Below are positions 1 to 64,000 of a stretch of 64,000 nt of DNA, piece after piece. Within the stretch, counting starts at the first letter, position 1. Each line of letters opens with the position of its first letter. Location of the stretch: NCBI RefSeq assembly GCF_000277125.1, contig NC_016946.1, positions 3,038,001 through 3,102,000 of the forward strand. The letters are read 5' to 3'. This stretch comes from Mycobacterium intracellulare ATCC 13950. GTDB taxonomy: Bacteria; Actinomycetota; Actinomycetes; Mycobacteriales; Mycobacteriaceae. Position numbers and translations under genes: made by a program. The notes under the pieces were generated by a model, which did no database searches, was not told where the DNA came from, and saw nothing but the letters and a program-made list of their open reading frames with translations.

Positions 1-3000
1 ACCCGCAGGTCTCCCAGCGCCAGCCCGGCGGCGGGGGCGGTGACCTCCCCCGGGAAGTTCTCCCAGCCCAGCAGCACCTGAACGAGCGGGTGATGGGCCA
101 TGCTGCGGGTGGGGTTGAGCCGCTCCACCAGCAGTTCGAATGGCACGTCCTGGTGTTCGAACGCGGCCAGGCTGCGCCGGCGCACCTGGCCCAGCAGCTC
201 GGCGAAGGTCGGGTCCCCGCCCAGTTCTCCGAGGTCGACCCGCAGCACCAGGGTGTTGACGAAGAAGCCGATCAGGTCGTCGAGGGCGGGTTCGGGACGC
301 CCGGCGATCGGGAAGCCCACGGCCACATCGGTACTGGCGCTGATCTTGGCGAGCAGCGCGGCGAAGGCGGCCTGGATCACCATGAAGCTGGTGGCGTTGT
401 GCTCGCGCGCGACCCGGCGGACCTGTTGCTGTAGCTCGGCCGGCCAGTCCACCGCCAGCCGGGCGCCGCGGTGGTCGGCGACCTGCGGGTAGGGCCGATC
501 GGTGGGCAGCTGCAGGCGTTCGGGCAGCCCGGCCAGCGCGTCCGCCCAGTAATCCAGTTGGGCGGCGATGCGGCTGTCGCGGTCGTCCACGTCCCCGAGA
601 TGTGCGCGCTGCCACAGCGTGTAGTCGACGTATTGCACCGCCAGGGGCGTCCAGTCGGGGGCCTGCCCCGCGCAGCGGCTCGCGTAGGCGATTCCGAGGT
701 CGCGCGCGAACGGGGTGATCGACCACCCGTCGGCGGCGATGTGGTGCACCGCGACCACCAGCATGTGTTCGTCGTCGCTGACGGTGAAAAGCTCGGTGTG
801 CAGGGGGCTTTCGTGCGACAGGTCGAAGGTGTACCGGGCGGCCGTCTCCATGCTCTCCCGCAGCCGGTCCTGCGGCCACCCACGCGCGTCGATGACGTCG
901 CAGGCGAACCCGATGCGTTCGGCGGGAACCACCACCTGCTGCGGGATTCCGTCGGCCGAGGCGAACACCGTGCGCAGGGTTTCGTGGCGGCCCACGACGT
1001 CGGCCAGTGCCGCGGCCAGCGCGTCGGCGTCGAGGTGCCCGCGCAGCCGCAGCGCCACGGTGATGTTGTACATCGGCGAGGCGCCCTGGAACTGGTCGAT
1101 GAACCACAGCCGGGTCTGCGCGAAGGAGAGCGGGATCACCGCCGGGCGCTCCCCCGCGACCAGCGGGTCGGGACGGTCGGCGTCCCCACTGGTGAGAAGG
1201 GCCAACTCGGCGACGGTGGGTGCCTCGAACACGGCCCGCACGCCGAGGTCGGAATTGAAACTGGTGTTGACCGCGGCGATCAGGCGCATCGCCGACAGCG
1301 AATCCCCACCCAGGTCGAAGAACGAGTCGTCGACACCCACCCGTTCCAGGCCGAGCACCTGAGCGTAGATGCCGACCAGGATCTCCTCGACGGCGGTGGC
1401 CGGGGCGCGGTACCGATCGGCGTCCTGGTAGTCCGGGGCGGGCAGGGCCTTGCGGTCGAGCTTGCCCGAGGTCGTCATCGGGAATTCTTCCAGCGCCACA
1501 ATGTGTGTCGGCACCATGTACTCGGGCAGCCAGGCGCTCAACCGCTCGCGCACCTCGCCGACCTTGGTGTTGGTCCGGGGGTCGTTGGCGTGGATGGTGC
1601 GCCGCCGGGCCCCGTCGGGCGCCACGTAGAGATCGGTCAGCGCCGGGAAGGCCTGGTCGGCGGAGGCGATGAAAACCGCACTGAGAGTACCGGGTTGGGC
1701 GCCCCAGGTGACAGCGACGCCATATCCGGCGCGCTCACCGAGGCGGTGCAACTCTTCGGCGACGGTGGCGTCGGGACCGGCGTCGGCCTGGGCCAGCGCG
1801 TCGGCCAGGGGCAATCCCTGCGCCAGCGCGCCCTCGACACCGACGTCGGTGATCAGTCCGGCGCGCGGGATGTCGGTGATGCGGACGGCGGGGGGACGCC
1901 GCGACGTCAGGGTCTCGCGCAGCCCGCGCAGCCCGTTGCACTGCGCCCACGTCAGCGTGGGCTCGTCGGCCACCGAGCGCACGGCCGCGGGAGCCTTGTG
2001 GATGGCGACGTCGTAGCGGTGCCGGTTGAGTTCGTTGTCGGCCATTCCACGTTTGACGCGGATGTCGATCCCGACGGCTTCCGGGCGCGAGCGCGCCCAG
2101 GAGGTGAAAAACTCCGGCGCCAAAAGCAATTCGGTCTCGCCGAGCATGGCGTGGCGGACGCGCTGGCGGATCTCGGCCGCGTCGGCGGCGTCGCCGCGGG
2201 CCAGCGCGATCGCGGTCTGGAACGCGCCCTGCAGGGTGTGGTTGCGGATGTCCCCGATGAAGACCGCTCCGCCCGGCGCCAACAGCTCCATGGCCTTGTC
2301 GATGACCTGGGCCAGATATCCCGCGTTGGGGAAGTACTGGACGACCGAGTTGAGAATGATGGTGTCGAAATGACCCTGCGGCAGCCCGTCGGTGACGTGG
2401 GCGGGTTGGGTCAGCAGTTCCACGCGGTCGCGCCACGGCAGCTGCAGCCGCTCCATCGCGCGCGCCAGGTTGTCGATCGCGACGGCCGAGAAGTCGGTGG
2501 CGACATACTGGTCGCAGTGCGGGGCGATCTGTGAGAGCAGCAACCCCGAGCCCGCGCCGATCTCCAGCACCCGCCGGGGCCGCAGGGACATGATGCGATC
2601 GACTGTGGCGGAACGCCATTCGACCATCTCTTCGAGCGGGATCGGTTCGCCGGTGTAGCTGCTGTTCCAGCCGCGGAAATCCTCGCCGAAGTTGGCCGCG
2701 AGGTCGGCGCCGTACAGGTCGTCGTAGAGGTGCTGCCACTCCTGGACGTCTTCGGCGTCCTGCTGCAGATCCCGGTCGGTGGTGGCGTTGTGATCGAGCG
2801 TCACGTAGGCGACCAGGTGCGAGCCGGTCGCGGTGTCCGCGACGGTGACGGCGGCCTGGGTCACCTGCGGGCAGGCCAGCAGGGTGTTTTCGATTTCGCC
2901 CAGTTCGATGCGCTGTCCGCGCAGTTTGATCTGGTTGTCGGCGCGGCCCAGGTAATCCAGGGTCCCGTCGGACATCCAGCGCACCAGGTCGCCGGTGCGA

Positions 3001-6000
3001 TACATCCTTGTTCCGGGCGCGCCAAAGGGGTTGGCGACGAACCGTTCTGCGGTCAACTCCACCCGGCCCAGATAGCCGTGCCCCAGGGCCGGCCCGCTCA
3101 GATACAGCTCGCCCACCACGCCTACCGGGACGGGGTTCAGCCACGCGTCGAGCACGCGCGCGCACACGCCGGAGATGGGGGCGCCGATGCGAACGGGTTC
3201 GCCCGCCGACAGCCGCGCGCAGGTGACCCAGATGGTGGTCTCGCTCGGGCCGTAACCGTTGAACATCTGGCGGCCCGGCGCCCAGGCGTCCACCAGCTCG
3301 GGCAGGCAGGCCTCCCCGACGGCGACCAGCGTGTCCAGGCGATCCAGCCGGGCGCGGTCCAGCGTCGAGATCACGGTGGGCGTCAGGATGGCCGCGCTGA
3401 CCCGCTGGTCGTGCAGCAAGGCGGTCAGCGCCTCACCGGCATACACCTGCGGCGGCGCCACCACCAGGGCGGCGCCAGATCCCGCCGCCAGCAACAGTTC
3501 TCCGACCGAGGCGTCGAAGGTCGGCGAGGCGACCATCAGCACCCGCGCGTCCGAGCCCAGACCGAACAGCTCGCGCTGGGCGGCGGCCCAGCCCAGCATG
3601 CCGCTGTGGCCCACCGCGACGCCCTTGGGGACGCCGGTCGATCCCGACGTGAAGATCAGGTAGGCGGTGTCGCCCGCCCGCAGCGGCGAGAGCCGGTCGG
3701 CGTCGGTGATCTCCTGCGCCGAGCACGCTGACAGGTCGAGACCGTCGAGACGCACGATCGGGCGCGTCCCGGCGCCCGCGACGTCGTCGGTGCCGCACGT
3801 CAACACGCACACCGCGTCGACGGCGTCGAGCACCGAGGCGATGCGCTCGACCGGATGGTCCAGATCCACCGGGGCATAGATGCCACCGGCCTTGACGACC
3901 GCCCACCACGCCACCACCAGCTCCGCGCACCGGCCGATCGCCACACCGACGGCGCGCTCCGGGCCGACGCCTGCGTCGATCAGCTTGCGCGCCAACCGCG
4001 TTGACCACTCGTCGAGTTCGCGATACGACAACGCCCGCGCGCCGTCGATCACGGCGGGCGCGTCCGGGCCCGCCGCCACCGCCGCGGCGAGCAGCTCCGG
4101 CGCCACGCCCACCGGCGCCCCCACGCCGGCCCCGGACATCCTCGACAGCACCAGGTCGCGCTCGTCGCGGTCCAGCAGGTCCATCGATGACAGCCGCCGG
4201 GCGGGGTCGGCGGTCATCGCCACCAACACCCGCTGCAGGCGCTCGACGAGTGACGCGATGTCAGCGGCATCGAACACGTCGGCGTCGAATTCGATGTGCA
4301 GGCCGAGTTCGCGGCCGGGCAGGGCCTCCACCGTCAGCGGATAGTGGTTGTACTCGCGGTTGGTGAACGCGGCGATGGCCAGGCCGTCGTCGCCCAGGGT
4401 CATGCCGCTGTCGATCGGGTAGTTCTCGTAGACGAACAGCGTGTCGAAAAGCTGGTCGTGGCCGGTGACGCGGTGGATCTCGCTGAGCGCCAGGTGCTGG
4501 TGCTCGAGCGCGTCGTTGTGACTGTTCTGCAGCTGCGCCAGCAGATCGGCGGTGGTGGTCGTCGCGGTGATGTTGGCGCGCACCGGCACCGTGTTGATCA
4601 GCAGCCCGACCATCGACTCCGCGTCGTCGACCTCGAGCTGGCCGACCCGCGACCGCGGGGTGCCGAAGACGACGTCGTGCTGACCCGTGAGCGAGGTCAG
4701 CACCAACGCCCACGCGGCCTGCAGCACGGTGCTCAGCGTGGTGTGGTGCGAGCGCGCCAGCTCGCCGAGGGCCCGGGTGGTCTGCGCGGACACGCGAGAC
4801 TTCTCAAAGCCGCGGCGCCCCTGCCCCAATCGGTCTTCGGGCGCGACCAGGGTGGGAGTTTGCAAGCCGGACAACAGCTCTGCCCAGGCCTCGCGGGAGG
4901 CGTCGAGGTCGCGATCGGCCAGCCAGGTGAGGAAGGCCCGGTAGGAGCCGGCGGCGGGCAGGCGCTGCCCGTAGTAGCTGGCGAAGATCTCGCGCAGCAG
5001 GATGGGGAGCGACCAGCCGTCGAGCAGGATGTGGTGATTGGTCAGCACGAACCGGAATCGCCGGTCCGCGGTGCGGATCAACGCGGCCCGGAACGCCGCC
5101 TGCCCGGCGAGGTCGCACACCGCGGCGCGTTCGGCCGCGCACAGGCGCTCGATTCGCGCGTCGGCGTCGGCCTCCCCGGCGCCGCCGTCGTCGAGCTCGA
5201 GGTACCGCCACTCGACCACGGGATCGGCGGGGATGATCTGCACCGGCTCGTCGAACTGTTCGCAGAACAGGGCCGCCAGGTGGGGGTGCCGCTTGACGAC
5301 GGTGTGCACCGCGTCGCGCAGCCGGTCGGGGTCGAGCGGCCCGGTCAGCGTGAAATCCAGTTGAACCGCGTACATGTCGTCGCCGCCCTGCGCGGTGCTG
5401 GAGTGGAACAGCAGCCCCTGCTGCAGCGGCGTCAGCGGCAAGATGTCGGCGATGTGGTGCCGGCGCGCCAGCTCGTCGATCTGCTGTTGGCTCAAACGGG
5501 CCGGGGCGATGTCCGACGGCGTCAGCCCCCCGCCGCCGTTGCGGACGTGTGCGCAGACCCCGGACAGCGCCTCGAACCACAGCCGGCTCAACCGGGTGAT
5601 CTGCGTGGCGTCGAGAACCGATGGCGCCCAGGTCCATTCGGCGTGCAGGTGCGGCCCGGCGCCGGTGTCGATGGTGCCGGCATTGAGTTCGACGGTGTGC
5701 ATCAGCGGCATGGGCACCGCCGCGGCGGCGCCGATCAACGACAGCCCATCCTGGCTGATGCTCCAGCCCTCCCCCGCCGAATCGGGCGCTGCGCCTTGGC
5801 GTCCCAGGTAATTGAAGGCGATGGAGGGGTCGGGTCCGGCGAGGTCGACGTCGGAGTTGAGGTAGCGCAGCAGCCCGTAGGTCAGTGGGTCGGGCAGCGC
5901 GCGCAGCTGCTCCTTGGCGTCTTTGATGATGGGCCCCAGCGCCGTGTCGCCGGAAACCACCTGCGCCCAGCGCAACCCGGCCACCGCCAGGGACACCGGG

Positions 6001-9000
6001 TACTTGGTGGTGAACCATCCGACGGTGCGGGACAGATCGATGTCGGCGCCGAGTTCCTCGTGGCGTCCGTGAGCCTCGACGTCGATGCCGATCGGGGCGC
6101 CGGTGTCACCCAAGAATTCCGCCCATGCCAGCCCGAAGGCGATCAACAGGATGTCCTGGATCCCGGCGTGGAACGCGGTCGGCACCTCGCCGAGCAGCAT
6201 CGCGGTCGTCTCGGCGTCCAGCTCGACCGACAAGCGCCCGGCGCTGGCGTAGGTGTCCACGTCGGGGCGCGCCGCGGGCAGCGCGGCGGGCGCCTCCGTC
6301 ACCCGCTTCCAGGCGTTCAGCTGGCCGACGACGTCGGGGTGGCGCGCGTGCTCGTTCAGCATCGTCGCCCAGCGGGCAAACGAGGTCCCCGCCGGCGGCA
6401 GCTCCACCGGCTGTCCGGCGCTGTGCAGCGCCCACGCAATGTTGAGGTCTTCCAACAGGATCCACCACGACACCGCGTCGACGGCCAGGTGGTGGATGAT
6501 CACCGCCAGCCGGCCGGTGGATTCGACCCACAACGCGCTCAGCATCGCCCCGGTGAACGGGTTCAACCGCGAACGGGCGTCAAGCAGCGCGTCGTCGGTC
6601 AGCGCGTCCACCGCCTGCAGGCAGTCCTGCGCCCACACCGACCCGGGTTCGGGAATGTGGAACGACCAGCCGCCGGTGCCGTCGCGCTCGACCCGCAGCC
6701 GAAGCATGGCGTGCCGATCAACCAAGGCCTGCAACACCATTGAGACGTCGGCCGCGGTCACCCCCGCGGGGGCCTGCACCATCACGGTCTGGTTGAACTG
6801 ATCGACCGGGCCGGCCTGCTCCGCGCCCTCTAGCCACCGCATGATCGGGGTGGGCGGCACCGGCCCGACGCCCTCGTCGACCACCTGCGCCGCTCCGTCG
6901 CTCACCCCCGCCACCCGGGCGAGCCGGGCGACGGTCTGCTCGACGAACACGTCTCGGGGCCGGCAGGTCAGGCCCGCCGCGCGGGCCCGCGCCACGACTT
7001 GCAGCGACAAGATGCTGTCGCCGCCCAGTTCGAAGAAGGACTCGTCGACGCCGACGCGCTGCACGCCGAGCACCTCGGCGTAGATGCCGGCCAGGATCTC
7101 CTCGACCGCGTTGCCCGGGGCGCGGTACTCGCCCGTCGTGTATTCGGGCGTCGACAGAGCGCGGATGTCGAGTTTGCCGTTGGGCGTCAGCGGGAGCGCC
7201 TCGAGGACGACCACCGCGGCCGGCACCATGTAGCCCGGCAGCCGCTCGGCCAGTGCGGCGCGCGCCTCGACGGGGTCGGCGATGCCGGTGACGTAACCGA
7301 CCAGGCGTTTGTCGCCGGGGCGGTCCTCGCGGGCGATCACCACGGCTTGGTCGACGCCGTCGAGCGCGGCGAGCGCGGCCTGGATTTCGCCGAGTTCGAT
7401 GCGGTAGCCGCGGATTTTGACCTGTTCGTCGGCGCGGCCGAGGTACTGCAGTTGACCGTCATCGCCCCAGGACGCCAGGTCCCCGGTGCGGTACATGCGC
7501 GCGCCCGCCCCACCGAACGGGCAGGCCACGAATCGTGACGCGGTCAGCCCGGTCCGGCCGACGTAGCCGCTGGTCACCCCGTCGCCGGCGACATACAACT
7601 CCCCCACGACGCCCGGCGGCACCGGGCGCAGCCAGCCGTCGAGCACGAACAACGCCGCACCCGGCACCGGGGAACCGATCGGCGGGATCCCGGATCCCTT
7701 CGTCAGTGGCGCGCTGATCGCCACGCACATGGTCGTCTCGGTCGGGCCGTAGGCGTTGACCATCACCCGGCCCGGCGCCCAGCGGTCCACCACCTCGGCC
7801 GGGCAGGCCTCGCCCACCACCACCAGCGACGCCGCCGAAAGCCGCTCGGGCGAGAGCATCGCCACGGCCGACGGGGTCTGGGTCAACACGCTGACGTCCT
7901 CGCCGGCTAGCACGTCGTGCAGTTCGTCGGGTGAGCGCGTGACGTCCTCGGGGACCACGACCAGCCGCCCGCCGCGCAGCAGCGCGCCGAAGATCTCCCA
8001 GACCGAGACGTCGAAGGCGTACGAGTGGCACTGCGACCACACGCCCGACGGCGGCAGGCCGGCGTCCAGCGATCCCAACAGCTGCGTCACGTTGCGATGC
8101 GTGACCGCGACGCCTTTGGGGACACCGGTGGTGCCCGAGGTGTAGATCAGGTAGGCGACGTGGTCCGGACCGGGCGCCGGCAAGGCGTCGGCGCGCTGGG
8201 CGTCGATGCGCGAATCGTTGACATCGATGACCGGCACGTCGTGGCCGTCGAGGCGGTCGGCCAGATCGACGGTGCTCAGCGCGGCAACGGGTTTGGCGTC
8301 GTCGAGCATGAACCCGATCCGCGACTCGGGCGAGGACGGATCGATCGGCAGGTAGGCCGCACCGGTCTTGAGCACCGCCAGGATCGACGCGACGGCTTCG
8401 GGCGACCGCGAAAACATCAGCGCCACAGTCTGTCCCGGGCCTGCGCCCAGTCCGGTCAATAGATGCGCCAGCCGGTTGGACGCCTCATCGAGTTCCCGGT
8501 AGGTCACCGACCGGCCCTCACACACCAGCGCCACGGCCTCGGGCGTGCGCGCCACCTGGGTGGCGAACAGTTCCGGCACCGACATGGGCGCGCTCGCCGG
8601 CAGGTTCAAAACCTCCTTATTACCAAGTTCTTCCAGGCGTGTGCGCTCCGCGGACCGCAGCACATCCAGCGACGCCAGGCGCCGGCTCGGATCGGCGACC
8701 ATGGTCGCCAGCACACGCTGCAGCCGTTCGGCCAGGTCCGCGACGTCGAAATTCGAAAACGGTTGCCCGGTACCGACAGTGCTCAGGAATTGCTGGTCGC
8801 CGAATCCGAGGAAGAACAGTCCGAAGTGGCCAACCGGCCCGAAGCTGGTGTAGGTCGCGGTCGCCGGGATGCCGTTGAGGCTGAGGGTGAGGCGGGCCGG
8901 GACGAAGTTGACGACCACCCGGTTGGGCGCCTGCCGCGGGCCGTTGAAGCCGCCTTCGCCGTCCAGCGTCCGCGTCGGGAATTGCTGATGGCGCAACGCC

Positions 9001-9965
9001 TCTCGAGACCGCTGGTCAACATGCCGGCAAAAGTCGGCGAACGAGGTGTCCGGCGCGGCCTTCAGCACCAGGGGCACCACGCCGGCGAGCATGCCGGGGT
9101 GCGTCTTCGACTCCGGGTCGACGCGCCGGCTGACCGGAAAGTCGAGCACGACTTCGTCGGAACCGTCGGCGCACCAACCCCGCACCAGAAGCGCGCAGGC
9201 CGCGGTGAGTACCGATGACCGACGGATGCCCAACGTCTTGGACAACTCTTTGACCCTGCCGACCACGGACTGATCCAGTTGCACTGGCGGAGAAGGTGAA
9301 TACGGGTCTCGCCCGTCATTCAGCGCCGGTGCCGGATAGTCCGCCCCGCTGCCCGCGGGGCGGTGCGCGACCCAATACTCTTGATCTTCACGGAATTTGG
9401 CGGACCCCTCGTATTCCAGCTCGCCGCTGACGAGGTCATGCAGGGAGCCGAAGAAGGCGGGGGGAACTGGCTTGCCGGCGGCCAGCGCGGAGTAGACGGC
9501 GGCGATCCGTCGTCCGGTCAGCGCGATGCCCATGCCGTCGATGGCGATGTGATGGCAGACGGTGAACCAGTAGTACTCGTCGGGACCCGTACGGAACAAA
9601 GCGAATTTGATCATCGGGCCGGTGAGCGGCATCGGCGTTCGCTGGATCGATGCCGCAGTCTCGCGGACTTCCCGCTCCGGATCCGGCGATTCCGTCAGGT
9701 CGTAGAAGACCAAGTCGACGTCGTCGTAGTCGACGGCCTTCTGGAAGACCTGGCCGTCGGCCTCGAAGAACGAGGCCCGCAGGCTCTCGGCCTCGTTGAC
9801 CACGTGTCGCATAGCTTGGTGCAACAGACGGGGGTCGATCGCCCCGTCGATACGGACCAGCACGCCCAGCTGCCACGCCGCGTCGAAATGGCCGGCCTGT
9901 TGTGCTAACCAGATATCGAGCTGGCCTCGTGTTACCGGGAGTGCCCGGTCACCACCACGCTCCAC
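1..9965 (-). CDS. Nonribosomal peptide synthetase, partial (modules 1, 2 and start of 3)
   Basis: A multimodular synthetase of which 3,321 codons are visible; its 3' end lies beyond the left edge. Domains by approximate residue: starter condensation (HHxxxDG near 137), adenylation 1 (SGTTG-PKG near 607, FDVSVWE near 650), carrier 1 (GGDSI near 980), epimerisation (HHLAVD near 1153), condensation 2 (HHILLDG near 1643), adenylation 2 (SGSTG-PKG near 2101) with an inserted SAM methyltransferase (LEIGAGSG near 2464) before core motif GKLDRK near 2830, carrier 2 (GGDSL near 2885), condensation 3 (HHIAADG near 3072). Pocket residues read for adenylation 1 (D,V,W,T,V,V,A,M,C) resemble phenylalanine-activating domains. 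Inferred product: acyl-D-Phe-N-methyl-aa2-..., the same order as the M. avium subsp. paratuberculosis lipopentapeptide. The GTG start at 9965 has a G-rich ribosome site ~8 nt upstream; MbtH lies 50 nt upstream. Confidence 0.95.
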
Positions 9966-10015
9966 TGAACCCCCCAAGCTCTACCGAAGTCCTTCATATG
10001 ACATCGGTGTAAACA

Positions 10016-10234
10016 TCACAAACCGGCGCGGGTCGGCGTGTCGCGGAGGCTTTTCGCCCGGATATCGGGCCAGTGTTCTTCGATGTAGTGCAGGCATGCG
10101 GCGCGGTCGGCTTGCCCAAAAACTACTCTCCAACCGGCGGGAACGGTAGTAAAAGTTGGCCAAAGACTGTGTTGTTCTTCGTTATTGACCAGGACGAAAA
10201 AACTGCCGCCGTCGTCGAACGGATTGAGCTGCAT
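10016..10234 (-). CDS. MbtH-like NRPS partner protein
   Basis: A 72-residue protein with the full MbtH signature: N-x-E-x-Q-x-S-x-WP at 18-26, PAGWR at 32-36, and the W-x-D-I-R...SL tail near 55-62. MbtH proteins bind adenylation domains and are needed for their folding or activity. It lies 50 nt upstream of the synthetase on the same strand, so the two are almost certainly co-transcribed. The ATG at 10234 is chosen because the family always starts just before the NPF motif, and an AGGGGGT ribosome site sits ~8 nt upstream. A longer in-frame reading to 10438 would add 68 residues unlike the family. Confidence 0.95.
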
Positions 10235-10400
10235 TGATGGACCCCCTAACACCGAAACGAAACTCCAAGCGCTGCGCACCACACGAAGTACCGTGCGGCA
10301 CTTAAGGATTGAGCCGTCAGGCTCGATCAGATGCGGTCGAAAACGGCGCCCGTGAGTTTGGACGCGGTGGCAACTGAGCCATGACGGCCATGGCAGACCC

Positions 10401-10414
10401 CCTACCCGGGTAGG
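10401..10414. promoter_or_regulatory. 14-bp perfect palindrome upstream of mbtH
   Basis: CCTACCCGGGTAGG is a perfect palindrome ~165 bp upstream of mbtH. It could be an operator or a leader RNA hairpin. Nothing in the window says which. Confidence 0.35.
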
Positions 10415-10484
10415 CCACACGAACGTCAATGTTGCCATTCACGCTCCGCGGTGTACCCCGGCCGCTCGTTTCGAAACATTTGAA

Positions 10485-10500
10485 TTACGTTCTCACGTAA
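10485..10500. promoter_or_regulatory. Dyad TTACGT-N4-ACGTAA, candidate operator
   Basis: Perfect 6+6 inverted repeat with a TCTC spacer, about 250 bp upstream of mbtH in the A+T-richer part of the intergenic region. The symmetry is seen directly. A regulatory role for the NRPS operon is inferred from position only. Confidence 0.4.
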
Positions 10501-11030
10501 GACATTAACAGCGGCCGTTGTTGCACTCGTGTCTCGCTGTCCAGCAAACAACTTTGACGCTCGGCACCGTTGACATCGCCACGACACGGGTGCCTTACCG
10601 TCCTTTTTCACAAGCGACCTAGGGAAATAATGAATTTGCCGGCCCGGCATTCCTGGCGTCGCTTACGTGAACGAAAAATATTTGCCTCTGGCCCCGTCCG
10701 GCGGCTCGGCGCGCGGCGCCGTGGCCGCGGCGTAACCGATAAACCCGCCGCAGCTGCGGGCCGAATCATGGCCTTAACAGCCTATTCGCGGCGCGACGAT
10801 TCTCAGTAGCCAATTGATACCCGGCGACACAGTCCGTTTGCCGCACAGTGCAAAAACGTACGGACGCTTGCTAAACCGCGATTAGCGCCCCGCCAGCAAG
10901 GTCGACACATCGAGCTTCGCCGTAGCTGTGGCGAGTCGGATTGCCACGGCGGCGTTCGACCAAGTGGTGCGTTTGCTTTCGGGCGTGAAGCTGCGCGCCT
11001 ACGGCTGGCTACGTCTGGCGCACGATTCAA

Positions 11031-11047
11031 CCGGCCGTTTTGGCCGG
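11031..11047. other. GC hairpin CCGGCC-N5-GGCCGG
   Basis: A six-pair stem with a GTTTT loop between mbtH and the gap gene. No T-tract follows on either strand, so it is not a typical intrinsic terminator. It may separate the divergent transcription units. Confidence 0.35.
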
Positions 11048-11261
11048 CGGGACCGGACAACCGGCAACCCCGGGGCCTTGTGATTGATCTCACGGGCGCG
11101 CTTGCACACCGCTCGTCGGCTTCGCCCGAATCCGTTGACCAAGATCAAGATTCGGCGCACAGCGGGCTCATAGCTTCGGGCGGGCCCCGCTCCGCCGCGG
11201 CGCCATCCGGTCGCGACCCGTCGGCGTTTAAGCGCCGACAGGTGCGGGTAGAGCTGCGGCC

Positions 11262-12053
11262 ATGTGGGGGTCAGTGCTGGGCTTGGGAATTCTGGCTGCG
11301 CTCAACCCGGTTCGTCTCGGGCTCGCCCTGCTGATGATCTCGCGGCCACGGCCGGGACCGAGTCTGCTCGCCTACTGGATCGGCGGGCTGACGGTATGCG
11401 TACCCGAGCTCTTGCTCCCCCTGATGCTGCTGAACTTCACCCCCATGTTCGGGCACATCGCGCACGGTTCGTCTTCCCCTTCTACGGGCGCGACCCTCGG
11501 AAAGGTTCAAATCGGCCTCGGCGTGATCGGGCTGTCGATCGCGGCGGCGATGACGGTGCGCTTCGTGACGCGCCAGCGGGTGGCGCAACCCTCGCCCGAC
11601 GCCCGATCGCCGGCACCGTCGTCAGCCTCCGCGGCGCCCATCGCCATGCCGCGGCTGCTGACCCGGGTCCAAGATGTCTCGAGCGACGACGGCTCCCCCG
11701 TCCGGCGCCTGCTCGGCCGCATCCACGACGCATGGGAGGGCGGGTCGTCGTGGGTCGCGTGGGTGATCGGGCTGATTTCGGTGCCGGTCGACGGCGTCCT
11801 CTTCATCGTCGCGATCATCATGGCCTCGGGCGCGTCGCTCACCGCACAGTTCGGAGCCGCCATCGCGTTCACCGTCCTGATGTACGCCGTCGTCGAGGTG
11901 ATCCTCGTCGGGTATGTGGTCACGCCGGCCAAGACGCAATCCCTGCTCCGGGTGCTGCACGACTGGGTGCGGACCTACCACCGGCAGATTTTGGTCATCC
12001 TGTTCACGGTGGTTGGGGTGTCGCAGCTGGCCCAGGGTCTGCACATCGTCTGA
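11262..12053 (+). CDS. Gap-family (peptidolipid-addressing) integral membrane protein
   Basis: A 263-residue protein with about six hydrophobic segments (near 3-25, 35-60, 83-100, 163-188, 195-222, 245-262) and a Ser/Pro/Ala-rich cytoplasmic loop near 108-125. Its layout and the NPVRLG motif at residues 15-20 match the mycobacterial GAP/Sap family, first described as required for glycopeptidolipid transport to the surface. Location next to an NRPS-MbtH unit supports a role in exporting that lipopeptide. It is transcribed away from the NRPS across a 1-kb gap. The ATG start has only a weak ribosome site. Family assignment is fairly sure; the cargo is inferred. Confidence 0.8.
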   Translation: MWGSVLGLGILAALNPVRLGLALLMISRPRPGPSLLAYWIGGLTVCVPELLLPLMLLNFTPMFGHIAHGSSSPSTGATLGKVQIGLGVIGLSIAAAMTVRFVTRQRVAQPSPDARSPAPSSASAAPIAMPRLLTRVQDVSSDDGSPVRRLLGRIHDAWEGGSSWVAWVIGLISVPVDGVLFIVAIIMASGASLTAQFGAAIAFTVLMYAVVEVILVGYVVTPAKTQSLLRVLHDWVRTYHRQILVILFTVVGVSQLAQGLHIV

Positions 12054-12085
12054 GCCCCGATCGCGGTCCGCCCCGTGCCGGCGGC

Positions 12086-12832
12086 TCAGGCCGAGCGCGG
12101 AGGGCGCTTCGTCTCGACCAGCGTGCGGGCGATCTGCTCGACCCGGGTGTTCGTCTGCTGCGAGAGGCGGGTCAACAGGCCGAACGCCCCACCGGCGTCG
12201 ATATTGAATCGTTCCATCAGCACGCCCTTGGCCTGCCCGATCACGTCTCGGGTCTCGATGGCGCGCATCAGTTGCTTGTTCTCGAGGGCCAGCGACTCCT
12301 GGCGCTGAGCGTAAAGACTGGCTTCCACGGCGCTGACGGCCTCGAGCGTGTGCAGCAGCTCGGCCGGATCCCAGGAGTCACCGCGCTCGACCTCGCGGGC
12401 CACCTCGGCAAGGAGCTGGCTGCTCTCGGAGACTTCCTTCACGCAATGCACCACCCCCACCAGCTCGCCATGGTCGAGCAGCGGGGAGTTGGTCGGCCTC
12501 CACACCTTGGGCAGGAATTCGTCGGGGGCGGCGGGATCGGGGATGTCGTAGCGCTGCAGCCGCATCTTATGGGTGTGGCCGGCGCGCATCGCGATCTCGA
12601 GGGACGACGCGAGGTTCGACGTCCCCGTCGCCTGCGGGTCCTTGGGATTGTCGGGGAATGCGTCGAACAGGTATTGCCCGGACAACTCGCCGTGTTCCCG
12701 GAGCGCGACGCGCTCGTAGGCCCGGCTTGCCGCCCGGATCCGCAGGTCGCGGTCGAGCAGCACGCAACAGACGCCCGAGACCCCTTGGACCATCTCTCGG
12801 GCGATCGCGTCGAACTGCCCCTGGTTGCGCAT
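12086..12832 (-). CDS. PAS and ANTAR domain regulator
   Basis: A 248-residue protein with an N-terminal PAS-like sensor (about residues 1-140) and a C-terminal ANTAR RNA-binding module (about 180-240) with the typical run RDVIGQAKGVLMERF. ANTAR proteins act as antiterminators by binding paired hexanucleotide-loop hairpins in nascent RNA. The gene converges on the Gap gene with a 32-bp gap and is divergent from the transglutaminase-like gene. No obvious target hairpin pair lies next to it. A second PAS-ANTAR protein is at 60100-60786. Confidence 0.85.
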   Translation of the reverse strand: MRNQGQFDAIAREMVQGVSGVCCVLLDRDLRIRAASRAYERVALREHGELSGQYLFDAFPDNPKDPQATGTSNLASSLEIAMRAGHTHKMRLQRYDIPDPAAPDEFLPKVWRPTNSPLLDHGELVGVVHCVKEVSESSQLLAEVAREVERGDSWDPAELLHTLEAVSAVEASLYAQRQESLALENKQLMRAIETRDVIGQAKGVLMERFNIDAGGAFGLLTRLSQQTNTRVEQIARTLVETKRPPRSA

Positions 12833-12927
12833 TGTTTATGCCACTACCCGTTTGTAAAAACGCTCAACCACCGAGGATCGCCGACCCGCGGCTGGCGATC
12901 CGGGCCCCTCCGGCGCACTATCTCGCT

Positions 12928-13731
12928 ATGAGACGAGAAGTGGGCGCCGAGATTGAAGTCGAAATCACTGCGGCCACGACGCTGGAGTTCCAGATTGCCG
13001 TTGCGCCGCACCCGCGTGCTGAGGTCTTCGAGTCGCTGCGCTTCGTCTTGAACGGAGAGCAAATCCGGCCCTTGGAGGTCAGCGGACTGCACGGCAACCG
13101 CATCCACAAGTTCGACGCGGAGGTCGGCACGCTGCGCGTGGACTACGCAGCGACGATCGTGGGGCACACTGATCCGGCTCCGGTGACCGAATACGACCAG
13201 TCGATGTACCTGCGGCCGAGCCGTTACGCCGAGGCCGACAAGTTCTATGGTTTCGCCGCCACAGAATTCGGCAATGACCGCGATCCGACGGCGCTGCTGG
13301 AGCACGTCAGTTCCTGGGTGGGCACCAGACTCAATTACGTACCCGGCTCGAGCGATCCGATTGACGGGGCGGTGGACACCCTGCTCGCCGGCGAAGGTGT
13401 GTGCCGTGACTACGCGCATCTGGTCGTGGCACTTCTGCGAGCGGTCAGCGTGCCGGCCCGCTTGGTATCCGTCTACGCGCCCGGGGTAAATCCGATGGAC
13501 TTCCACGCGGTCGCCGAAGCTTTCGTCGAGGGGCAATGGCGGGTGGTCGACGCGACGCTGCTGGCGCCGCGACAGACGCTGGTGCGCATCGCCACCGGTC
13601 GCGACGCTGCCGACACGGCCTTCCTCGATAATCACAAGGGCGCGATCACGCTGGATCGGCTGGTGGTCAGCGCCCTGGTGAACGGCGAATTGCCCCGGGA
13701 CTCGATCGACCAACTGGTTTCGATCCGCTGA
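12928..13731 (+). CDS. Transglutaminase-like (cysteine peptidase fold) protein
   Basis: A 267-residue protein with the transglutaminase core. The catalytic triad is visible as Cys159 (GEGVCRDYAH), His193 (MDFHAVAEAF) and Asp208 (RVVDAT). An N-terminal beta-rich region (1-110) precedes the core, as in bacterial transglutaminase N-terminal modules. There is no signal peptide, so it is probably cytosolic. Such proteins hydrolyse or cross-link amide bonds; the substrate here is unknown. The ATG at 12928 is chosen over a longer in-frame extension that runs back through the upstream regulator. It is divergent from the PAS-ANTAR gene, with 95 bp between starts. Confidence 0.85.
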   Translation: MRREVGAEIEVEITAATTLEFQIAVAPHPRAEVFESLRFVLNGEQIRPLEVSGLHGNRIHKFDAEVGTLRVDYAATIVGHTDPAPVTEYDQSMYLRPSRYAEADKFYGFAATEFGNDRDPTALLEHVSSWVGTRLNYVPGSSDPIDGAVDTLLAGEGVCRDYAHLVVALLRAVSVPARLVSVYAPGVNPMDFHAVAEAFVEGQWRVVDATLLAPRQTLVRIATGRDAADTAFLDNHKGAITLDRLVVSALVNGELPRDSIDQLVSIR

Positions 13732-13981
13732 GGTCAGCCGCAAACCCGAACACCGTGTCATCGCATTTTCGATGAAATCCGCTGCGCCACGGCGTGTTTG
13801 CGCCACGGCGACGCCAAGAGCCGCGTCGCAAGCCGGTGGCAATCATGATTCGCGCTCGCGTTCGGACACGACCGGAGTAGTGTAAGACCATCGGCGATAC
13901 CTCGAACGTGACGAATCAAAGCCATGTCATCGTCGATTCGAATGATTTGGCCCACTTCGCGGCCAAGACGGGAGCGTCAAT

Positions 13982-14449
13982 ATGGCGCCGCATGACGACC
14001 ACACCACTGCCGGGGGCCGGCATGCCCCGCCGCTACACACACCGCGCCTGCGCCTGAAACCGAAGTCGCCCCGCAGCGGGTATGTCGATGGAGCGTGGTG
14101 GCCGCATAGTGACGACCTGACGGCGGAGCTGCCAGATCTGCTGGCAGTGCTATCGGTTCGGCTTGGTCCCGTGGGTCGTGTCATCTACAACCTCACCGAA
14201 TGGGCAACGGCGCCAGCAAAATTGGCGTTCGGCCCGCAGACGGTACGGCTCGACGGATACCGCCGCCAGCCGGTTCACACCGTCGAGGTGCTCGGGCTCA
14301 ATCGCCAGAGAATCACCCTCCTGGTGGTTTCACCGCACACCGACGAAAACGATGCGCACACCGTCATGATGACCGCGGCCGGCCCGAACAACGCCTTGAC
14401 GGTCGCGAACCTCATGATCAGCGGGCAAAAAGTGGACGCCCGCGAGTAG
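13982..14449 (+). CDS. DUF5994 family protein
   Basis: A 155-residue cytosolic protein of a family common in mycobacteria, function unknown. The conserved part begins with PRLRLKPK...GYVDGAWWPHSDDL near residues 20-46, followed by a region typical of the family (RQRITLLVVSPHT). The ATG is preceded by GGGAG at a suitable distance. Mycobacterial genomes carry many DUF5994 copies. Nothing in the neighbourhood reveals a role. Confidence 0.8.
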   Translation: MAPHDDHTTAGGRHAPPLHTPRLRLKPKSPRSGYVDGAWWPHSDDLTAELPDLLAVLSVRLGPVGRVIYNLTEWATAPAKLAFGPQTVRLDGYRRQPVHTVEVLGLNRQRITLLVVSPHTDENDAHTVMMTAAGPNNALTVANLMISGQKVDARE

Positions 14450-14645
14450 ACCATGTCGGCCACATCACGCATCAGCGCCGGATTCGACTGACCCTGTTTA
14501 ACCTGACTTCACGGTGCATTTTCGCCGACCATGCGCGTTGCAGGCGGCCCGAATTATTTTGACTTGGAATTTTAGGTCGGTTTAGTTGGTGGCCGCTTTG
14601 ATAGCGGGACCGGGGTGCGCAGGAGGGGTGTATGCTCGCTAAATC

Positions 14646-14662
14646 GGGACCTGCCAGGTCCC
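14646..14662 (+). promoter_or_regulatory. 7-bp perfect stem-loop in the leader of the small basic protein
   Basis: GGGACCT-GCC-AGGTCCC forms a perfect stem with a three-base loop ending 18 nt before the start codon at 14681. A TATGCT hexamer lies about 12 nt before the stem and could be a -10 element, which would place the stem near the 5' end of the mRNA. RNA stability or translation control is inferred. Confidence 0.5.
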
Positions 14663-14680
14663 CAAATCAAAAAGGCCGCG

Positions 14681-14815
14681 ATGTCTGATAAGTCCCCCCG
14701 GCAAACCATGGGTAAGAAATCGGGTAAATCCCTGAAAGAAAAACGAGCGGCGAAGCGCGGCAAGGCCGCCGAGATCTCGCAGGCGGAAGCCCTGCTGGTC
14801 ACCAAGAAGCGCTGA
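14681..14815 (+). CDS. Small lysine-rich protein
   Basis: A 44-residue, strongly basic protein with a Lys/Arg-rich centre (GKKSGKSLKEKRAAKRGKAA) and a short C-terminal helix (ISQAEALLV). I recognise no named family, but similar small basic ORFs occur in mycobacteria. It could bind nucleic acid or the ribosome. The ATG at 14681 is chosen over an upstream ATG because that would translate through the stem-loop; the ribosome site is weak (AAGG ~5 nt upstream). cspA follows 160 bp downstream on the same strand. Confidence 0.65.
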   Translation: MSDKSPRQTMGKKSGKSLKEKRAAKRGKAAEISQAEALLVTKKR

Positions 14816-14976
14816 GGCGACGATCTTCCTCGATAGCGCCCGTTTATCCGTGATCGGATGCCGCAGGTCCCCAGCGTGCGTGCGCTAATTAACCCCCGCT
14901 ACTTTTTCGCTGGATTGTGTTACGGTTGACCCGGATGTAGCTAATTTCATCCGCTCCGAAAGAAAGCGAAATTCGT

Positions 14977-15180
14977 ATGACACAGGGAACCGTGAAATGG
15001 TTCAACAGCGACAAGGGCTTCGGATTCATCGCCCCCGACGGCGGCGAAAAGGATGTATTCGTCCACCATTCTGAGATCCAGGAAAGCGGCTTCCGCAGCC
15101 TCGAGGAGAATCAGCGCGTCCAGTTCGAGATCACCCAGGGGCCCAAAGGCCCCCAAGCGGTGGGAGTGACCGCCCTCTAG
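14977..15180 (+). CDS. cspA: Cold-shock protein CspA
   Basis: A 67-residue single cold-shock domain with both RNA-binding motifs: RNP1 KGFGFI (14-19) and RNP2 VFVHH (28-32). It is an RNA chaperone that binds single-stranded nucleic acid. The length is normal for the family. The leader is about 150 bp and purine-rich just before the start (GAAAGAAAGCG), as expected for a strongly translated cold-shock mRNA. It is very close to mycobacterial CspA. Annotation is secure; whether it is cold-induced here is not shown. Confidence 0.95.
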
Positions 15181-15328
15181 CGGTGGAGCACGAAAACCCC
15201 TGGGACTGAACGCATTCCACACGGCCCAAGGGCCGGTGATGCCGTTGTCTCGGCCGCTGGACTCGTGCGCCCGTCGAGATACGCGGGGCGCCAATCCAAA
15301 AGCCCCCTTATTGCGTCCGCACTGCGCG

Positions 15329-16567
15329 CTAGGCGGTGCGGCCCCCCGGCTGGCCTCGTCTACCGCGGGTGAGCATCGCCGTCGCCAACCCGCGTCGCCT
15401 CACGTCAGTGTCCGCGATTGCTACGTGCGGCCGGCCCGCGGCGTCCCGAAATCTAATCTCGGACGCTGTCTCTGGCGCGTCGTCGGCGGTCGCGGACAAA
15501 AATCGGTCGGGCAGCGCCAATTTGCAGATCGTGCGGACGGTGAGCAGGTACTGCCGGAGCAGCGGACCGGTGGTGTAGGGCAAGTCGTATCTGACGCACA
15601 GCGCGCGAACCCGTTGAGCGATCTCGGGGTAACGATTGCTCGGTAGATCGGGAAACAGGTGGTGTTCGATTTGATAGCAGAGGTTTCCGCTCATGAACGC
15701 CAACGCCGGACCGGCTCGGAAGTTGGCGGTCCCGAGCATCTGCCGGAGATACCATTCGGGTTTCGTCTCGTTCTCCAAGACCGACGGGGTGAACTTTTCC
15801 GCTCCGTCCGCGAAGTGACCGCAGACGATGACCGCGTACGCCCACACGTTGCGTAACCCGTTGGCCACCACGTTCGCGCCGAGCGTGCGGCGCCATCGAC
15901 GTCGGCCCAGCGCAGGAAAGAAGACGTAATCCTTTGCGGCCTGGCGAGCCATCTTGCGGATCATCACCCGTTTGTGGGCAGATCTACCGGCCTCTGTTGT
16001 CTCGCGATCCCGCACCGCGTACAGGCCATGCAGCGCGACGCCCCATTCGAATGCCAGCGCCAGCAACACCGCGCGCAACGGCTGCGCCAGGGCGCTCGGC
16101 TCCCACTCCTGATCGCGCGTGACCCGCAGGACTCCGAATCCGAGGTCGTCGTCCATGCCCACGACGTTGGTGAACATGTGGTGCAGGTGGTTGTGAGAGG
16201 ACTGCCAGTGCTTCGAGGGACCGACCATGTCCCATTCCCAGGTACTGGAATGGATTTCCGGATCGTTCATCCAATCCCACTGACCGTGGCTGATGTTGTG
16301 GCTGAGTTCCATGTTCTCGATGCACTTGGCCGCAGCCAGCGCTGCGGTTCCGAGAGCCCACCCGGCCTTCGATCTGCTGCCGATGAGGGTCAGTCTGGCC
16401 GCGACCTCCAGGCATCGCTGAAAGGCGATGGCCCGACGGATGTAGTCACGGTCCTTGGTGCCGCGCGAACCTTCGACGTCGCAACGGATCGTGTCCAGTG
16501 CGGCCGCGAGGTTCTCGACGTCGTCATCGCTGAGGTGGGCGTATTCAGGTACTTCGGTAATCGCCAT
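15329..16567 (-). CDS. DesA3-type fatty acid desaturase
   Basis: A 412-residue membrane-bound acyl desaturase with the three histidine boxes of the family: HNISH (90-94), HNHLHH (125-130) and QIEHH (299-303). It resembles M. tuberculosis DesA3, the stearoyl-CoA delta-9 desaturase; electrons would come from an oxidoreductase partner that is not encoded nearby. The start at 16567 (MAITEV...) is favoured because the family begins close to this point; an ATG 33 nt upstream at 16600 is possible. It is a paralogue candidate rather than the desA3 orthologue, since its neighbours differ. Confidence 0.85.
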   Translation of the reverse strand: MAITEVPEYAHLSDDDVENLAAALDTIRCDVEGSRGTKDRDYIRRAIAFQRCLEVAARLTLIGSRSKAGWALGTAALAAAKCIENMELSHNISHGQWDWMNDPEIHSSTWEWDMVGPSKHWQSSHNHLHHMFTNVVGMDDDLGFGVLRVTRDQEWEPSALAQPLRAVLLALAFEWGVALHGLYAVRDRETTEAGRSAHKRVMIRKMARQAAKDYVFFPALGRRRWRRTLGANVVANGLRNVWAYAVIVCGHFADGAEKFTPSVLENETKPEWYLRQMLGTANFRAGPALAFMSGNLCYQIEHHLFPDLPSNRYPEIAQRVRALCVRYDLPYTTGPLLRQYLLTVRTICKLALPDRFLSATADDAPETASEIRFRDAAGRPHVAIADTDVRRRGLATAMLTRGRRGQPGGRTA

Positions 16568-16993
16568 GGAATCAGTGAGATTCGGGCTGAGCGGAGGCAT
16601 GCGGACAGGGCGGGTTTACGAACCGCGGCAAAAGGGGTCACGTCCGATCTTGTGGGTGGTTACGCGCGAGTGGCGAGGATCGACGCGAGGTCAGATAAGC
16701 GGCGAACTTCTCGATCTAGAAAAGCGGCCCGCGGGTTTGGGCGGCACGGCGACGCGTCCGGGACCTACCGGTCCGGTGGACGGCCGTATCATCTGTGTGA
16801 GAGCACCTGCCTGATCGGCTCGTGGGTTGGTCGATACCCGAGGCTACATGAGTTCTCAAAGCCTTCGGACTCATCAGCGTCTTCCACTCGGTGATAGCCG
16901 CTCAAAACAAGCCCACGGGCACCGGAGACCCCCGGCATCGCAGAGCCAATAGTCTGGTGTTTTGGACGCCTGCGCTTTTTGAGAGGTGACGAC
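16568..16993. other. 426-bp divergent intergenic region
   Basis: Separates the desaturase (leftward) from gabD2 (rightward). ORFs in it are short and featureless. The last 30 bp before gabD2 are T-rich and end in a good ribosome site. I see no RNA gene or repeat. Confidence 0.6.
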
Positions 16994-18550
16994 ATGCCCG
17001 CACCGTCAGCCGAGGTCTTCGACCGCCTGCGCCAGTTGGCCGCGATCAAGGACGCCACCGCACGCCAGACCAAGACGATCGACGAGGTCTTCACCGGCAA
17101 GCCGCTGACCACCATCCCCGTCGGCACGGCCGAAGACGTCGAAGCCGCCTTCGCCGAGGCGCGCGCGGCGCAGGCCGACTGGGCGAACCGTCCGGTCAGC
17201 GAGCGCGTCGATGTCATCAGCCGGTATCGCGACCTGGTCGTCGAGAACCGCGAGTTCCTGATGGATCTCCTGCAGGCCGAGGCGGGCAAGGCCCGATGGG
17301 CCGCACAGGAGGAGATCGTCGACCTGGTCGCCAACGCGAATTACTATGCGCGGGTCTCCGCGGACCTGCTGAAGCCGCGCACGGTGCAGTCGCTGCTCCC
17401 GGGCATCGGCAAGACCACGGTGGGTTACCAGCCCAAGGGCGTGGTCGGGGTGATTTCGCCGTGGAACTATCCGATGACCCTGACGGCGTCGGACTCGGTG
17501 CCCGCGCTGCTGGCCGGTAACGCGGTGGTGCTCAAGCCGGACAGCCAGACCCCGTATTGCGCGCTCGCGTGCGCCGAGCTTTTGTATCGCGCCGGCCTGC
17601 CGCGAGCGCTCTACGCGGTGGTGCCCGGACCGGGCTCGGTGGTCGGCACCGCGATCATCGACAACTGCGACTACCTGATGTTCACCGGCTCGACCGCCAC
17701 CGGCAGGCAGCTCGCCGAGCACGCCGGCCGGCGGCTGATCGGTTTCTCCGCCGAGCTCGGCGGCAAGAACGCGATGATCGTCACGCGCGGCGCCAACCTC
17801 GACAAGGCGGCCAAGGCGGCCACCCGCGCATGCTTTTCGAACGCGGGCCAGCTGTGCATCTCCATCGAGCGGATCTACGTCGAGAAAGACATCGCCGACG
17901 ATTTCATCGGCAAGTTCGGCGCCGCGGTGCGCAGCATGAAGCTGGGCTCCGCGTATGACTTCTCGATTGACATGGGAAGCCTGATCTCCGCCGGCCAGCT
18001 GGACACCGTAACCGACCATGTGGACGACGCGAAAGCCAAGGGCGCCAAGGTGATCGCCGGCGGCAAGGCTCGCCCCGACCTCGGGCCGCTGTTCTACGAG
18101 CCCACGGTGCTGACCGACGTGACGCCGGAGATGGAGTGCGCGGCCAACGAGACGTTCGGCCCGGTCGTCTCGATCTATCCGGTGGCCGACGTCGACGAGG
18201 CGGTCGAGAAGGCCAACGCCACCGAGTACGGGCTCAACGCCAGCGTTTTCGCGGGTTCCTCCGCCGAGGGCCAGCAGATCGCCGCCCGGCTGCGGTCGGG
18301 GACGGTGAACGTCAACGAGGGTTATGCGTTCGCGTGGGGCAGCCTCGGCGCACCGATGGGCGGGATGGGCCAGTCCGGCGTCGGGCGCCGCCACGGTCCC
18401 GAGGGCCTGTTGAAGTACACCGAATCGCAGACGATCGCGACCGCACGCGTGTTCAATCTTGATCCGCCGCTTGGCATTCCGTCGACCCTGTGGCAGAAGT
18501 CGCTGTTGCCCATCGTACGGACCGTGATGAAGATTCCCGGGCGGAACTGA
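16994..18550 (+). CDS. gabD2: Succinate-semialdehyde dehydrogenase (NADP+) GabD2
   Basis: A 518-residue aldehyde dehydrogenase, the same length as M. tuberculosis Rv1731, which it strongly resembles. The catalytic Cys288 lies in NAGQLC and the general-base Glu254 in SAELGGKN; the NAD(P)-binding region contains FTGSTATG (230-237). It oxidises succinate semialdehyde to succinate, closing the GABA shunt or the KGD bypass. The ATG at 16994 is preceded by GAGAGGTGA at 7 nt; an in-frame upstream start at 16979 would include the ribosome site. Confidence 0.92.
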   Translation: MPAPSAEVFDRLRQLAAIKDATARQTKTIDEVFTGKPLTTIPVGTAEDVEAAFAEARAAQADWANRPVSERVDVISRYRDLVVENREFLMDLLQAEAGKARWAAQEEIVDLVANANYYARVSADLLKPRTVQSLLPGIGKTTVGYQPKGVVGVISPWNYPMTLTASDSVPALLAGNAVVLKPDSQTPYCALACAELLYRAGLPRALYAVVPGPGSVVGTAIIDNCDYLMFTGSTATGRQLAEHAGRRLIGFSAELGGKNAMIVTRGANLDKAAKAATRACFSNAGQLCISIERIYVEKDIADDFIGKFGAAVRSMKLGSAYDFSIDMGSLISAGQLDTVTDHVDDAKAKGAKVIAGGKARPDLGPLFYEPTVLTDVTPEMECAANETFGPVVSIYPVADVDEAVEKANATEYGLNASVFAGSSAEGQQIAARLRSGTVNVNEGYAFAWGSLGAPMGGMGQSGVGRRHGPEGLLKYTESQTIATARVFNLDPPLGIPSTLWQKSLLPIVRTVMKIPGRN

Positions 18551-18638
18551 CCTTCAGCCGCTTGGTGCGGCCCCATTGCCAGGGTGCTACTACAACGCGT
18601 AGTATTCGGGCATCTTGCCGCGCACAAGGGGGTGCCAT

Positions 18639-19073
18639 GTGAGGTGGAGTTTCGCCCAGGTCGGGCTGCTGATCATTTGTGTTTTCCACGTCATTCAGGC
18701 GGTGATCGGCTTCATCATGAATCCCAGTTTCGCGATCGGGCCCACCGCGCCGACCGTCCAGCTGTTCGGAATGGACTACAACGGGTGGCATGCCGTCGCC
18801 GGCCTTGCGTTGTTCGCTCCAGGCCTGGTCTTCGCGATGCGCAAGTCGTGGTCCGTGTTGTATCTGCTGCTCGCCGCGATCGCCGGTGCGCTGCCGGGCA
18901 TTTGGGCGTTCTTCTCGCATCGGGTCGCGTTCGTGTTCACGTTTCCCAACAACGTCACCGACGCGGTGGTCCACCTGGTGACCGCCGCGATCATGGTGGC
19001 GGTGGCCGCCGTGCAAATCCGGATGGACGGCGGGCTCAAGCAATCGCTCGCCGACCTCCGGAAGGCGCGGTAG
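18639..19073 (+). CDS. DUF4383-type small membrane protein
   Basis: A 144-residue protein with four hydrophobic helices (roughly 5-27, 48-67, 73-96, 108-126), matching the DUF4383 layout seen in many actinobacteria, function unknown. GTG at 18639 (MRWSFAQ...) is preferred over an ATG-less extension at 18615 because AAGGGGG lies 6-8 nt upstream. It follows gabD2 by 88 bp on the same strand and may be cotranscribed. Confidence 0.7.
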   Translation: MRWSFAQVGLLIICVFHVIQAVIGFIMNPSFAIGPTAPTVQLFGMDYNGWHAVAGLALFAPGLVFAMRKSWSVLYLLLAAIAGALPGIWAFFSHRVAFVFTFPNNVTDAVVHLVTAAIMVAVAAVQIRMDGGLKQSLADLRKAR

Positions 19074-19125
19074 GTCTTCAAATGCGCCGTTGCGGGTAGT
19101 CCTTCGGTCGACGAAGGAGGTTGCG

Positions 19126-19260
19126 ATGGGCAAGCACTCGGAAAAGGATGACGACGAGCCGAAGGGCGGCCGTCCCGGCCCCGCGGATCACGGCCACGAA
19201 GGCGGCATGGCCACTCGCGAGAACGCGCCGGAACTCACCGACCCGGACCGTGAGGACTGA
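19126..19260 (+). CDS. Small hydrophilic protein, 44 residues
   Basis: A short acidic/basic mixed protein (MGKHSEKDDDEPKGG...) ending in DPDRED. It has a near-perfect ribosome site, GAAGGAGG, 5-6 nt before the ATG, which is the main reason for calling it. The sequence is low in hydrophobic residues and probably disordered. I recognise no function. It converges on the zinc-ribbon membrane protein 11 bp away. Confidence 0.65.
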   Translation: MGKHSEKDDDEPKGGRPGPADHGHEGGMATRENAPELTDPDRED

Positions 19261-19271
19261 CCGGATAAAAC

Positions 19272-19616
19272 CTACTTGGAGGGGTTGCGGGCTTCCTCGT
19301 AGCGGATGGACGCCACCAAAGCCACGGCGAGCAGGAACAGCAACGGCACGAACACCATCGGGTACGCGGCGACAGCGGCCATGGCGATGAGCGAGCCGGG
19401 CACCCCCAACGTCAACGCGGCCGTCGGATGCTTCTCGCCCATGCTGACGATCCTCGCGGGCGCCGCAAACGCGATCGCGGCCTGCTGATACCGATCCGCC
19501 CACTCGCCGTAGTACGAGCGGCGGGTCTGTCGGCCGCAGGCCACGCAGTTGCGCCCGTAGGAGTAGCGGGTTTTGAGGCCGCAGCCCATGCAGGTGTGGG
19601 TTGTCATCGGGCCCAT
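19272..19616 (-). CDS. Zinc-ribbon membrane protein
   Basis: A 114-residue protein with an N-terminal zinc ribbon (CMGCG near 9-13 and CVAC near 24-27) and two C-terminal hydrophobic segments (about 68-85 and 88-104). It is a small membrane-anchored metal-binding protein of unknown role. The start may be 19616 or 19607 (MTTHTC). It is the last chromosomal gene before the tRNA-Pro-derived repeat at 19676. Confidence 0.65.
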   Translation of the reverse strand: MGPMTTHTCMGCGLKTRYSYGRNCVACGRQTRRSYYGEWADRYQQAAIAFAAPARIVSMGEKHPTAALTLGVPGSLIAMAAVAAYPMVFVPLLFLLAVALVASIRYEEARNPSK

Positions 19617-19675
19617 GCTCTCATCACGGCGAGCGGCCGCCGCGGGCGAGGCGTTCGCCGCCGCCATTCGTAGGC

Positions 19676-19720
19676 CTGGTCGGGCTGACAGGATTTGAAC
19701 CTGCGACCACTTGACCCCCA
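19676..19720 (-). repeat. att copy: 45-bp duplicate of the tRNA-Pro 3' half
   Basis: Perfect 45-of-45 match to 25162-25206, which is the CCA end, T arm, variable loop and anticodon-stem 3' side of the intact tRNA-Pro gene. The match stops inside the anticodon loop. Such duplications mark the far end of an element integrated by a tyrosine recombinase. Confidence 0.9.
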
Positions 19721-20023
19721 AGTATGTCTCCTGCGTCAACGCGTGTTCGCTTGTGGTCGATTTCCGAGGAAGGCGGTTTTCCAACACTGGCTTACGCCCG
19801 CTGACATCACCTAAAGGGCGTACAAAAGGGCGTACCTGGCGGCTTTGGCTTCCGCAGGAAAATTGTGCGCGCATTCGTCGTGAGCGTGAGGCGTTGGGCG
19901 TGCCCTGGCATGCGCCGCGCGACATCGCAACCTGACTGATCGCGGGCACTCCAACCGCTCCTCCCAGCAGGGGCATAGTCGGTTCTACGGTCACCCGGCC
20001 GCCAACGGAGTTATAACCGACGC
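19721..20023. other. Left end of the island, non-coding, with tandem 11-bp repeats
   Basis: About 300 bp without a convincing gene. It contains AAAGGGCGTAC twice (19813-19823 and 19825-19835) at a 12-bp period. Repeats of this kind near an attachment core could be arm-type integrase sites; this is only a suggestion. Confidence 0.5.
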
Positions 20024-20740
20024 ATGATTGGAACTTTGCAAGCGCTTCTGGTAGCCGTCTTCGCGGTGCTACCGGGCGCCTTGTACACGCTTGCCCGCGA
20101 AAGTTTTGGTGCAACTTGGGCATGGCGACAAACCGACACGGCAACTCAAATTTTCCGCTTCCTCAGTGCGTCAGCGCTGTTTCATGCAATATTCGCTCCA
20201 CTTACCTACATTGCGTATCAGACGCTTGTGGTCACTGATGCTCTCGCGTACGGCGACCGGATCTCGTGGTGGTGGTGGGCCGCCATAGGGGCGTATGTCA
20301 GCGTCCCTTATCTCTTGGGTTACACGACGGAGTGGTCGCGCGACTGGAAAGAATCCTCACGGCGCCTTCTGAAACGGCCGAAGCGCGGCGTCAAGGCGCT
20401 GCTTAGTTTCATCGGCGGGAAGGATCCGGAACCGCGGGCATGGGATTGGTTCTTCTCCAAGGGGCCAGTCGGGATCGTTCGCCTGCAACTGATGAATGAA
20501 GAGTGGAAGGCTGGGTTATGGGCCGATTCGTTTGCCAGCGGCTACGGGGAGGACGGCGATTTGTACATCGCCGAAACGTACCTCATCGAGAACGATGGAC
20601 AGCTGCAACTCGAGGAGGACGGGCAGCCTATACCCGGCGGCGTCGGACTCCTGATCCGCTGGTCAGAAGTTAGATATCTTGAATTTAGTCCGTGGCTAAC
20701 GGAGGAAACCGACAACGGCGAGGACGGGGACGATGGCTGA
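20024..20740 (+). CDS. DUF6338 family membrane protein
   Basis: A 238-residue protein with three N-terminal hydrophobic segments (about 3-22, 45-70, 83-102), then a basic stretch (KESSRRLLKRPKRG) and a ~120-residue soluble domain ending in an acidic tail (EETDNGEDGDDG). This matches the DUF6338 layout; the function is unknown. It is the first island gene and overlaps the next gene by 8 nt. Lower GC than the chromosome indicates horizontal origin. Possible roles are membrane effector or immunity component; neither is shown. Confidence 0.7.
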   Translation: MIGTLQALLVAVFAVLPGALYTLARESFGATWAWRQTDTATQIFRFLSASALFHAIFAPLTYIAYQTLVVTDALAYGDRISWWWWAAIGAYVSVPYLLGYTTEWSRDWKESSRRLLKRPKRGVKALLSFIGGKDPEPRAWDWFFSKGPVGIVRLQLMNEEWKAGLWADSFASGYGEDGDLYIAETYLIENDGQLQLEEDGQPIPGGVGLLIRWSEVRYLEFSPWLTEETDNGEDGDDG

Positions 20741-20963
20741 ACGACCAACATCGAAGAGCGGCGGCGGCAAGGAACGCCAAGCTGGAGCAGGTCGCGTCGA
20801 GAAGCGCGTCGCGGACGGTGGCGGCATCGAAAAGAAGGGTGGTTATCCATCCGGGTCCAGGCCACAGAAGGGCACCCCGCCGGTGCCGGCTGCATTCACC
20901 TCAAAGCCTGCAAACACCACCCCGGCACCAAAGCCCCAACGGTCGCAAGGCTCATCCGAGTAG
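20733..20963 (+). CDS. Small disordered protein overlapping the DUF6338 gene
   Basis: A 76-residue Gly/Lys/Pro/Ser-rich protein (KSGGGKERQ..., PKPQRSQGSS) predicted to be disordered. The ATG at 20733 overlaps the end of the DUF6338 gene by 8 nt, so translation is probably coupled. That coupling and the shared operon suggest a functional partner. No family is recognised, and it could be a fast-evolving accessory subunit. Confidence 0.55.
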   Translation: MAERPTSKSGGGKERQAGAGRVEKRVADGGGIEKKGGYPSGSRPQKGTPPVPAAFTSKPANTTPAPKPQRSQGSSE

Positions 20964-21184
20964 GCCTCGCCGCAACCTCATCCAGGTTGCTGCAAACTGT
21001 TGTGACGTCGGCAACGTCGCACTATCGGGACATCCGTCGCGGACGGCGCCGTCACGTAATCGTCCGAGACATGGATTACGTCCGATCTTGACCATGGGTG
21101 GGACCGAGGTTGGGTTGATCGTCGCGCTGCCTTGGTCAGAAGCGCACCCGGCACGAGAATCCTGTCGCACGGGTACACACCGGC

Positions 21185-22792
21185 TCACTTGTATTGCGGG
21201 TTGGCCTTTAGGAACTCGTCGAGATTCAGAACCGCTCGACGCAATGCACGTAGATCCTGTTCCGGTACTTCGACCCAGCCGCCGTCGGAGTCGTCTATGT
21301 CATCACCATCTAGATCAACCGCGAGTAGTCCCCGGGGCGCATTTTGGGTGTTGATCAAATCGACGTACGCGCCGTAGTCGATAACGTAGACGTCATACCG
21401 CTCGCCCGGCTCGTCTTGAGCGGAGTAGCCGCGGCGGACCAGGTGCAACACACGCGCGTCGAAAAGCGCAGTAAGAAGCCGCTCGCCTGAAGAGCGCTGA
21501 TTGACCAAGAAGCCGCGGGCACGCTTCTCACGGATGACCGTATCAATTACCCAGTTGAGCAGCTCTATACCGCCGGTTACACCGCGCAGCGCAGATTCCT
21601 TATCCGTTTGGAACCACTGGCGGCTGGCGCGCCGCACCTCCGGCATCGATATCTGGCGATCGCCAGCCCGAACGGCCGCCTTCGCTGCGATGTTGATCGC
21701 GTCGCGCGGCACGCCTTCGGATGCGCGGACCAGCTCATCGAATACCCGCTTGCTAGTAAAGCCCATCGACACCAGATCACGCTCAGTTCGAAGGCCCGGC
21801 ACCTGCTCTGCGTCGCTGGCCCCCGCCGTCAGATGCTTAAAAAGCAAGCCACGGAAGAAGTCTCGCGCCCGTTCGCGATCATGCTCGAACACCATGAAAT
21901 CATCGAGATCGACGTTGGCAGCAAAATCGGCACCGAGCTCGATTCCGATGGTTTCGTTATTCGCCGTGGTCGTTCGAAAGCGCGTCTGCTGCTCGATCGC
22001 GGCAATTTTGACGGTGAAACCCTGAACTGGTGTTACGCAACGCACGAGGAATTCACCCAGGTAGGGCTGCATATCCAGGGGCACGCTGCTCCATTCATCC
22101 AGCAGAAGCCAGATTCGGCGGGCCCTCAGCGATTCCGCCACTGCGCGCAATGAACGTGCGATCTCGCCGAAGTTGAGGCTAGGCCGCTCCTCACCTTTGC
22201 GTTTCGCTGATTGCCTGTTTTGATCGGAATTCGACATTCCGACACCCGCCATCGCATTAGCGGAGAGCCGGGTTAACGAAAACCTTGCCCGCAGTGATGC
22301 TTTCTCCTTCTTCTCGTTTTGATGCTCGTAGGATTCTTCGACCTGCCCTCCCTCGACGCGCGTGTTGCGCAGGGCTTGGTCCAGGAAATCGAGGTTCTGC
22401 GCGATTGCTTCATCTGCGATGAGTTCGTCGTCGTTTAACACCGCCTCGAGGATCGCGTCGTGAACCTCCAAGAGGAGGTTGGCAAGGAGCCTCGATGTCC
22501 GCGCGATCGGCGAGGCGCGCTCCGGGTCGAACAACCCCTCGGCCGAGCCGATGATTCGTAGGTCAATGTAGATGCCAATATCCCCGTACTCGGCCCGCGT
22601 CGCAGCAAGGTATCTCAGGGCGTGCGTCTTGCCTGTGCCGCGCCTGCCGTAAAGGACTTGGTGATCAATAGACTCGAGGGCTGCAGCGACCCCAGAATCG
22701 ACAAAAGTGTCGCGTAGCTGTGCACTCACCCGAGACTCCGCTCTACGTGGGACTCGGTTGAAGGCTCGGTTGATGTCGGAGACGCCTGGCAC
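21185..22792 (-). CDS. ORC/CDC6-like AAA ATPase
   Basis: A 535-residue ATPase. The P-loop GRRGTGKT is near residues 49-56, and a Walker B motif (RIWLLLDE) is near residue 230. A charged, probably flexible insert (EESYEHQNEKKEK...) separates them, followed by an AAA lid region (SMGFTSKRVFDELVRASEGVPRDAINIAAKAA) and a C-terminal part that could be a winged helix. The order resembles the ORC-CDC6-type NTPases carried by many mobile elements, some near defence genes. The GTG start at 22792 is weakly supported. It is transcribed toward the DUF6338 pair with 221 bp between. GC is lower than the host. Function unknown; candidates are an element-encoded defence ATPase or a DNA-remodelling factor. Confidence 0.75.
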   Translation of the reverse strand: MPGVSDINRAFNRVPRRAESRVSAQLRDTFVDSGVAAALESIDHQVLYGRRGTGKTHALRYLAATRAEYGDIGIYIDLRIIGSAEGLFDPERASPIARTSRLLANLLLEVHDAILEAVLNDDELIADEAIAQNLDFLDQALRNTRVEGGQVEESYEHQNEKKEKASLRARFSLTRLSANAMAGVGMSNSDQNRQSAKRKGEERPSLNFGEIARSLRAVAESLRARRIWLLLDEWSSVPLDMQPYLGEFLVRCVTPVQGFTVKIAAIEQQTRFRTTTANNETIGIELGADFAANVDLDDFMVFEHDRERARDFFRGLLFKHLTAGASDAEQVPGLRTERDLVSMGFTSKRVFDELVRASEGVPRDAINIAAKAAVRAGDRQISMPEVRRASRQWFQTDKESALRGVTGGIELLNWVIDTVIREKRARGFLVNQRSSGERLLTALFDARVLHLVRRGYSAQDEPGERYDVYVIDYGAYVDLINTQNAPRGLLAVDLDGDDIDDSDGGWVEVPEQDLRALRRAVLNLDEFLKANPQYK

Positions 22793-23479
22793 GTGACCAC
22801 ACTAGGACCATTAATCCTGACAATCGAGCAAGAGGACATGAGCGTCCCGTTCTGAGGCGCCAACGCAACGCATTGGAGGTTGTTTAGGCCGCGCGTGAAT
22901 TCGCCGGCAAAATGGCAGCTCACCGTTGACCTCGATACTTGGTCGACGTCGGCTGTAAGTCGTATTGCGTGGGCGGCATCCCACGCGGATCCGCTATCAG
23001 AGCCTCGACCCACCGTGGCGTCCGCCCATCTTCTGGCGGCGCCGCCCGGTCCGGGGCACGTTTTACCCGCGCCATCAGGTCACCGCCCGCAGACGGGCTC
23101 ACTCCGCGCCCGCCGCACGGAATCCCAGCGCGAGTTCGCGGCCCGCTGATGTCGTTCCGACTTCGCGACACCCTCACCAACGACCACATTGGTCCACCGT
23201 CGTTCGGTGACCGCTAATGTCCAGTAGGCCACACGATCTCAGGATCCACATTGTCTAGTGCCTTCGCAGTCAACACTTTTGCAGCTCGGAATACTTTCGT
23301 CGCAGGTCAACTTGGGTGCAGCAGCCAACGAACAGGCGACACCCAACTCCAAATTCATAGGCCCAATTCCTACCCGACCTGTACGACACGCCCGGCCCGC
23401 GCAAGCAATTCAAGCCGCGTGTTGTCACCGTCGTCAACCGCCACCGATCGAAAGGCGTTGCACGCCAACGCCGCGTGCT

Positions 23480-23493
23480 GTTGACCCGTCAAC
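23480..23493. promoter_or_regulatory. Dyad GTTGAC-N2-GTCAAC, candidate operator
   Basis: Perfect 6+6 inverted repeat centred about 50 bp upstream of the -35 hexamer of the promoter at 23536. It shares its half-site with several other copies in the same region. The binding protein is unknown. Confidence 0.4.
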
Positions 23494-23535
23494 GAAAGCT
23501 GTTGATACGTAAACACTTTCGCGGCTTCAGCCTGG

Positions 23536-23564
23536 TTGACGCGCCACCGCCACACGCCTACCGT
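23536..23564 (+). promoter_or_regulatory. SigA-type promoter for a leaderless mRNA
   Basis: TTGACG (23536-23541), 17-bp spacer, TACCGT (23559-23564), then 8 nt to the ATG at 23573. This spacing puts the transcript start at or next to the ATG, and no ribosome site is present, so the mRNA is probably leaderless, a common mycobacterial arrangement. Confidence 0.65.
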
Positions 23565-23572
23565 CAGCACCC

Positions 23573-23893
23573 ATGACAACGAGCACACCAGCCCCCACGC
23601 CCCTGTCCGTCCCAACGCCTCCCGACGCCGCCCACGTCGGCGAATGGGAGCTGAGCGACGACGACCGGATCGTGCAACGACACTTCCACTGCGGCGACCA
23701 AACCACACCCAGCGGGCTACACGTCAAGGTCCACGGCTTTCAGTACATCTACGGCGGTTTCGACGGGCTGAGCATCGCGGTCAGCGACGGCCAAGAATCC
23801 GTGATGGTGGACGCCGCCGACGTCGAGCACCTGGCCGCCGCGCTGCGTAACGCGGCCGACGAACTCGATAGGCTGGCTGGACGTCTGGGATAG
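23573..23893 (+). CDS. Small island protein, 106 residues
   Basis: An acidic cytosolic protein with a Pro/Thr-rich start, a central beta-rich part (GLHVKVHGFQYIYGGFDGLSI) and a C-terminal helix (VEHLAAALRNAADELDRLAGRL). Similar small proteins occur in mycobacterial prophages and islands, but I cannot name a family. It has a well-placed promoter and a leaderless start. Its codon use is closer to the host than that of the ATPase gene. Confidence 0.65.
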   Translation: MTTSTPAPTPLSVPTPPDAAHVGEWELSDDDRIVQRHFHCGDQTTPSGLHVKVHGFQYIYGGFDGLSIAVSDGQESVMVDAADVEHLAAALRNAADELDRLAGRLG

Positions 23894-23950
23894 GAGCCCC
23901 AATAGAAAAGCCCGCCACCGCAAGGGAGACGAGGGCAATACCGTAACCGT

Positions 23951-24430
23951 ATGAACGCATCCGATCCAACCCTCGCACGGCCCTGCCTCGTGTGCCTACT
24001 CGCCGAAAACGACGACATCCTCTTGCCGATACAGCACAACGGCGTCGGCTCAGTCGAACATCACAGGGCAACGGTCACAAGACTTGAGGACGACGAACCT
24101 AACCGGCGTATCCGCATGACTGTCCGAATCCACGATCTCGGTACGACTGTCACCAACGACGTGAAGCCTGGCGACCTTATCCATCGCGTCCTCGACGGCA
24201 ACGACCCACAAAGCCAGGCCTACGTGCGGGCAGCCGACCTTTGGAAGTGGGAGGGGCTCATAATGGACGATCCCGACGGCAACGGAAAGGTCAAGCTGAT
24301 ACGCGCCGTGCGTGGACCCCACCCCGGAGATGGCCACGAAATTCTCGCTCTAGTCGTGGAGGACGGACAGCAGCAGCGTCGACCAGTCTGCCTCGAAATG
24401 ACCGGCGGCCTGTTCTGCGAATGGAACTAG
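23951..24430 (+). CDS. Unknown island protein, 159 residues
   Basis: A cytosolic protein with no recognised domain. It has one CxxC near the N-terminus (CLVC at 13-16) and two further cysteines, and several Asp-rich turns. It follows the 106-residue gene by 57 bp and may share its promoter. A purine-rich AAGGGAGACGAGGG stretch lies about 20 nt before the ATG, farther than ideal. Function unknown. Confidence 0.6.
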   Translation: MNASDPTLARPCLVCLLAENDDILLPIQHNGVGSVEHHRATVTRLEDDEPNRRIRMTVRIHDLGTTVTNDVKPGDLIHRVLDGNDPQSQAYVRAADLWKWEGLIMDDPDGNGKVKLIRAVRGPHPGDGHEILALVVEDGQQQRRPVCLEMTGGLFCEWN

Positions 24431-24504
24431 ATCGCCCAGTCCCGTGGTGGGCTGCTCTGTCAGTGGCGCTCGCTGCCCATCGCCACCGACGTCATGGCTG
24501 CCCG

Positions 24505-24843
24505 CTAGGGCCGCAGCCGCGCCTTGAGCGCTGCCGTGAGGTACGGCCCTGGCGAACCTGTGCCCGGCGTGAACGTCACCCCGAACCCGTCAGCCGAAAG
24601 GCTCTGCGTCTCAGGTAGCAGTTTTGCCGGCCGAATGAGCACGGCCGCGGCCAACGCCGCTACTACCCGCAGGACCGGCCCCGGCGTCGGCGTTGGCACC
24701 TCCGACGGCCACAGGTACCCGGTCACTAGGTCGCTTGCCTCGCTGAGCAGTTCGTCGACCGGCGGCAGGTCGTCGGCCAGCTCGGCGTGGCCGATCGCTC
24801 GCAGCGCCGCCTTGACGTCCTCCTCGCTCGCGTATGCCACCAC
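24505..24843 (-). CDS. Phage head-tail connector-like protein
   Basis: A 112-residue protein (YASEEDVKAALRAIG..., DELLSEASDLVTGYLW...) with the all-helical start and the late SADGFGVTFTPG...YLTAALKARLRP end typical of small head-to-tail connector/adaptor proteins of actinobacterial phages (Gp19/Gp15/Gp42-like group). GTG starts at 24843 or 24840 follow a GGGAGG site. It overlaps or abuts the end of the gene at 24848-25048. It suggests the island began as a prophage. No capsid, portal or tail genes remain. Assignment is moderate. Confidence 0.6.
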   Translation of the reverse strand: MVAYASEEDVKAALRAIGHAELADDLPPVDELLSEASDLVTGYLWPSEVPTPTPGPVLRVVAALAAAVLIRPAKLLPETQSLSADGFGVTFTPGTGSPGPYLTAALKARLRP

Positions 24844-24847
24844 CGGG

Positions 24848-25048
24848 TCACCGCCTCCCGGCGCGGCGGGTCTTGGCCAGCCCACCCGACCAGGACTGCA
24901 CGATTTTGAGCACGTGCAGCGGCTGCACCCGCGCGGCGGCGTCGGCCAGGCGCTCGTCGTCGCCCTGGCGCAGCTCGTCGATACGTCGCTTGACGACTGC
25001 TCCGTCGACCGGCGCCCCGGCTGTGATCGCATCACCGGCGGCCCGCAT
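24848..25048 (-). CDS. Small phage-like protein upstream of the connector gene
   Basis: A 66-residue charged helical protein (VVKRRIDELRQGDDERLADAAARVQPL) ending in a basic tail. Its stop at 24848-24850 lies 4 nt before the connector start, so the two are probably translationally coupled. It may be the C-terminal remnant of a larger capsid-region gene cut by the island boundary. The start is uncertain (ATG 25048, with in-frame TTG upstream). Confidence 0.45.
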   Translation of the reverse strand: MRAAGDAITAGAPVDGAVVKRRIDELRQGDDERLADAAARVQPLHVLKIVQSWSGGLAKTRRAGRR

Positions 25049-25112
25049 GACACTCGACAATTTTTGGACGGGTTGCCATCCGCGTTGCCATCCATACCCC
25101 AGGCGGGTACAG

Positions 25113-25148
25113 AAAAGGCGGTTCCCGATTTCGAGAAAACCGCCCTTT
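25113..25148 (-). terminator. Intrinsic terminator after tRNA-Pro
   Basis: Reading leftward from the tRNA 3' end, AAAGGGCGGTT pairs with AACCGCCTTT across a 14-nt loop, followed by TTTTCTGT. It begins about 15 nt after the CCA end. It lies inside the island, so the element supplies the terminator. Confidence 0.6.
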
Positions 25149-25161
25149 ACCTGCAATAACT

Positions 25162-25206
25162 CTGGTCGGGCTGACAGGATTTGAACCTGCGACCACTTGA
25201 CCCCCA
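25162..25206 (-). repeat. att copy at the intact tRNA-Pro
   Basis: The 45-bp segment of the intact tRNA gene that is repeated exactly at 19676-19720. It covers one base past the CCA through part of the anticodon loop. This is the core in which strand exchange would have occurred. Confidence 0.9.
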
Positions 25207-25239
25207 GTCAAGTGCGCTACCAAACTGCGCCACAGCCCG
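25163..25239 (-). tRNA. tRNA-Pro (anticodon GGG)
   Basis: A 77-nt tRNA including an encoded CCA. The acceptor stem CGGGCTG pairs with CAGCCCG; the anticodon stem CTTGA/TCAAG encloses the loop CTGGGGG, giving anticodon GGG; the T arm contains GGTTCAAATCC. It reads proline CCC/CCU codons. It is intact and serves as the integration target of the adjacent island. Confidence 0.95.
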
Positions 25240-25391
25240 CGCGCCAGTGGTTCCCACCGGCAGCAGGTCGAAAGCCTACCGCAAGCGCCGGGCCGCCCCG
25301 CCCATCGACCTTCCCTGCGCGGCGTCCGCCCCGTGCGCCCAGGCCAGCAGCGCGCGGGTGAGTTCGTCGCGCGTCACGCAGAGCCCATCGC

Positions 25392-26792
25392 TCAGCGCCG
25401 CCGGGCGCCCCGCTTTTCGCGCACCCGCACGTTGATCCGGATCGGCGACCCCTCGAAGCCGAAGGCCTCGCGCAGCCGTCGCTCCAGGAAACGCCGATAG
25501 CCCGCCTCGAGGAAGCCGGTGGTGAACAGCACGAACGTCGGGGGCCGGGCAGTGGCCTGGGTGGCGAACAGGATCCGCGGCTGCTTGCCGCCGCGCACCG
25601 GTGGCGGGGTGGCCGCCACCACCTCTTTCAGCCAGGAATTCAGCGGGCCGGTGGCGATCCGCGCATCCCACGACGCCAGCGAGGTCTCCATGGCCGGCAC
25701 CAGCTTTTGCACGGCGCGGCCGGTCTTGGCGGAGATGTTGACGCGCGGCGCCCACCGCAGCTGCACGAGTTCGCGGTCGATCTCGCGCTCCAGCAGCTCG
25801 CGCCGGTCCTCGTCGACCAGGTCCCACTTGTTGAAGGCCAGCACCAAGGCCCGGCCGGCTTCGATGACCATCGACAGCACCCGCTGATCCTGTTCGGTCA
25901 GCGGGTCCGACGCATCGATCAGCACGATCACCACCTCGGCCGCGTCGATGGCCGAGTGCGTGCGCACCGATGCGTAGAACTCGTGGCCGCTGGCCTGACC
26001 GACCTTGCGCCGCAAACCCGCCGTGTCGACGAACCGCCACACCCTGTCGCCCAGCTGTATGAGGGAGTCCACCGGGTCCACCGTCGTCCCCGCGACATCG
26101 TGCACCACCGAGCGCTGATCGCCGGCCAGCTTGTTCAGCAGCGAGCTCTTGCCCACGTTGGGTTTACCGACCAGCGCCACGCGCCGCGGGCCACCGGGTT
26201 TGGGGCCCACCTCCGACACCGCGGGCAGCGCGGCCAGCACCTCGTCAAGCAGATCGGCCACCCCGCGGCCGTGCATGGCGCTGATCGCGTGCGGCTCACC
26301 GAGCCCCAGCGACCACAACATCGCCGCGTCCGCTTCGGCCTTGTCGCTGTCAACCTTGTTGGCGGCCAGGAACACTGGCTTTCCCGACCGCAGGAGGATC
26401 CGGGCGGCGGCTTCGTCGGCCGAGGTGGCGCCGACGACGGCGTCGACCACCAGGATCACCGCGTCCGCGGTGCGCATGGCCACCGAGGCCTGCTCGGCCA
26501 CCAGCTGCTGCAGCCCCTTGGCGTCGGGCTCCCATCCGCCGGTGTCCTGCACGACGAACCGGCGGCCGGTCCACAGCGCGTCGTAGGACACCCGGTCGCG
26601 GGTGACGCCCGGGATGTCCTGAACCACCGCTTCGCGACGGCCCAGGATCCGGTTCACCAGCGTGGACTTGCCGACGTTGGGCCGGCCCACCACCGCCACC
26701 ACCGGCGCCGGGCCGGCCTCCTCCTGTTCGTCGATGCCGAATTCGACGGATTCCCAGTCGCTTTCGTCACTCCATGTACCGTCCTGGGTCAC
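25392..26792 (-). CDS. der: Ribosome-assembly GTPase Der (EngA)
   Basis: A 466-residue protein with two tandem GTPase domains, each with its own P-loop: GRPNVGKS near 36-43 and GKPNVGKS near 208-215, both with DTxG and NKxD motifs (NKVD, NKWD). A C-terminal KH-like domain ends in a basic tail (EKRGARRR). Der is needed for 50S assembly. The GTG at 26792 overlaps the cmk stop by 4 nt (GTGA), and the length is close to that of the M. tuberculosis protein (463). It is the last gene of the parA-der operon. Confidence 0.95.
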
Positions 26793-27460
26793 CGCACCGC
26801 CCCGCTTCGCTGGTCGACCAAGTCCCGCAGATGGGTGATCACCTGCGCCTCGGTCATCTCGCTGGTGTCGACGACCACCGCGTCGGGGGCGGCCCGCAGC
26901 GGCGACACCGCCCGCGTGGAATCCAGATGGTCGCGACGGCGGACGTCGGCGAGCGCGGCGTCGTAGTCGTCGGCCAGCCCGGCCGCCACGTTCTGGTCGT
27001 TGCGCCGACGCGCCCGCGTTTCTGCCGACGCGGTCAAAAAGATCTTCACCGGCGCGTCGGGCAGGACGACGGTGCCGATGTCGCGGCCCTCGACGACGAC
27101 ATCGCCCGGCCCAGCGGCCATCTCGCGCTGCAACTCGACCAGCCGGGCGCGCACCGCGGGCACCGCCGACACCGCCGAGACGGCGCCGGTGACGGCATCC
27201 CCCCGAATCTCGGTGGAAACGTCCTCTCCGGCAAGCAAACACCGATCGCCGTCCACCGACAGCTGCGCCGTCGACCCGACCCGGCCGACCGCGTCGACGT
27301 CGCCCGGATCGACGCCCGCACGCAACACGGCCAGCGTCACCATCCGGTACATCGCCCCCGTATCGAGGTAGCGGGCCCCTAAAGCGCACGCCAATCCCTT
27401 TGACACCGAAGACTTTCCGGTACCCGCCGGGCCGTCGATGGCCACCACTACCCCACTCAC
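26789..27460 (-). CDS. cmk: Cytidylate kinase
   Basis: A 223-residue kinase with an N-terminal P-loop (GPAGTGKSS near 10-18) and the CMP-binding VVEGRDIGT motif near 120-128, followed by an Arg-rich lid (AETRARRR). It phosphorylates CMP and dCMP. The start overlaps the rluB-like gene by 4 nt and the stop overlaps der by 4 nt, so it is translationally coupled on both sides. The cmk-der pairing is conserved across actinobacteria. Confidence 0.95.
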
Positions 27461-28200
27461 AGGCCCACCGCCTTGTAGAGCTGCCCGATCTCGTCGCGGC
27501 CCAGCGCCCGGAAGCTGCCCGGGCGCTGCTTGCCGAGCGACACCGGCCCAATGTCGGTGCGCACCAACGCTTCCACCGGGAACCCGGCCGCCGCCAGCAG
27601 CCGGCGCACGATGCGATTGCGGCCCTCGTGCAACGTGACCCGCACCAGCGTCTTACCCGGGATCGCGTCCACCACCGCGAACTCGTCGACCCGCGCGGGA
27701 CCGTCGTCCAACTCGATCCCGGCACGCAGCGCCTTGCCGACACCGCGGGGCACCGACCCGGTCACCGTCGCCAGGTACGTCTTGGGCACCTCGTGGGAGG
27801 GATGCATCAGCCGGTGCGCGAGTTCACCGTCGTTGGTCAGCAGGATCAGCCCTTCGGTGTCCGCGTCCAAGCGCCCGACGTGAAACAGGTTCTTGTTCCC
27901 GCGAACTCGCCGTTCGATCAAATCACCGATACACGGCCGCCCGCGGTCGTCCGACATGGTCGAGTGCACGCCGCGCGGCTTGTTCAGCGCCAGATACACC
28001 TGCGAATCGTCGAGGACGATCCGGGCCCCGTCCACACGGATCACCGAGGCGTCCGGGTCGACGCGGGTGCCCAATTCGGTCACCACCTGCCCGTCCACCT
28101 CGACGCGGCCCTCGATGATCAACTTCTCGGCGGCCCGCCGCGACGCAATTCCGGCCTGGGACAACACCTTTTGCAGCCGGATTCCCTCAGCTTCGACCAT
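27457..28200 (-). CDS. rluB: rRNA pseudouridine synthase, RluB type
   Basis: A 247-residue enzyme with an N-terminal S4 RNA-binding domain ([22 protein letters not shown]) and an RsuA/RluB-type catalytic domain. The catalytic Asp is in [17 protein letters not shown] near 107-123, and the family C-terminal motif [11 protein letters not shown] is near 192-202. It would modify a 23S rRNA uridine (RluB class) and corresponds to Rv1711. The ATG at 28200 overlaps the scpB stop by one base (TGATG); an in-frame TTG is one codon earlier. Confidence 0.9.
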
Positions 28201-29027
28201 CAATCCTGGTCCACGTCGAAGGTCAGCGCCGGGTCGGCCGCGTGGCCGCCGGAAAGTTTGATGAAACGTGGCTCGCTGTCCAGGGATTCGCTGAGGTCCT
28301 CGATCGTGTCCACGTCGGGCAGCAGCGGCGCGATGTCCGGCAGGTCGGCCAGCGACGTCAGCCCCAGGCGCTCCAAGAACAGCTCGGTGGTCGCGAACGT
28401 CGTCGCGCCGCTGTCGTCGTCCACCCCGGCTTCGGTGATCAGGCCGCGCGCCAGCAGCGTGCGCATCACCGCGTCGACGTTGACGCCGCGCACCGCGCTC
28501 ACCCGCGCACGCGTCACGGGCTGGCGGTAGGCGACCACGGCCAGCGTCTCCAGCGCGGCCCGGGTGAGCTTGGACCGCGCGCCGTCCAGCAGCAGCTTTT
28601 CCACGTACGGCGCGAACCGGGCGCGGGTATACATGCGCCAGCCCTCGCTGTTCTTCCGCAGGTCGATGCCGCTGTCGCGCGCGGTCAGTTCCTCGGCCAT
28701 CTCCTGCAGCTTGGTGGCGATCCGATACACCGGCTGTTGCGTGGCGGACGCCAGCGCCTCCGCGGTGACCGGGGTGTCCACCACCAGCAGCAGCGCCTCG
28801 AGCACCGAGCCGAGTTCCTCGGACTCCATCGGCGCGGCCTCGGCGATGTCCGGGATGCCCACGTCGAGGTCGGAATCCAGGTCGACTTCGGGTTGCGCGG
28901 CGTCGCTGGGCTCCGCACCGTTCAGATGCCGTTCCTCCGCATCGCTGCGCTCTGCGTCGTCACCGGCGGTGCCGAAGCGCCGTTCCTCGGCATCGCCGCG
29001 CTCTGCGTCGTCACCGGCGCCCATCAT
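28200..29027 (-). CDS. scpB: Chromosome segregation/condensation protein ScpB, with repeat-derived N-terminal extension
   Basis: A 275-residue protein. From about residue 70 it is a normal ScpB with two winged-helix domains (VLEALLLVVDTPVTAEALA..., LTRAALETLAVVAYRQPVTRARV). ScpB dimers join ScpA and SMC in the condensin complex. The first ~45 residues are unusual: GDDAERGDAEER and GDDAERSDAEER are encoded by two copies of a 41-bp DNA repeat, making the protein longer than the 231 residues I recall for the M. tuberculosis protein. The ATG at 29027 overlaps the scpA stop by 4 nt. A later start is possible, but then the coupling would be lost. Confidence 0.9.
   Translation of the reverse strand: MMGAGDDAERGDAEERRFGTAGDDAERSDAEERHLNGAEPSDAAQPEVDLDSDLDVGIPDIAEAAPMESEELGSVLEALLLVVDTPVTAEALASATQQPVYRIATKLQEMAEELTARDSGIDLRKNSEGWRMYTRARFAPYVEKLLLDGARSKLTRAALETLAVVAYRQPVTRARVSAVRGVNVDAVMRTLLARGLITEAGVDDDSGATTFATTELFLERLGLTSLADLPDIAPLLPDVDTIEDLSESLDSEPRFIKLSGGHAADPALTFDVDQD
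28928..29019 (-). repeat. MIRU-like repeat: two 41-bp units, 51-bp period
   Basis: Units 28928-28968 and 28979-29019 differ at only two bases. They resemble mycobacterial interspersed repetitive units, which typically insert where one gene's stop overlaps the next gene's start inside operons and stay in frame. That is exactly the position here (scpA/scpB junction). Copy number may vary between strains. Confidence 0.75.
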
Positions 29028-29842
29028 GATTCGTCCCGCACTTCTACCAAGGCTTCACTGACCGGACGTTCCCCGGTCCACGAAATTTGGAGCACGCCAA
29101 GCGGCTCTGACTGGTCGAATGCTACCGCCCGCGACCGATACAGTTCGAGCAGCGCCAGGAACCGCCCGACCACCTCCATCGACGCCTCACAATCGGCGAC
29201 CAGCTCGGAGAACGTCGCCCACGCCCCGCTGCCCCGCGCCTGAAGGATCGCCAGCAACTTCTTGGCCTGCTCGGGGACGGAGACCTGCACCTCGTGCAGG
29301 TGCGCCACCGACACCGTCGGGACGGGCCGCGGGCTGAACGCGATCGCCGCGATCTGGGCGAAGCGGTCGGCGTCGACGCCGATCATCACCTCGGGCAACA
29401 GCTCGGTGAACCGGTCCTCCAGCGACACGGCGCGCGGGTAGCTGCGCAGCGCGGTGGCCTCCAGCTCGGCGAACATCTCGGCGACGTGCTTGAACGCGCG
29501 GTACTGCAGCAGCCGGGCGAACAACAGGTCGCGCACCTCCAGCAGCGCCAGGTCTTCGTCGTCGTCGACCTGCCCGGCCGGCAGCAGCCGGGCGGCCTTC
29601 AGGTCGAGCAGGGTCGCGGCCACCACCAGGAACGCGGTGGTCTCCTCGAGCTCCAGCTGGGGACCGATTTCGCGGGTGTAGGCGATGAAGTCGTCGGTGA
29701 CCTGGTGCAGCGCCACCTCGGTCACGTCCAGGCGATGGGCGAAGATCAGCTGCAGCAGCAGATCGAACGGCCCCTCGAAATTGGTCAGGCGGACCTGAAA
29801 GCCGTTCTGCTGGGGCGCCTCACCATTTGCGGTCGCGTTCAC
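29024..29842 (-). CDS. scpA: Segregation/condensation protein ScpA
   Basis: A 272-residue kleisin. The N-terminal motif FEGPFDLLLQLIFAHRLDVTEV (near 19-40) contacts SMC; the middle region (LLDLKAARLLP) is family-typical; the C-terminus forms a winged helix that contacts the SMC head. The GTG at 29842 overlaps the parA stop by 4 nt, and the stop overlaps scpB by 4 nt. Its position right after a ParA ATPase supports a shared role in chromosome organisation. Confidence 0.93.
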   Translation of the reverse strand: MNATANGEAPQQNGFQVRLTNFEGPFDLLLQLIFAHRLDVTEVALHQVTDDFIAYTREIGPQLELEETTAFLVVAATLLDLKAARLLPAGQVDDDEDLALLEVRDLLFARLLQYRAFKHVAEMFAELEATALRSYPRAVSLEDRFTELLPEVMIGVDADRFAQIAAIAFSPRPVPTVSVAHLHEVQVSVPEQAKKLLAILQARGSGAWATFSELVADCEASMEVVGRFLALLELYRSRAVAFDQSEPLGVLQISWTGERPVSEALVEVRDES

Positions 29843-30702
29843 GCGCCGAATCGGTCGATGAACTCGCGGGCCAACGCGCGATAGGCGATGGCCCCGGTCG
29901 ATCGCGGCGCCCACGTGGTGATGGGTTCGCCGGCCACGCTGGTCTCCGGGAACCGGACAGTGCGGGTGATGACGGTGTCGAACACCAGGTCGCCGAACCG
30001 CTCCACCACCCGGGCCATCACCTCGCGCGAGTTGACCGTGCGCGGGTCGTACCGGGTCAGCAGGATCCCGCTGATCTCCAGTTTCGGGTTCAGCCGGTCG
30101 CGCACCTTGTCGACGGTGTCGGTGAGCAGCGCCAGACCGCGCAGCGAGAAGTACTCGCACTCGGTGGGGATCACCACCCCGTCCGAACAGGCCAGGCCGT
30201 TGACGGTGAGCAGACCCAGTGACGGCTGGCAGTCGATCAGCACGTAGTCGTAGCGATCCAGCACCGGGTGCAGCGCCCGGCCCAGCGTCTGCTCGCGTCC
30301 CACCTCGTTGACCAACTGGATCTCGGCGGCCGACAGGTCGATGTTGGACGGCACCAGATCCATGTGCTTGACCCGGGTCTGCAGCAGCACGTCGTCGATC
30401 GACACCCGCGGCTCCACCAGCACGTTGTGGATGGTCTTTTCCAGCTCGTAGTGCGGGACGCCCAGGCCGGCGGACAGCGCGCCCTGCGGGTCCATGTCCA
30501 CCAACAGCACCCGGCGGCCGTACTCGGCGAGCGCGGCACCCAGATTGATGGTCGACGTGGTTTTCCCGACGCCCCCCTTCTGGTTGCACATGGCGACAAC
30601 TTTGGCCGGGCCGTGCGAGGTGCGCGGCTGTGGCTCCGGGATCGCCCGCGGCGGCCGCCCGGTCAGGCCGAGCTCGACGCCGTTGTCCGGCTGCTCGGTC
30701 AT
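29839..30702 (-). CDS. ParA/Soj-family ATPase (Rv1708 type)
   Basis: A ParA-type MinD/Soj ATPase of about 287 residues. The deviant Walker A KGGVGKTT (CNQKGGVGKTTS) lies near residues 43-50, and the Walker A' motif LLVDMDPQGALSAGLG and DYVLIDCQPSLGLLT follow. It is not the oriC-linked ParA: no ParB is adjacent, and the neighbours are scpA/scpB. The start is uncertain: ATG 30702 (MTEQPDN) is favoured, with an in-frame alternative at 30780. It heads the six-gene overlapping operon that ends with der. Confidence 0.88.
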   Translation of the reverse strand: MTEQPDNGVELGLTGRPPRAIPEPQPRTSHGPAKVVAMCNQKGGVGKTTSTINLGAALAEYGRRVLLVDMDPQGALSAGLGVPHYELEKTIHNVLVEPRVSIDDVLLQTRVKHMDLVPSNIDLSAAEIQLVNEVGREQTLGRALHPVLDRYDYVLIDCQPSLGLLTVNGLACSDGVVIPTECEYFSLRGLALLTDTVDKVRDRLNPKLEISGILLTRYDPRTVNSREVMARVVERFGDLVFDTVITRTVRFPETSVAGEPITTWAPRSTGAIAYRALAREFIDRFGA

Positions 30703-30936
30703 GGCGGGGGTGTTCGGGAGGTGAACATCGACCGAAAGTCTAACGGGTCCGCGCGCCGAAACCCGGCGACCCGCAGGCAATTAACCAGCCAATATGAGCG
30801 AAAATCGGTGGTGAAACGCACATCCCGACAGCCTATTCACTCCAGTCACAGCAGCACCAGTTCGGGGGCGATGTGCCGGCCGCGAAAAGCTGTCGCCAGC
30901 GAGGGCACCGCCGGCGGTCGGCCTATCGTGGCCCCT

Positions 30937-31686
30937 ATGGATCTCAAGCGACGGATACCCCTGCTGCGGTGGTCGGTCTGGCGGATGGTCGTCGGGAATC
31001 GCAACATCACCACGACGGGCCAGATCGGCGACGGGCGCGAAGCCGCCGCCGTCGAATACGTGCTGCGGAACGCCCGGGCCGGCGACGTCGACGACGTGCT
31101 GACGACCATCGACAAGTTCGCCTACGAGAAGTCGATGTTGATCAACGTCGGCGACGAGAAGGGACTGCTGCTCGACGCCGCGGTGCGGCGCGCCGATCCG
31201 GCGCTGGCGCTCGAATTGGGCACCTACTGCGGCTACGGCGCGCTGCGCATCGCCCGGGCCGCGCCGAAGGCCAAGGTGTTCTCGGTCGAACTCGCCGAGG
31301 CCAACGCCGCCAACGCCCGCCAGATCTGGGCGCATGCCGGCGTGGCCGACCGTGTGACGTGTGTGGTCGGCACCATCGGCGACGGCGGCCGCACCCTGGA
31401 TGCGCTGGCCGAACACGGGTTTGCCGCTGGCGCACTCGATTTCGTGTTCCTCGATCACGACAAGGACGCCTACCTCGACGACCTGAAGAGCATCCTGGAT
31501 CGGGGCTGGCTGCATCCCGGCTCGATCGTGGTCGCCGACAATGTGCGGGTGCCGGGCGCACCGAAGTACCGCGGGTACATGCACCGGCATCAGGGCACGC
31601 GGTGGAATACCGTCGAGCACAAGACCCACCTCGAGTACCAGTCGTTGGTGTCCGACCTGGTGCTGGAGTCCGAATACCTGGGCTGA
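30937..31686 (+). CDS. SAM-dependent O-methyltransferase, COMT-like (Rv1703c type)
   Basis: A 249-residue protein of the catechol O-methyltransferase fold. It has the SAM-binding LELGTYCGYGALRIA near 88-102, the metal-site sequences FVFLDHDKDAYLDDL and VVADNVRVPGAPKY, and the family EHKTHLEYQ near the C-terminus. The substrate is unknown. It is transcribed opposite to its neighbours, between parA and xerD, where M. tuberculosis has Rv1702c-Rv1707; only the Rv1703c-like gene is present here. A GTG at 30928 is an alternative start. Confidence 0.88.
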   Translation: MDLKRRIPLLRWSVWRMVVGNRNITTTGQIGDGREAAAVEYVLRNARAGDVDDVLTTIDKFAYEKSMLINVGDEKGLLLDAAVRRADPALALELGTYCGYGALRIARAAPKAKVFSVELAEANAANARQIWAHAGVADRVTCVVGTIGDGGRTLDALAEHGFAAGALDFVFLDHDKDAYLDDLKSILDRGWLHPGSIVVADNVRVPGAPKYRGYMHRHQGTRWNTVEHKTHLEYQSLVSDLVLESEYLG

Positions 31687-31787
31687 GGCGACGCTCGAGC
31701 GTCGACTTGTTGTCGACGATTTCGCCGTTTTCGCGCAACAACTCCACGTTCGGCGGGGGACGCAAAGGGAGCGCGCCCGAGCGCGGA

Positions 31788-32725
31788 TTATCGCGCCCGC
31801 GGGTGGGCCTCGGCCCACACTTCGCGCAGCGCGTGCACGGTCACCATGGTGTAGATCTGCGTCGTCGTCACCGAGGCGTGCCCGAGCAACTCCTGCACGA
31901 CCCGCACGTCGGCGCCGCCCTCGAGCAGGTGGGTGGCGAAGGAATGCCGCAGCATGTGCGGCGACACCCCCGAGGTGATGCCGGCTCGCTCGGCCGCGTC
32001 CTGCAGGACCTGCCACGCGCTCTGACGCGACAGCCGCCCGCCGCGCACGTTGAGGAAGATGGCCGGCGTCCCACGCCCCCGTCGCGCCAGATCCGAACGT
32101 CCGCGCACCAGATAGGCGTCCAGCGCGGCCACGGCGGGGCGCCCGATCGGCACCAGCCGCTGCTTACCGCCCTTGCCGCGCAACAACACTGAGCGGGCCT
32201 GGGTGTCGACGTCGTCCACATCGAGGCCGACGGCCTCGGAGATCCGCGCGCCGGTCGAATACAGCAGCTCCAGCAGCGCGCGGTTGCGCAGGGTCAGCGG
32301 GCCGTCGGCCGGGCTGTCGCCCCCCGCACCCTCCAGCAGCGCCAGGACCTGGTCGACGGTCAGGCTCTTGGGCAGCCGGCGGCCGGGCGTGGGCGGGCGG
32401 ACCGCGCGGGCTACGTCGAGTTCGGCCAGCCCCTCGGCGGCGGCGAAGCGGTGCAGGCCGCGCACCGCAATCAGGGCCCGCGCCGCCGACACCGCCGACA
32501 GCGCCGCCGCCCCGGTCTCGGGGTCCCCGCGGCGCAGCGCCACCAGGAACTCGCTGACGTCGTCCTCGCCCACCTTGGCCAGATCGTGAATTCCACGGTC
32601 CGACAAGTGTTTTGTGTAGCGGCGCAAATCGCGGCGATACGAGCTCAGGGTGTTCGCCGCGACGCCGCGCTCGATCGTGAGGTGGTCGAGGTAACCCTGG
32701 AGTTGGGAATCCAGCGCCACCGTCG

Positions 32726-32729
<4 letters not shown>
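31788..32729 (-). CDS. xerD: Site-specific tyrosine recombinase XerD
   Basis: A 313-residue tyrosine recombinase. The N-terminal SAM-like DNA-binding domain covers about residues 1-95. The catalytic residues are visible in order: Arg (TGARISE), Lys (GKGGKQR), His-x-x-Arg ([10 protein letters not shown]), His (LLGHASV) and the Tyr nucleophile (TQIYTM). With XerC it resolves chromosome dimers at dif. It is the last gene of pyrG-nudix-xerD, with a 4-nt overlap to the nudix gene. It is too distant from the tRNA-Pro island to be that island's integrase. Confidence 0.95.
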
Positions 32730-35135
<2,406 letters not shown>

Positions 35136-35217
35136 CTAGCGAACAACTAGATGGGCCTGCCGACCCACGGAAACCCACCCTAACATCCACGGCGCCGAGC
35201 CGCGGTGAACACGCCCG

Positions 35218-36162
35218 CTACTGAGGCACCGTGATCGACGTCGCCCCGTGACCGGTGCCGTACTGGCCCGCGTGACCGCCGCCGAGCAGGTCGTGCAGGC
35301 CGAGCACCGCGGTGATGCGTCCCGGCGCGGCGTCCACGTCGTCGACCGTGCTGATCGCGGAGTTCAGGCCGGCATCGGCGCGGGCCACCGCGACGGCGGC
35401 GCCGCCGGTCGCCGAACCGTCGCGCCCGGCGAGCAGCGTGCCCGAGCCGTGCGGGGCCAGCGCGGCCGAGAACCGCGCCACGCTCGCCCCCTGGTTCCCG
35501 GCGTCCTGGGGCAGCGCGCCACCGGTGACGACGAGCGCGGCGTTGGCCGCGCCCATCTGATCGCTCGCCTGATAGGTGATGAAGCCGGTGTCGCGCAGCG
35601 CCGCCAGCACGGTGTTGCGCTGGGTGTCGTCCACCGGGGGCACCGCGGGGTTGGGGTTGGCCAGCAGGGCGATGCCCATCAGGTCACCCGCCTGCGAACC
35701 CTGGTCGACGAGCTTGGTGCTCAGCTGCTGTCCGGCGGGCAGCACCGAGGAGTTCACCACCGTCTGCAGCTTCTCCGCCGAGTTGGCCTCGACGAACTCC
35801 TGCGTCAGCGACACCGTCCCGGTCACCGTCCCGCCGGCCTGACCGATGAACTTCGACACCGCGGCCACGTCGTCGTCCTTGGCGTCCGGGGTGCGGAACA
35901 CCACCACCGACTTGCCGGCCAGCGCGTCGTGCACGATCCGGCCGGCCAGCTGGGTGTCGAAATTGTTTGCCGCGCTGAGCTTTTCGTTCAACACGTTTTT
36001 CTGGTCGTTCAGCCCGCTGATCTGGGCGTTGAGGTCCTTCTTCTCGTCACGCAGGCTGGACAGCAACGTGTCCGACAGGAAGCCGGAACCCAGCACGACG
36101 CCCACGGCCAGCGCCAGGAACACGGCGGCCAGCGACAGGGCGTGTTGGCGCAGCGAGATCAT
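35218..36162 (-). CDS. mctB: MctB/SteB family protein (Rv1698 type)
   Basis: A 314-residue envelope protein with an uncleaved-looking N-terminal hydrophobic segment (about 8-31), a coiled coil (about 36-66) and a mostly beta/alpha periplasmic domain. The M. tuberculosis orthologue is described as an outer-membrane-associated copper-efflux protein; the corynebacterial homologue (SteB) works with SteA in daughter-cell separation. It starts directly after the steA stop with no gap, supporting a SteA-MctB complex. Both roles are from the literature on homologues. Confidence 0.88.
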   Translation of the reverse strand: MISLRQHALSLAAVFLALAVGVVLGSGFLSDTLLSSLRDEKKDLNAQISGLNDQKNVLNEKLSAANNFDTQLAGRIVHDALAGKSVVVFRTPDAKDDDVAAVSKFIGQAGGTVTGTVSLTQEFVEANSAEKLQTVVNSSVLPAGQQLSTKLVDQGSQAGDLMGIALLANPNPAVPPVDDTQRNTVLAALRDTGFITYQASDQMGAANAALVVTGGALPQDAGNQGASVARFSAALAPHGSGTLLAGRDGSATGGAAVAVARADAGLNSAISTVDDVDAAPGRITAVLGLHDLLGGGHAGQYGTGHGATSITVPQ

Positions 36163-37344
36163 CTAGGTGACCCACTTCTGCACCATCAAGCAGAAGTGGT
36201 TCCAGTAGTCGGTGACCCAGTGCAGCACCACGCCGTCGGTGCGAGACACCCACAGCGCGACGATGACGGCGATCAGCATCGTCAGCGCCAGCAGCGCGAT
36301 GGCCCCCGCCGAGATGTGGTTGCGGTACAGGGTGGCCACGGCCTTGGCGTCCACCACCTTCTCCCCCACCCGCAGCCGGGTCAGGAAGGTGGACGGGTTG
36401 CTGTGCGCACGGGTGCGGTCGAAGAACGTCTCGATGTTGGCGGTGTGGCCGGCGGTCACCAGCAGCGCGGCGCCGTGGTGGTCGGCCAGCAGCAGGGCCA
36501 AATCGATCGCCGACCCCGCGGCCGGGAACGTCATCGCGCCGACGCCCAGGTCCTGGATGCGTTCCAGCCCCGGCGCGTGCCCGTCGGCGTCGGCGGGCAG
36601 CACGACCTGGGCCCCGCACTTCAGGGCGTCGGTGCTGATCTGGTCGGGGTCGCCGACGATCACTTGCGGGCGATACCCCGCCTTGCGCAACACGTCCGCG
36701 CCGCTGCCGACGCCGATCAGGGCCGGCTGATACTCCTTGATGAACGGCTTGAGCGACTTGAGGTCGTCCTCGGCGCTGGGCTCGTCGGCGACGATCACCA
36801 CGTGCCGGCGGCGCAGGTCGACGTCGACGTCGGGGATGCCGATGCCGTCTATCAGCAGCGGGCTCTCGCTCTTGATGAACTCGATGGTGTTGCCCGCGAA
36901 CGCCTCCAGATGGGCGGACAGGCCGCTCTTGGCCTCCCGCATCAAATCGGCGATGTCGTGGTCGGTGCGTTCGGTGCCGCGGACCAGCCGCCGGTCGCCG
37001 GCGTACACCCCGCCCTCGTGCAGGCGGATCTTGGCGCCGTCTTTGACCTTCTTGAAGACGTCGGGTCCGGCCTCGTCGATCAGCGTGACCCCGTTGTTGA
37101 CCAGGACCTCGGGCCCCAGGTTGGGGTAGCGGCCCGACACCGACGGCGAGGCGTTGACGACGGCGGCGATGTCGGCCTCCACCAGGGCGTCCGCCGTGAT
37201 GCGATCCAGATCGAGGATGTCGAGCACGACGATGTCGCCGGGGCAGACCCTGCGCAGCAATCGGTCGATGTTGCGGTCAACGCGGGCAGTGCCGACGAGG
37301 CCCGGCCGGGCGGGATTACGGGAAAGCAGGCCTGACATCTTCAT
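36163..37344 (-). CDS. steA: SteA-like cytokinetic protein (Rv1697 type)
   Basis: A 393-residue protein. Residues ~1-300 resemble a thiamine-pyrophosphokinase-like domain (VIVADEPS, VGDPDQIST), and one membrane helix lies near 345-367 (AGAIALLALTMLIAVIVALWV). In corynebacteria SteA with SteB controls peptidoglycan-hydrolase activation at division. The ATG at 37344 (MKMSGLLSRN) matches the M. tuberculosis start as I recall it; the longer reading to 37398 has no support. It is coupled to mctB with zero spacing. Confidence 0.88.
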   Translation of the reverse strand: MKMSGLLSRNPARPGLVGTARVDRNIDRLLRRVCPGDIVVLDILDLDRITADALVEADIAAVVNASPSVSGRYPNLGPEVLVNNGVTLIDEAGPDVFKKVKDGAKIRLHEGGVYAGDRRLVRGTERTDHDIADLMREAKSGLSAHLEAFAGNTIEFIKSESPLLIDGIGIPDVDVDLRRRHVVIVADEPSAEDDLKSLKPFIKEYQPALIGVGSGADVLRKAGYRPQVIVGDPDQISTDALKCGAQVVLPADADGHAPGLERIQDLGVGAMTFPAAGSAIDLALLLADHHGAALLVTAGHTANIETFFDRTRAHSNPSTFLTRLRVGEKVVDAKAVATLYRNHISAGAIALLALTMLIAVIVALWVSRTDGVVLHWVTDYWNHFCLMVQKWVT

Positions 37345-37458
37345 GGGGGCGATTCTGTCGGTGATGCGCGGACGACGCGGGGAGGCGCGCCGTAACATTA
37401 GCCCCAGAAGTTATCTAGAGTCCCATTAGTAACAGGTCTGTGCCGAACTGGTCTCGAA

Positions 37459-37507
37459 CGTCGACTTGATGCGGCGACACGCCGGGGTTGGCCGCCACAA
37501 GTCGACG
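37459..37507. repeat. Inverted 10-bp arms CGTCGACTTG / CAAGTCGACG
   Basis: Arms at 37459-37468 and 37498-37507 flank a 29-nt loop between recN (leftward end) and steA. The right arm extends to a 16-bp word that recurs at 44920-44935. It may be a small dispersed intergenic element or a weak terminator/attenuator. Confidence 0.45.
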
Positions 37508-37564
37508 CTCGCGGAGCCAGGGGCCCGACACAGGGGCGGAGACGGCGGCGGCCGCAACACGGGG

Positions 37565-39331
37565 CTAGATCTCGTCCTTTTGCGCCGCCTCGAGCAGCTC
37601 GCGGGCGTGCGCGCGGCCGCTGTCGGATTCGCCCAGCCCGGCCAGCATCCGCGCCAGCTCGGCGACCCGCTCGTCGCCGCCCAGGCGCCGCACCACGCTG
37701 GTCCCCTTGGGCCCCGCGGCGTGCACCACCAGGTGCACGTCGGCGTACGCCGCAACCTGCGGCAGGTGCGTGACCACGATGACCTGGTGGGTGCGCGCCA
37801 ATCGCGCCAGCCGGCGCCCGATCTGCACCGCCGCGCGGCCGCCCACCCCGGCGTCGACCTCGTCGAACACCATGGTGGTGCCCGCGGCCTCTTTGCGGGA
37901 GGTGGCCAGCACCACCTCCAGGGCGAGCATCACCCGGGACAGCTCGCCGCCGGAGGCGCTCTTGGCCAGCGGCAGCTGGTCCATGCCCCGGTGCGCGGCG
38001 AAACCGAACTCGACCTGGTCGACGCCGTCGGCGCCGGCGTGGACGAGCTCGCCCGACGGCAGACGCAGCGCGGCCGAGTCGTCGGGGTCCGACGCGGTGT
38101 CCGGCGCGGCATCCAGGGTCACGTCGATGGTGAATTGGGCGTCGGCCATCGCCAGCCCGGACAGCTCGGCGGTGACCTCCTTGGCGAGCCGCTTGGCGGC
38201 CTTGCGCCGGGTGGCGCTGAGATCGACCGCGGCCTGGGCCAATTCGCGGCCGAGCTCGTCGACCCGGGCTGCCAGCGCCGCCAAGCCCTCCTCGGAGACG
38301 TCGAGCTGGGCCAGCCGTTGCCGCGACCCCTGGGCCCACCCGATCACGCCGTCGATGTCCGCGGCGTACTTGCGGGTCAGGGTGCGCAGTTCGGCCTGAC
38401 GGGCCAGCTTGGATTCCAGCGCGCTGGCGTCGACCGGCAGCTCCTCGAGGAAGCCGCCCAGTTCGCCGGCCGCGTCGACGAGCACGGTCAGCACCTCGCC
38501 GATCTGGCCGGCCAGCGCCGTCAGCTTGGCGTCGCCGGTGGATTCCAGTGCGGCCCTTGCCTTTCCCAGGCTGTCGGTGGCGCTGAGGCCGTCGGTCTCC
38601 TCGGAGGACAGCGCCGCGCGGGCGGTGGCGGCGGCCTCGCGCAGGGTGTCCAGTTCGGAGAGCCGCACGATGTCGGCGACCAGGGCGTCGTCCTCGCCGG
38701 GTTGCGGGTCGACGGCGTCGATCTCGTTGAGGGCGAACGTCAGCCGGTCGGCCTCCAGCGCGAGCTCGCGCATGCGGTTGCGGCGGTCGAGCAGGTCGCG
38801 TCGCGCCGACAGCCAGGCGTCGCGCAGTTTGCAGTACCGCTCGAGCGCGGGTCCGGCCTTGGCGAAGCGGTCCAGCGCCGCGCACTGCTCCTCGGGCCGG
38901 ATGAGGCGCAGCTGGTCGTTCTGCCCGTGCAGGGTCAGCAGCCCGGCGGTGAAGTCGCCCAGCGATTTGGCGGGCACGCTGCGGCCGCCGAGGTAGGCCC
39001 GCGACGGCCCGTCACGGCTGACCGAGCGCAGCGCGATCACGCTGCCGTCCTCGTCGCGTTCGGCGCCCGACGCGTCGAGCATCTCGTCGAGCCGCACGAC
39101 CATGGCCTCGTCGAGATCCGTTGTGCTGAACCGCCCTTCGACGAGGGCCCGCTCGGCCCCCGACCGGACCCGGGTGGCGTCGGCGCGGGCGCCGCCGAGC
39201 AGATGCAAGCCGGTGACCACCATGGTCTTTCCGGTGCCGGTCTCCCCCGTCAGCACGGTCAGGCCGCGGTCGAACTCGCCGACCGCCGAGCTGATCGCCC
39301 CGAGCGACTCGATCCGGATTTCAGTCAGCAT
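37565..39331 (-). CDS. recN: DNA repair protein RecN
   Basis: A 588-residue SMC-like ATPase: Walker A GETGTGKT (29-36), a long central coiled-coil region (about 150-370), the ABC-type signature SASGGELSR and Walker B TTMVFDEVDAGVGG. It acts in double-strand-break repair with RecA. It follows nadK by 25 bp on the same strand, the usual mycobacterial order. Length and motifs are complete. Confidence 0.95.
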   Translation of the reverse strand: MLTEIRIESLGAISSAVGEFDRGLTVLTGETGTGKTMVVTGLHLLGGARADATRVRSGAERALVEGRFSTTDLDEAMVVRLDEMLDASGAERDEDGSVIALRSVSRDGPSRAYLGGRSVPAKSLGDFTAGLLTLHGQNDQLRLIRPEEQCAALDRFAKAGPALERYCKLRDAWLSARRDLLDRRNRMRELALEADRLTFALNEIDAVDPQPGEDDALVADIVRLSELDTLREAAATARAALSSEETDGLSATDSLGKARAALESTGDAKLTALAGQIGEVLTVLVDAAGELGGFLEELPVDASALESKLARQAELRTLTRKYAADIDGVIGWAQGSRQRLAQLDVSEEGLAALAARVDELGRELAQAAVDLSATRRKAAKRLAKEVTAELSGLAMADAQFTIDVTLDAAPDTASDPDDSAALRLPSGELVHAGADGVDQVEFGFAAHRGMDQLPLAKSASGGELSRVMLALEVVLATSRKEAAGTTMVFDEVDAGVGGRAAVQIGRRLARLARTHQVIVVTHLPQVAAYADVHLVVHAAGPKGTSVVRRLGGDERVAELARMLAGLGESDSGRAHARELLEAAQKDEI

Positions 39332-39356
39332 TCAGTCAGGATCCCGTGCTGTGCCG

Positions 39357-40283
39357 TCAGTTTCCGCGCCACCCGGTCACCGGCAGCCGGAACTTGCGCA
39401 CCAACCGGTCCGTGAACGGGGCGCTGTCCAGCCGGGCCCATTTCACCGCCGTGTCACAACGTTTCACCTCGATACGGCTGCCGGCCGGGATCAGCATCTC
39501 GCGGCGGCCGTCGCAGAACACCAGGGCGTCGTGGCCGTCCGCCTCCACCTCGATCGCGATGGTGGCGTTCGGGCTGGTGACCATCGGGCGACCGAACAGC
39601 GCGTGAGCGTTGTTGGGTACCACCAGGATTGCCTCCAGGTCGGGCCAGAGCACCGGGCCGCCCGCGGAGAACGCGTAGGCGGTGGAACCCGTCGGGGTCG
39701 ACACCAGGACGCCGTCGCAGCCGAAGGCGGACACCGGCCGCCCGTCGATCTCGACCACCACCCCCAGCACGCCGAGCCGGGGGCCCTTTTCCAGGCTGAC
39801 CTCGTTGAGGGCCCAGCCGTGCGCGGAGACCCGGCCGCCCTGGCGCACGACCACGTCGAGCGTCAGGCGGTTCTCCACCCGGTAGTCCTGTGCGACAACG
39901 TGGTCCAGCACCCGGTCGATGGCCTCGGCCTCGGCCTCGGCCAGAAAGCCGATCCGCCCGAGGTTCACGCCCAGCACCGGGATGCCGGCGTTGCGCGCGA
40001 GCTCGGCGGCCCGCAGGAACGTCCCGTCGCCGCCGAGCACCAGCACCAGTTCGCAGCCTTCGGCGGCCCGGGGGTCGGCGTCGACGACCTCGATCTCGAC
40101 GCCCATCGCCCGCATGTCGTCGGGGGCCAGGTGCAACGGTCCCCGGTCGACGGCCTCGGCGGACAGCACCCGAAGCCCGATTCCGTTGTCGCCCAGCGTT
40201 TTCTGTACACGGCGGGCCGTCTCGGTGGCTTCTTCGCGGCCGGTGTGGACAACCATTAAGACGGTGCGTTCGGCTGGAGTCAC
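39357..40283 (-). CDS. nadK: NAD kinase
   Basis: A 308-residue kinase with the diagnostic GGDGT motif ([12 protein letters not shown] near 82-93) and NEVS ([10 protein letters not shown]), followed by the glycine-rich [15 protein letters not shown]. It makes NADP+ from NAD+, using ATP or polyphosphate in mycobacteria. The GTG at 40283 overlaps the tlyA stop by 4 nt and gives the expected length (307 in M. tuberculosis). The longer reading into tlyA is a shadow. Confidence 0.95.
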
Positions 40284-41089
40284 TGCGGCCCGCTTTCCAC
40301 TGCGTGCCGCACCGCCGCCACCAGGGCGTCGCCGGCGAGCGGACGATCGGCCTGGGCGCGCAGCCGAAGGAAATATTCGACGTTGCCCGACGGCCCCGGC
40401 AGCGGGCTCGCGGTGACGTCGACGGTGTGCCAACCCAGCTCGGCGGCGCGGCGCGCGACCGACGTCACGGCGTCGGCGCGCAGGCCGGGGTCGTGCACCA
40501 CACCGCCCGCGCCGACCTGGCCCTTCCCCACCTCAAACTGTGGCTTCACCATGGGAACGATATCCGCGTTCGGTGCGGCGCATCCAGCCAGCGCCGGCAA
40601 CACTGTGGCCAACGAGATGAACGACAGGTCGGCCACGACGAGGTCGACCGGCCCGCCGATCGCCTCGGGCGTCAGGTCACGAACGTTGGTCCGCTCGACG
40701 ACGACGACCCGCGCATCGCTGCGCAGCGACCACGCCAGCTGGCCGTATCCCACGTCCACGGCCACCACTTCGGCGGCCCCGCGGTCCAGCAGGACTTCGG
40801 TGAAGCCGCCCGTCGACGCGCCGGCGTCCAGGCAGCGGCGGCCCGCGACGGAGATCCCGAAGGCGTCCAGCGCGCCGATGAGTTTGTGCGCGCCGCGCGA
40901 GACCCAGCCGCGTTCGCCGTCGGTGGCCACGGTCAGGGCGGCGGTGACGGCGACGGCGGTGCCGGGCTTGCGCGCGGGCATCCCGTCGATGCTCACCTTG
41001 CCGGCGCCGATCAACTCCGCGGCCTGCTGACGCGACCGGGCCAGGCCGCGCCGCACCAGCTCGGCGTCAACGCGGGCGCGTCGAGACAT
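40280..41089 (-). CDS. tlyA: 16S/23S rRNA 2'-O-methyltransferase TlyA
   Basis: A 269-residue protein with an N-terminal S4 RNA-binding domain ([22 protein letters not shown]) and an FtsJ/RrmJ-type SAM methyltransferase domain ([19 protein letters not shown] near 87-105; DLSFISL). In M. tuberculosis TlyA methylates 16S C1409 and 23S C1920, and its loss gives capreomycin resistance. It overlaps nadK by 4 nt and follows the 61-residue gene by 8 nt. Confidence 0.95.
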
Positions 41090-41097
41090 GCGCGCAC

Positions 41098-41283
41098 TCA
41101 GCCCTTCTCCGCCGACTCCAGCGCGGCCAACAGGACGTCGTGGGCCTCGGAGAGCCGGCGCGCGATCTCTTCGAGCTCGTCGAGCGAGGGCGCCTTCTCG
41201 GGGTCCTCCTGGTCGCCGGGTCGGGGCAGCCGGGCCAGCAGGGCGTCGATCTCGGCGCGAATCTGATCGGGGTCGATACTCAT
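41098..41283 (-). CDS. Small conserved mycobacterial protein (Rv1693 type)
   Basis: A 61-residue, mostly helical acidic protein (IRAEIDALLARLP..., SLDELEEIARRLSEAHDVLLAALES). Same position and size as M. tuberculosis Rv1693; no known function. The ATG has AGGAA ~5 nt upstream. It lies 8 bp before tlyA and 12 bp after the HAD phosphatase gene, clearly inside the operon. Confidence 0.8.
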   Translation of the reverse strand: MSIDPDQIRAEIDALLARLPRPGDQEDPEKAPSLDELEEIARRLSEAHDVLLAALESAEKG

Positions 41284-41295
41284 CGCGTTCCTACG

Positions 41296-42303
41296 TTAGT
41301 CGGTGCGCACCAAAGACCAGCGCTGCAGCGCGGCGCGCGCCCGGTCGTCGCCGGCCTCGATGCGCACGGCGCCAGACCCCGGGGCGCCCCACACCGCGCC
41401 GGCGACCGCGCGCACGATCGACAGGCCGTCCCCGTCGTCCGGCCCGTCCCCGCGGACCGTGACCGCCCCGTCCGCGACGTCGACCCGCCAGCCCGGTTGC
41501 GGGCCGACCGCGAGGCGCCCGGCGTCGGCGTGCAGCGAGCGCAGATCGTGGCCGATGTAGGTGGGGCGCTGGGCGGGCTTGGCGTACACCGCGTCCCGCG
41601 CGGAGTTGACCCCGGTGAGCACCATCAGGCTGGGCAGCTCGGCGGCGTTGGCGCCCTCGATGTCGGTGTCGAGCCGGTCGCCGATCACCAGGGGCGCGCG
41701 GAAGTCGCCCCGGGCCGCCGCGTCGCGCAGCAGGGCGGGCGCCGGCTTGCCCGCCACCTGGGGTTCGGCGCCGGTGGCCGCCCGCAGCGCGGCCACCAAC
41801 GAGCCGTTGCCGGGCAGCAACCCGCGCTCGGTGGGCAGGGTGAGGTCGACGTTGGCCGCCACCCATCGCGCGCCGGCCCGGATCGCCAGCGCCGCCTCGG
41901 CGAGCTCGGGCCAGCCGATGGTCAGGGACAGGCCCTGCACGACGGCGGCCGGGTCGTCGTCGTTGCTGCGCACTGGGCGCAGCCCGACGGCGGTGATCTC
42001 GCCGGCCAGGGCCTCGGTGCCCACGATCAGCACCGGCGAGTCCGGGGGCAGCTGGTCGGCGAGCAGCCGGGCCGCGCTCTGGGCGCTGGTGGCGACGTCG
42101 TCGGCGGTGGCGGTGAAGCCGAGTTCGGTCAGGTGCGCGGCGACCTCGTCGGCGCTGCGGGAGGCGTTGTTGGTGACGAAATACGCGCGACTGCGCACCT
42201 CGGCCAGCGCCTCAACGGCGCCCTCGGTGGGCTGGCGGCCGCGAAATGCCGTCCCGTCGAGGTCGATCAGTAGGCAATCGTATTCCTGCGCAAGGCTTTT
42301 CAC
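41296..42303 (-). CDS. HAD-family phosphatase, glycerol-3-phosphate phosphatase type (Rv1692)
   Basis: A 335-residue NagD-like HAD hydrolase: motif I LLIDLDGTAF (near 12-21), motif II VTNNASR, a C2 cap, and motif III/IV (GKPAPALL, VIGDRLDTDIEGA). The M. tuberculosis orthologue was characterised as a glycerol-3-phosphate phosphatase that recycles glycerophospholipid polar heads. A ~75-residue C-terminal extension is shared with Rv1692. The GTG start at 42303 is 18 bp after the TPR gene's stop. Confidence 0.85.
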   Translation of the reverse strand: MKSLAQEYDCLLIDLDGTAFRGRQPTEGAVEALAEVRSRAYFVTNNASRSADEVAAHLTELGFTATADDVATSAQSAARLLADQLPPDSPVLIVGTEALAGEITAVGLRPVRSNDDDPAAVVQGLSLTIGWPELAEAALAIRAGARWVAANVDLTLPTERGLLPGNGSLVAALRAATGAEPQVAGKPAPALLRDAAARGDFRAPLVIGDRLDTDIEGANAAELPSLMVLTGVNSARDAVYAKPAQRPTYIGHDLRSLHADAGRLAVGPQPGWRVDVADGAVTVRGDGPDDGDGLSIVRAVAGAVWGAPGSGAVRIEAGDDRARAALQRWSLVRTD

Positions 42304-42321
42304 GTCGTCGGTTCCGTCGTG

Positions 42322-43122
42322 TCAGCCGAGTTCACTGACCCGGTCTTCGGCGTCGGTGACTCCGTCGACGTCGGCGGCGGCCGAACGCAGGAACCATTGC
42401 AGCGCATCGTCGGTGCGGTCGAGCGCGAGCAGCGTGTCCGCGTAGGCGTAAAAGAGCCGCGCGGCCGTGGAGCCGGTGCGGCTGGGATCCAGTTGCGGCG
42501 TGGACAATACGGTCAGCGCCTGCTCCAGCTGCCCGAGGTCCGCGCGCGCCCCGGCGGCGACGATGCGGAGCTCGTCGGCGTCGTCCCCGGACAGCTCGGC
42601 GGCCTCCGGTCCGCGCGCGAGCTCGATGGCGCGCTCCGGACGGCCAAGTCCGCGTTCGCAATCGGCGATCAGCGGGAGCAACGCGGACTTGCTGCCCATG
42701 CGGCGTGCGGCGCGGAACTCCGCCAGCGCCTGCGACCAGTCGCCGCAGTGGTAGGCGGCGATGCCGACCGCCTCCCGGATGGTGGCGATGCGGCTGGACC
42801 GGGCCCGCGCCGCGCGGGCGTGACGCAACGCCGCCTCCGGGTCCTCGTCGAGCAGCTCGCCCGCGGCGACGAGGTGGCGGGCCACCGCGTCGGCGGTGGC
42901 CCGGTCCAGGGTGCTCAGTTCGCGGCGAACGTCGGGTGCCAGCTGCTTGGCTTCCACGCCGGGCGGGATCGGCGGCCCGTCCTGCGGGGCGCGATCGGCC
43001 TGGGCGTCGCGGCGCGGGCCGCTCTGCGGCTGAGCCGGCCGCGCACGGCCCGGACCGGACCAGTTGCCGGATGCCGGCCGCGCCCTCCGCTCGCCGCGGT
43101 GCCTCTGCCTGTCGTCGACCAC
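42322..43122 (-). CDS. TPR-repeat protein (Rv1691 type)
   Basis: A 266-residue protein. The first ~50 residues are Arg/Pro/Gly-rich and disordered; after that come helix pairs of tetratricopeptide type (DEDPEAALRHARAARAR, GDWSQALAEFRAARRMG, DLGQLEQALTVL). It is probably a scaffold or ribosome-associated adaptor, partner unknown. The start codon is GTG at 43122. It lies between the DUF732 protein and the HAD phosphatase. Confidence 0.8.
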   Translation of the reverse strand: MVDDRQRHRGERRARPASGNWSGPGRARPAQPQSGPRRDAQADRAPQDGPPIPPGVEAKQLAPDVRRELSTLDRATADAVARHLVAAGELLDEDPEAALRHARAARARSSRIATIREAVGIAAYHCGDWSQALAEFRAARRMGSKSALLPLIADCERGLGRPERAIELARGPEAAELSGDDADELRIVAAGARADLGQLEQALTVLSTPQLDPSRTGSTAARLFYAYADTLLALDRTDDALQWFLRSAAADVDGVTDAEDRVSELG

Positions 43123-43150
43123 GCTGCCGAGAATACGGGCAGCGCCACAC

Positions 43151-43525
43151 CTAACTCGGCAGCCGGTTGCCCAGGAGCGGCGCGATCAGCGCCGGGCAGT
43201 AGGTCGCGATCGCCACGATGGTGAACCTGCCGGCCGTCTCGTACGACATGCCGTTGCCCTCGGCCATCTTGGACGTCACCGCGTCGAAGGACCCGCCGGG
43301 CTCGAACAGCATCGGGCACACCGACTGTCCCATCGCGGTGGTGCCGGTCGGCTGGCTATAGGCGATCCCGGCGTTCGTCAGCGCCGACAGGAACGCATTG
43401 CTGAGCATGTCCGCGCGGATCGGCGCCGACATCGCCCCCGACAGAGCCGCGGCCAGCGCCACCAGGCCCGTGATCACCCCCAGGCTCCGCAGGACGGTCG
43501 ACCGCACACGCGTCGCGAAAATCAC
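43151..43525 (-). CDS. DUF732 secreted protein (Rv1690/LprJ position)
   Basis: A 124-residue exported protein: an N-terminal signal segment (about 11-35, ending near SAPIRA) then a DUF732 domain (ADMLSNAFLSALTNAGIAYS... with two conserved Cys near 70 and 109). The M. tuberculosis protein at this position is called lipoprotein LprJ, but I see no lipobox Cys here, so it is more likely a soluble secreted or anchored form. The GTG start is weakly supported. Confidence 0.7.
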   Translation of the reverse strand: MIFATRVRSTVLRSLGVITGLVALAAALSGAMSAPIRADMLSNAFLSALTNAGIAYSQPTGTTAMGQSVCPMLFEPGGSFDAVTSKMAEGNGMSYETAGRFTIVAIATYCPALIAPLLGNRLPS

Positions 43526-43624
43526 CGTGACAACAGTGGTCCTTTCGGGTCACGCCGACGACACGGTGAGGTAAAGATCTGTGCACGCGCGTGTTTCGCG
43601 GAGGCTCTACGGCGCCCGGGCGGT

Positions 43625-44887
43625 CTAGACCTTTTCGACCCCCGCGACGGTGCGCTTGCCGCGGCGCAGCACCAGCCACCGGCCGTGCAGGAAGTCCGCC
43701 GGCTGCGGGGCCCACTCCTCGCTTTCGATGCGGACGTTGTTGACCGAGACGCCGCCCTCGCCGATGGTGCGCCGCGCGGCCTTGCGGCTCTCGGACAGCC
43801 CGCTGGCCACCAGCAGGTCGACGATCCCGTCGGGGCCACCGGGTTTGAGCTCGGCGACCGACGTCTCGCGCAGCGCCGCGGACAGCGTGGCCTCGTCCAG
43901 CCGGCCCAGCTCGCCCTGCCCGAAGAGCGCCCGGCTGGCGTGCTCGACGGCCTCGGTGGCCGCCTCGCCGTGCACCAGCACGGTCAGTTCGCGCGCCAGC
44001 CGCCGCTGCGCGGCGCGTTGTTGGGGGCGCTCGGCCGTGGCCTGCTCCAGCTCGCCCAGCTCGTCGGCCGACAGGAAGGTGAACCAGCGCAGGTAGCGGA
44101 TCACGTCGGCGTCGGCGGTGTTGAAGAAGTACTGGTACCAGGCATACGGGGTGGTCAGCGCGGGGTCCAGCCACAGGCTGCCGCCACCGGTGGACTTGCC
44201 GAACTTGGTGCCGTCGGCGGCGGTCACCAGGGGCACGGTCAGCGCGTGGACCGAGGCGCCGAGCTGCTGGCGGACCAGCCGGACCCCGGCGATGATGTTG
44301 CCCCACTGGTCGGAGCCGCCGATCTGCAGGCGACAGCCGTAGCGGCGGTGCAGTTCGACGTAGTCGTTGGCCTGAAGGAGCATGTAGCTGAATTCGGTGT
44401 AGGAGATGCCGTCGCCGTCCAGGCGGCGCCGCACGGTGTCGCGGTCCAGCATGACGTTGACCGAGAAGTGCTTGCCGATGTCGCGCAGGAACTCGATCGC
44501 CGACAGCGGGCGCGTCCAGTCCAGGTTGTTGACGACGACGGCGCCGGTCGGTGAATCGTCGAAGTCGACGAAGCGTTGCAACTGTCCGCCGATCCGTTCG
44601 GTCCACTCGGCGACGGTGTCGGCCTCGTTGAGGGTGCGCTCACCAACGTCGCGGGGGTCGCCGATCATCCCGGTGGCGCCGCCGGCGAGCACGATGGGGC
44701 GGTGGCCGGCGCGCTGGAAGCGGCGCAGTGCCAGCAGGGGCACCAGGTGGCCGGCGTGCAGGCTCGGCGCGGTGGGGTCGAAGCCGGCGTACACCGTCAT
44801 CGGCCCGCGCCGGGCTTCGGCCGCCAGCGCATCGAGGTCGGTGGACTGCGCGATCAGGCCGCGCCAGCCCAGCTCGTCGAGGATCAT
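43625..44887 (-). CDS. tyrS: Tyrosyl-tRNA synthetase
   Basis: A 420-residue class-I synthetase of the short bacterial type: HIGH-like HAGH (44-47), tyrosine-binding [14 protein letters not shown] and GGSDQWGNI, a KMSKS equivalent KFGKS near 228-232, and a C-terminal S4 domain ([12 protein letters not shown]). The ATG at 44887 (MILDELG...) fits the family start. The reading frame is open far upstream but that part is noise. Confidence 0.96.
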
Positions 44888-44979
44888 GGTGTACGAGTCT
44901 TCCAGAGCGCCGACGGCGGGCGTCGACTTGTGGCGCGGATTCGGGGCGCTTCCCCCAGCGACCCGACGTTCGCCGCGGG

Positions 44980-45624
44980 TTAGTCGCTGGCACCCGGGGC
45001 CGGCGCGCGCGGGCTGCGGCGATACGCCGACACCTCCGGGCGCCCGGGAAGCCACAACCGCCAGGGCCGGTCGGCGGCCTGGCTGACACCGACCCGCGGG
45101 CCGGACATCGAGCTCAGCGGTTCGTGCAGCTCGAGCGTCACCGGGCTGTTGCCGTCGAACAGGTCGATTCCGTTGTCGTCCATGGTGATTCCCATGGCAG
45201 CGCACAGGTTCCCCGGCCCGCGCGCCAGCGCGGCGGTGTGCACCAGCTCGCCGCGGCGGGCCCGGGCGGCGTCGGTGCCGTCCTCGATCGCGGCCGCCCG
45301 CAGCAACACCGCGGCCGCGGTGCCGTCGGGACCGCACGAGACGTTCGCGCAGACATGGATGCCGTGGCTGCGGTAGGTGTAGAGCCGCCCCGGCGGCCCG
45401 AACATCACGAAATTGCGGGCGCGCAGGCCCTTGTAAGAGTGCGCCGCGGCGTCCGGCCACGGACCGTCGGGCACTCCCCCGTAGGCCTCGACCTCGACGA
45501 CTATCCCGCTCACACCCCGCGCGGTGAGGGTGGCGCCCAGTAACCGGCGCGCGGCCTCGACCGGGTCGACCAACAGCTGCGCCGCCGCCGTGCTTGCGCG
45601 AGATCGTCGTCCAGCCTCGACCAA
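44980..45624 (-). CDS. mpg: 3-methyladenine DNA glycosylase (AAG/Mpg)
   Basis: A 214-residue glycosylase of the AAG fold: [21 protein letters not shown] with the catalytic Glu (near 44-64), [21 protein letters not shown], and the conserved [13 protein letters not shown]. It removes alkylated purines. The TTG at 45624 is the first in-frame start, with AGGA ~8 nt upstream; the M. tuberculosis protein is about 10 residues shorter, so a later start is possible. It is divergent from the ammonium transporter gene, 96 bp between starts. Confidence 0.9.
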
Positions 45625-45720
45625 TTGAAGATCCTGAATCCTCTTTTCAGTAACCCAACGAACCTACCGGCGGCCCGAACATGGCAGTATCCCGGTGTCC
45701 GGGACCCGAAGGAGGCCGAC

Positions 45721-47001
<1,281 letters not shown>

Positions 47002-47040
47002 GCCCGCCCGGGGCCGCGAAGGCCCGGATGCTGCGACCCC

Positions 47041-47069
47041 TTGACAGCGCGGCCGCGCGCGACGAATAT
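47041..47069 (+). promoter_or_regulatory. SigA-type promoter of the ABC-TetR operon
   Basis: A perfect -35 TTGACA (47041-47046), 17-bp spacer, and a GAATAT -10-like hexamer (47064-47069). The -10 is imperfect. Spacing predicts transcription starting at or next to the ATG at 47077, a leaderless mRNA. Confidence 0.6.
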
Positions 47070-47100
47070 TCATCACATGATGAGTTCATCCCGTGATGAA
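47069..47100 (+). promoter_or_regulatory. Two tandem 16-bp palindromes, TetR operator candidate
   Basis: TTCATCACATGATGAG (47069-47084) is followed at once by TTCATCCCGTGATGAA (47085-47100). Each is TTCATC-N4-GATGAR. They overlap the end of the -10 element, the predicted start site and the first codons of the ATPase gene. A TetR regulator is the third gene of the operon, so autorepression is the simple reading. Confidence 0.7.
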
Positions 47101-47841
47101 TTAATCTCGGACCGGGCCGAGCCGGCGGTAGAGATCGATCACCTTCGCGTGATCCGCGGTAAACGCCCGGCCCTGCACGACTTCTCCGTGCAGATCGCGG
47201 CGGGCAGCATCACCGGCCTGCTCGGCCCGTCCGGCTGCGGCAAGACCACGCTGATCCGATGCATCGTCGGCACCCAGATCGTGACCTCGGGTCGCGTCGT
47301 TGTGCTCGGCAAGCCTGCCGGCAGCGCCGAACTGCGCCGTCGCGTCGGCTACCTGCCGCAGGACCCGACCATCTACAACGACCTTCGCATCGTCGACAAC
47401 GTTCGCTACTTCGCCACGCTGTACGGGTTCGACGGCCGGGCCGCCGACGCCGCCATCGAACGAGTCGGGCTCAGCGATCACCGAACGGCCTTGTGCGGCA
47501 ACCTGTCCGGTGGCCAACGCACCCGGGTGTCGCTGGCCTGCGCGCTGGTCTGCCAGCCCGATCTGCTGGTGCTCGACGAGCCCACCGTGGGACTCGATCC
47601 GGTGCTGCGCGCGGACCTGTGGGACCAGTTCGCCGAATTGGCCCGCGCGGGGACCACATTGCTGGTTTCCAGCCACGTCATGGACGAGGCCGACCACTGC
47701 GGGGACCTGCTGCTGATGCGCGAAGGCCGGCTGGTCGCCCACACCACCCCGTCCCAACTGCGAGAGGACACCGGATGCACGTCACTGGAGGACGCGTTTC
47801 TGTCCATCATCAAGCGCAGCACCATGCGCGAAGCCGGTTAG
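47077..47841 (+). CDS. ABC transporter ATP-binding protein (Rv1687c type)
   Basis: A 254-residue exporter-type ATPase: Walker A GPSGCGKT near 48-55, Q-loop YLPQDP, signature LSGGQRTRVSLA near 145-156, Walker B LLVLDEPTVGLD, H-loop SSHVMDEADHC. It forms a drug/lipid-type exporter with the permease that follows. The ATG at 47077 (MMSSSRDEL...) is chosen because the promoter places the transcript start there. A TTG at 47041 would lie in the -35 element, so that reading is rejected. Confidence 0.92.
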   Translation: MMSSSRDELISDRAEPAVEIDHLRVIRGKRPALHDFSVQIAAGSITGLLGPSGCGKTTLIRCIVGTQIVTSGRVVVLGKPAGSAELRRRVGYLPQDPTIYNDLRIVDNVRYFATLYGFDGRAADAAIERVGLSDHRTALCGNLSGGQRTRVSLACALVCQPDLLVLDEPTVGLDPVLRADLWDQFAELARAGTTLLVSSHVMDEADHCGDLLLMREGRLVAHTTPSQLREDTGCTSLEDAFLSIIKRSTMREAG

Positions 47842-48593
47842 GGCTCAACGGGTATACGGCGACCACGACGCGGATCCTGCGCCAGTTGGCCGCCGATCAC
47901 CGCAGCGTCGCGATGATCCTGTTGGTGCCGGTCCTGGTGATCACCCTGATGTACTTCATGTTCGAAAACGCCCCGCACCGCCCGGGCGGCCCGACCCCGT
48001 TCAACAACGCCTGCCTGATCCTGCTCGGCCTGTTCCCGCTGTTCGTGATGTTCATCATCACGGCGATCACCATGCAACGCGAACGGGCCTCGGGAACGCT
48101 GGAGCGCATCCTGACCACTCCGCTGCGCCGGCTCGACCTGCTGATCGCCTACGGCACCGCCTTCTCGACGGCCGCTGCGGCGCAAGCCGTTCTGGCGTGC
48201 ATCGTGTCGTTCTGGCTGCTCGGCTTCGACACGGCGGGCAGCCCGCTGTGGGTGTTCGTGATCGCGATCGTCAACGCCGTGCTGGGAGTCGGACTCGGCC
48301 TGTTGTGTAGCGCGTTCGCGCGCACCGAGTTTCAGGCCGTGCAGTTCATCCCGCTGGTGATGGTGCCGCAGCTGCTGCTGGCCGGCATCATCGTGCCGCG
48401 GGCGGTGATGCCACACTGGCTGCAATGGATCAGCAATGTGCTGCCGGCCAGCTACGCGCTCGAGGCCCTGCAACAGGTGGGCGCGCACCCGGAGCTGACC
48501 TTCATCGCGGTGCGCGACATCATCGTGGTGTTGGGCTTCGCCCTGGCGGCGCTGTGCCTGGCGGCGGCGACGCTGCGGCGACGGACCGGCTAG
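47775..48593 (+). CDS. ABC-2 type permease (Rv1686c type)
   Basis: An ABC-2 permease with six hydrophobic segments in its last ~240 residues, including IILLVP-like TM1, the ...ITMQRERASGTLERILTTPLRR cytoplasmic loop typical of the family, and a final TM before LRRRTG. The start is a problem: the homologous part begins near 47844, where no standard start codon exists. The first in-frame ATG with a ribosome site (GAGAGGA, 6-7 nt) is 47775, overlapping the ATPase gene by 67 nt. CTG 47877 and TTG 47886 are alternatives. Confidence 0.82.
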   Translation: MHVTGGRVSVHHQAQHHARSRLGLNGYTATTTRILRQLAADHRSVAMILLVPVLVITLMYFMFENAPHRPGGPTPFNNACLILLGLFPLFVMFIITAITMQRERASGTLERILTTPLRRLDLLIAYGTAFSTAAAAQAVLACIVSFWLLGFDTAGSPLWVFVIAIVNAVLGVGLGLLCSAFARTEFQAVQFIPLVMVPQLLLAGIIVPRAVMPHWLQWISNVLPASYALEALQQVGAHPELTFIAVRDIIVVLGFALAALCLAAATLRRRTG

Positions 48594-48752
48594 TGGCGAT
48601 CGCAAGCGCGGCGCAGCCGGGCGCAGCGGGTCGCCACCATGAGATAGTGGCGATCGCAAGCGCGGCGCAGCCGGGCGCAGCGGGTCGCCACCATGAGATA
48701 GTGGCGATCGCAAGCGCGGCGCAGCCGGGCGCAGCGGGTCGCCACCATGAGC
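48591..48752 (+). repeat. Three tandem 54-bp MIRU-like repeats
   Basis: Units begin at 48591, 48645 and 48699, each opening TAGTGGCGATCGCAAGCGC; a 12-bp fourth start follows at 48753. The units are identical except for one base near the end of unit 3. The first TAG is the permease stop, and the array ends 16 bp before the TetR start. The 54-bp length keeps one frame open through the array. Copy number is likely variable between strains. Confidence 0.9.
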
Positions 48753-48768
48753 TAGTGGCGAGCGCCCA

Positions 48769-49392
48769 GTGACGACTACCAACACCGGCCGCCGGCGACG
48801 GGGCCGGCCCTCCGGAAACTCCGATACCCGGGAGCGGATACTGGCTAGCGCCCGGGAATTGTTCGCGCGCAACGGTATTCGTAACACGTCGATACGTGCG
48901 GTGGCCGCGTCGGCGGGGGTGGATTCGGCGTTGGTGCACCATTACTTCGGCACCAAGGAGCAGCTGTTCGCCGCGGCCGTCCACATCCCGGTCGATCCGA
49001 TGGACGTCATCGGCCCGCTGCGCGAGGTGCCCGTCGAGGAGCTCGGCTACCAGATTCCGTCGATGTTGTTGCCGCTGTGGGATTCCGAGATCGGCGCGGC
49101 GTTCATCGCGACGCTGCGCTCGATCCTGGCGGGGTCGGAGATCAACCTGTTTCGCGCGTTCATTCAGGACGTGATCGCCGTCGAAGTCGGTGCCCGCGTG
49201 GACGATCCGCCGGGAAGCGGAATTATTCGCATCCAATTCGTGGCGTCGCAACTGGTGGGTGTGGTGATGGCGCGCTACATCCTGCAACTGGAGCCGTTCG
49301 CGTCGCTGCCGGCCGAGCAGGTCGCGCGAACCATCGCGCCCAACCTGCAGCGCTACCTCACTGGGGATCTGCCGGAGGGCCTTGCGCCATGA
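48769..49392 (+). CDS. TetR-family regulator (Rv1685c type)
   Basis: A 207-residue repressor. A basic N-terminus ([10 protein letters not shown]) precedes a TetR helix-turn-helix (about 19-65: RERILASARELFARNGIRNTSIRAVAASAGVDSALVHHYFGTKEQLFAAA) and a ligand-binding all-helical domain. It is the third gene of the ABC operon and likely binds the tandem palindromes at 47069-47100. The GTG at 48769 follows the 54-bp repeats. Its 3' end overlaps the convergent Trm112-like gene by 35 bp. Confidence 0.9.
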   Translation: MTTTNTGRRRRGRPSGNSDTRERILASARELFARNGIRNTSIRAVAASAGVDSALVHHYFGTKEQLFAAAVHIPVDPMDVIGPLREVPVEELGYQIPSMLLPLWDSEIGAAFIATLRSILAGSEINLFRAFIQDVIAVEVGARVDDPPGSGIIRIQFVASQLVGVVMARYILQLEPFASLPAEQVARTIAPNLQRYLTGDLPEGLAP

Positions 49393-49585
49393 GCCGGGCG
49401 TGCTCGTCGTCGTCGACGTCGCGGGCCTCGTCGATCAGCAGCACCGGGATGCCGTCCTCGATCCGGTAGGCGCGGCGCAACCGGGGGTTGTAGAGCACTT
49501 CCCCACCGCCCGTTTGGGAGACCAACACCAGCGGGCCGCGGTCGGCCGGGCACACCAGGATGTTCAGCAGTGCGTCGTCGATCAT
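49358..49585 (-). CDS. Trm112-like small protein (Rv1684 type)
   Basis: A 75-residue protein of the Trm112/YcaR family: LLNILVCPADRGPLVLV...LYNPRLRRAYRIEDGIPVLLIDEAR. Family members act as small zinc-binding activators of methyltransferases; only one Cys of the zinc set is seen here, as in many bacterial forms. The ATG at 49585 overlaps the stop of the large upstream gene by 4 nt. It corresponds to Rv1684. Confidence 0.85.
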   Translation of the reverse strand: MIDDALLNILVCPADRGPLVLVSQTGGGEVLYNPRLRRAYRIEDGIPVLLIDEARDVDDDEHARLMAQGPPADPQ

Positions 49586-52500
49586 GACCGCGCCCCGCTG
49601 AGCTCGGAACGCACCCCGGGAGTCAGCCGGCGGTAGTGTTCGGTCTCCGCATCGAAATACCAGACGTGCCGTCCCGCCTTGGGAATCCCGGCGGCCCGCA
49701 GCGCGCTGACGGTCGGGCGGTAGGTCGCGCTCAGCGTCATCTCCGGGACCACGCAGACGATGTCGGGCCCGAGCCCGATCGGGATCTTGGCGAAGGCCTC
49801 GGTCAGGTCGGCCGCCGTGATGGAGGCGCCCGGCAACAGCGTCACCGCCGACACCGCCACCTCGTGGTCGCGCACGGGCACGTTGTAGGTCACCGCGAGG
49901 TCGACGCCGTTGATGCAACCCAGCGCGTCGGTGACCGGCTCGGCGTAGACCAGCCCGCGCGGGGTCCGCACCACCGAGCCGCGCCGGCCCGCCAGCCAGT
50001 AGTCGCCGTCGTCGTCGCGGTAGAAGAGGTACTCGGTCGAGATCCAGGTATCGCCGGCGGCGAACACCCCGCGCTTGACGGAGGCGCTCGGATCGATCGG
50101 GCCGTTGGACGCGGCGAGCAGAACCCCGACCTGTTTGGGTTCGGCGATCTGCACGAAGCCCCGCTCGTTTTCCAGGATCAGGTCGTGTTCGGTGTCGTAG
50201 GCGCCCAACTCGATGCGCCCGGCACCCGGCAGCGGGCGGCCCTTGCTGCCGACCTTGGCGCCGGACACGTTGGCCAGCACCGCCTGACCGTCGGTGGTGG
50301 CGAAGAACTCGACGACGTGAGCGGGCGCGAACGCCTCGACGACACGCCCCCACAGCCCGGTCGGCATGCCGGAGCCGATGAACAGGCGCACCGGGTGGTT
50401 GCCGTGCAGGACGAAGGGCGGATCGGCCGGGTTGTCGAGGATCTCGCCGAGCATGGCCCAGGTGTAGGACACCACGGTGACGCCGTACTGGCGCACCTCC
50501 TGGATGAATCGGGTCCGGTCCAGGCCGCGCGACAGCGCGATGCGGGTGCCGCCGACCACCGCGCCACCCAGGCTGACCAGCAGCGCGGACTCGTGGTGCA
50601 GCGGTGTCAGGCAGTACACGGTGTCGCGGCGGTCGAGGGCGGCCGTCGAGGCCGTACCGAACGCCGAGACCGCCCAGCGGTAGTTGGTGATCTGCTTGGC
50701 CACCAGCTCGCCGCCGGCCGAGCTGAACGCGATGAACGCCAGGTCCCGGGCCAGCCCCGGGTTGGGCCGATACCAGCCGGGCAGCTCGACGGCGTCCGGG
50801 TCGATCTGTTCCATGTCGATGACCTGGGGCTGCTCGTCGGAGTCCTCGGGCAGGTGCAGGTCCCGCGTCTCGCCGCCGCCGAGCACCAGCACCTGCCGCA
50901 GCAGTTGGCCGTCCGACTCCAGCACCGCGTCGAGGTTGGTGGGGTCGGTGAGGATCTCGGTCACTCCCCCGAGCCGCACCGAGGCGGCCAGGTCGGCGTC
51001 GGGCCGCATCACCACCGCGATGGCGCCCAGGCGGGACAGCGCGGCGATGGCCACCAGCGCGCTGGGCCGGGTCTCCATCAGCACGCCGACCCGGTCGCCC
51101 TGGCGCACCCCGACCTCGATGAGGCCGCGGACGACGTTGTTGATGCGCCGGTTCACCGCCTCGTAGGTGTGCACCCGCCCGTCGAACAACAGGAATTCGC
51201 CCTGCGGGGCGTCGTGCGCCTGCTCCTCGATGATGCGGCCCAGCGAGATCCTGGTGTGGTCGTTGATCTGCCCCAGCCGGACCAGTCGCGGCAGCGTGCG
51301 GGCCGTTTCGACGGCCAGGGTGCGCACGGATTTGTTGGCCGCGACGACGGTGTTGGCCGCGCCGCGGACCATGCCCAGCGCCGCCTCGGAGGCCTCCCCG
51401 ATGCCGTGCGCGAGCCGGGAGCTCAGCGCCACGCCGCTGTCGGTGTGCTCGGCGGGCTGGTCGGCCATCGGCGCGATGCTGGTGGGCTTATCGCCGCCGG
51501 CGGACAGCCATCGCACCCATTCCGCGACGGTCGGCCAGCTTTGTTGGGCCGCCTTGGACCCGACGACCAGGCCGAAGTGGCCCGTGCGGATGGTGGATTC
51601 GTAGACGTCGGCGTCCGGTGCCGCGCGCCGGATGCCGCGCACCGAGGCCGGCTGGCCGATGTCGTCGACCTCGCCGACGAAGGCCAGCACCGGGCAGGTG
51701 ATGTCGGTCAGGGTGACCATCTGTCCGTTGACGGCGAAACCGCCGGTCATCATCCGGTTGTGGGCGATGAACTGCTTGAGCAGCTCGGAGATCGCGGGAC
51801 CGGACCACGCGATCCAGCCTTCGCGTTCGAGGAAGCGCCGCTGCTGCTCGCGCGGCAGCAGCGCCTCGCGGTCGTGCAGCTGGCGGACGAAGTCGACCCG
51901 CGCCTTGGCGGTCTTGAGGGGGTCGAGCATCTGGAAGCCGGTGCGCGCCATCCAGCTGGGGATGGCCAGCCGGCTGAAGACGTGGTCGGCCATGAAGTTG
52001 GCGGCGGGCGCGGCGAAGTTTGCCGGGATGCCCATCGGCAGGGCGGCCAGGGTGTCGACCGGGGAGCCGAAGGTGACGATGCTGGCCAGGCTCTTCGAAC
52101 GCCGGTAGGCGGCGACCTGGTAACACCACATGCCGCCCTGCGAATAGCCGACCAGATGGATGTCGCTGCCCGTGGTGTCCCGGACCGTGTCGATGGCCTG
52201 ACTGAGCGCGACGATGTGATCGGCCAGCGTGCGGCGCATGCCGCCTTCGACCTTGTCGGGTTCGCCGAAGTCGATGACCCAGGGATCGAGCCCCCGGCTG
52301 TGCAGGATCCCCACCGCGCCTTCGTCGCGGGTGACGTCCCACATGTCGGCGGACATCATCATCGGATGCACCATCAGCACCGGCGGCCCGACGGGCGATT
52401 GGCCGGGCCGACTGTCCGGCGGGAAGTACCGCCGGAGCTTGTACATCGGCACGCTCTCGACGATCTGGGACGGCGACGGCACCGTGCCGGTTTCCAAGCC

Positions 52501-52587
52501 CCCCAGTCGCAAGACTTCCAGCCCGTTCTGCGCGGTAGCGATCAGCCGCGCGACCGGTCGTGTGACCATCGAAAGATTGACATCCAC
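49582..52587 (-). CDS. Fused alpha/beta-hydrolase and acyl-CoA-synthetase-like protein (Rv1683 type)
   Basis: A 1001-residue two-domain protein. Residues ~1-430 form a PhaC-like alpha/beta hydrolase with the nucleophile motif VGYSQGGM. Residues ~500-1001 resemble an AMP-binding acyl-CoA synthetase, but the normal SGTTG-PKG loop is replaced by FSSAGGELVAKQIT, so adenylating activity is doubtful. M. tuberculosis Rv1683 has been linked to triacylglycerol turnover. The GTG at 52587 has GGGAG 5 nt upstream and gives a length near 999; the longer reading to 52866 is not supported. Confidence 0.9.
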   Translation of the reverse strand: MDVNLSMVTRPVARLIATAQNGLEVLRLGGLETGTVPSPSQIVESVPMYKLRRYFPPDSRPGQSPVGPPVLMVHPMMMSADMWDVTRDEGAVGILHSRGLDPWVIDFGEPDKVEGGMRRTLADHIVALSQAIDTVRDTTGSDIHLVGYSQGGMWCYQVAAYRRSKSLASIVTFGSPVDTLAALPMGIPANFAAPAANFMADHVFSRLAIPSWMARTGFQMLDPLKTAKARVDFVRQLHDREALLPREQQRRFLEREGWIAWSGPAISELLKQFIAHNRMMTGGFAVNGQMVTLTDITCPVLAFVGEVDDIGQPASVRGIRRAAPDADVYESTIRTGHFGLVVGSKAAQQSWPTVAEWVRWLSAGGDKPTSIAPMADQPAEHTDSGVALSSRLAHGIGEASEAALGMVRGAANTVVAANKSVRTLAVETARTLPRLVRLGQINDHTRISLGRIIEEQAHDAPQGEFLLFDGRVHTYEAVNRRINNVVRGLIEVGVRQGDRVGVLMETRPSALVAIAALSRLGAIAVVMRPDADLAASVRLGGVTEILTDPTNLDAVLESDGQLLRQVLVLGGGETRDLHLPEDSDEQPQVIDMEQIDPDAVELPGWYRPNPGLARDLAFIAFSSAGGELVAKQITNYRWAVSAFGTASTAALDRRDTVYCLTPLHHESALLVSLGGAVVGGTRIALSRGLDRTRFIQEVRQYGVTVVSYTWAMLGEILDNPADPPFVLHGNHPVRLFIGSGMPTGLWGRVVEAFAPAHVVEFFATTDGQAVLANVSGAKVGSKGRPLPGAGRIELGAYDTEHDLILENERGFVQIAEPKQVGVLLAASNGPIDPSASVKRGVFAAGDTWISTEYLFYRDDDGDYWLAGRRGSVVRTPRGLVYAEPVTDALGCINGVDLAVTYNVPVRDHEVAVSAVTLLPGASITAADLTEAFAKIPIGLGPDIVCVVPEMTLSATYRPTVSALRAAGIPKAGRHVWYFDAETEHYRRLTPGVRSELSGARS

Positions 52588-53096
52588 TGCTGCTCCCTGA
52601 GTCTTGACAGCTTGGACATCATGGCACATCTGGGCAGCTAGAAGGGCGGTGGTTACACCGATCCGGCGGCGGCGGGCGCCGTGCGGACAGACCCGCGCTC
52701 CGCTGGGAAGGCGGTGGCTCGCCGTCGGCTTCGGCCCCCGACTCGGCGTGTGCCGCGGCGGTAGGTCGTTAGCCACCGGCGCCCCGCCTGGTGGCTCGCT
52801 GTGAATCACCTGCGCGCCAGTTTGTCCGGCAGGGCACGGGGTACGCAGTCGATGCGCTTCGGTCACGACGCGTCGTCGCGACCGTTTCGGTTGAAATCCA
52901 CAGCTGGGCGCTATGAGACCGCCGGACCGCGTTCCTTCCAGCCCGAAGGAGAGGTCACTGCATGACGCGATGGACGTACTCGGCCGGCACGGTCACGGCA
53001 CACCCCAGCGCAGTGCCGCTGCGCACCCCACGACTCACCCAGGAAACCAGCCCGGGCCGGTGATCCGGCACGACGCAAGCGCAGAAGGGACTTCAC
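52588..53096. other. 509-bp divergent intergenic region
   Basis: Separates the Rv1683-type gene (leftward) from the sugar-oxidation operon (rightward). It contains one small ORF with a strong ribosome site (52962-53063). No repeats or RNA genes are evident. Confidence 0.6.
52962..53063 (+). CDS. Possible 33-residue leader peptide
   Basis: MTRWTYSAGTVTAHPSAV... ends in TGA 33 bp before the operon's first main gene. GAAGGAGAGG lies 7-8 nt upstream of the ATG, one of the best ribosome sites in the window, which is why it is listed. The peptide has no known family. It may be an upstream ORF controlling the operon or may be spurious. Confidence 0.35.
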   Translation: MTRWTYSAGTVTAHPSAVPLRTPRLTQETSPGR

Positions 53097-53603
53097 ATGT
53101 TGTTGCTCGGCAACGGCGGACGGCGCAAAGGCCGCACCGCCGGAAGTGACGGACTGGGCGAGGTCTCGCACCTGGCCGAGCGGGCGCTGTACGACGTCGC
53201 ACACGGTCGTTTCGAACGCTCGCTGTCCGGGCTGACCGCCGTTGCGGCGCTCGTCACGACGGCCGAAATCTACTTCGAGCACTACAAGGCGAGCTTCGGC
53301 AACAAGTGGATGTGGAGCCCGATCGTGGTGACGCCGCCGGTGGTCGTCGCCGGCGTCGGGGGCGTGTTCTCGCGGCGCTGGGCCAAGCTGTGGCTCCCGA
53401 TCACCGCCGGCATCTACACGGCAAACGGTCTGATGGGCGAATACCTGCACGCGCGCGGCGTCGCCCGCAAGCCGGGCGGATGGAAGCACGCGTCCTACAA
53501 CGTGCCCATGGGCCCGCCGATCGCGGCGCCGGGATTGATGTGCATGGTCGGCGGGATGGGGCTGCTGGCGTCGATCCTGCGCCGCGAACGGTTCCGGGGT
53601 TAG
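53097..53603 (+). CDS. Small membrane protein heading the sugar-oxidation operon
   Basis: A 168-residue protein with a charged N-terminus and about four hydrophobic segments (near 40-58, 70-88, 95-113, 143-160). AGAAGGGA precedes the ATG. It starts 17 bp before the next gene after its stop and is clearly part of the operon. It may anchor the dehydrogenase below to the membrane, in place of the cytochrome subunit of classical gluconate dehydrogenases. That is inference; no family is recognised. Confidence 0.75.
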   Translation: MLLLGNGGRRKGRTAGSDGLGEVSHLAERALYDVAHGRFERSLSGLTAVAALVTTAEIYFEHYKASFGNKWMWSPIVVTPPVVVAGVGGVFSRRWAKLWLPITAGIYTANGLMGEYLHARGVARKPGGWKHASYNVPMGPPIAAPGLMCMVGGMGLLASILRRERFRG

Positions 53604-53620
53604 GCATCGGGATCATCGAG

Positions 53621-54364
53621 ATGGCTGACACCTCGCGCCCCGACCACCTGCCCAACCTGCGCCCCGACGGCAAGCCGCCGCACCCGTCCTGGCTGCCCAA
53701 GCAGCGCCGCGGCACCACGCCCCAGATGATCGGGCGCTACCCCGATTTCGACGTGCTGGAAACCGCCGGCACCTGGGACGAGGCCACCAGGAAAGTCGTG
53801 CTGGCCCGGCTCGAACCTCCCGGCCCCCTGCGGTTTTTCACCGCCGAAGAGGAGCCGTGCCTGCGCGCGTTCTGCGACACGGTGCTCGCGCAGGACGCCG
53901 AGCCGCGCGTCCCGGCGGCCGAATCGGTCGACTCCAAGCTCGCCGACGGGCGCCTCGACGGCTACCAGTACGCGGACATGCCCGACGACCGCGACACGTG
54001 GCGGTTGGTGCTGCGCGGGCTCGACGAGACCGCCGCCAGATACGGCGCATCCTCCTTCGCCGCCGCCGGGACCGAAACCCGCGAACAGATCGTCGGGCAG
54101 TTCTCGCAGGGCGAGCTGGAGGGCGGCGCCTGGGAGAACCTGAACGTCAAGCGCGCCTGGTCGGTGTGCATGCGAATGACGCTGTCCGGCTTCTACTCCC
54201 ACCCGTGGGCCTGGAACGAGATCGGGTTCGGCGGCCCCGCCTACCCGCGCGGATTCATGCGCCTGGGCGGCGCCACCGGGCCCGACGCCGCGCGCGAACC
54301 GTACGAGATGCCCGGCGCCACCGACGAAGACCCCGTGCAAGTCGTGCAGAACGGTGAGGTGTGA
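53621..54364 (+). CDS. Gluconate 2-dehydrogenase subunit 3-like protein
   Basis: A 247-residue protein with the subunit-3 pattern: FTAEEEPCLRAFCDTVL near 74-90, DSKLADGRLDGYQYADMPDD, and FSQGELEGGAWENLNVKRAWSVCMRMTLSGFYSHPWAWNEIGFGGPAYPRG near the C-terminus. In characterised systems this small subunit is needed for maturation or export of the FAD subunit. No Tat signal is seen. Its stop overlaps the GMC gene start (TGATG), so the two are coupled and very likely form a complex. Confidence 0.82.
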   Translation: MADTSRPDHLPNLRPDGKPPHPSWLPKQRRGTTPQMIGRYPDFDVLETAGTWDEATRKVVLARLEPPGPLRFFTAEEEPCLRAFCDTVLAQDAEPRVPAAESVDSKLADGRLDGYQYADMPDDRDTWRLVLRGLDETAARYGASSFAAAGTETREQIVGQFSQGELEGGAWENLNVKRAWSVCMRMTLSGFYSHPWAWNEIGFGGPAYPRGFMRLGGATGPDAAREPYEMPGATDEDPVQVVQNGEV

Positions 54365-56061
54365 TGGGCGACTTCTGGCGGGGCCTGCTCAAGGGGGCCG
54401 TCGGCCCGAAGGACAACGAGTCGCGGTTCCTGCTCGACGTGCATTCGCGCGACCTGCCCGGCGAAAAGACCATGCGCCGCTACCGCGACGACGACGAGGT
54501 CGACCTGGTGGTCGTCGGGGCCGGCGCCGGCGGCTCGGTGCTGGCGCAGCGGCTGGCGCGTGCGGGCTGGCGGGTCGTGATCCTCGAGGCCGGCCCGTTC
54601 TGGCACCCCGACGAGGACTGGGTGTCCGACGAGGCCGGCTCCCACGCGCTGTACTGGACCCAGAAGCGCATCATCGGCGGTGACGACCCAATTGAGCTGG
54701 GCAAGAACAACTCCGGGCGCGGGGTGGGCGGCTCCATGGTGCACTACGCCGGCTACACCCCGCGGTTCCACCCCAGCGATTTCGCGACCCGCACCCTCGA
54801 CGGGGTGGGCGCCGACTGGCCCCTGCGCTACGAGGACATCCGACCCCACTACGAGCAGGTCGAGCTCGAGTTGCCGGTGGCCGGCCAGAATTGGCCGTGG
54901 GGCGACCCGCATCGCTATCCCTTTGCCCCGCATCCTATTTCGGGGGCGGCAGCCAAAATCTGGCGGGGCGCGCTCAAGCTCGGCATCGAGATGCGGGTGG
55001 GGCCCGTGGGCATCGTCAACGGCACGTTCGGCAACCGCCCGCACTGCATCTACCGCGGCTACTGCCTGCAGGGCTGCAAGGTCAACGCCAAGGCCAGCCC
55101 TTACGTCACGCACCTTCCCGACGCGCTGGCCCACGACGTGGAGATCCGCGCCAACTGCATGGCCTCGCGCGTCGAACTCGACGAGACGGGCGCGGCGCGG
55201 GGTGTGGTCTACTACGACGAGGTGGGCGGCAAAGAACGGTTGCAGCGCGCCAAAGTTATTGCTGTAGCCGGGTATTCGATCGAAACACCGCGCCTGTTGT
55301 TGAACTCGGTGAGCGAGCGCTTTCCGAACGGGTTGGGCAACAACGACGATCAGGTCGGGCGCTACGTGATGGTGCAGGGCGCCACCCAGTCCGCGGGCCG
55401 CTGGTCCGAGGAGGTCCGGATGTACAAGGCGCCTCCCCCGGAGGTGACCTCCGAACAGTTCTACGAGACCGACCTCTCTCGCGGGTTCGCCCGTGGGTTC
55501 TCCATCCAGACGGTGTCGCCGATGCCCATCGGCTGGGCCGAACACGTGATGGCGGACGGGCACTGGGGCCGCGCCCTGCGCGAGTACATGCGCGACTACA
55601 ACCACTGGGCGACCGTCGGCGTGCTCAACGAGTTGTTACCGCTGCCGGACAATCGGGTGACGCTGGCCGAAGAGAAGGACCCGTACGGCATCCCGGTCGC
55701 CCGGTTCGACTACACGCTCTGCGACAACGACAAGGCCAACATGGCCTACTCCACCAAGGTGATCGGCGACATCCTGCACGCCGCCGACGCCCAGGACGTG
55801 CTGACCATCGAGCGCTTCGCCCACCTGATCGGCGGCGCCCGCATGGGCACCGGGCCACAGAATTCGGTGGTCGACTCCGATCACCGGGTCTGGGGCGTGC
55901 CGAACCTGTTTCTCGCCGACGGCTCGGTGTGCCCCACCCAGGGTTCCGCCAATCCCGCGCTGACGATCATGGCGTTGGCCTCGCGGCTCGCCGAACGGAT
56001 GGCCACCGGAAAGATCGATACCGGCGTGGGGCGGGGGTCGAAGGCTGGAGCCCGTGGCTGA
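54364..56061 (+). CDS. GMC-family FAD-dependent oxidoreductase
   Basis: A 565-residue flavoprotein with an FAD-binding VVVGAGAGGSVLAQRLA near 47-63, the GMC signature GRGVGGSMVHYAG near 118-130, a Cys-rich RPHCIYRGYCLQGCK near 226-240, and the C-terminal GSVCPTQGSANPALTIMALASRLAE. It resembles the catalytic subunit of gluconate/sorbose-type dehydrogenases. Substrate unknown; sugar or polyol oxidation is inferred from the neighbours. Start ATG 54364 overlaps the upstream stop; GTG 54361 is one codon earlier. It overlaps the next gene by 8 nt. Confidence 0.88.
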   Translation: MGDFWRGLLKGAVGPKDNESRFLLDVHSRDLPGEKTMRRYRDDDEVDLVVVGAGAGGSVLAQRLARAGWRVVILEAGPFWHPDEDWVSDEAGSHALYWTQKRIIGGDDPIELGKNNSGRGVGGSMVHYAGYTPRFHPSDFATRTLDGVGADWPLRYEDIRPHYEQVELELPVAGQNWPWGDPHRYPFAPHPISGAAAKIWRGALKLGIEMRVGPVGIVNGTFGNRPHCIYRGYCLQGCKVNAKASPYVTHLPDALAHDVEIRANCMASRVELDETGAARGVVYYDEVGGKERLQRAKVIAVAGYSIETPRLLLNSVSERFPNGLGNNDDQVGRYVMVQGATQSAGRWSEEVRMYKAPPPEVTSEQFYETDLSRGFARGFSIQTVSPMPIGWAEHVMADGHWGRALREYMRDYNHWATVGVLNELLPLPDNRVTLAEEKDPYGIPVARFDYTLCDNDKANMAYSTKVIGDILHAADAQDVLTIERFAHLIGGARMGTGPQNSVVDSDHRVWGVPNLFLADGSVCPTQGSANPALTIMALASRLAERMATGKIDTGVGRGSKAGARG

Positions 56062-57844
56062 CCTGAAGATCGACACCGCGACCACCTTCGCCCCCCGCGT
56101 GCTGCGCGAGTACGCCCTGCTCGCAGACGGCGAGCGGGGCGCGCTGATCGGACCGCAAGGCGACGTGGCGTGGATGTGCGCGCCGCACTGGGATTCCGAC
56201 GCCGTCTTCTCCAATCTCATTGGCGGCGGCGGGGTTTACGCCGTCACCCCGACCGACGTGCGGCACGTCTGGGGCGGCTACTACGAACCGGGCAGCCTGA
56301 TCTGGCGCAACCGCTGGACCACCCGCGACGGCATCGTGGAATGCCGTGACGCGCTGGCCTTTCCGGGCGACCCGGACCGGGCGGTGCTGCTGCGGCGTCT
56401 CACCGGCTGCCGCGGGACGGCGCGGGTGCGGGTGCTGCTGGCGCCGAGTGCGGGATTCGGCCGGCACGGCCCCGGCAAGGCGACCGTTCATGACCGGGTG
56501 TGGAGCGCCCGCTCGGGGCCGCTGCGCTGGCGCTGGCAGGCCGGTTGCGACGCGCGCCCCGTCCGGGCCGCCCAGGAGAAGGGCGAGTTGCTCACCTGTG
56601 AGATCACGCTCGAGGAGGGCCAGCACCACGACCTGGTGCTCGAACTGTCGGAACACGCACTGCCCGACCAACCCCCGGACCCCGACCTGGCCTGGGAGGC
56701 CACCCCCGCGGCCTGGCAGCGCAGCGTGCCCGAGCTGAGCTGCACCATCGCGCCCCGCGACGGGCGCAGCTCCTACGCCGTGCTGCGGGGACTGACCAGC
56801 AGCGGCGGCGGCATGGTCGCCGCCGCCACCATGAGCCTGCCCGAACGCGCGCACTCCAACCAGAATTACGACTACCGCTATTCCTGGATCCGCGACCAGG
56901 TGTACGCGGGCATGGCCGCCGCCGCCGTCGGCACGACCGAGCTGCTCGACCGGGCAGTGGAGTTCATCAGCGCCCGGCTGCTCGAGGACGGCCCGAACCT
57001 CAAGCCCGCCTACACCATTACCGGCGGCGCCGTGCCCGGGGAGGAAACGCTCGACCTGCCCGGCTATCCCGGCGGCGCCGACAAGATCGGCAACTGGGTC
57101 AATCAGCAATTCCAGCTGGATGCCTTCGGCGAGGCGCTCCAGCTGCTGGCCAAGGCGGGCGCCGCCGACCGACTCGATGCCGACGGCTGGCGCGCGGCGC
57201 AGACCGCGATCAAGGCCATCGAAAAGCGTTGGCGCGAACCGGATGCCGGCGTCTGGGAGATCGACAACGAGCGCTGGACGCAGTCACGTCTGGCCTGCGT
57301 GGGGGGGTTACGCGCCGTCGCGAAACTGGCCGGCGCCGGACCCGAGGTGGCCGCGTGCGCTCCGCTGGCCGACGCGATCCTCGCCGAGACCGCATCGGAA
57401 AGCCTGCACCCGCACGGGTATTGGCAACGCAGCCCCGGGCAGAAGGGGGTCGACGCATCGCTGCTGCTGCCGCCGGTGCGCGGGGCCGTGCCCGCCGACG
57501 ACCCGCGGACCATCGCCACGCTGGACGCCGTTCGCCGGGAACTCGCCGACGACGGGTTCGTCTACCGCTTCCGGCACGACGAACGCGACCTCGGCGACGC
57601 CGAGGGAGCGTTCCTGCTCTGCGGGTTCATGATGGCGCTGGCCGAACACCAACAGGGCCATGCCCATTGCGCGATGCGGTGGTTCGAGCGCAACCGCACC
57701 GCCTGCGGGCCGCCGGGCCTGTTCTGCGAGGAATACGACGTGCAGCAGCGCCAGCTCCGCGGCAACCTCCCCCAGGCGTTCGCGCACGCGCTGATGCTGG
57801 AATGCACTGCCACCCTCACCGACGACGCCGCCCACCATGACTGA
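56054..57844 (+). CDS. GH15 family glycosidase (glucoamylase/trehalase type)
   Basis: A 596-residue protein with the two-part GH15 layout: an N-terminal beta-sandwich (about 1-260) and a C-terminal (alpha/alpha)6 barrel with NYDYRYSWIRDQVYAG near 270-285 and the family tail LFCEEYD...GNLPQAFAHALML. It lacks a signal peptide, so it should act on intracellular glucans or trehalose. Mycobacterial GH15 enzymes include trehalases, which makes trehalose a candidate substrate. The GTG at 56054 overlaps the GMC gene by 8 nt. Confidence 0.85.
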   Translation: MADLKIDTATTFAPRVLREYALLADGERGALIGPQGDVAWMCAPHWDSDAVFSNLIGGGGVYAVTPTDVRHVWGGYYEPGSLIWRNRWTTRDGIVECRDALAFPGDPDRAVLLRRLTGCRGTARVRVLLAPSAGFGRHGPGKATVHDRVWSARSGPLRWRWQAGCDARPVRAAQEKGELLTCEITLEEGQHHDLVLELSEHALPDQPPDPDLAWEATPAAWQRSVPELSCTIAPRDGRSSYAVLRGLTSSGGGMVAAATMSLPERAHSNQNYDYRYSWIRDQVYAGMAAAAVGTTELLDRAVEFISARLLEDGPNLKPAYTITGGAVPGEETLDLPGYPGGADKIGNWVNQQFQLDAFGEALQLLAKAGAADRLDADGWRAAQTAIKAIEKRWREPDAGVWEIDNERWTQSRLACVGGLRAVAKLAGAGPEVAACAPLADAILAETASESLHPHGYWQRSPGQKGVDASLLLPPVRGAVPADDPRTIATLDAVRRELADDGFVYRFRHDERDLGDAEGAFLLCGFMMALAEHQQGHAHCAMRWFERNRTACGPPGLFCEEYDVQQRQLRGNLPQAFAHALMLECTATLTDDAAHHD

Positions 57845-57877
57845 TCGGGTGCCCGACACCGAGCGAAAGGGATTGCG

Positions 57878-58894
57878 ATGACTCAGACAGTGGTGATCAC
57901 GGGAGCCAGCGCCGGCATCGGTCGCGCCACCGCGAAGGAGTTCGGGCAGCGCGGCGCGAACGTCGCCCTGCTCGCCCGCGGCGCCGCCGGGCTGGAAGGC
58001 GCGGCCCGTGACGTCGAGAACGGCGGCGGCAAAGCCCTGGCCATCCCGACCGACGTGGCCGACCACGCGGCCGTCGTCGCCGCCGCCGACGAGGCCGAAG
58101 CCGCGTTCGGTCCCATCGACGTGTGGGTCAACGTCGCGTTCACCTCGGTGTTCGCGCCGTTCACCGAGATCAGCCCCGAGGAGTTCAAGCGCGTGACCGA
58201 GGTGTCCTACCTCGGCTACGTGCACGGCACCATGGCCGCGCTGGCCAAGATGCGCCCCCGCGACCGCGGCACCATCGTGCAGGTCGGCTCCGCGCTCGGG
58301 CAACGATCCATCCCGCTCCAATCGGCCTACTGCGGAGCCAAACACGCCATCAACGGGTTCACCGAGTCGGTGCGCTGCGAGCTGCTTCACGAGGGCTCGA
58401 AGGTGCGGATCACCGTGGTGCAGATGCCCGCGGTCAACACCCCGCAGTTCTCGTGGGTGCTGTCCCGGCTGCCCCGCCACCCCCAACCGGTGCCGCCGAT
58501 CTATCAGCCCGAGGTCGCCGCCCGCGGCGTGCTGTACGCCGCGGATCACCCAGGGCGCAAACAGTATTGGGTCGGCGATTCGACCATGGTGACGCTGCTG
58601 GCGCAGAAGTTCGTCGCGCCGCTGCTGGACCGCTACCTCGGCCGCACCGGATACGACTCGCAGCAGACCGAGGAGCACGTCAGCGCCGGCCGGCCCCACA
58701 ACCTCTGGGAACCGCTCGACTCGCAACCCGGCAGCGATCACGGCGCCCGCGGCGAATTCGACGACGAGTCGCACACCCACAGCCCGCAGCTGTGGGCGTC
58801 GCAGCACCCGGTCGTCAGCGGCACCGGCGCGCTGGGCGCCGCGGGTGTGGGCGCGTGGCTCGCGGCGCGCGCCGGCCGCCGGTGGGCGCGATGA
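57878..58894 (+). CDS. Short-chain dehydrogenase/reductase with C-terminal extension
   Basis: A 338-residue SDR. The NAD(P) motif TGASAGIG is at 8-15; catalytic Ser138, Tyr151 and Lys155 (SAYCGAK) are in place. After the ~250-residue core comes an acidic/His-rich linker and a short hydrophobic end ([19 protein letters not shown]), possibly a membrane anchor. GAAAGG precedes the ATG. The stop overlaps the next gene by 4 nt. It is probably an alcohol/ketone interconversion step of the operon's pathway. Confidence 0.85.
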
Positions 58895-60009
58895 CGACCG
58901 CCGCCCGGCTCGACACGACCATCGACGAGGTCACCGCGCAGGTCTACAAGATCCCCACCGACGCACCGGAAGCCGACGGGACCCTGGCCTGGTCGTCGAC
59001 CACGCTGGTGCTGGCCGAGGTGTCGGCCGGAGGCGAGCGCGGAATCGGCTACACCTATGGCGACGGCGCCTGCGGCAAGCTGATCACCGGGCCGCTGGCC
59101 GGCACGCTCACCGGGCACAACGCCATCGACATCCCCGCCCGGTGGGAGTCGATGGTCAAGGCGATGCGCAACAACGGGCGGCCGGGGTTGGTGTCGTGCG
59201 CGATCTCGGCGATCGACACCGCGCTGTGGGACCTCAAGGGCAAGCTGCTGGGGCTGCCGGTGTGCCGACTTCTCGGCATGGCGCATCCCGCGGTGCCGAT
59301 CTACGGCAGCGGCGGCTTCACCACGTACGACGAACGCACCACCCGCGCCCAGCTCGAACGCTGGGTCGACGAGTGGCAGATCCCGCGCGTCAAAATCAAG
59401 ATCGGCGAGTCATGGGGCTCCGACGAGCGTCGCGATCTTGATCGAATCGCCTTGGCGCGCAAGGTGATCGGTCCCGACACCGAACTCTACGTCGACGCCA
59501 ACGGGGCCTACCAACGCAAGCAGGCGATCCGGGTGGCCCACGCCATGGCCGATCACGACGTCACGTGGTTCGAAGAACCCGTCTCCTCGGACGACCTGGC
59601 CGGGCTCCGCGAGGTGCGCGACCAGGTGACCCCGGACGTCACCGCCGGCGAATACGGCTATGACCTGGCCTATTTCCACCGAATGCTGGCCGCCGGCGCG
59701 GTCGACTGCCTGCAGATCGACGTCACCCGCTGCGGGGGCATCACCGACTGGGTGCGCGCCGCCGCCGTGGCCGCCGCCCGCAACGTGGACGTCTCCGGGC
59801 ATTGCGCCCCCAACCTGCACGCCCACGTCGCCACCGCCATCCCGAATCTGCGGCACCTGGAGTACTTCCACGATCACCACCGCATCGAGCACATGCTCTT
59901 CGAGTGCGCGCTCGCCCCCGAGGGCGGCGCCCTGCGGCCGGATCAACACCGGCCCGGGTTCGGCCTGGAGTTCAAGCACAGCGACGCCGAGCGGTACCGG
60001 GTGGCCTGA
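58891..60009 (+). CDS. Enolase-superfamily enzyme (mandelate racemase/sugar-acid dehydratase group)
   Basis: A 372-residue member of the mandelate racemase/muconate lactonising superfamily. Visible: KxK base pair Lys168/Lys170 (RVKIKIG), metal ligands Asp202 (LYVDANGAY), Glu228/229 (WFEEPV) and Glu254 (TAGEYGYD), and a His in [11 protein letters not shown] near 305. These features point to the group that dehydrates acid sugars. The substrate may be the aldonic acid made by the GMC enzyme. The ATG overlaps the SDR stop (ATGA). Confidence 0.85.
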
Positions 60010-60099
60010 GAACCCCGCCGCTGCCGGCAGGCATGGACGGGGCCAAAAACGGGAACCGATACGCCAGGGTTTTCACAAACGGAAATGGAGCAAGGCGCG

Positions 60100-60786
60100 A
60101 TGACAGTGAACTCGGACGACGAAACCGTGGAGCGCCACGAGGCGCTCATGCGTGACGTCGTCGAGGAGAGCGACCTCAGCGCGGTCGACTCGGTGCTCGG
60201 TCTCGGCGATCCGCAGCGCGTCGGCCGGTTCCGGTTCTTTCTGGACGGCCATCGCTGGGAATGGTCGGACGCGGTTGCGCGCATGCACGGCTACAAGCCC
60301 GGACAGGTGCAGCCCACCACGGAACTGTTGCTGCAACACAAGCATCCCGAGGACCGCGAACGGGTAGCGGCCGTGCTGGAGCGGGTGATGAAGGGGAAGC
60401 CGTTCAGCAGCCGGCACCGCATCATCGACACCGCCGGGCGCACCCACTGCGTCGTCGTCGCCGGGGATCGGATGGTCGACGACGCCGGTGCGCTGGCCGG
60501 CACGTCCGGCTTCTACGTCGACGTCACCGACTCGCTGCACACCGACATCACCAATGTGCTGTCGGCGGTCGCCGACGCCCGAGCCCGCATCGAGCAGGCC
60601 AAGGGCGTGCTGATGGTCACCTACGGCATTTCCGCCGAGCGGGCGTTCGACATCCTGGTGTGGCGTTCCCAGGAGTCCAACCTCAAGGTGCGCGACGTCG
60701 CCGGCCGCTTCCTGGACGCCGTGGCCAGCAAGGCGTCAGCGGAAACGCAAAGCCATGTGGACCAGGCGCTGCTGACGCTGGAATAG
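60100..60786 (+). CDS. PAS and ANTAR domain regulator (second copy)
   Basis: A 228-residue protein: a PAS domain (about 35-145, with FLDGHRWEWSDAVARMHGY and HRIIDTAGRTHCVVVAGD) and an ANTAR domain (about 160-220, RIEQAKGVLMVTYGISAERAFDILVWRSQ). It would bind paired RNA hairpins and cause antitermination. ATG 60100 is preferred to 60085, which sits on the ribosome site. It lies 90 bp after the sugar operon and could regulate it or sense its redox state. Confidence 0.85.
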   Translation: MTVNSDDETVERHEALMRDVVEESDLSAVDSVLGLGDPQRVGRFRFFLDGHRWEWSDAVARMHGYKPGQVQPTTELLLQHKHPEDRERVAAVLERVMKGKPFSSRHRIIDTAGRTHCVVVAGDRMVDDAGALAGTSGFYVDVTDSLHTDITNVLSAVADARARIEQAKGVLMVTYGISAERAFDILVWRSQESNLKVRDVAGRFLDAVASKASAETQSHVDQALLTLE

Positions 60787-60809
60787 CACGCGCCAGTAGG
60801 GTCGGGCCG

Positions 60810-62627
60810 GTGGCGCACCTACTCGGAGCCGAGGCCGTACACCTCGAATACCCGACCCGGGCGGTGTTCGGGTCGATCACGCTCGGGGTCAACGACGGCG
60901 CGCGAATCGGCATCGTCGGGCGCAACGGCGACGGCAAGTCCAGCCTGCTGCGGCTGCTCACCGGCCAGCAACAGCCCGACTCCGGCCGGGTCACCCGGCG
61001 CAGCGGGCTGCGGGTCGGCGCGCTAAGCCAGGCCGACACCCTGGACCCCGACCACACCGTGGGGTGGACCCTGGTCGGCGACGCCGCCGAACACCAGTGG
61101 GCCGGCGACCCGCGGGTCCGCGACGTGGTCACCGGGCTGGTCTCCGACATCGCTTGGGACGCAACGGTTGCCACGCTCTCCGGTGGGCAGCGCCGGCGGG
61201 TGCAGCTGGCCAGGTTGCTGGTGGGCGAATGGGACGTCATCGCGCTCGACGAGCCCACCAACCACCTGGACATCGAGGGGATCAGCTGGCTGGCCGGCCA
61301 CCTGAAGGGGCGCTGGGCGCGCAACACCGGCGGGCTGCTGCTGGTCACCCACGACCGCTGGTTCCTCGACGAGGTCGCCACCACGACGTGGGAGGTGCAC
61401 GACGGGATCGTCGAGCCGTTCGACGGCGGGTACGCGGCCTATGTGCTGCAGCGCGTCGAGCGAGACCGGATGGCCGCCGTCGCCGAAGCCAAGCGGCAGA
61501 ACCTGATGCGCAAGGAGCTGGCGTGGCTGCGTCGCGGCGCCCCGGCGCGGACCTCCAAGCCCAAGTTCCGGATCGAGGCCGCCAACCAGCTGATCGCCGA
61601 CGTGCCGCCGCCGCGTGACACCGTCGAGTTGGCCAAGCTGGCGAGCGCCCGGCTCGGCAAGGACGTGATCGATCTGCTCGACGTGTCGGTCTCGTTTGGC
61701 GGCCGGCCGGTGCTGCGCGACGTCGAGTGGCGGATCGCCCCGGGCGAGCGCACCGGCATCGTCGGGGCCAACGGCGCCGGGAAGTCCACGCTGCTGGGGT
61801 TGATCGACGGCACGATCGCGCCCGATGCCGGCCGCATCAAACGCGGCAAGACGGTGCGGCTGGCGGTCCTCGACCAACAGGGCGACGCGCTGGGCGCGGT
61901 CGACGACGACCGGATCGCCGACGTGCTGGGCCGGCTGCCCGGCGCCTACCAGGTCGACGGCCGTGAGGTGACCCCGGCTCAGCTGCTCGAGCGGCTCGGC
62001 TTCGGACGCGGCCAGCTGTCCGCCCGCGTGGCGGATCTCTCCGGCGGCGAGCGTCGGCGGCTGCAGCTGATGCTCACGTTGCTGTCCGAGCCCAACGTGT
62101 TGCTGCTCGACGAGCCGACCAACGACGTGGACACCGACACGCTGGCGGCAATGGAGGATCTGCTCGACTCCTGGGCGGGAACGCTGATCGTCGTCTCGCA
62201 CGACCGCTATCTGCTGGAGCGGGTCACCGATCAGCAGTACGCGGTGCTCGACGGCCGGTTGCGGCACCTGCCCGGCGGCGTCGACGAGTACCTGCGGCTG
62301 GCCGAGCGGCGGCAGGACGGGGCGGGCACCGAAGAGGCGCGGCCGGCGCAGGCTTCGCGGTCGGCGCAGGAGTCGCAGCCGTCGCAGGCGTCGCGGCCCG
62401 CGATGTCGGGCGCCCAGCGCCGCGCCGCCGAGAAAGAAGTAGCCTCCCTCGACCGCCAGCTCGCGCGGCTCGCGGACCGGATCGAGGACAAACACCACGA
62501 ACTCGCCGCCCACGACCAGTCCGACCATGTCGGCATCACCCGGCTCACGCAGGAGCTGCGCGCGCTCGAAGACGAGGTCGCCGCGACCGAGAGCCGTTGG
62601 CTGGAGCTTTCGGAATTGCTCGAATAG
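60810..62627 (+). CDS. ABC-F family ATPase
   Basis: A 605-residue protein with two ABC domains and no membrane segments: Walker A GRNGDGKSS and GANGAGKST, signatures LSGGQRRRVQLA and LSGGERRRLQLM, Walker B ALDEPTNHLD and LLDEPTNDVD. A low-complexity Gln/Ala/Ser linker (near 500-530) and a C-terminal coiled coil follow. ABC-F proteins act on ribosomes, in translation or antibiotic protection. It resembles the Rv1473 group more than EttA. The GTG start is at 60810, 23 bp after the regulator. Confidence 0.88.
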   Translation: MAHLLGAEAVHLEYPTRAVFGSITLGVNDGARIGIVGRNGDGKSSLLRLLTGQQQPDSGRVTRRSGLRVGALSQADTLDPDHTVGWTLVGDAAEHQWAGDPRVRDVVTGLVSDIAWDATVATLSGGQRRRVQLARLLVGEWDVIALDEPTNHLDIEGISWLAGHLKGRWARNTGGLLLVTHDRWFLDEVATTTWEVHDGIVEPFDGGYAAYVLQRVERDRMAAVAEAKRQNLMRKELAWLRRGAPARTSKPKFRIEAANQLIADVPPPRDTVELAKLASARLGKDVIDLLDVSVSFGGRPVLRDVEWRIAPGERTGIVGANGAGKSTLLGLIDGTIAPDAGRIKRGKTVRLAVLDQQGDALGAVDDDRIADVLGRLPGAYQVDGREVTPAQLLERLGFGRGQLSARVADLSGGERRRLQLMLTLLSEPNVLLLDEPTNDVDTDTLAAMEDLLDSWAGTLIVVSHDRYLLERVTDQQYAVLDGRLRHLPGGVDEYLRLAERRQDGAGTEEARPAQASRSAQESQPSQASRPAMSGAQRRAAEKEVASLDRQLARLADRIEDKHHELAAHDQSDHVGITRLTQELRALEDEVAATESRWLELSELLE

Positions 62628-62731
62628 CGGTGAGCGGCTACAGCTTTCGTGATGCGGTGTAGGTGTGCGACCTGGTGGTGTGAACGAATTTCGTTATGCC
62701 CCACTGTGTTTGATCGCCAGCACTGACCGGG

Positions 62732-64000
62732 CTAGTTGTTTGTCGGTGGTGGTTGGGGTTGGAAGGGGTCATACCACCACCAGTCGGCGCGCTCACCGGT
62801 AGGTCCCGGACACGGCGGCACCGCGGGCGGGGGTCGGGTGGGTGGGTGTGCCAGTGATCCCGGGCTCAGGATTTGGCCGGCCTCGTCGGTGACGGTCAGG
62901 GCGTCGGCGGGTCCGGTGAGGGTGATGGCGCCCCGGTGATGCAACCGGTGGTGATACGGGCAGACCAGCACCAGGTTGGCCAACTCCGTGGGGCCACCGT
63001 CTTCCCAGTGCCACAGGTGATGCGCGTGCAGGCCACGGCTGGCCCCACAACCGGGCACCACACAGGTGCGGTCGCGGTACTCCAGCGCGCGGCGCAGCCG
63101 CCGATTGATCACCCGCGTGGTCCGGCCGGCACCGATGACCTCACCCTCGCGTTCAAACCACACCTCACAGGTGGCATCACAGGTCAACAAGCGACGCTCG
63201 GCATCCGAGAGCAGCGGACCCAAATGCAGGGTTGCCGCGCGCTGCCCGACGTCGAGGTGGGCCACCACGGTGGTGTGCTGCCCATGGGGGCGGCGGGTGG
63301 CCTCGGCGTCCCAGCCCGCCTCCACCAGCCGCATCAACGCATCGACGGTGCTCGGCAACGGCGGCCGCTGATCGGATGAACCCGCGCCGTTTGCGTGGTC
63401 GTGTTTCCACTCGGCGATCAGCGCCTCACGATGAGACGCCAAAGCGGCGTCGAACTTCGCGGCATCCAAGTGGCCCAGCATGATCCGATAACAGGCGCCC
63501 CACTCGGTGGCGGTCGTAGTGATCGAACGCTCCGGCTCGATCTCGGGCCCAGGTTCGGACTCGGACTCTGACTCGGACCGAGGTTCAGGTTCGGGTCGCG
63601 GTTCCAGCTTCACCGCGGTACGCAACTGACTGACCGTCGCCACCGCGGCCAGCTGCGCGTAATGCTCATCAGATCCCTCACCCGCGCGCGCCGCGATCAC
63701 CCCAACCTGATCGGCCGACAACCGACCCTCCCGCAGGCCGGCGGCGCAGCGCGGAAACTCCTCGAGCCGGCCCGCAATCGCGGCCAGCGTGTGCGCATTG
63801 GCCGACGAACACCCCAGCTTCCAGGCCACCAACGCCGGCACCGAGCGCGCCCCGGTCACACCACACAACCCGTCACGATCAATCTCGGCCACGATCTCCA
63901 CAACGCGCCCATCAATCGCATTGCGCTGACCCGCCAACTCCGCCAACTCCCCAAACAACACCTCAAGACGGTCACTCGCAGTGACCACCACAGCCTCAGC
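62732..64000 (-). CDS. DUF222/HNH endonuclease-domain protein (13E12 family), 5' end at window edge
   Basis: At least 419 residues of a 13E12-type protein. The DUF222 region is N-terminal, and the HNH motif (CVVPGC...LHAHHLWHWEDGG...NLVLVCPYHHRLHH) is near 310-355. An acidic low-complexity insert (RSESESESEPGPEIEPERS) lies near 138-156. The C-terminal ~60 residues are Pro-rich. The frame is open to the right edge; GTG at 63991 is the first start inside the window, but the true start may lie beyond it. Mycobacterial genomes carry many diverged copies, often near mobile DNA. Confidence 0.85.
   Translation of the reverse strand, partial: AEAVVVTASDRLEVLFGELAELAGQRNAIDGRVVEIVAEIDRDGLCGVTGARSVPALVAWKLGCSSANAHTLAAIAGRLEEFPRCAAGLREGRLSADQVGVIAARAGEGSDEHYAQLAAVATVSQLRTAVKLEPRPEPEPRSESESESEPGPEIEPERSITTTATEWGACYRIMLGHLDAAKFDAALASHREALIAEWKHDHANGAGSSDQRPPLPSTVDALMRLVEAGWDAEATRRPHGQHTTVVAHLDVGQRAATLHLGPLLSDAERRLLTCDATCEVWFEREGEVIGAGRTTRVINRRLRRALEYRDRTCVVPGCGASRGLHAHHLWHWEDGGPTELANLVLVCPYHHRLHHRGAITLTGPADALTVTDEAGQILSPGSLAHPPTRPPPAVPPCPGPTGERADWWWYDPFQPQPPPTNN

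What the first reader, a model, noticed from the sequence alone, without database searches (positions are those of the whole stretch)
19676..25206. Cryptic 5.5-kb island between 45-bp direct repeats of tRNA-Pro(GGG), with no integrase
The repeat is an exact 45/45 match covering the tRNA 3' half, the hallmark of tyrosine-integrase insertion. The cargo is lower in GC and includes a phage head-tail-connector-like gene, yet no integrase, excisionase or replication gene is visible. It could be a decayed prophage, or a small satellite-like element mobilised in trans.
Basis: partly seen in the sequence, partly recalled or inferred. Interest (0 to 1): 0.75.

Follow-up and report, generated by a model that had tools for sequence, protein, structure and literature searches.

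The report
Stranded two-ended island at tRNA-Pro
A 5.5-kb scrap of mobile DNA sits beside a proline tRNA gene in a Mycobacterium genome; its two ends carry what look like the recognition marks of two different integrases, so it is probably the stranded leftover of two separate insertions and not a small element that can still move.

Summary
Window 19676-19720 and 25162-25206 are identical over 45 of 45 bases; the second copy is the 3' half of tRNA-Pro(GGG), 25163-25239, minus strand. A related genome (G155) has the uninterrupted site with one tRNA copy, so 5,486 bp were inserted. No integrase or fragment was found in the island. In five relatives an integrase stops 75-112 bp before the core; the window keeps that ~90-bp arm but not the gene.

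The new point is the ends. Relatives usually carry the same short tandem repeat, probably integrase arm-type sites, at both ends (11 of the 13 units with detectable pairs, of 28 scanned). The window has AAAGGGCGTAC on the left (G271 type) and GTTGCCATCC on the right (G224/G107 type). Best reading: a chimera. Two elements integrated side by side and a deletion removed the inside, integrase included. The only phage gene seen is one head-to-tail adaptor lacking its last 15 codons. Cargo with open frames includes a DUF6338 protein, an ORC/CDC6-like ATPase and a 159-aa protein. Mobilisation in trans is not excluded but looks unlikely. It is a remnant of a known kind at a busy hotspot.

The parts
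19676..19720 (.). Left core copy (attL side): detached 45-bp duplicate of the tRNA-Pro 3' half
   Evidence: 45/45 identity; host left flank runs into it, and the same flank runs into the single tRNA copy of G155
19813..19835 (+). Left arm repeat: AAAGGGCGTAC twice, 12-bp period (G271 type), probable arm-type integrase site
   Evidence: window 19676-19835 is 80% identical to the attL end of the G271 element
20024..20740 (+). DUF6338 protein, 238 aa: N-terminal helices that look membrane-type by eye and a C-terminal Sm-like beta barrel in the predicted model
20733..20963 (+). 76-aa open frame overlapping the end of the DUF6338 gene; partial match beside the DUF6338 gene of an M. intracellulare plasmid
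   Evidence: 57% over 35 aa in L125
21185..22792 (-). ORC/CDC6-like AAA ATPase, 535 aa, Walker A (GRRGTGKT) and Walker B-like (LLLDE) motifs read by eye; open frame
   Evidence: PF24389 E 4.7e-13; 75% aa identity to Mycolicibacter heraklionensis; pN 0.169, pS 0.762
23573..23893 (+). 106-aa open frame, weak DUF6907-like
   Evidence: PF21848 20.7 bits, below the 26-bit cut-off
23951..24430 (+). 159-aa protein of unknown function; N-terminal half predicted as an EF-P/eIF5A domain-I-like barrel
24460..24843 (-). Lone phage head-to-tail adaptor gene; reading frame ends at 24505, 15 codons short of the phage gene's end
   Evidence: phrog_137 E 1.3e-19; 79% DNA identity to SirPhilip gp13, with no match of the neighbouring gp12 or gp14 proteins beyond chance in 24301-25210
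25072..25161 (+). Right arm: GTTGCCATCC twice (25072, 25084), 12-bp period, then the int-stop-to-core spacer; G224/G107 type; the integrase itself is absent
   Evidence: (homology starts at 25072 in G259, G107 and G169)
25162..25206 (.). Right core copy (attR side), the 3' half of the tRNA gene
25163..25239 (-). tRNA-Pro(GGG), complete, target site

Best explanation
The island is an immobile, att-bounded remnant with ends from two different integrative elements. SHOWN: one insertion of 5,486 bp between two copies of the tRNA-Pro 3' half, absent from G155; no integrase found; left and right ends with different tandem repeats; arrays with several cores in relatives. INFERRED: the repeats are arm-type integrase sites; a G271-type element integrated at tRNA-Pro; a G224/G107-type element then integrated at the regenerated tRNA site beside it; a deletion (homologous or illegitimate) removed the right part of the first, the middle core and the integrase-bearing part of the second, leaving the left end of one and the right end of the other around cargo. 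With no integrase and mismatched arms it is stranded and inherited vertically. The cargo (DUF6338 protein, ORC/CDC6-like ATPase, 159-aa protein) is the part likely to be kept by selection, perhaps for phage defence; that last step is a guess. The confidence given is for 'stranded remnant with hybrid ends'; for the tandem-then-deletion order alone I would say about 0.5.
For: Empty site: in G155 the left flank (window 18587-19720, 88.8%) runs into the right flank (window 25165-28000, 89.1%) with one tRNA copy. Integrases of G224, G258, G216, G259 and G011 stop 75-112 bp before the core; the spacer of G224, G258, G216 and G259 resembles the window's, which lacks the gene (G011 is less alike). Arm repeats: under a strict rule 13 of 28 units scanned have tandem repeats at both ends; 11 of the 13 match, and the two that do not are the window and G107; G258, G271 and G111 also match by shared 9-mers. 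The left arm of the window is matched over 160 bp by G271; the next longest left match seen is 78 bp in G248 (capped lists). Arrays with three cores (up to 5 mismatches) occur in G011, G062, G111 and G020. Of 22 units whose interior was fetched whole, I count 10 with no integrase hit, 3 with a broken or short one and 9 with a long open one. Paired arm-type repeats flanking the core, differing between phages that share a target, are described for mycobacteriophages (PMC3203893, passages).
Against: That the repeats are arm-type sites is inferred from position and pairing; no binding was measured. In 15 of 28 units one or both ends showed no pair under the strict rule, and the cross-pair control is not clean: 42 of 156 wrong pairings also pass the match rule, since several elements share a motif type. 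No middle core or breakpoint scar was found in the island, so tandem-then-deletion cannot be told from a hybrid end formed before integration. Which cargo came from which element is unknown. Strain-level presence in the species was not tested.
Confidence: 0.7

Rival explanations
1. One decayed prophage or satellite (PICI-like) that lost its integrase and most genes by internal deletion; the different arms are divergence within one element.
For: One phage adaptor gene remains. Relatives at the same tRNA include 9.5-10.6-kb elements with integrase, AAA_25/helicase-like gene and major capsid gene (G271, with an excisionase-like HTH gene as well, and G216). Broken or short integrases occur in 3 of 22 units.
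Against: Arms match in 11 of the 13 units with pairs at both ends, and the two window arms belong to different motif types. The adaptor is nearest to SirPhilip-like phages, genus Anayavirus (that these are cluster K is my recall); K1 phages such as Anaya use tmRNA, not tRNA-Pro (PMC3203893, passages). No capsid, portal, terminase or tail family was hit among the frames given.
Confidence: 0.15
2. The hybrid ends arose before integration, for example by recombination between two excised elements or in a donor, and the unit was inserted in one step by an integrase since lost. (Shares the hybrid-end claim with the best explanation; differs in the order of events.)
For: G107 has mismatched arms and still has an integrase on the side of the right arm, so a hybrid-ended unit with a long integrase frame exists.
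Against: G107 may itself be a tandem-deletion product: another right-arm-type repeat lies just outside its left core.
Confidence: 0.2
3. A small satellite-like element, active and mobilised in trans by a helper's integrase.
For: Both cores are intact and identical; cores alone might recombine weakly. The 90%-identity cluster of the ATPase holds 8 sequences on 13 contigs, the longest 5,613,941 bp, so the gene is not in this genome alone.
Against: Nine integrase-profile hits in the own genome; in the five of eight loci compared, no match to the eight element integrases exceeds 38% identity except a 168-aa C-terminal fragment, 53% identical to the G030 type. The whole island was matched only in its own genome among 248 (about two candidates scored per genome).
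Confidence: 0.06

Closest known systems
CIME, cis-mobilizable element (term and tandem-accretion model as given in passages of PMC5704250, which cites Pavlovic 2004)
   Same: Has attL and attR, lacks integration genes, sits at a tRNA 3' end where other elements integrate in tandem.
   Different: The two ends look to come from different element types; ancestry from an ICE or IME is not shown (some neighbours are capsid-bearing); cis-mobilisation not tested.
Mycobacterial candidate PICIs, including the phiRv1/phiRv2 class (PMC10654092, section 9), and phiMmcs_1 and phiMmar07 at tRNA-Pro (PMC3986857, passages)
   Same: Same kind of target; the G271 and G216 relatives have a tyrosine integrase plus a capsid gene in about 10 kb.
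   Different: The window island has neither integrase nor capsid gene among the frames scanned.
SirPhilip-like mycobacteriophages (Anayavirus; cluster K by recall)
   Same: One gene, the head-to-tail adaptor: SirPhilip 78.7%, LastHope 75.6% DNA identity.
   Different: Only that gene found; truncated; K1 target is tmRNA.
pSAM2-type actinobacterial integrative elements (recalled: integrate in tRNA-Pro)
   Same: Target tRNA, from recall.
   Different: No FtsK-like transfer or Rep family among the eight island frames scanned.

Membership tests
CIME (cis-mobilizable element) | attL and attR retained | tested here: met
CIME (cis-mobilizable element) | integration genes lost | tested here: met
CIME (cis-mobilizable element) | derived from a conjugative or mobilizable element that lost its transfer genes | tested here: inconclusive
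   No transfer family hit among the eight island frames given; ancestors not identified
CIME (cis-mobilizable element) | can be moved in cis with a tandem element | not tested
   needs wet-lab work; no third core found in the island
PICI / phage satellite (criterion of PMC10654092: integration machinery plus major capsid gene) | integrase present | tested here: not met
PICI / phage satellite (criterion of PMC10654092: integration machinery plus major capsid gene) | major capsid gene present | tested here: not met
   no capsid family among the frames given; SirPhilip capsid protein finds only an 11-aa chance match in 24301-25210
Cluster K prophage | phage structural genes around the adaptor | tested here: not met
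   nothing convincing of gp12 or gp14 beside the adaptor
Cluster K prophage | integration in tmRNA (K1) | tested here: not met
   island lies at tRNA-Pro; K1 target from PMC3203893, passages
pSAM2-like AICE | FtsK-like transfer protein and replication initiator | tested here: not met
   none among the eight island frames scanned at E up to 1
MADS defence system | mad8-like ATPase with the other mad genes | tested here: not met
   weak mad8 hit (24.1 bits) for the ATPase only; no other mad model among the six frames scanned

The most novel reading that the evidence does not exclude
tRNA-Pro(GGG) of Mycobacterium works as a ratchet: successive elements with the same core but different arm specificities pile up, deletions fuse foreign ends, and the resulting hybrid-ended islands can no longer be excised by any single integrase, so their cargo becomes permanent. 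Arm mismatch would then be a readable signature of stranded cargo, here an ATPase and a membrane Sm-like protein that may act against phages.
Probability: 0.15. Interest if true: 0.6.

Novelty: new member of a known kind. Interest (0 to 1): 0.36.

Why it matters
It turns a vague 'cryptic island without integrase' into a testable history. Comparing the short repeats just inside the two attachment sites may tell whether an att-bounded island is one element or a fusion of two, and so whether it is likely to move. At this tRNA, 10 of the 22 units read in full had no hit to the integrase profile used, so att repeats alone are a poor sign of mobility.

Tried and rejected
Chance repeat or old tRNA duplication: rejected by the empty site in G155 and by one full tRNA only. 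Plasmid origin of the whole island: the DUF6338 stretch matched two M. intracellulare plasmids (65% DNA identity; one of them read) and the other eight records matched little more than the core. ATPase in phages or viral contigs: no relative. DUF6338 and the 159-aa protein in phages: no match. Defence filing of the ATPase: weak mad8 hit only; of its 23 plasmid relatives I read two, Burkholderia glumae and Acetobacter, with IS elements nearby (in Acetobacter also an annotated integrase and another AAA ATPase) but no named defence set; no match in the sequences of solved structures. The guess that the 106-aa gene is related to a 108-aa gene of G258 was not borne out. A pattern search meant to find the arm of published element phiMmcs_1 gave scattered hits, many of them simple repeats, none recognised at tRNA-Pro. 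Adaptor elsewhere in the genus: own genome plus two weak partial hits in 248. Literature searches; none of the titles or abstract beginnings shown named this island, but the library is partial, and the species is my recall (a 5,402,402-bp chromosome, fits what I remember of M. intracellulare ATCC 13950; not checked). Absence from other genomes is weak, as about two candidates were scored per genome.
Full report
WHAT IS THERE. The window lies at G000:C1:3038001-3102000 of a single-contig genome of 5,402,402 bases; phage and genus matches point to Mycobacterium. The 45-bp repeat is exact. Its right copy is the 3' half of tRNA-Pro(GGG), 25163-25239 on the minus strand, the only tRNA found in the window. 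Between the copies are a DUF6338 protein, an overlapping 76-aa frame, a 535-aa ORC/CDC6-like ATPase, a 106-aa frame, a 159-aa frame and a phage head-to-tail adaptor. Interior GC is 61.5%, window 68.5%.

IT IS AN INSERTION. Searching both flanks in 248 genomes of the genus pointed to G155:C13. There the left flank (88.8% identity) runs directly into the right flank (89.1%) through one tRNA copy. Other relatives differ at the site: G070 has about 89 kb between its cores, G271 has 9.5 kb with an integrase, and in G142 the two flanks lie about 28 kb apart. Among the 37 genomes of the genus, own included, I count 14 that list at least one partial copy of the tRNA 3' half; the listing was cut, and in some the copy is on another contig. 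This tRNA is a hotspot.

THE INTEGRASE IS GONE BUT ITS DOORSTEP REMAINS. In G224, G258, G216, G259 and G011 a tyrosine integrase in an open frame of 383-411 aa stops 75-112 bp before the core, and the spacer of the first four resembles the window's; G011 is less alike. In G160 and G271 the integrase lies near the core in the other orientation, and in G107 another gene lies between integrase and arm. In the window the homology starts at 25072, the first base of the arm repeat, in G259, G107 and G169, and a few bases earlier in G224 and G160; to its left lies the phage adaptor region and no integrase. A profile of eight such integrases finds nothing in the island; its only window hit at E up to 0.001 is the XerD-like gene (my naming) at 31791-33341.

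THE TWO ENDS DISAGREE. Where a pair is detected, it lies mostly about 94-125 bp inside the left core and 77-103 bp inside the right core, with a 10-13-bp period. Within an element the two pairs usually agree: GTTGCTATCC in G224, G020 and G021; GTTGCTGTAC in G160 and G216; GTTGGCGTA in G062; a TGTGACAA-like repeat in G209 and G030; GGGCGTAC in G271. In a scored test, 28 units were scanned (G111 entered three ways); 13 had detectable pairs at both ends; 11 agreed and 2 did not: the window and G107. The other 15 could not be scored. Of 156 deliberate mispairings 42 also passed, since some elements share a type, so the test is supportive and not overwhelming. The window has AAAGGGCGTAC at 19813 and 19825 and GTTGCCATCC at 25072 and 25084. 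Its left 160 bp are 80% identical to the G271 end, and its right arm plus core is 82-85% identical to G259, G107, G169 and G224. Integrases of the two groups are about 59% identical (G224 against G271). Pairs of arm-type sites around mycobacteriophage cores, with sequences that differ among phages sharing a target, are described in PMC3203893 (passages read); PMC10865867 (passages) describes such pairs flanking the core.

HOW IT PROBABLY AROSE. Four genomes show three cores in a row (G011, G062, G111, G020, up to 5 mismatches in a 32-base core), so side-by-side integration happens here. Deleting from inside one element to inside its neighbour leaves what the window shows: one left end, one right end, no middle core, no integrase. 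The deletion itself is inferred. Integrase loss is frequent: of 22 units read in full I count 10 with no hit, 3 with a broken or short one and 9 with a long open one; other recombinase families were not tested. In the window's own genome the integrase profile gives nine hits in eight loci, one of them the XerD-like gene of the window. I compared five loci with the eight element integrases: apart from short pieces the matches are at most about 36% identical, and the closest is a 168-aa C-terminal fragment, 53% identical to the G030 type. So no resident helper is apparent.

VERDICT. Real, and well explained as a stranded hybrid remnant at a hotspot. The kind is known: an att-bounded remnant without integrase fits the CIME idea in PMC5704250 (passages), and PICI-like elements of mycobacteria are in PMC10654092 (passages and section 9). 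The arm-mismatch argument is the fresh part. A specialist would find it neat and not startling.

Noticed in passing
PMC3986857, Table 1 (passages): The 10-bp 'att' printed for phiMmcs_1 at tRNA-Pro (CCGTTGCCGT) resembles the arm repeats seen here and not the tRNA core; the one for phiRv2 is itself a tandem repeat. Some published att calls may be arm sites. A pattern search did not settle it.
   Followed up: partly
L061 (G107:C3:540000-555000): Second hybrid-ended unit: left arm GTGTGACAACG, right arm GTTGCCATCC, with an integrase and a 166-aa gene (restriction-like by eye) between integrase and right arm; another arm-like repeat lies outside its left core.
   Followed up: partly
L069 (G088), L080 (G134): AbiE-like genes (by eye) in a 4.5-kb tRNA-Pro unit of G088 without integrase hit, and next to the 159-aa homologue in G134.
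   Followed up: no
L063, L066, L137 (G258, G216, G271); also L076 (G160): 9.5-10.6-kb units at tRNA-Pro with integrase and HK97-type capsid gene (G258, G216, G271; AAA_25 gene in G216 and G271; tape-measure gene in G258; G160 capsid only by eye): likely satellites or decayed prophages.
   Followed up: partly
G000:C1:4954596-4955027 (L151): 168-aa C-terminal integrase fragment related to the G030-type tRNA-Pro integrase, 1.9 Mb from the island, with no tRNA or core in its 3.4-kb locus.
   Followed up: partly
window 9000-17000: GC varies between 59 and 68%, below most of the window; most of 15001-16851 is shared with G155 (81.5%), so that part is not specific to this genome.
   Followed up: no
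G107: 64 tyrosine-integrase matches in one 4.6-Mb genome, several in repeated sets of neighbouring genes.
   Followed up: no
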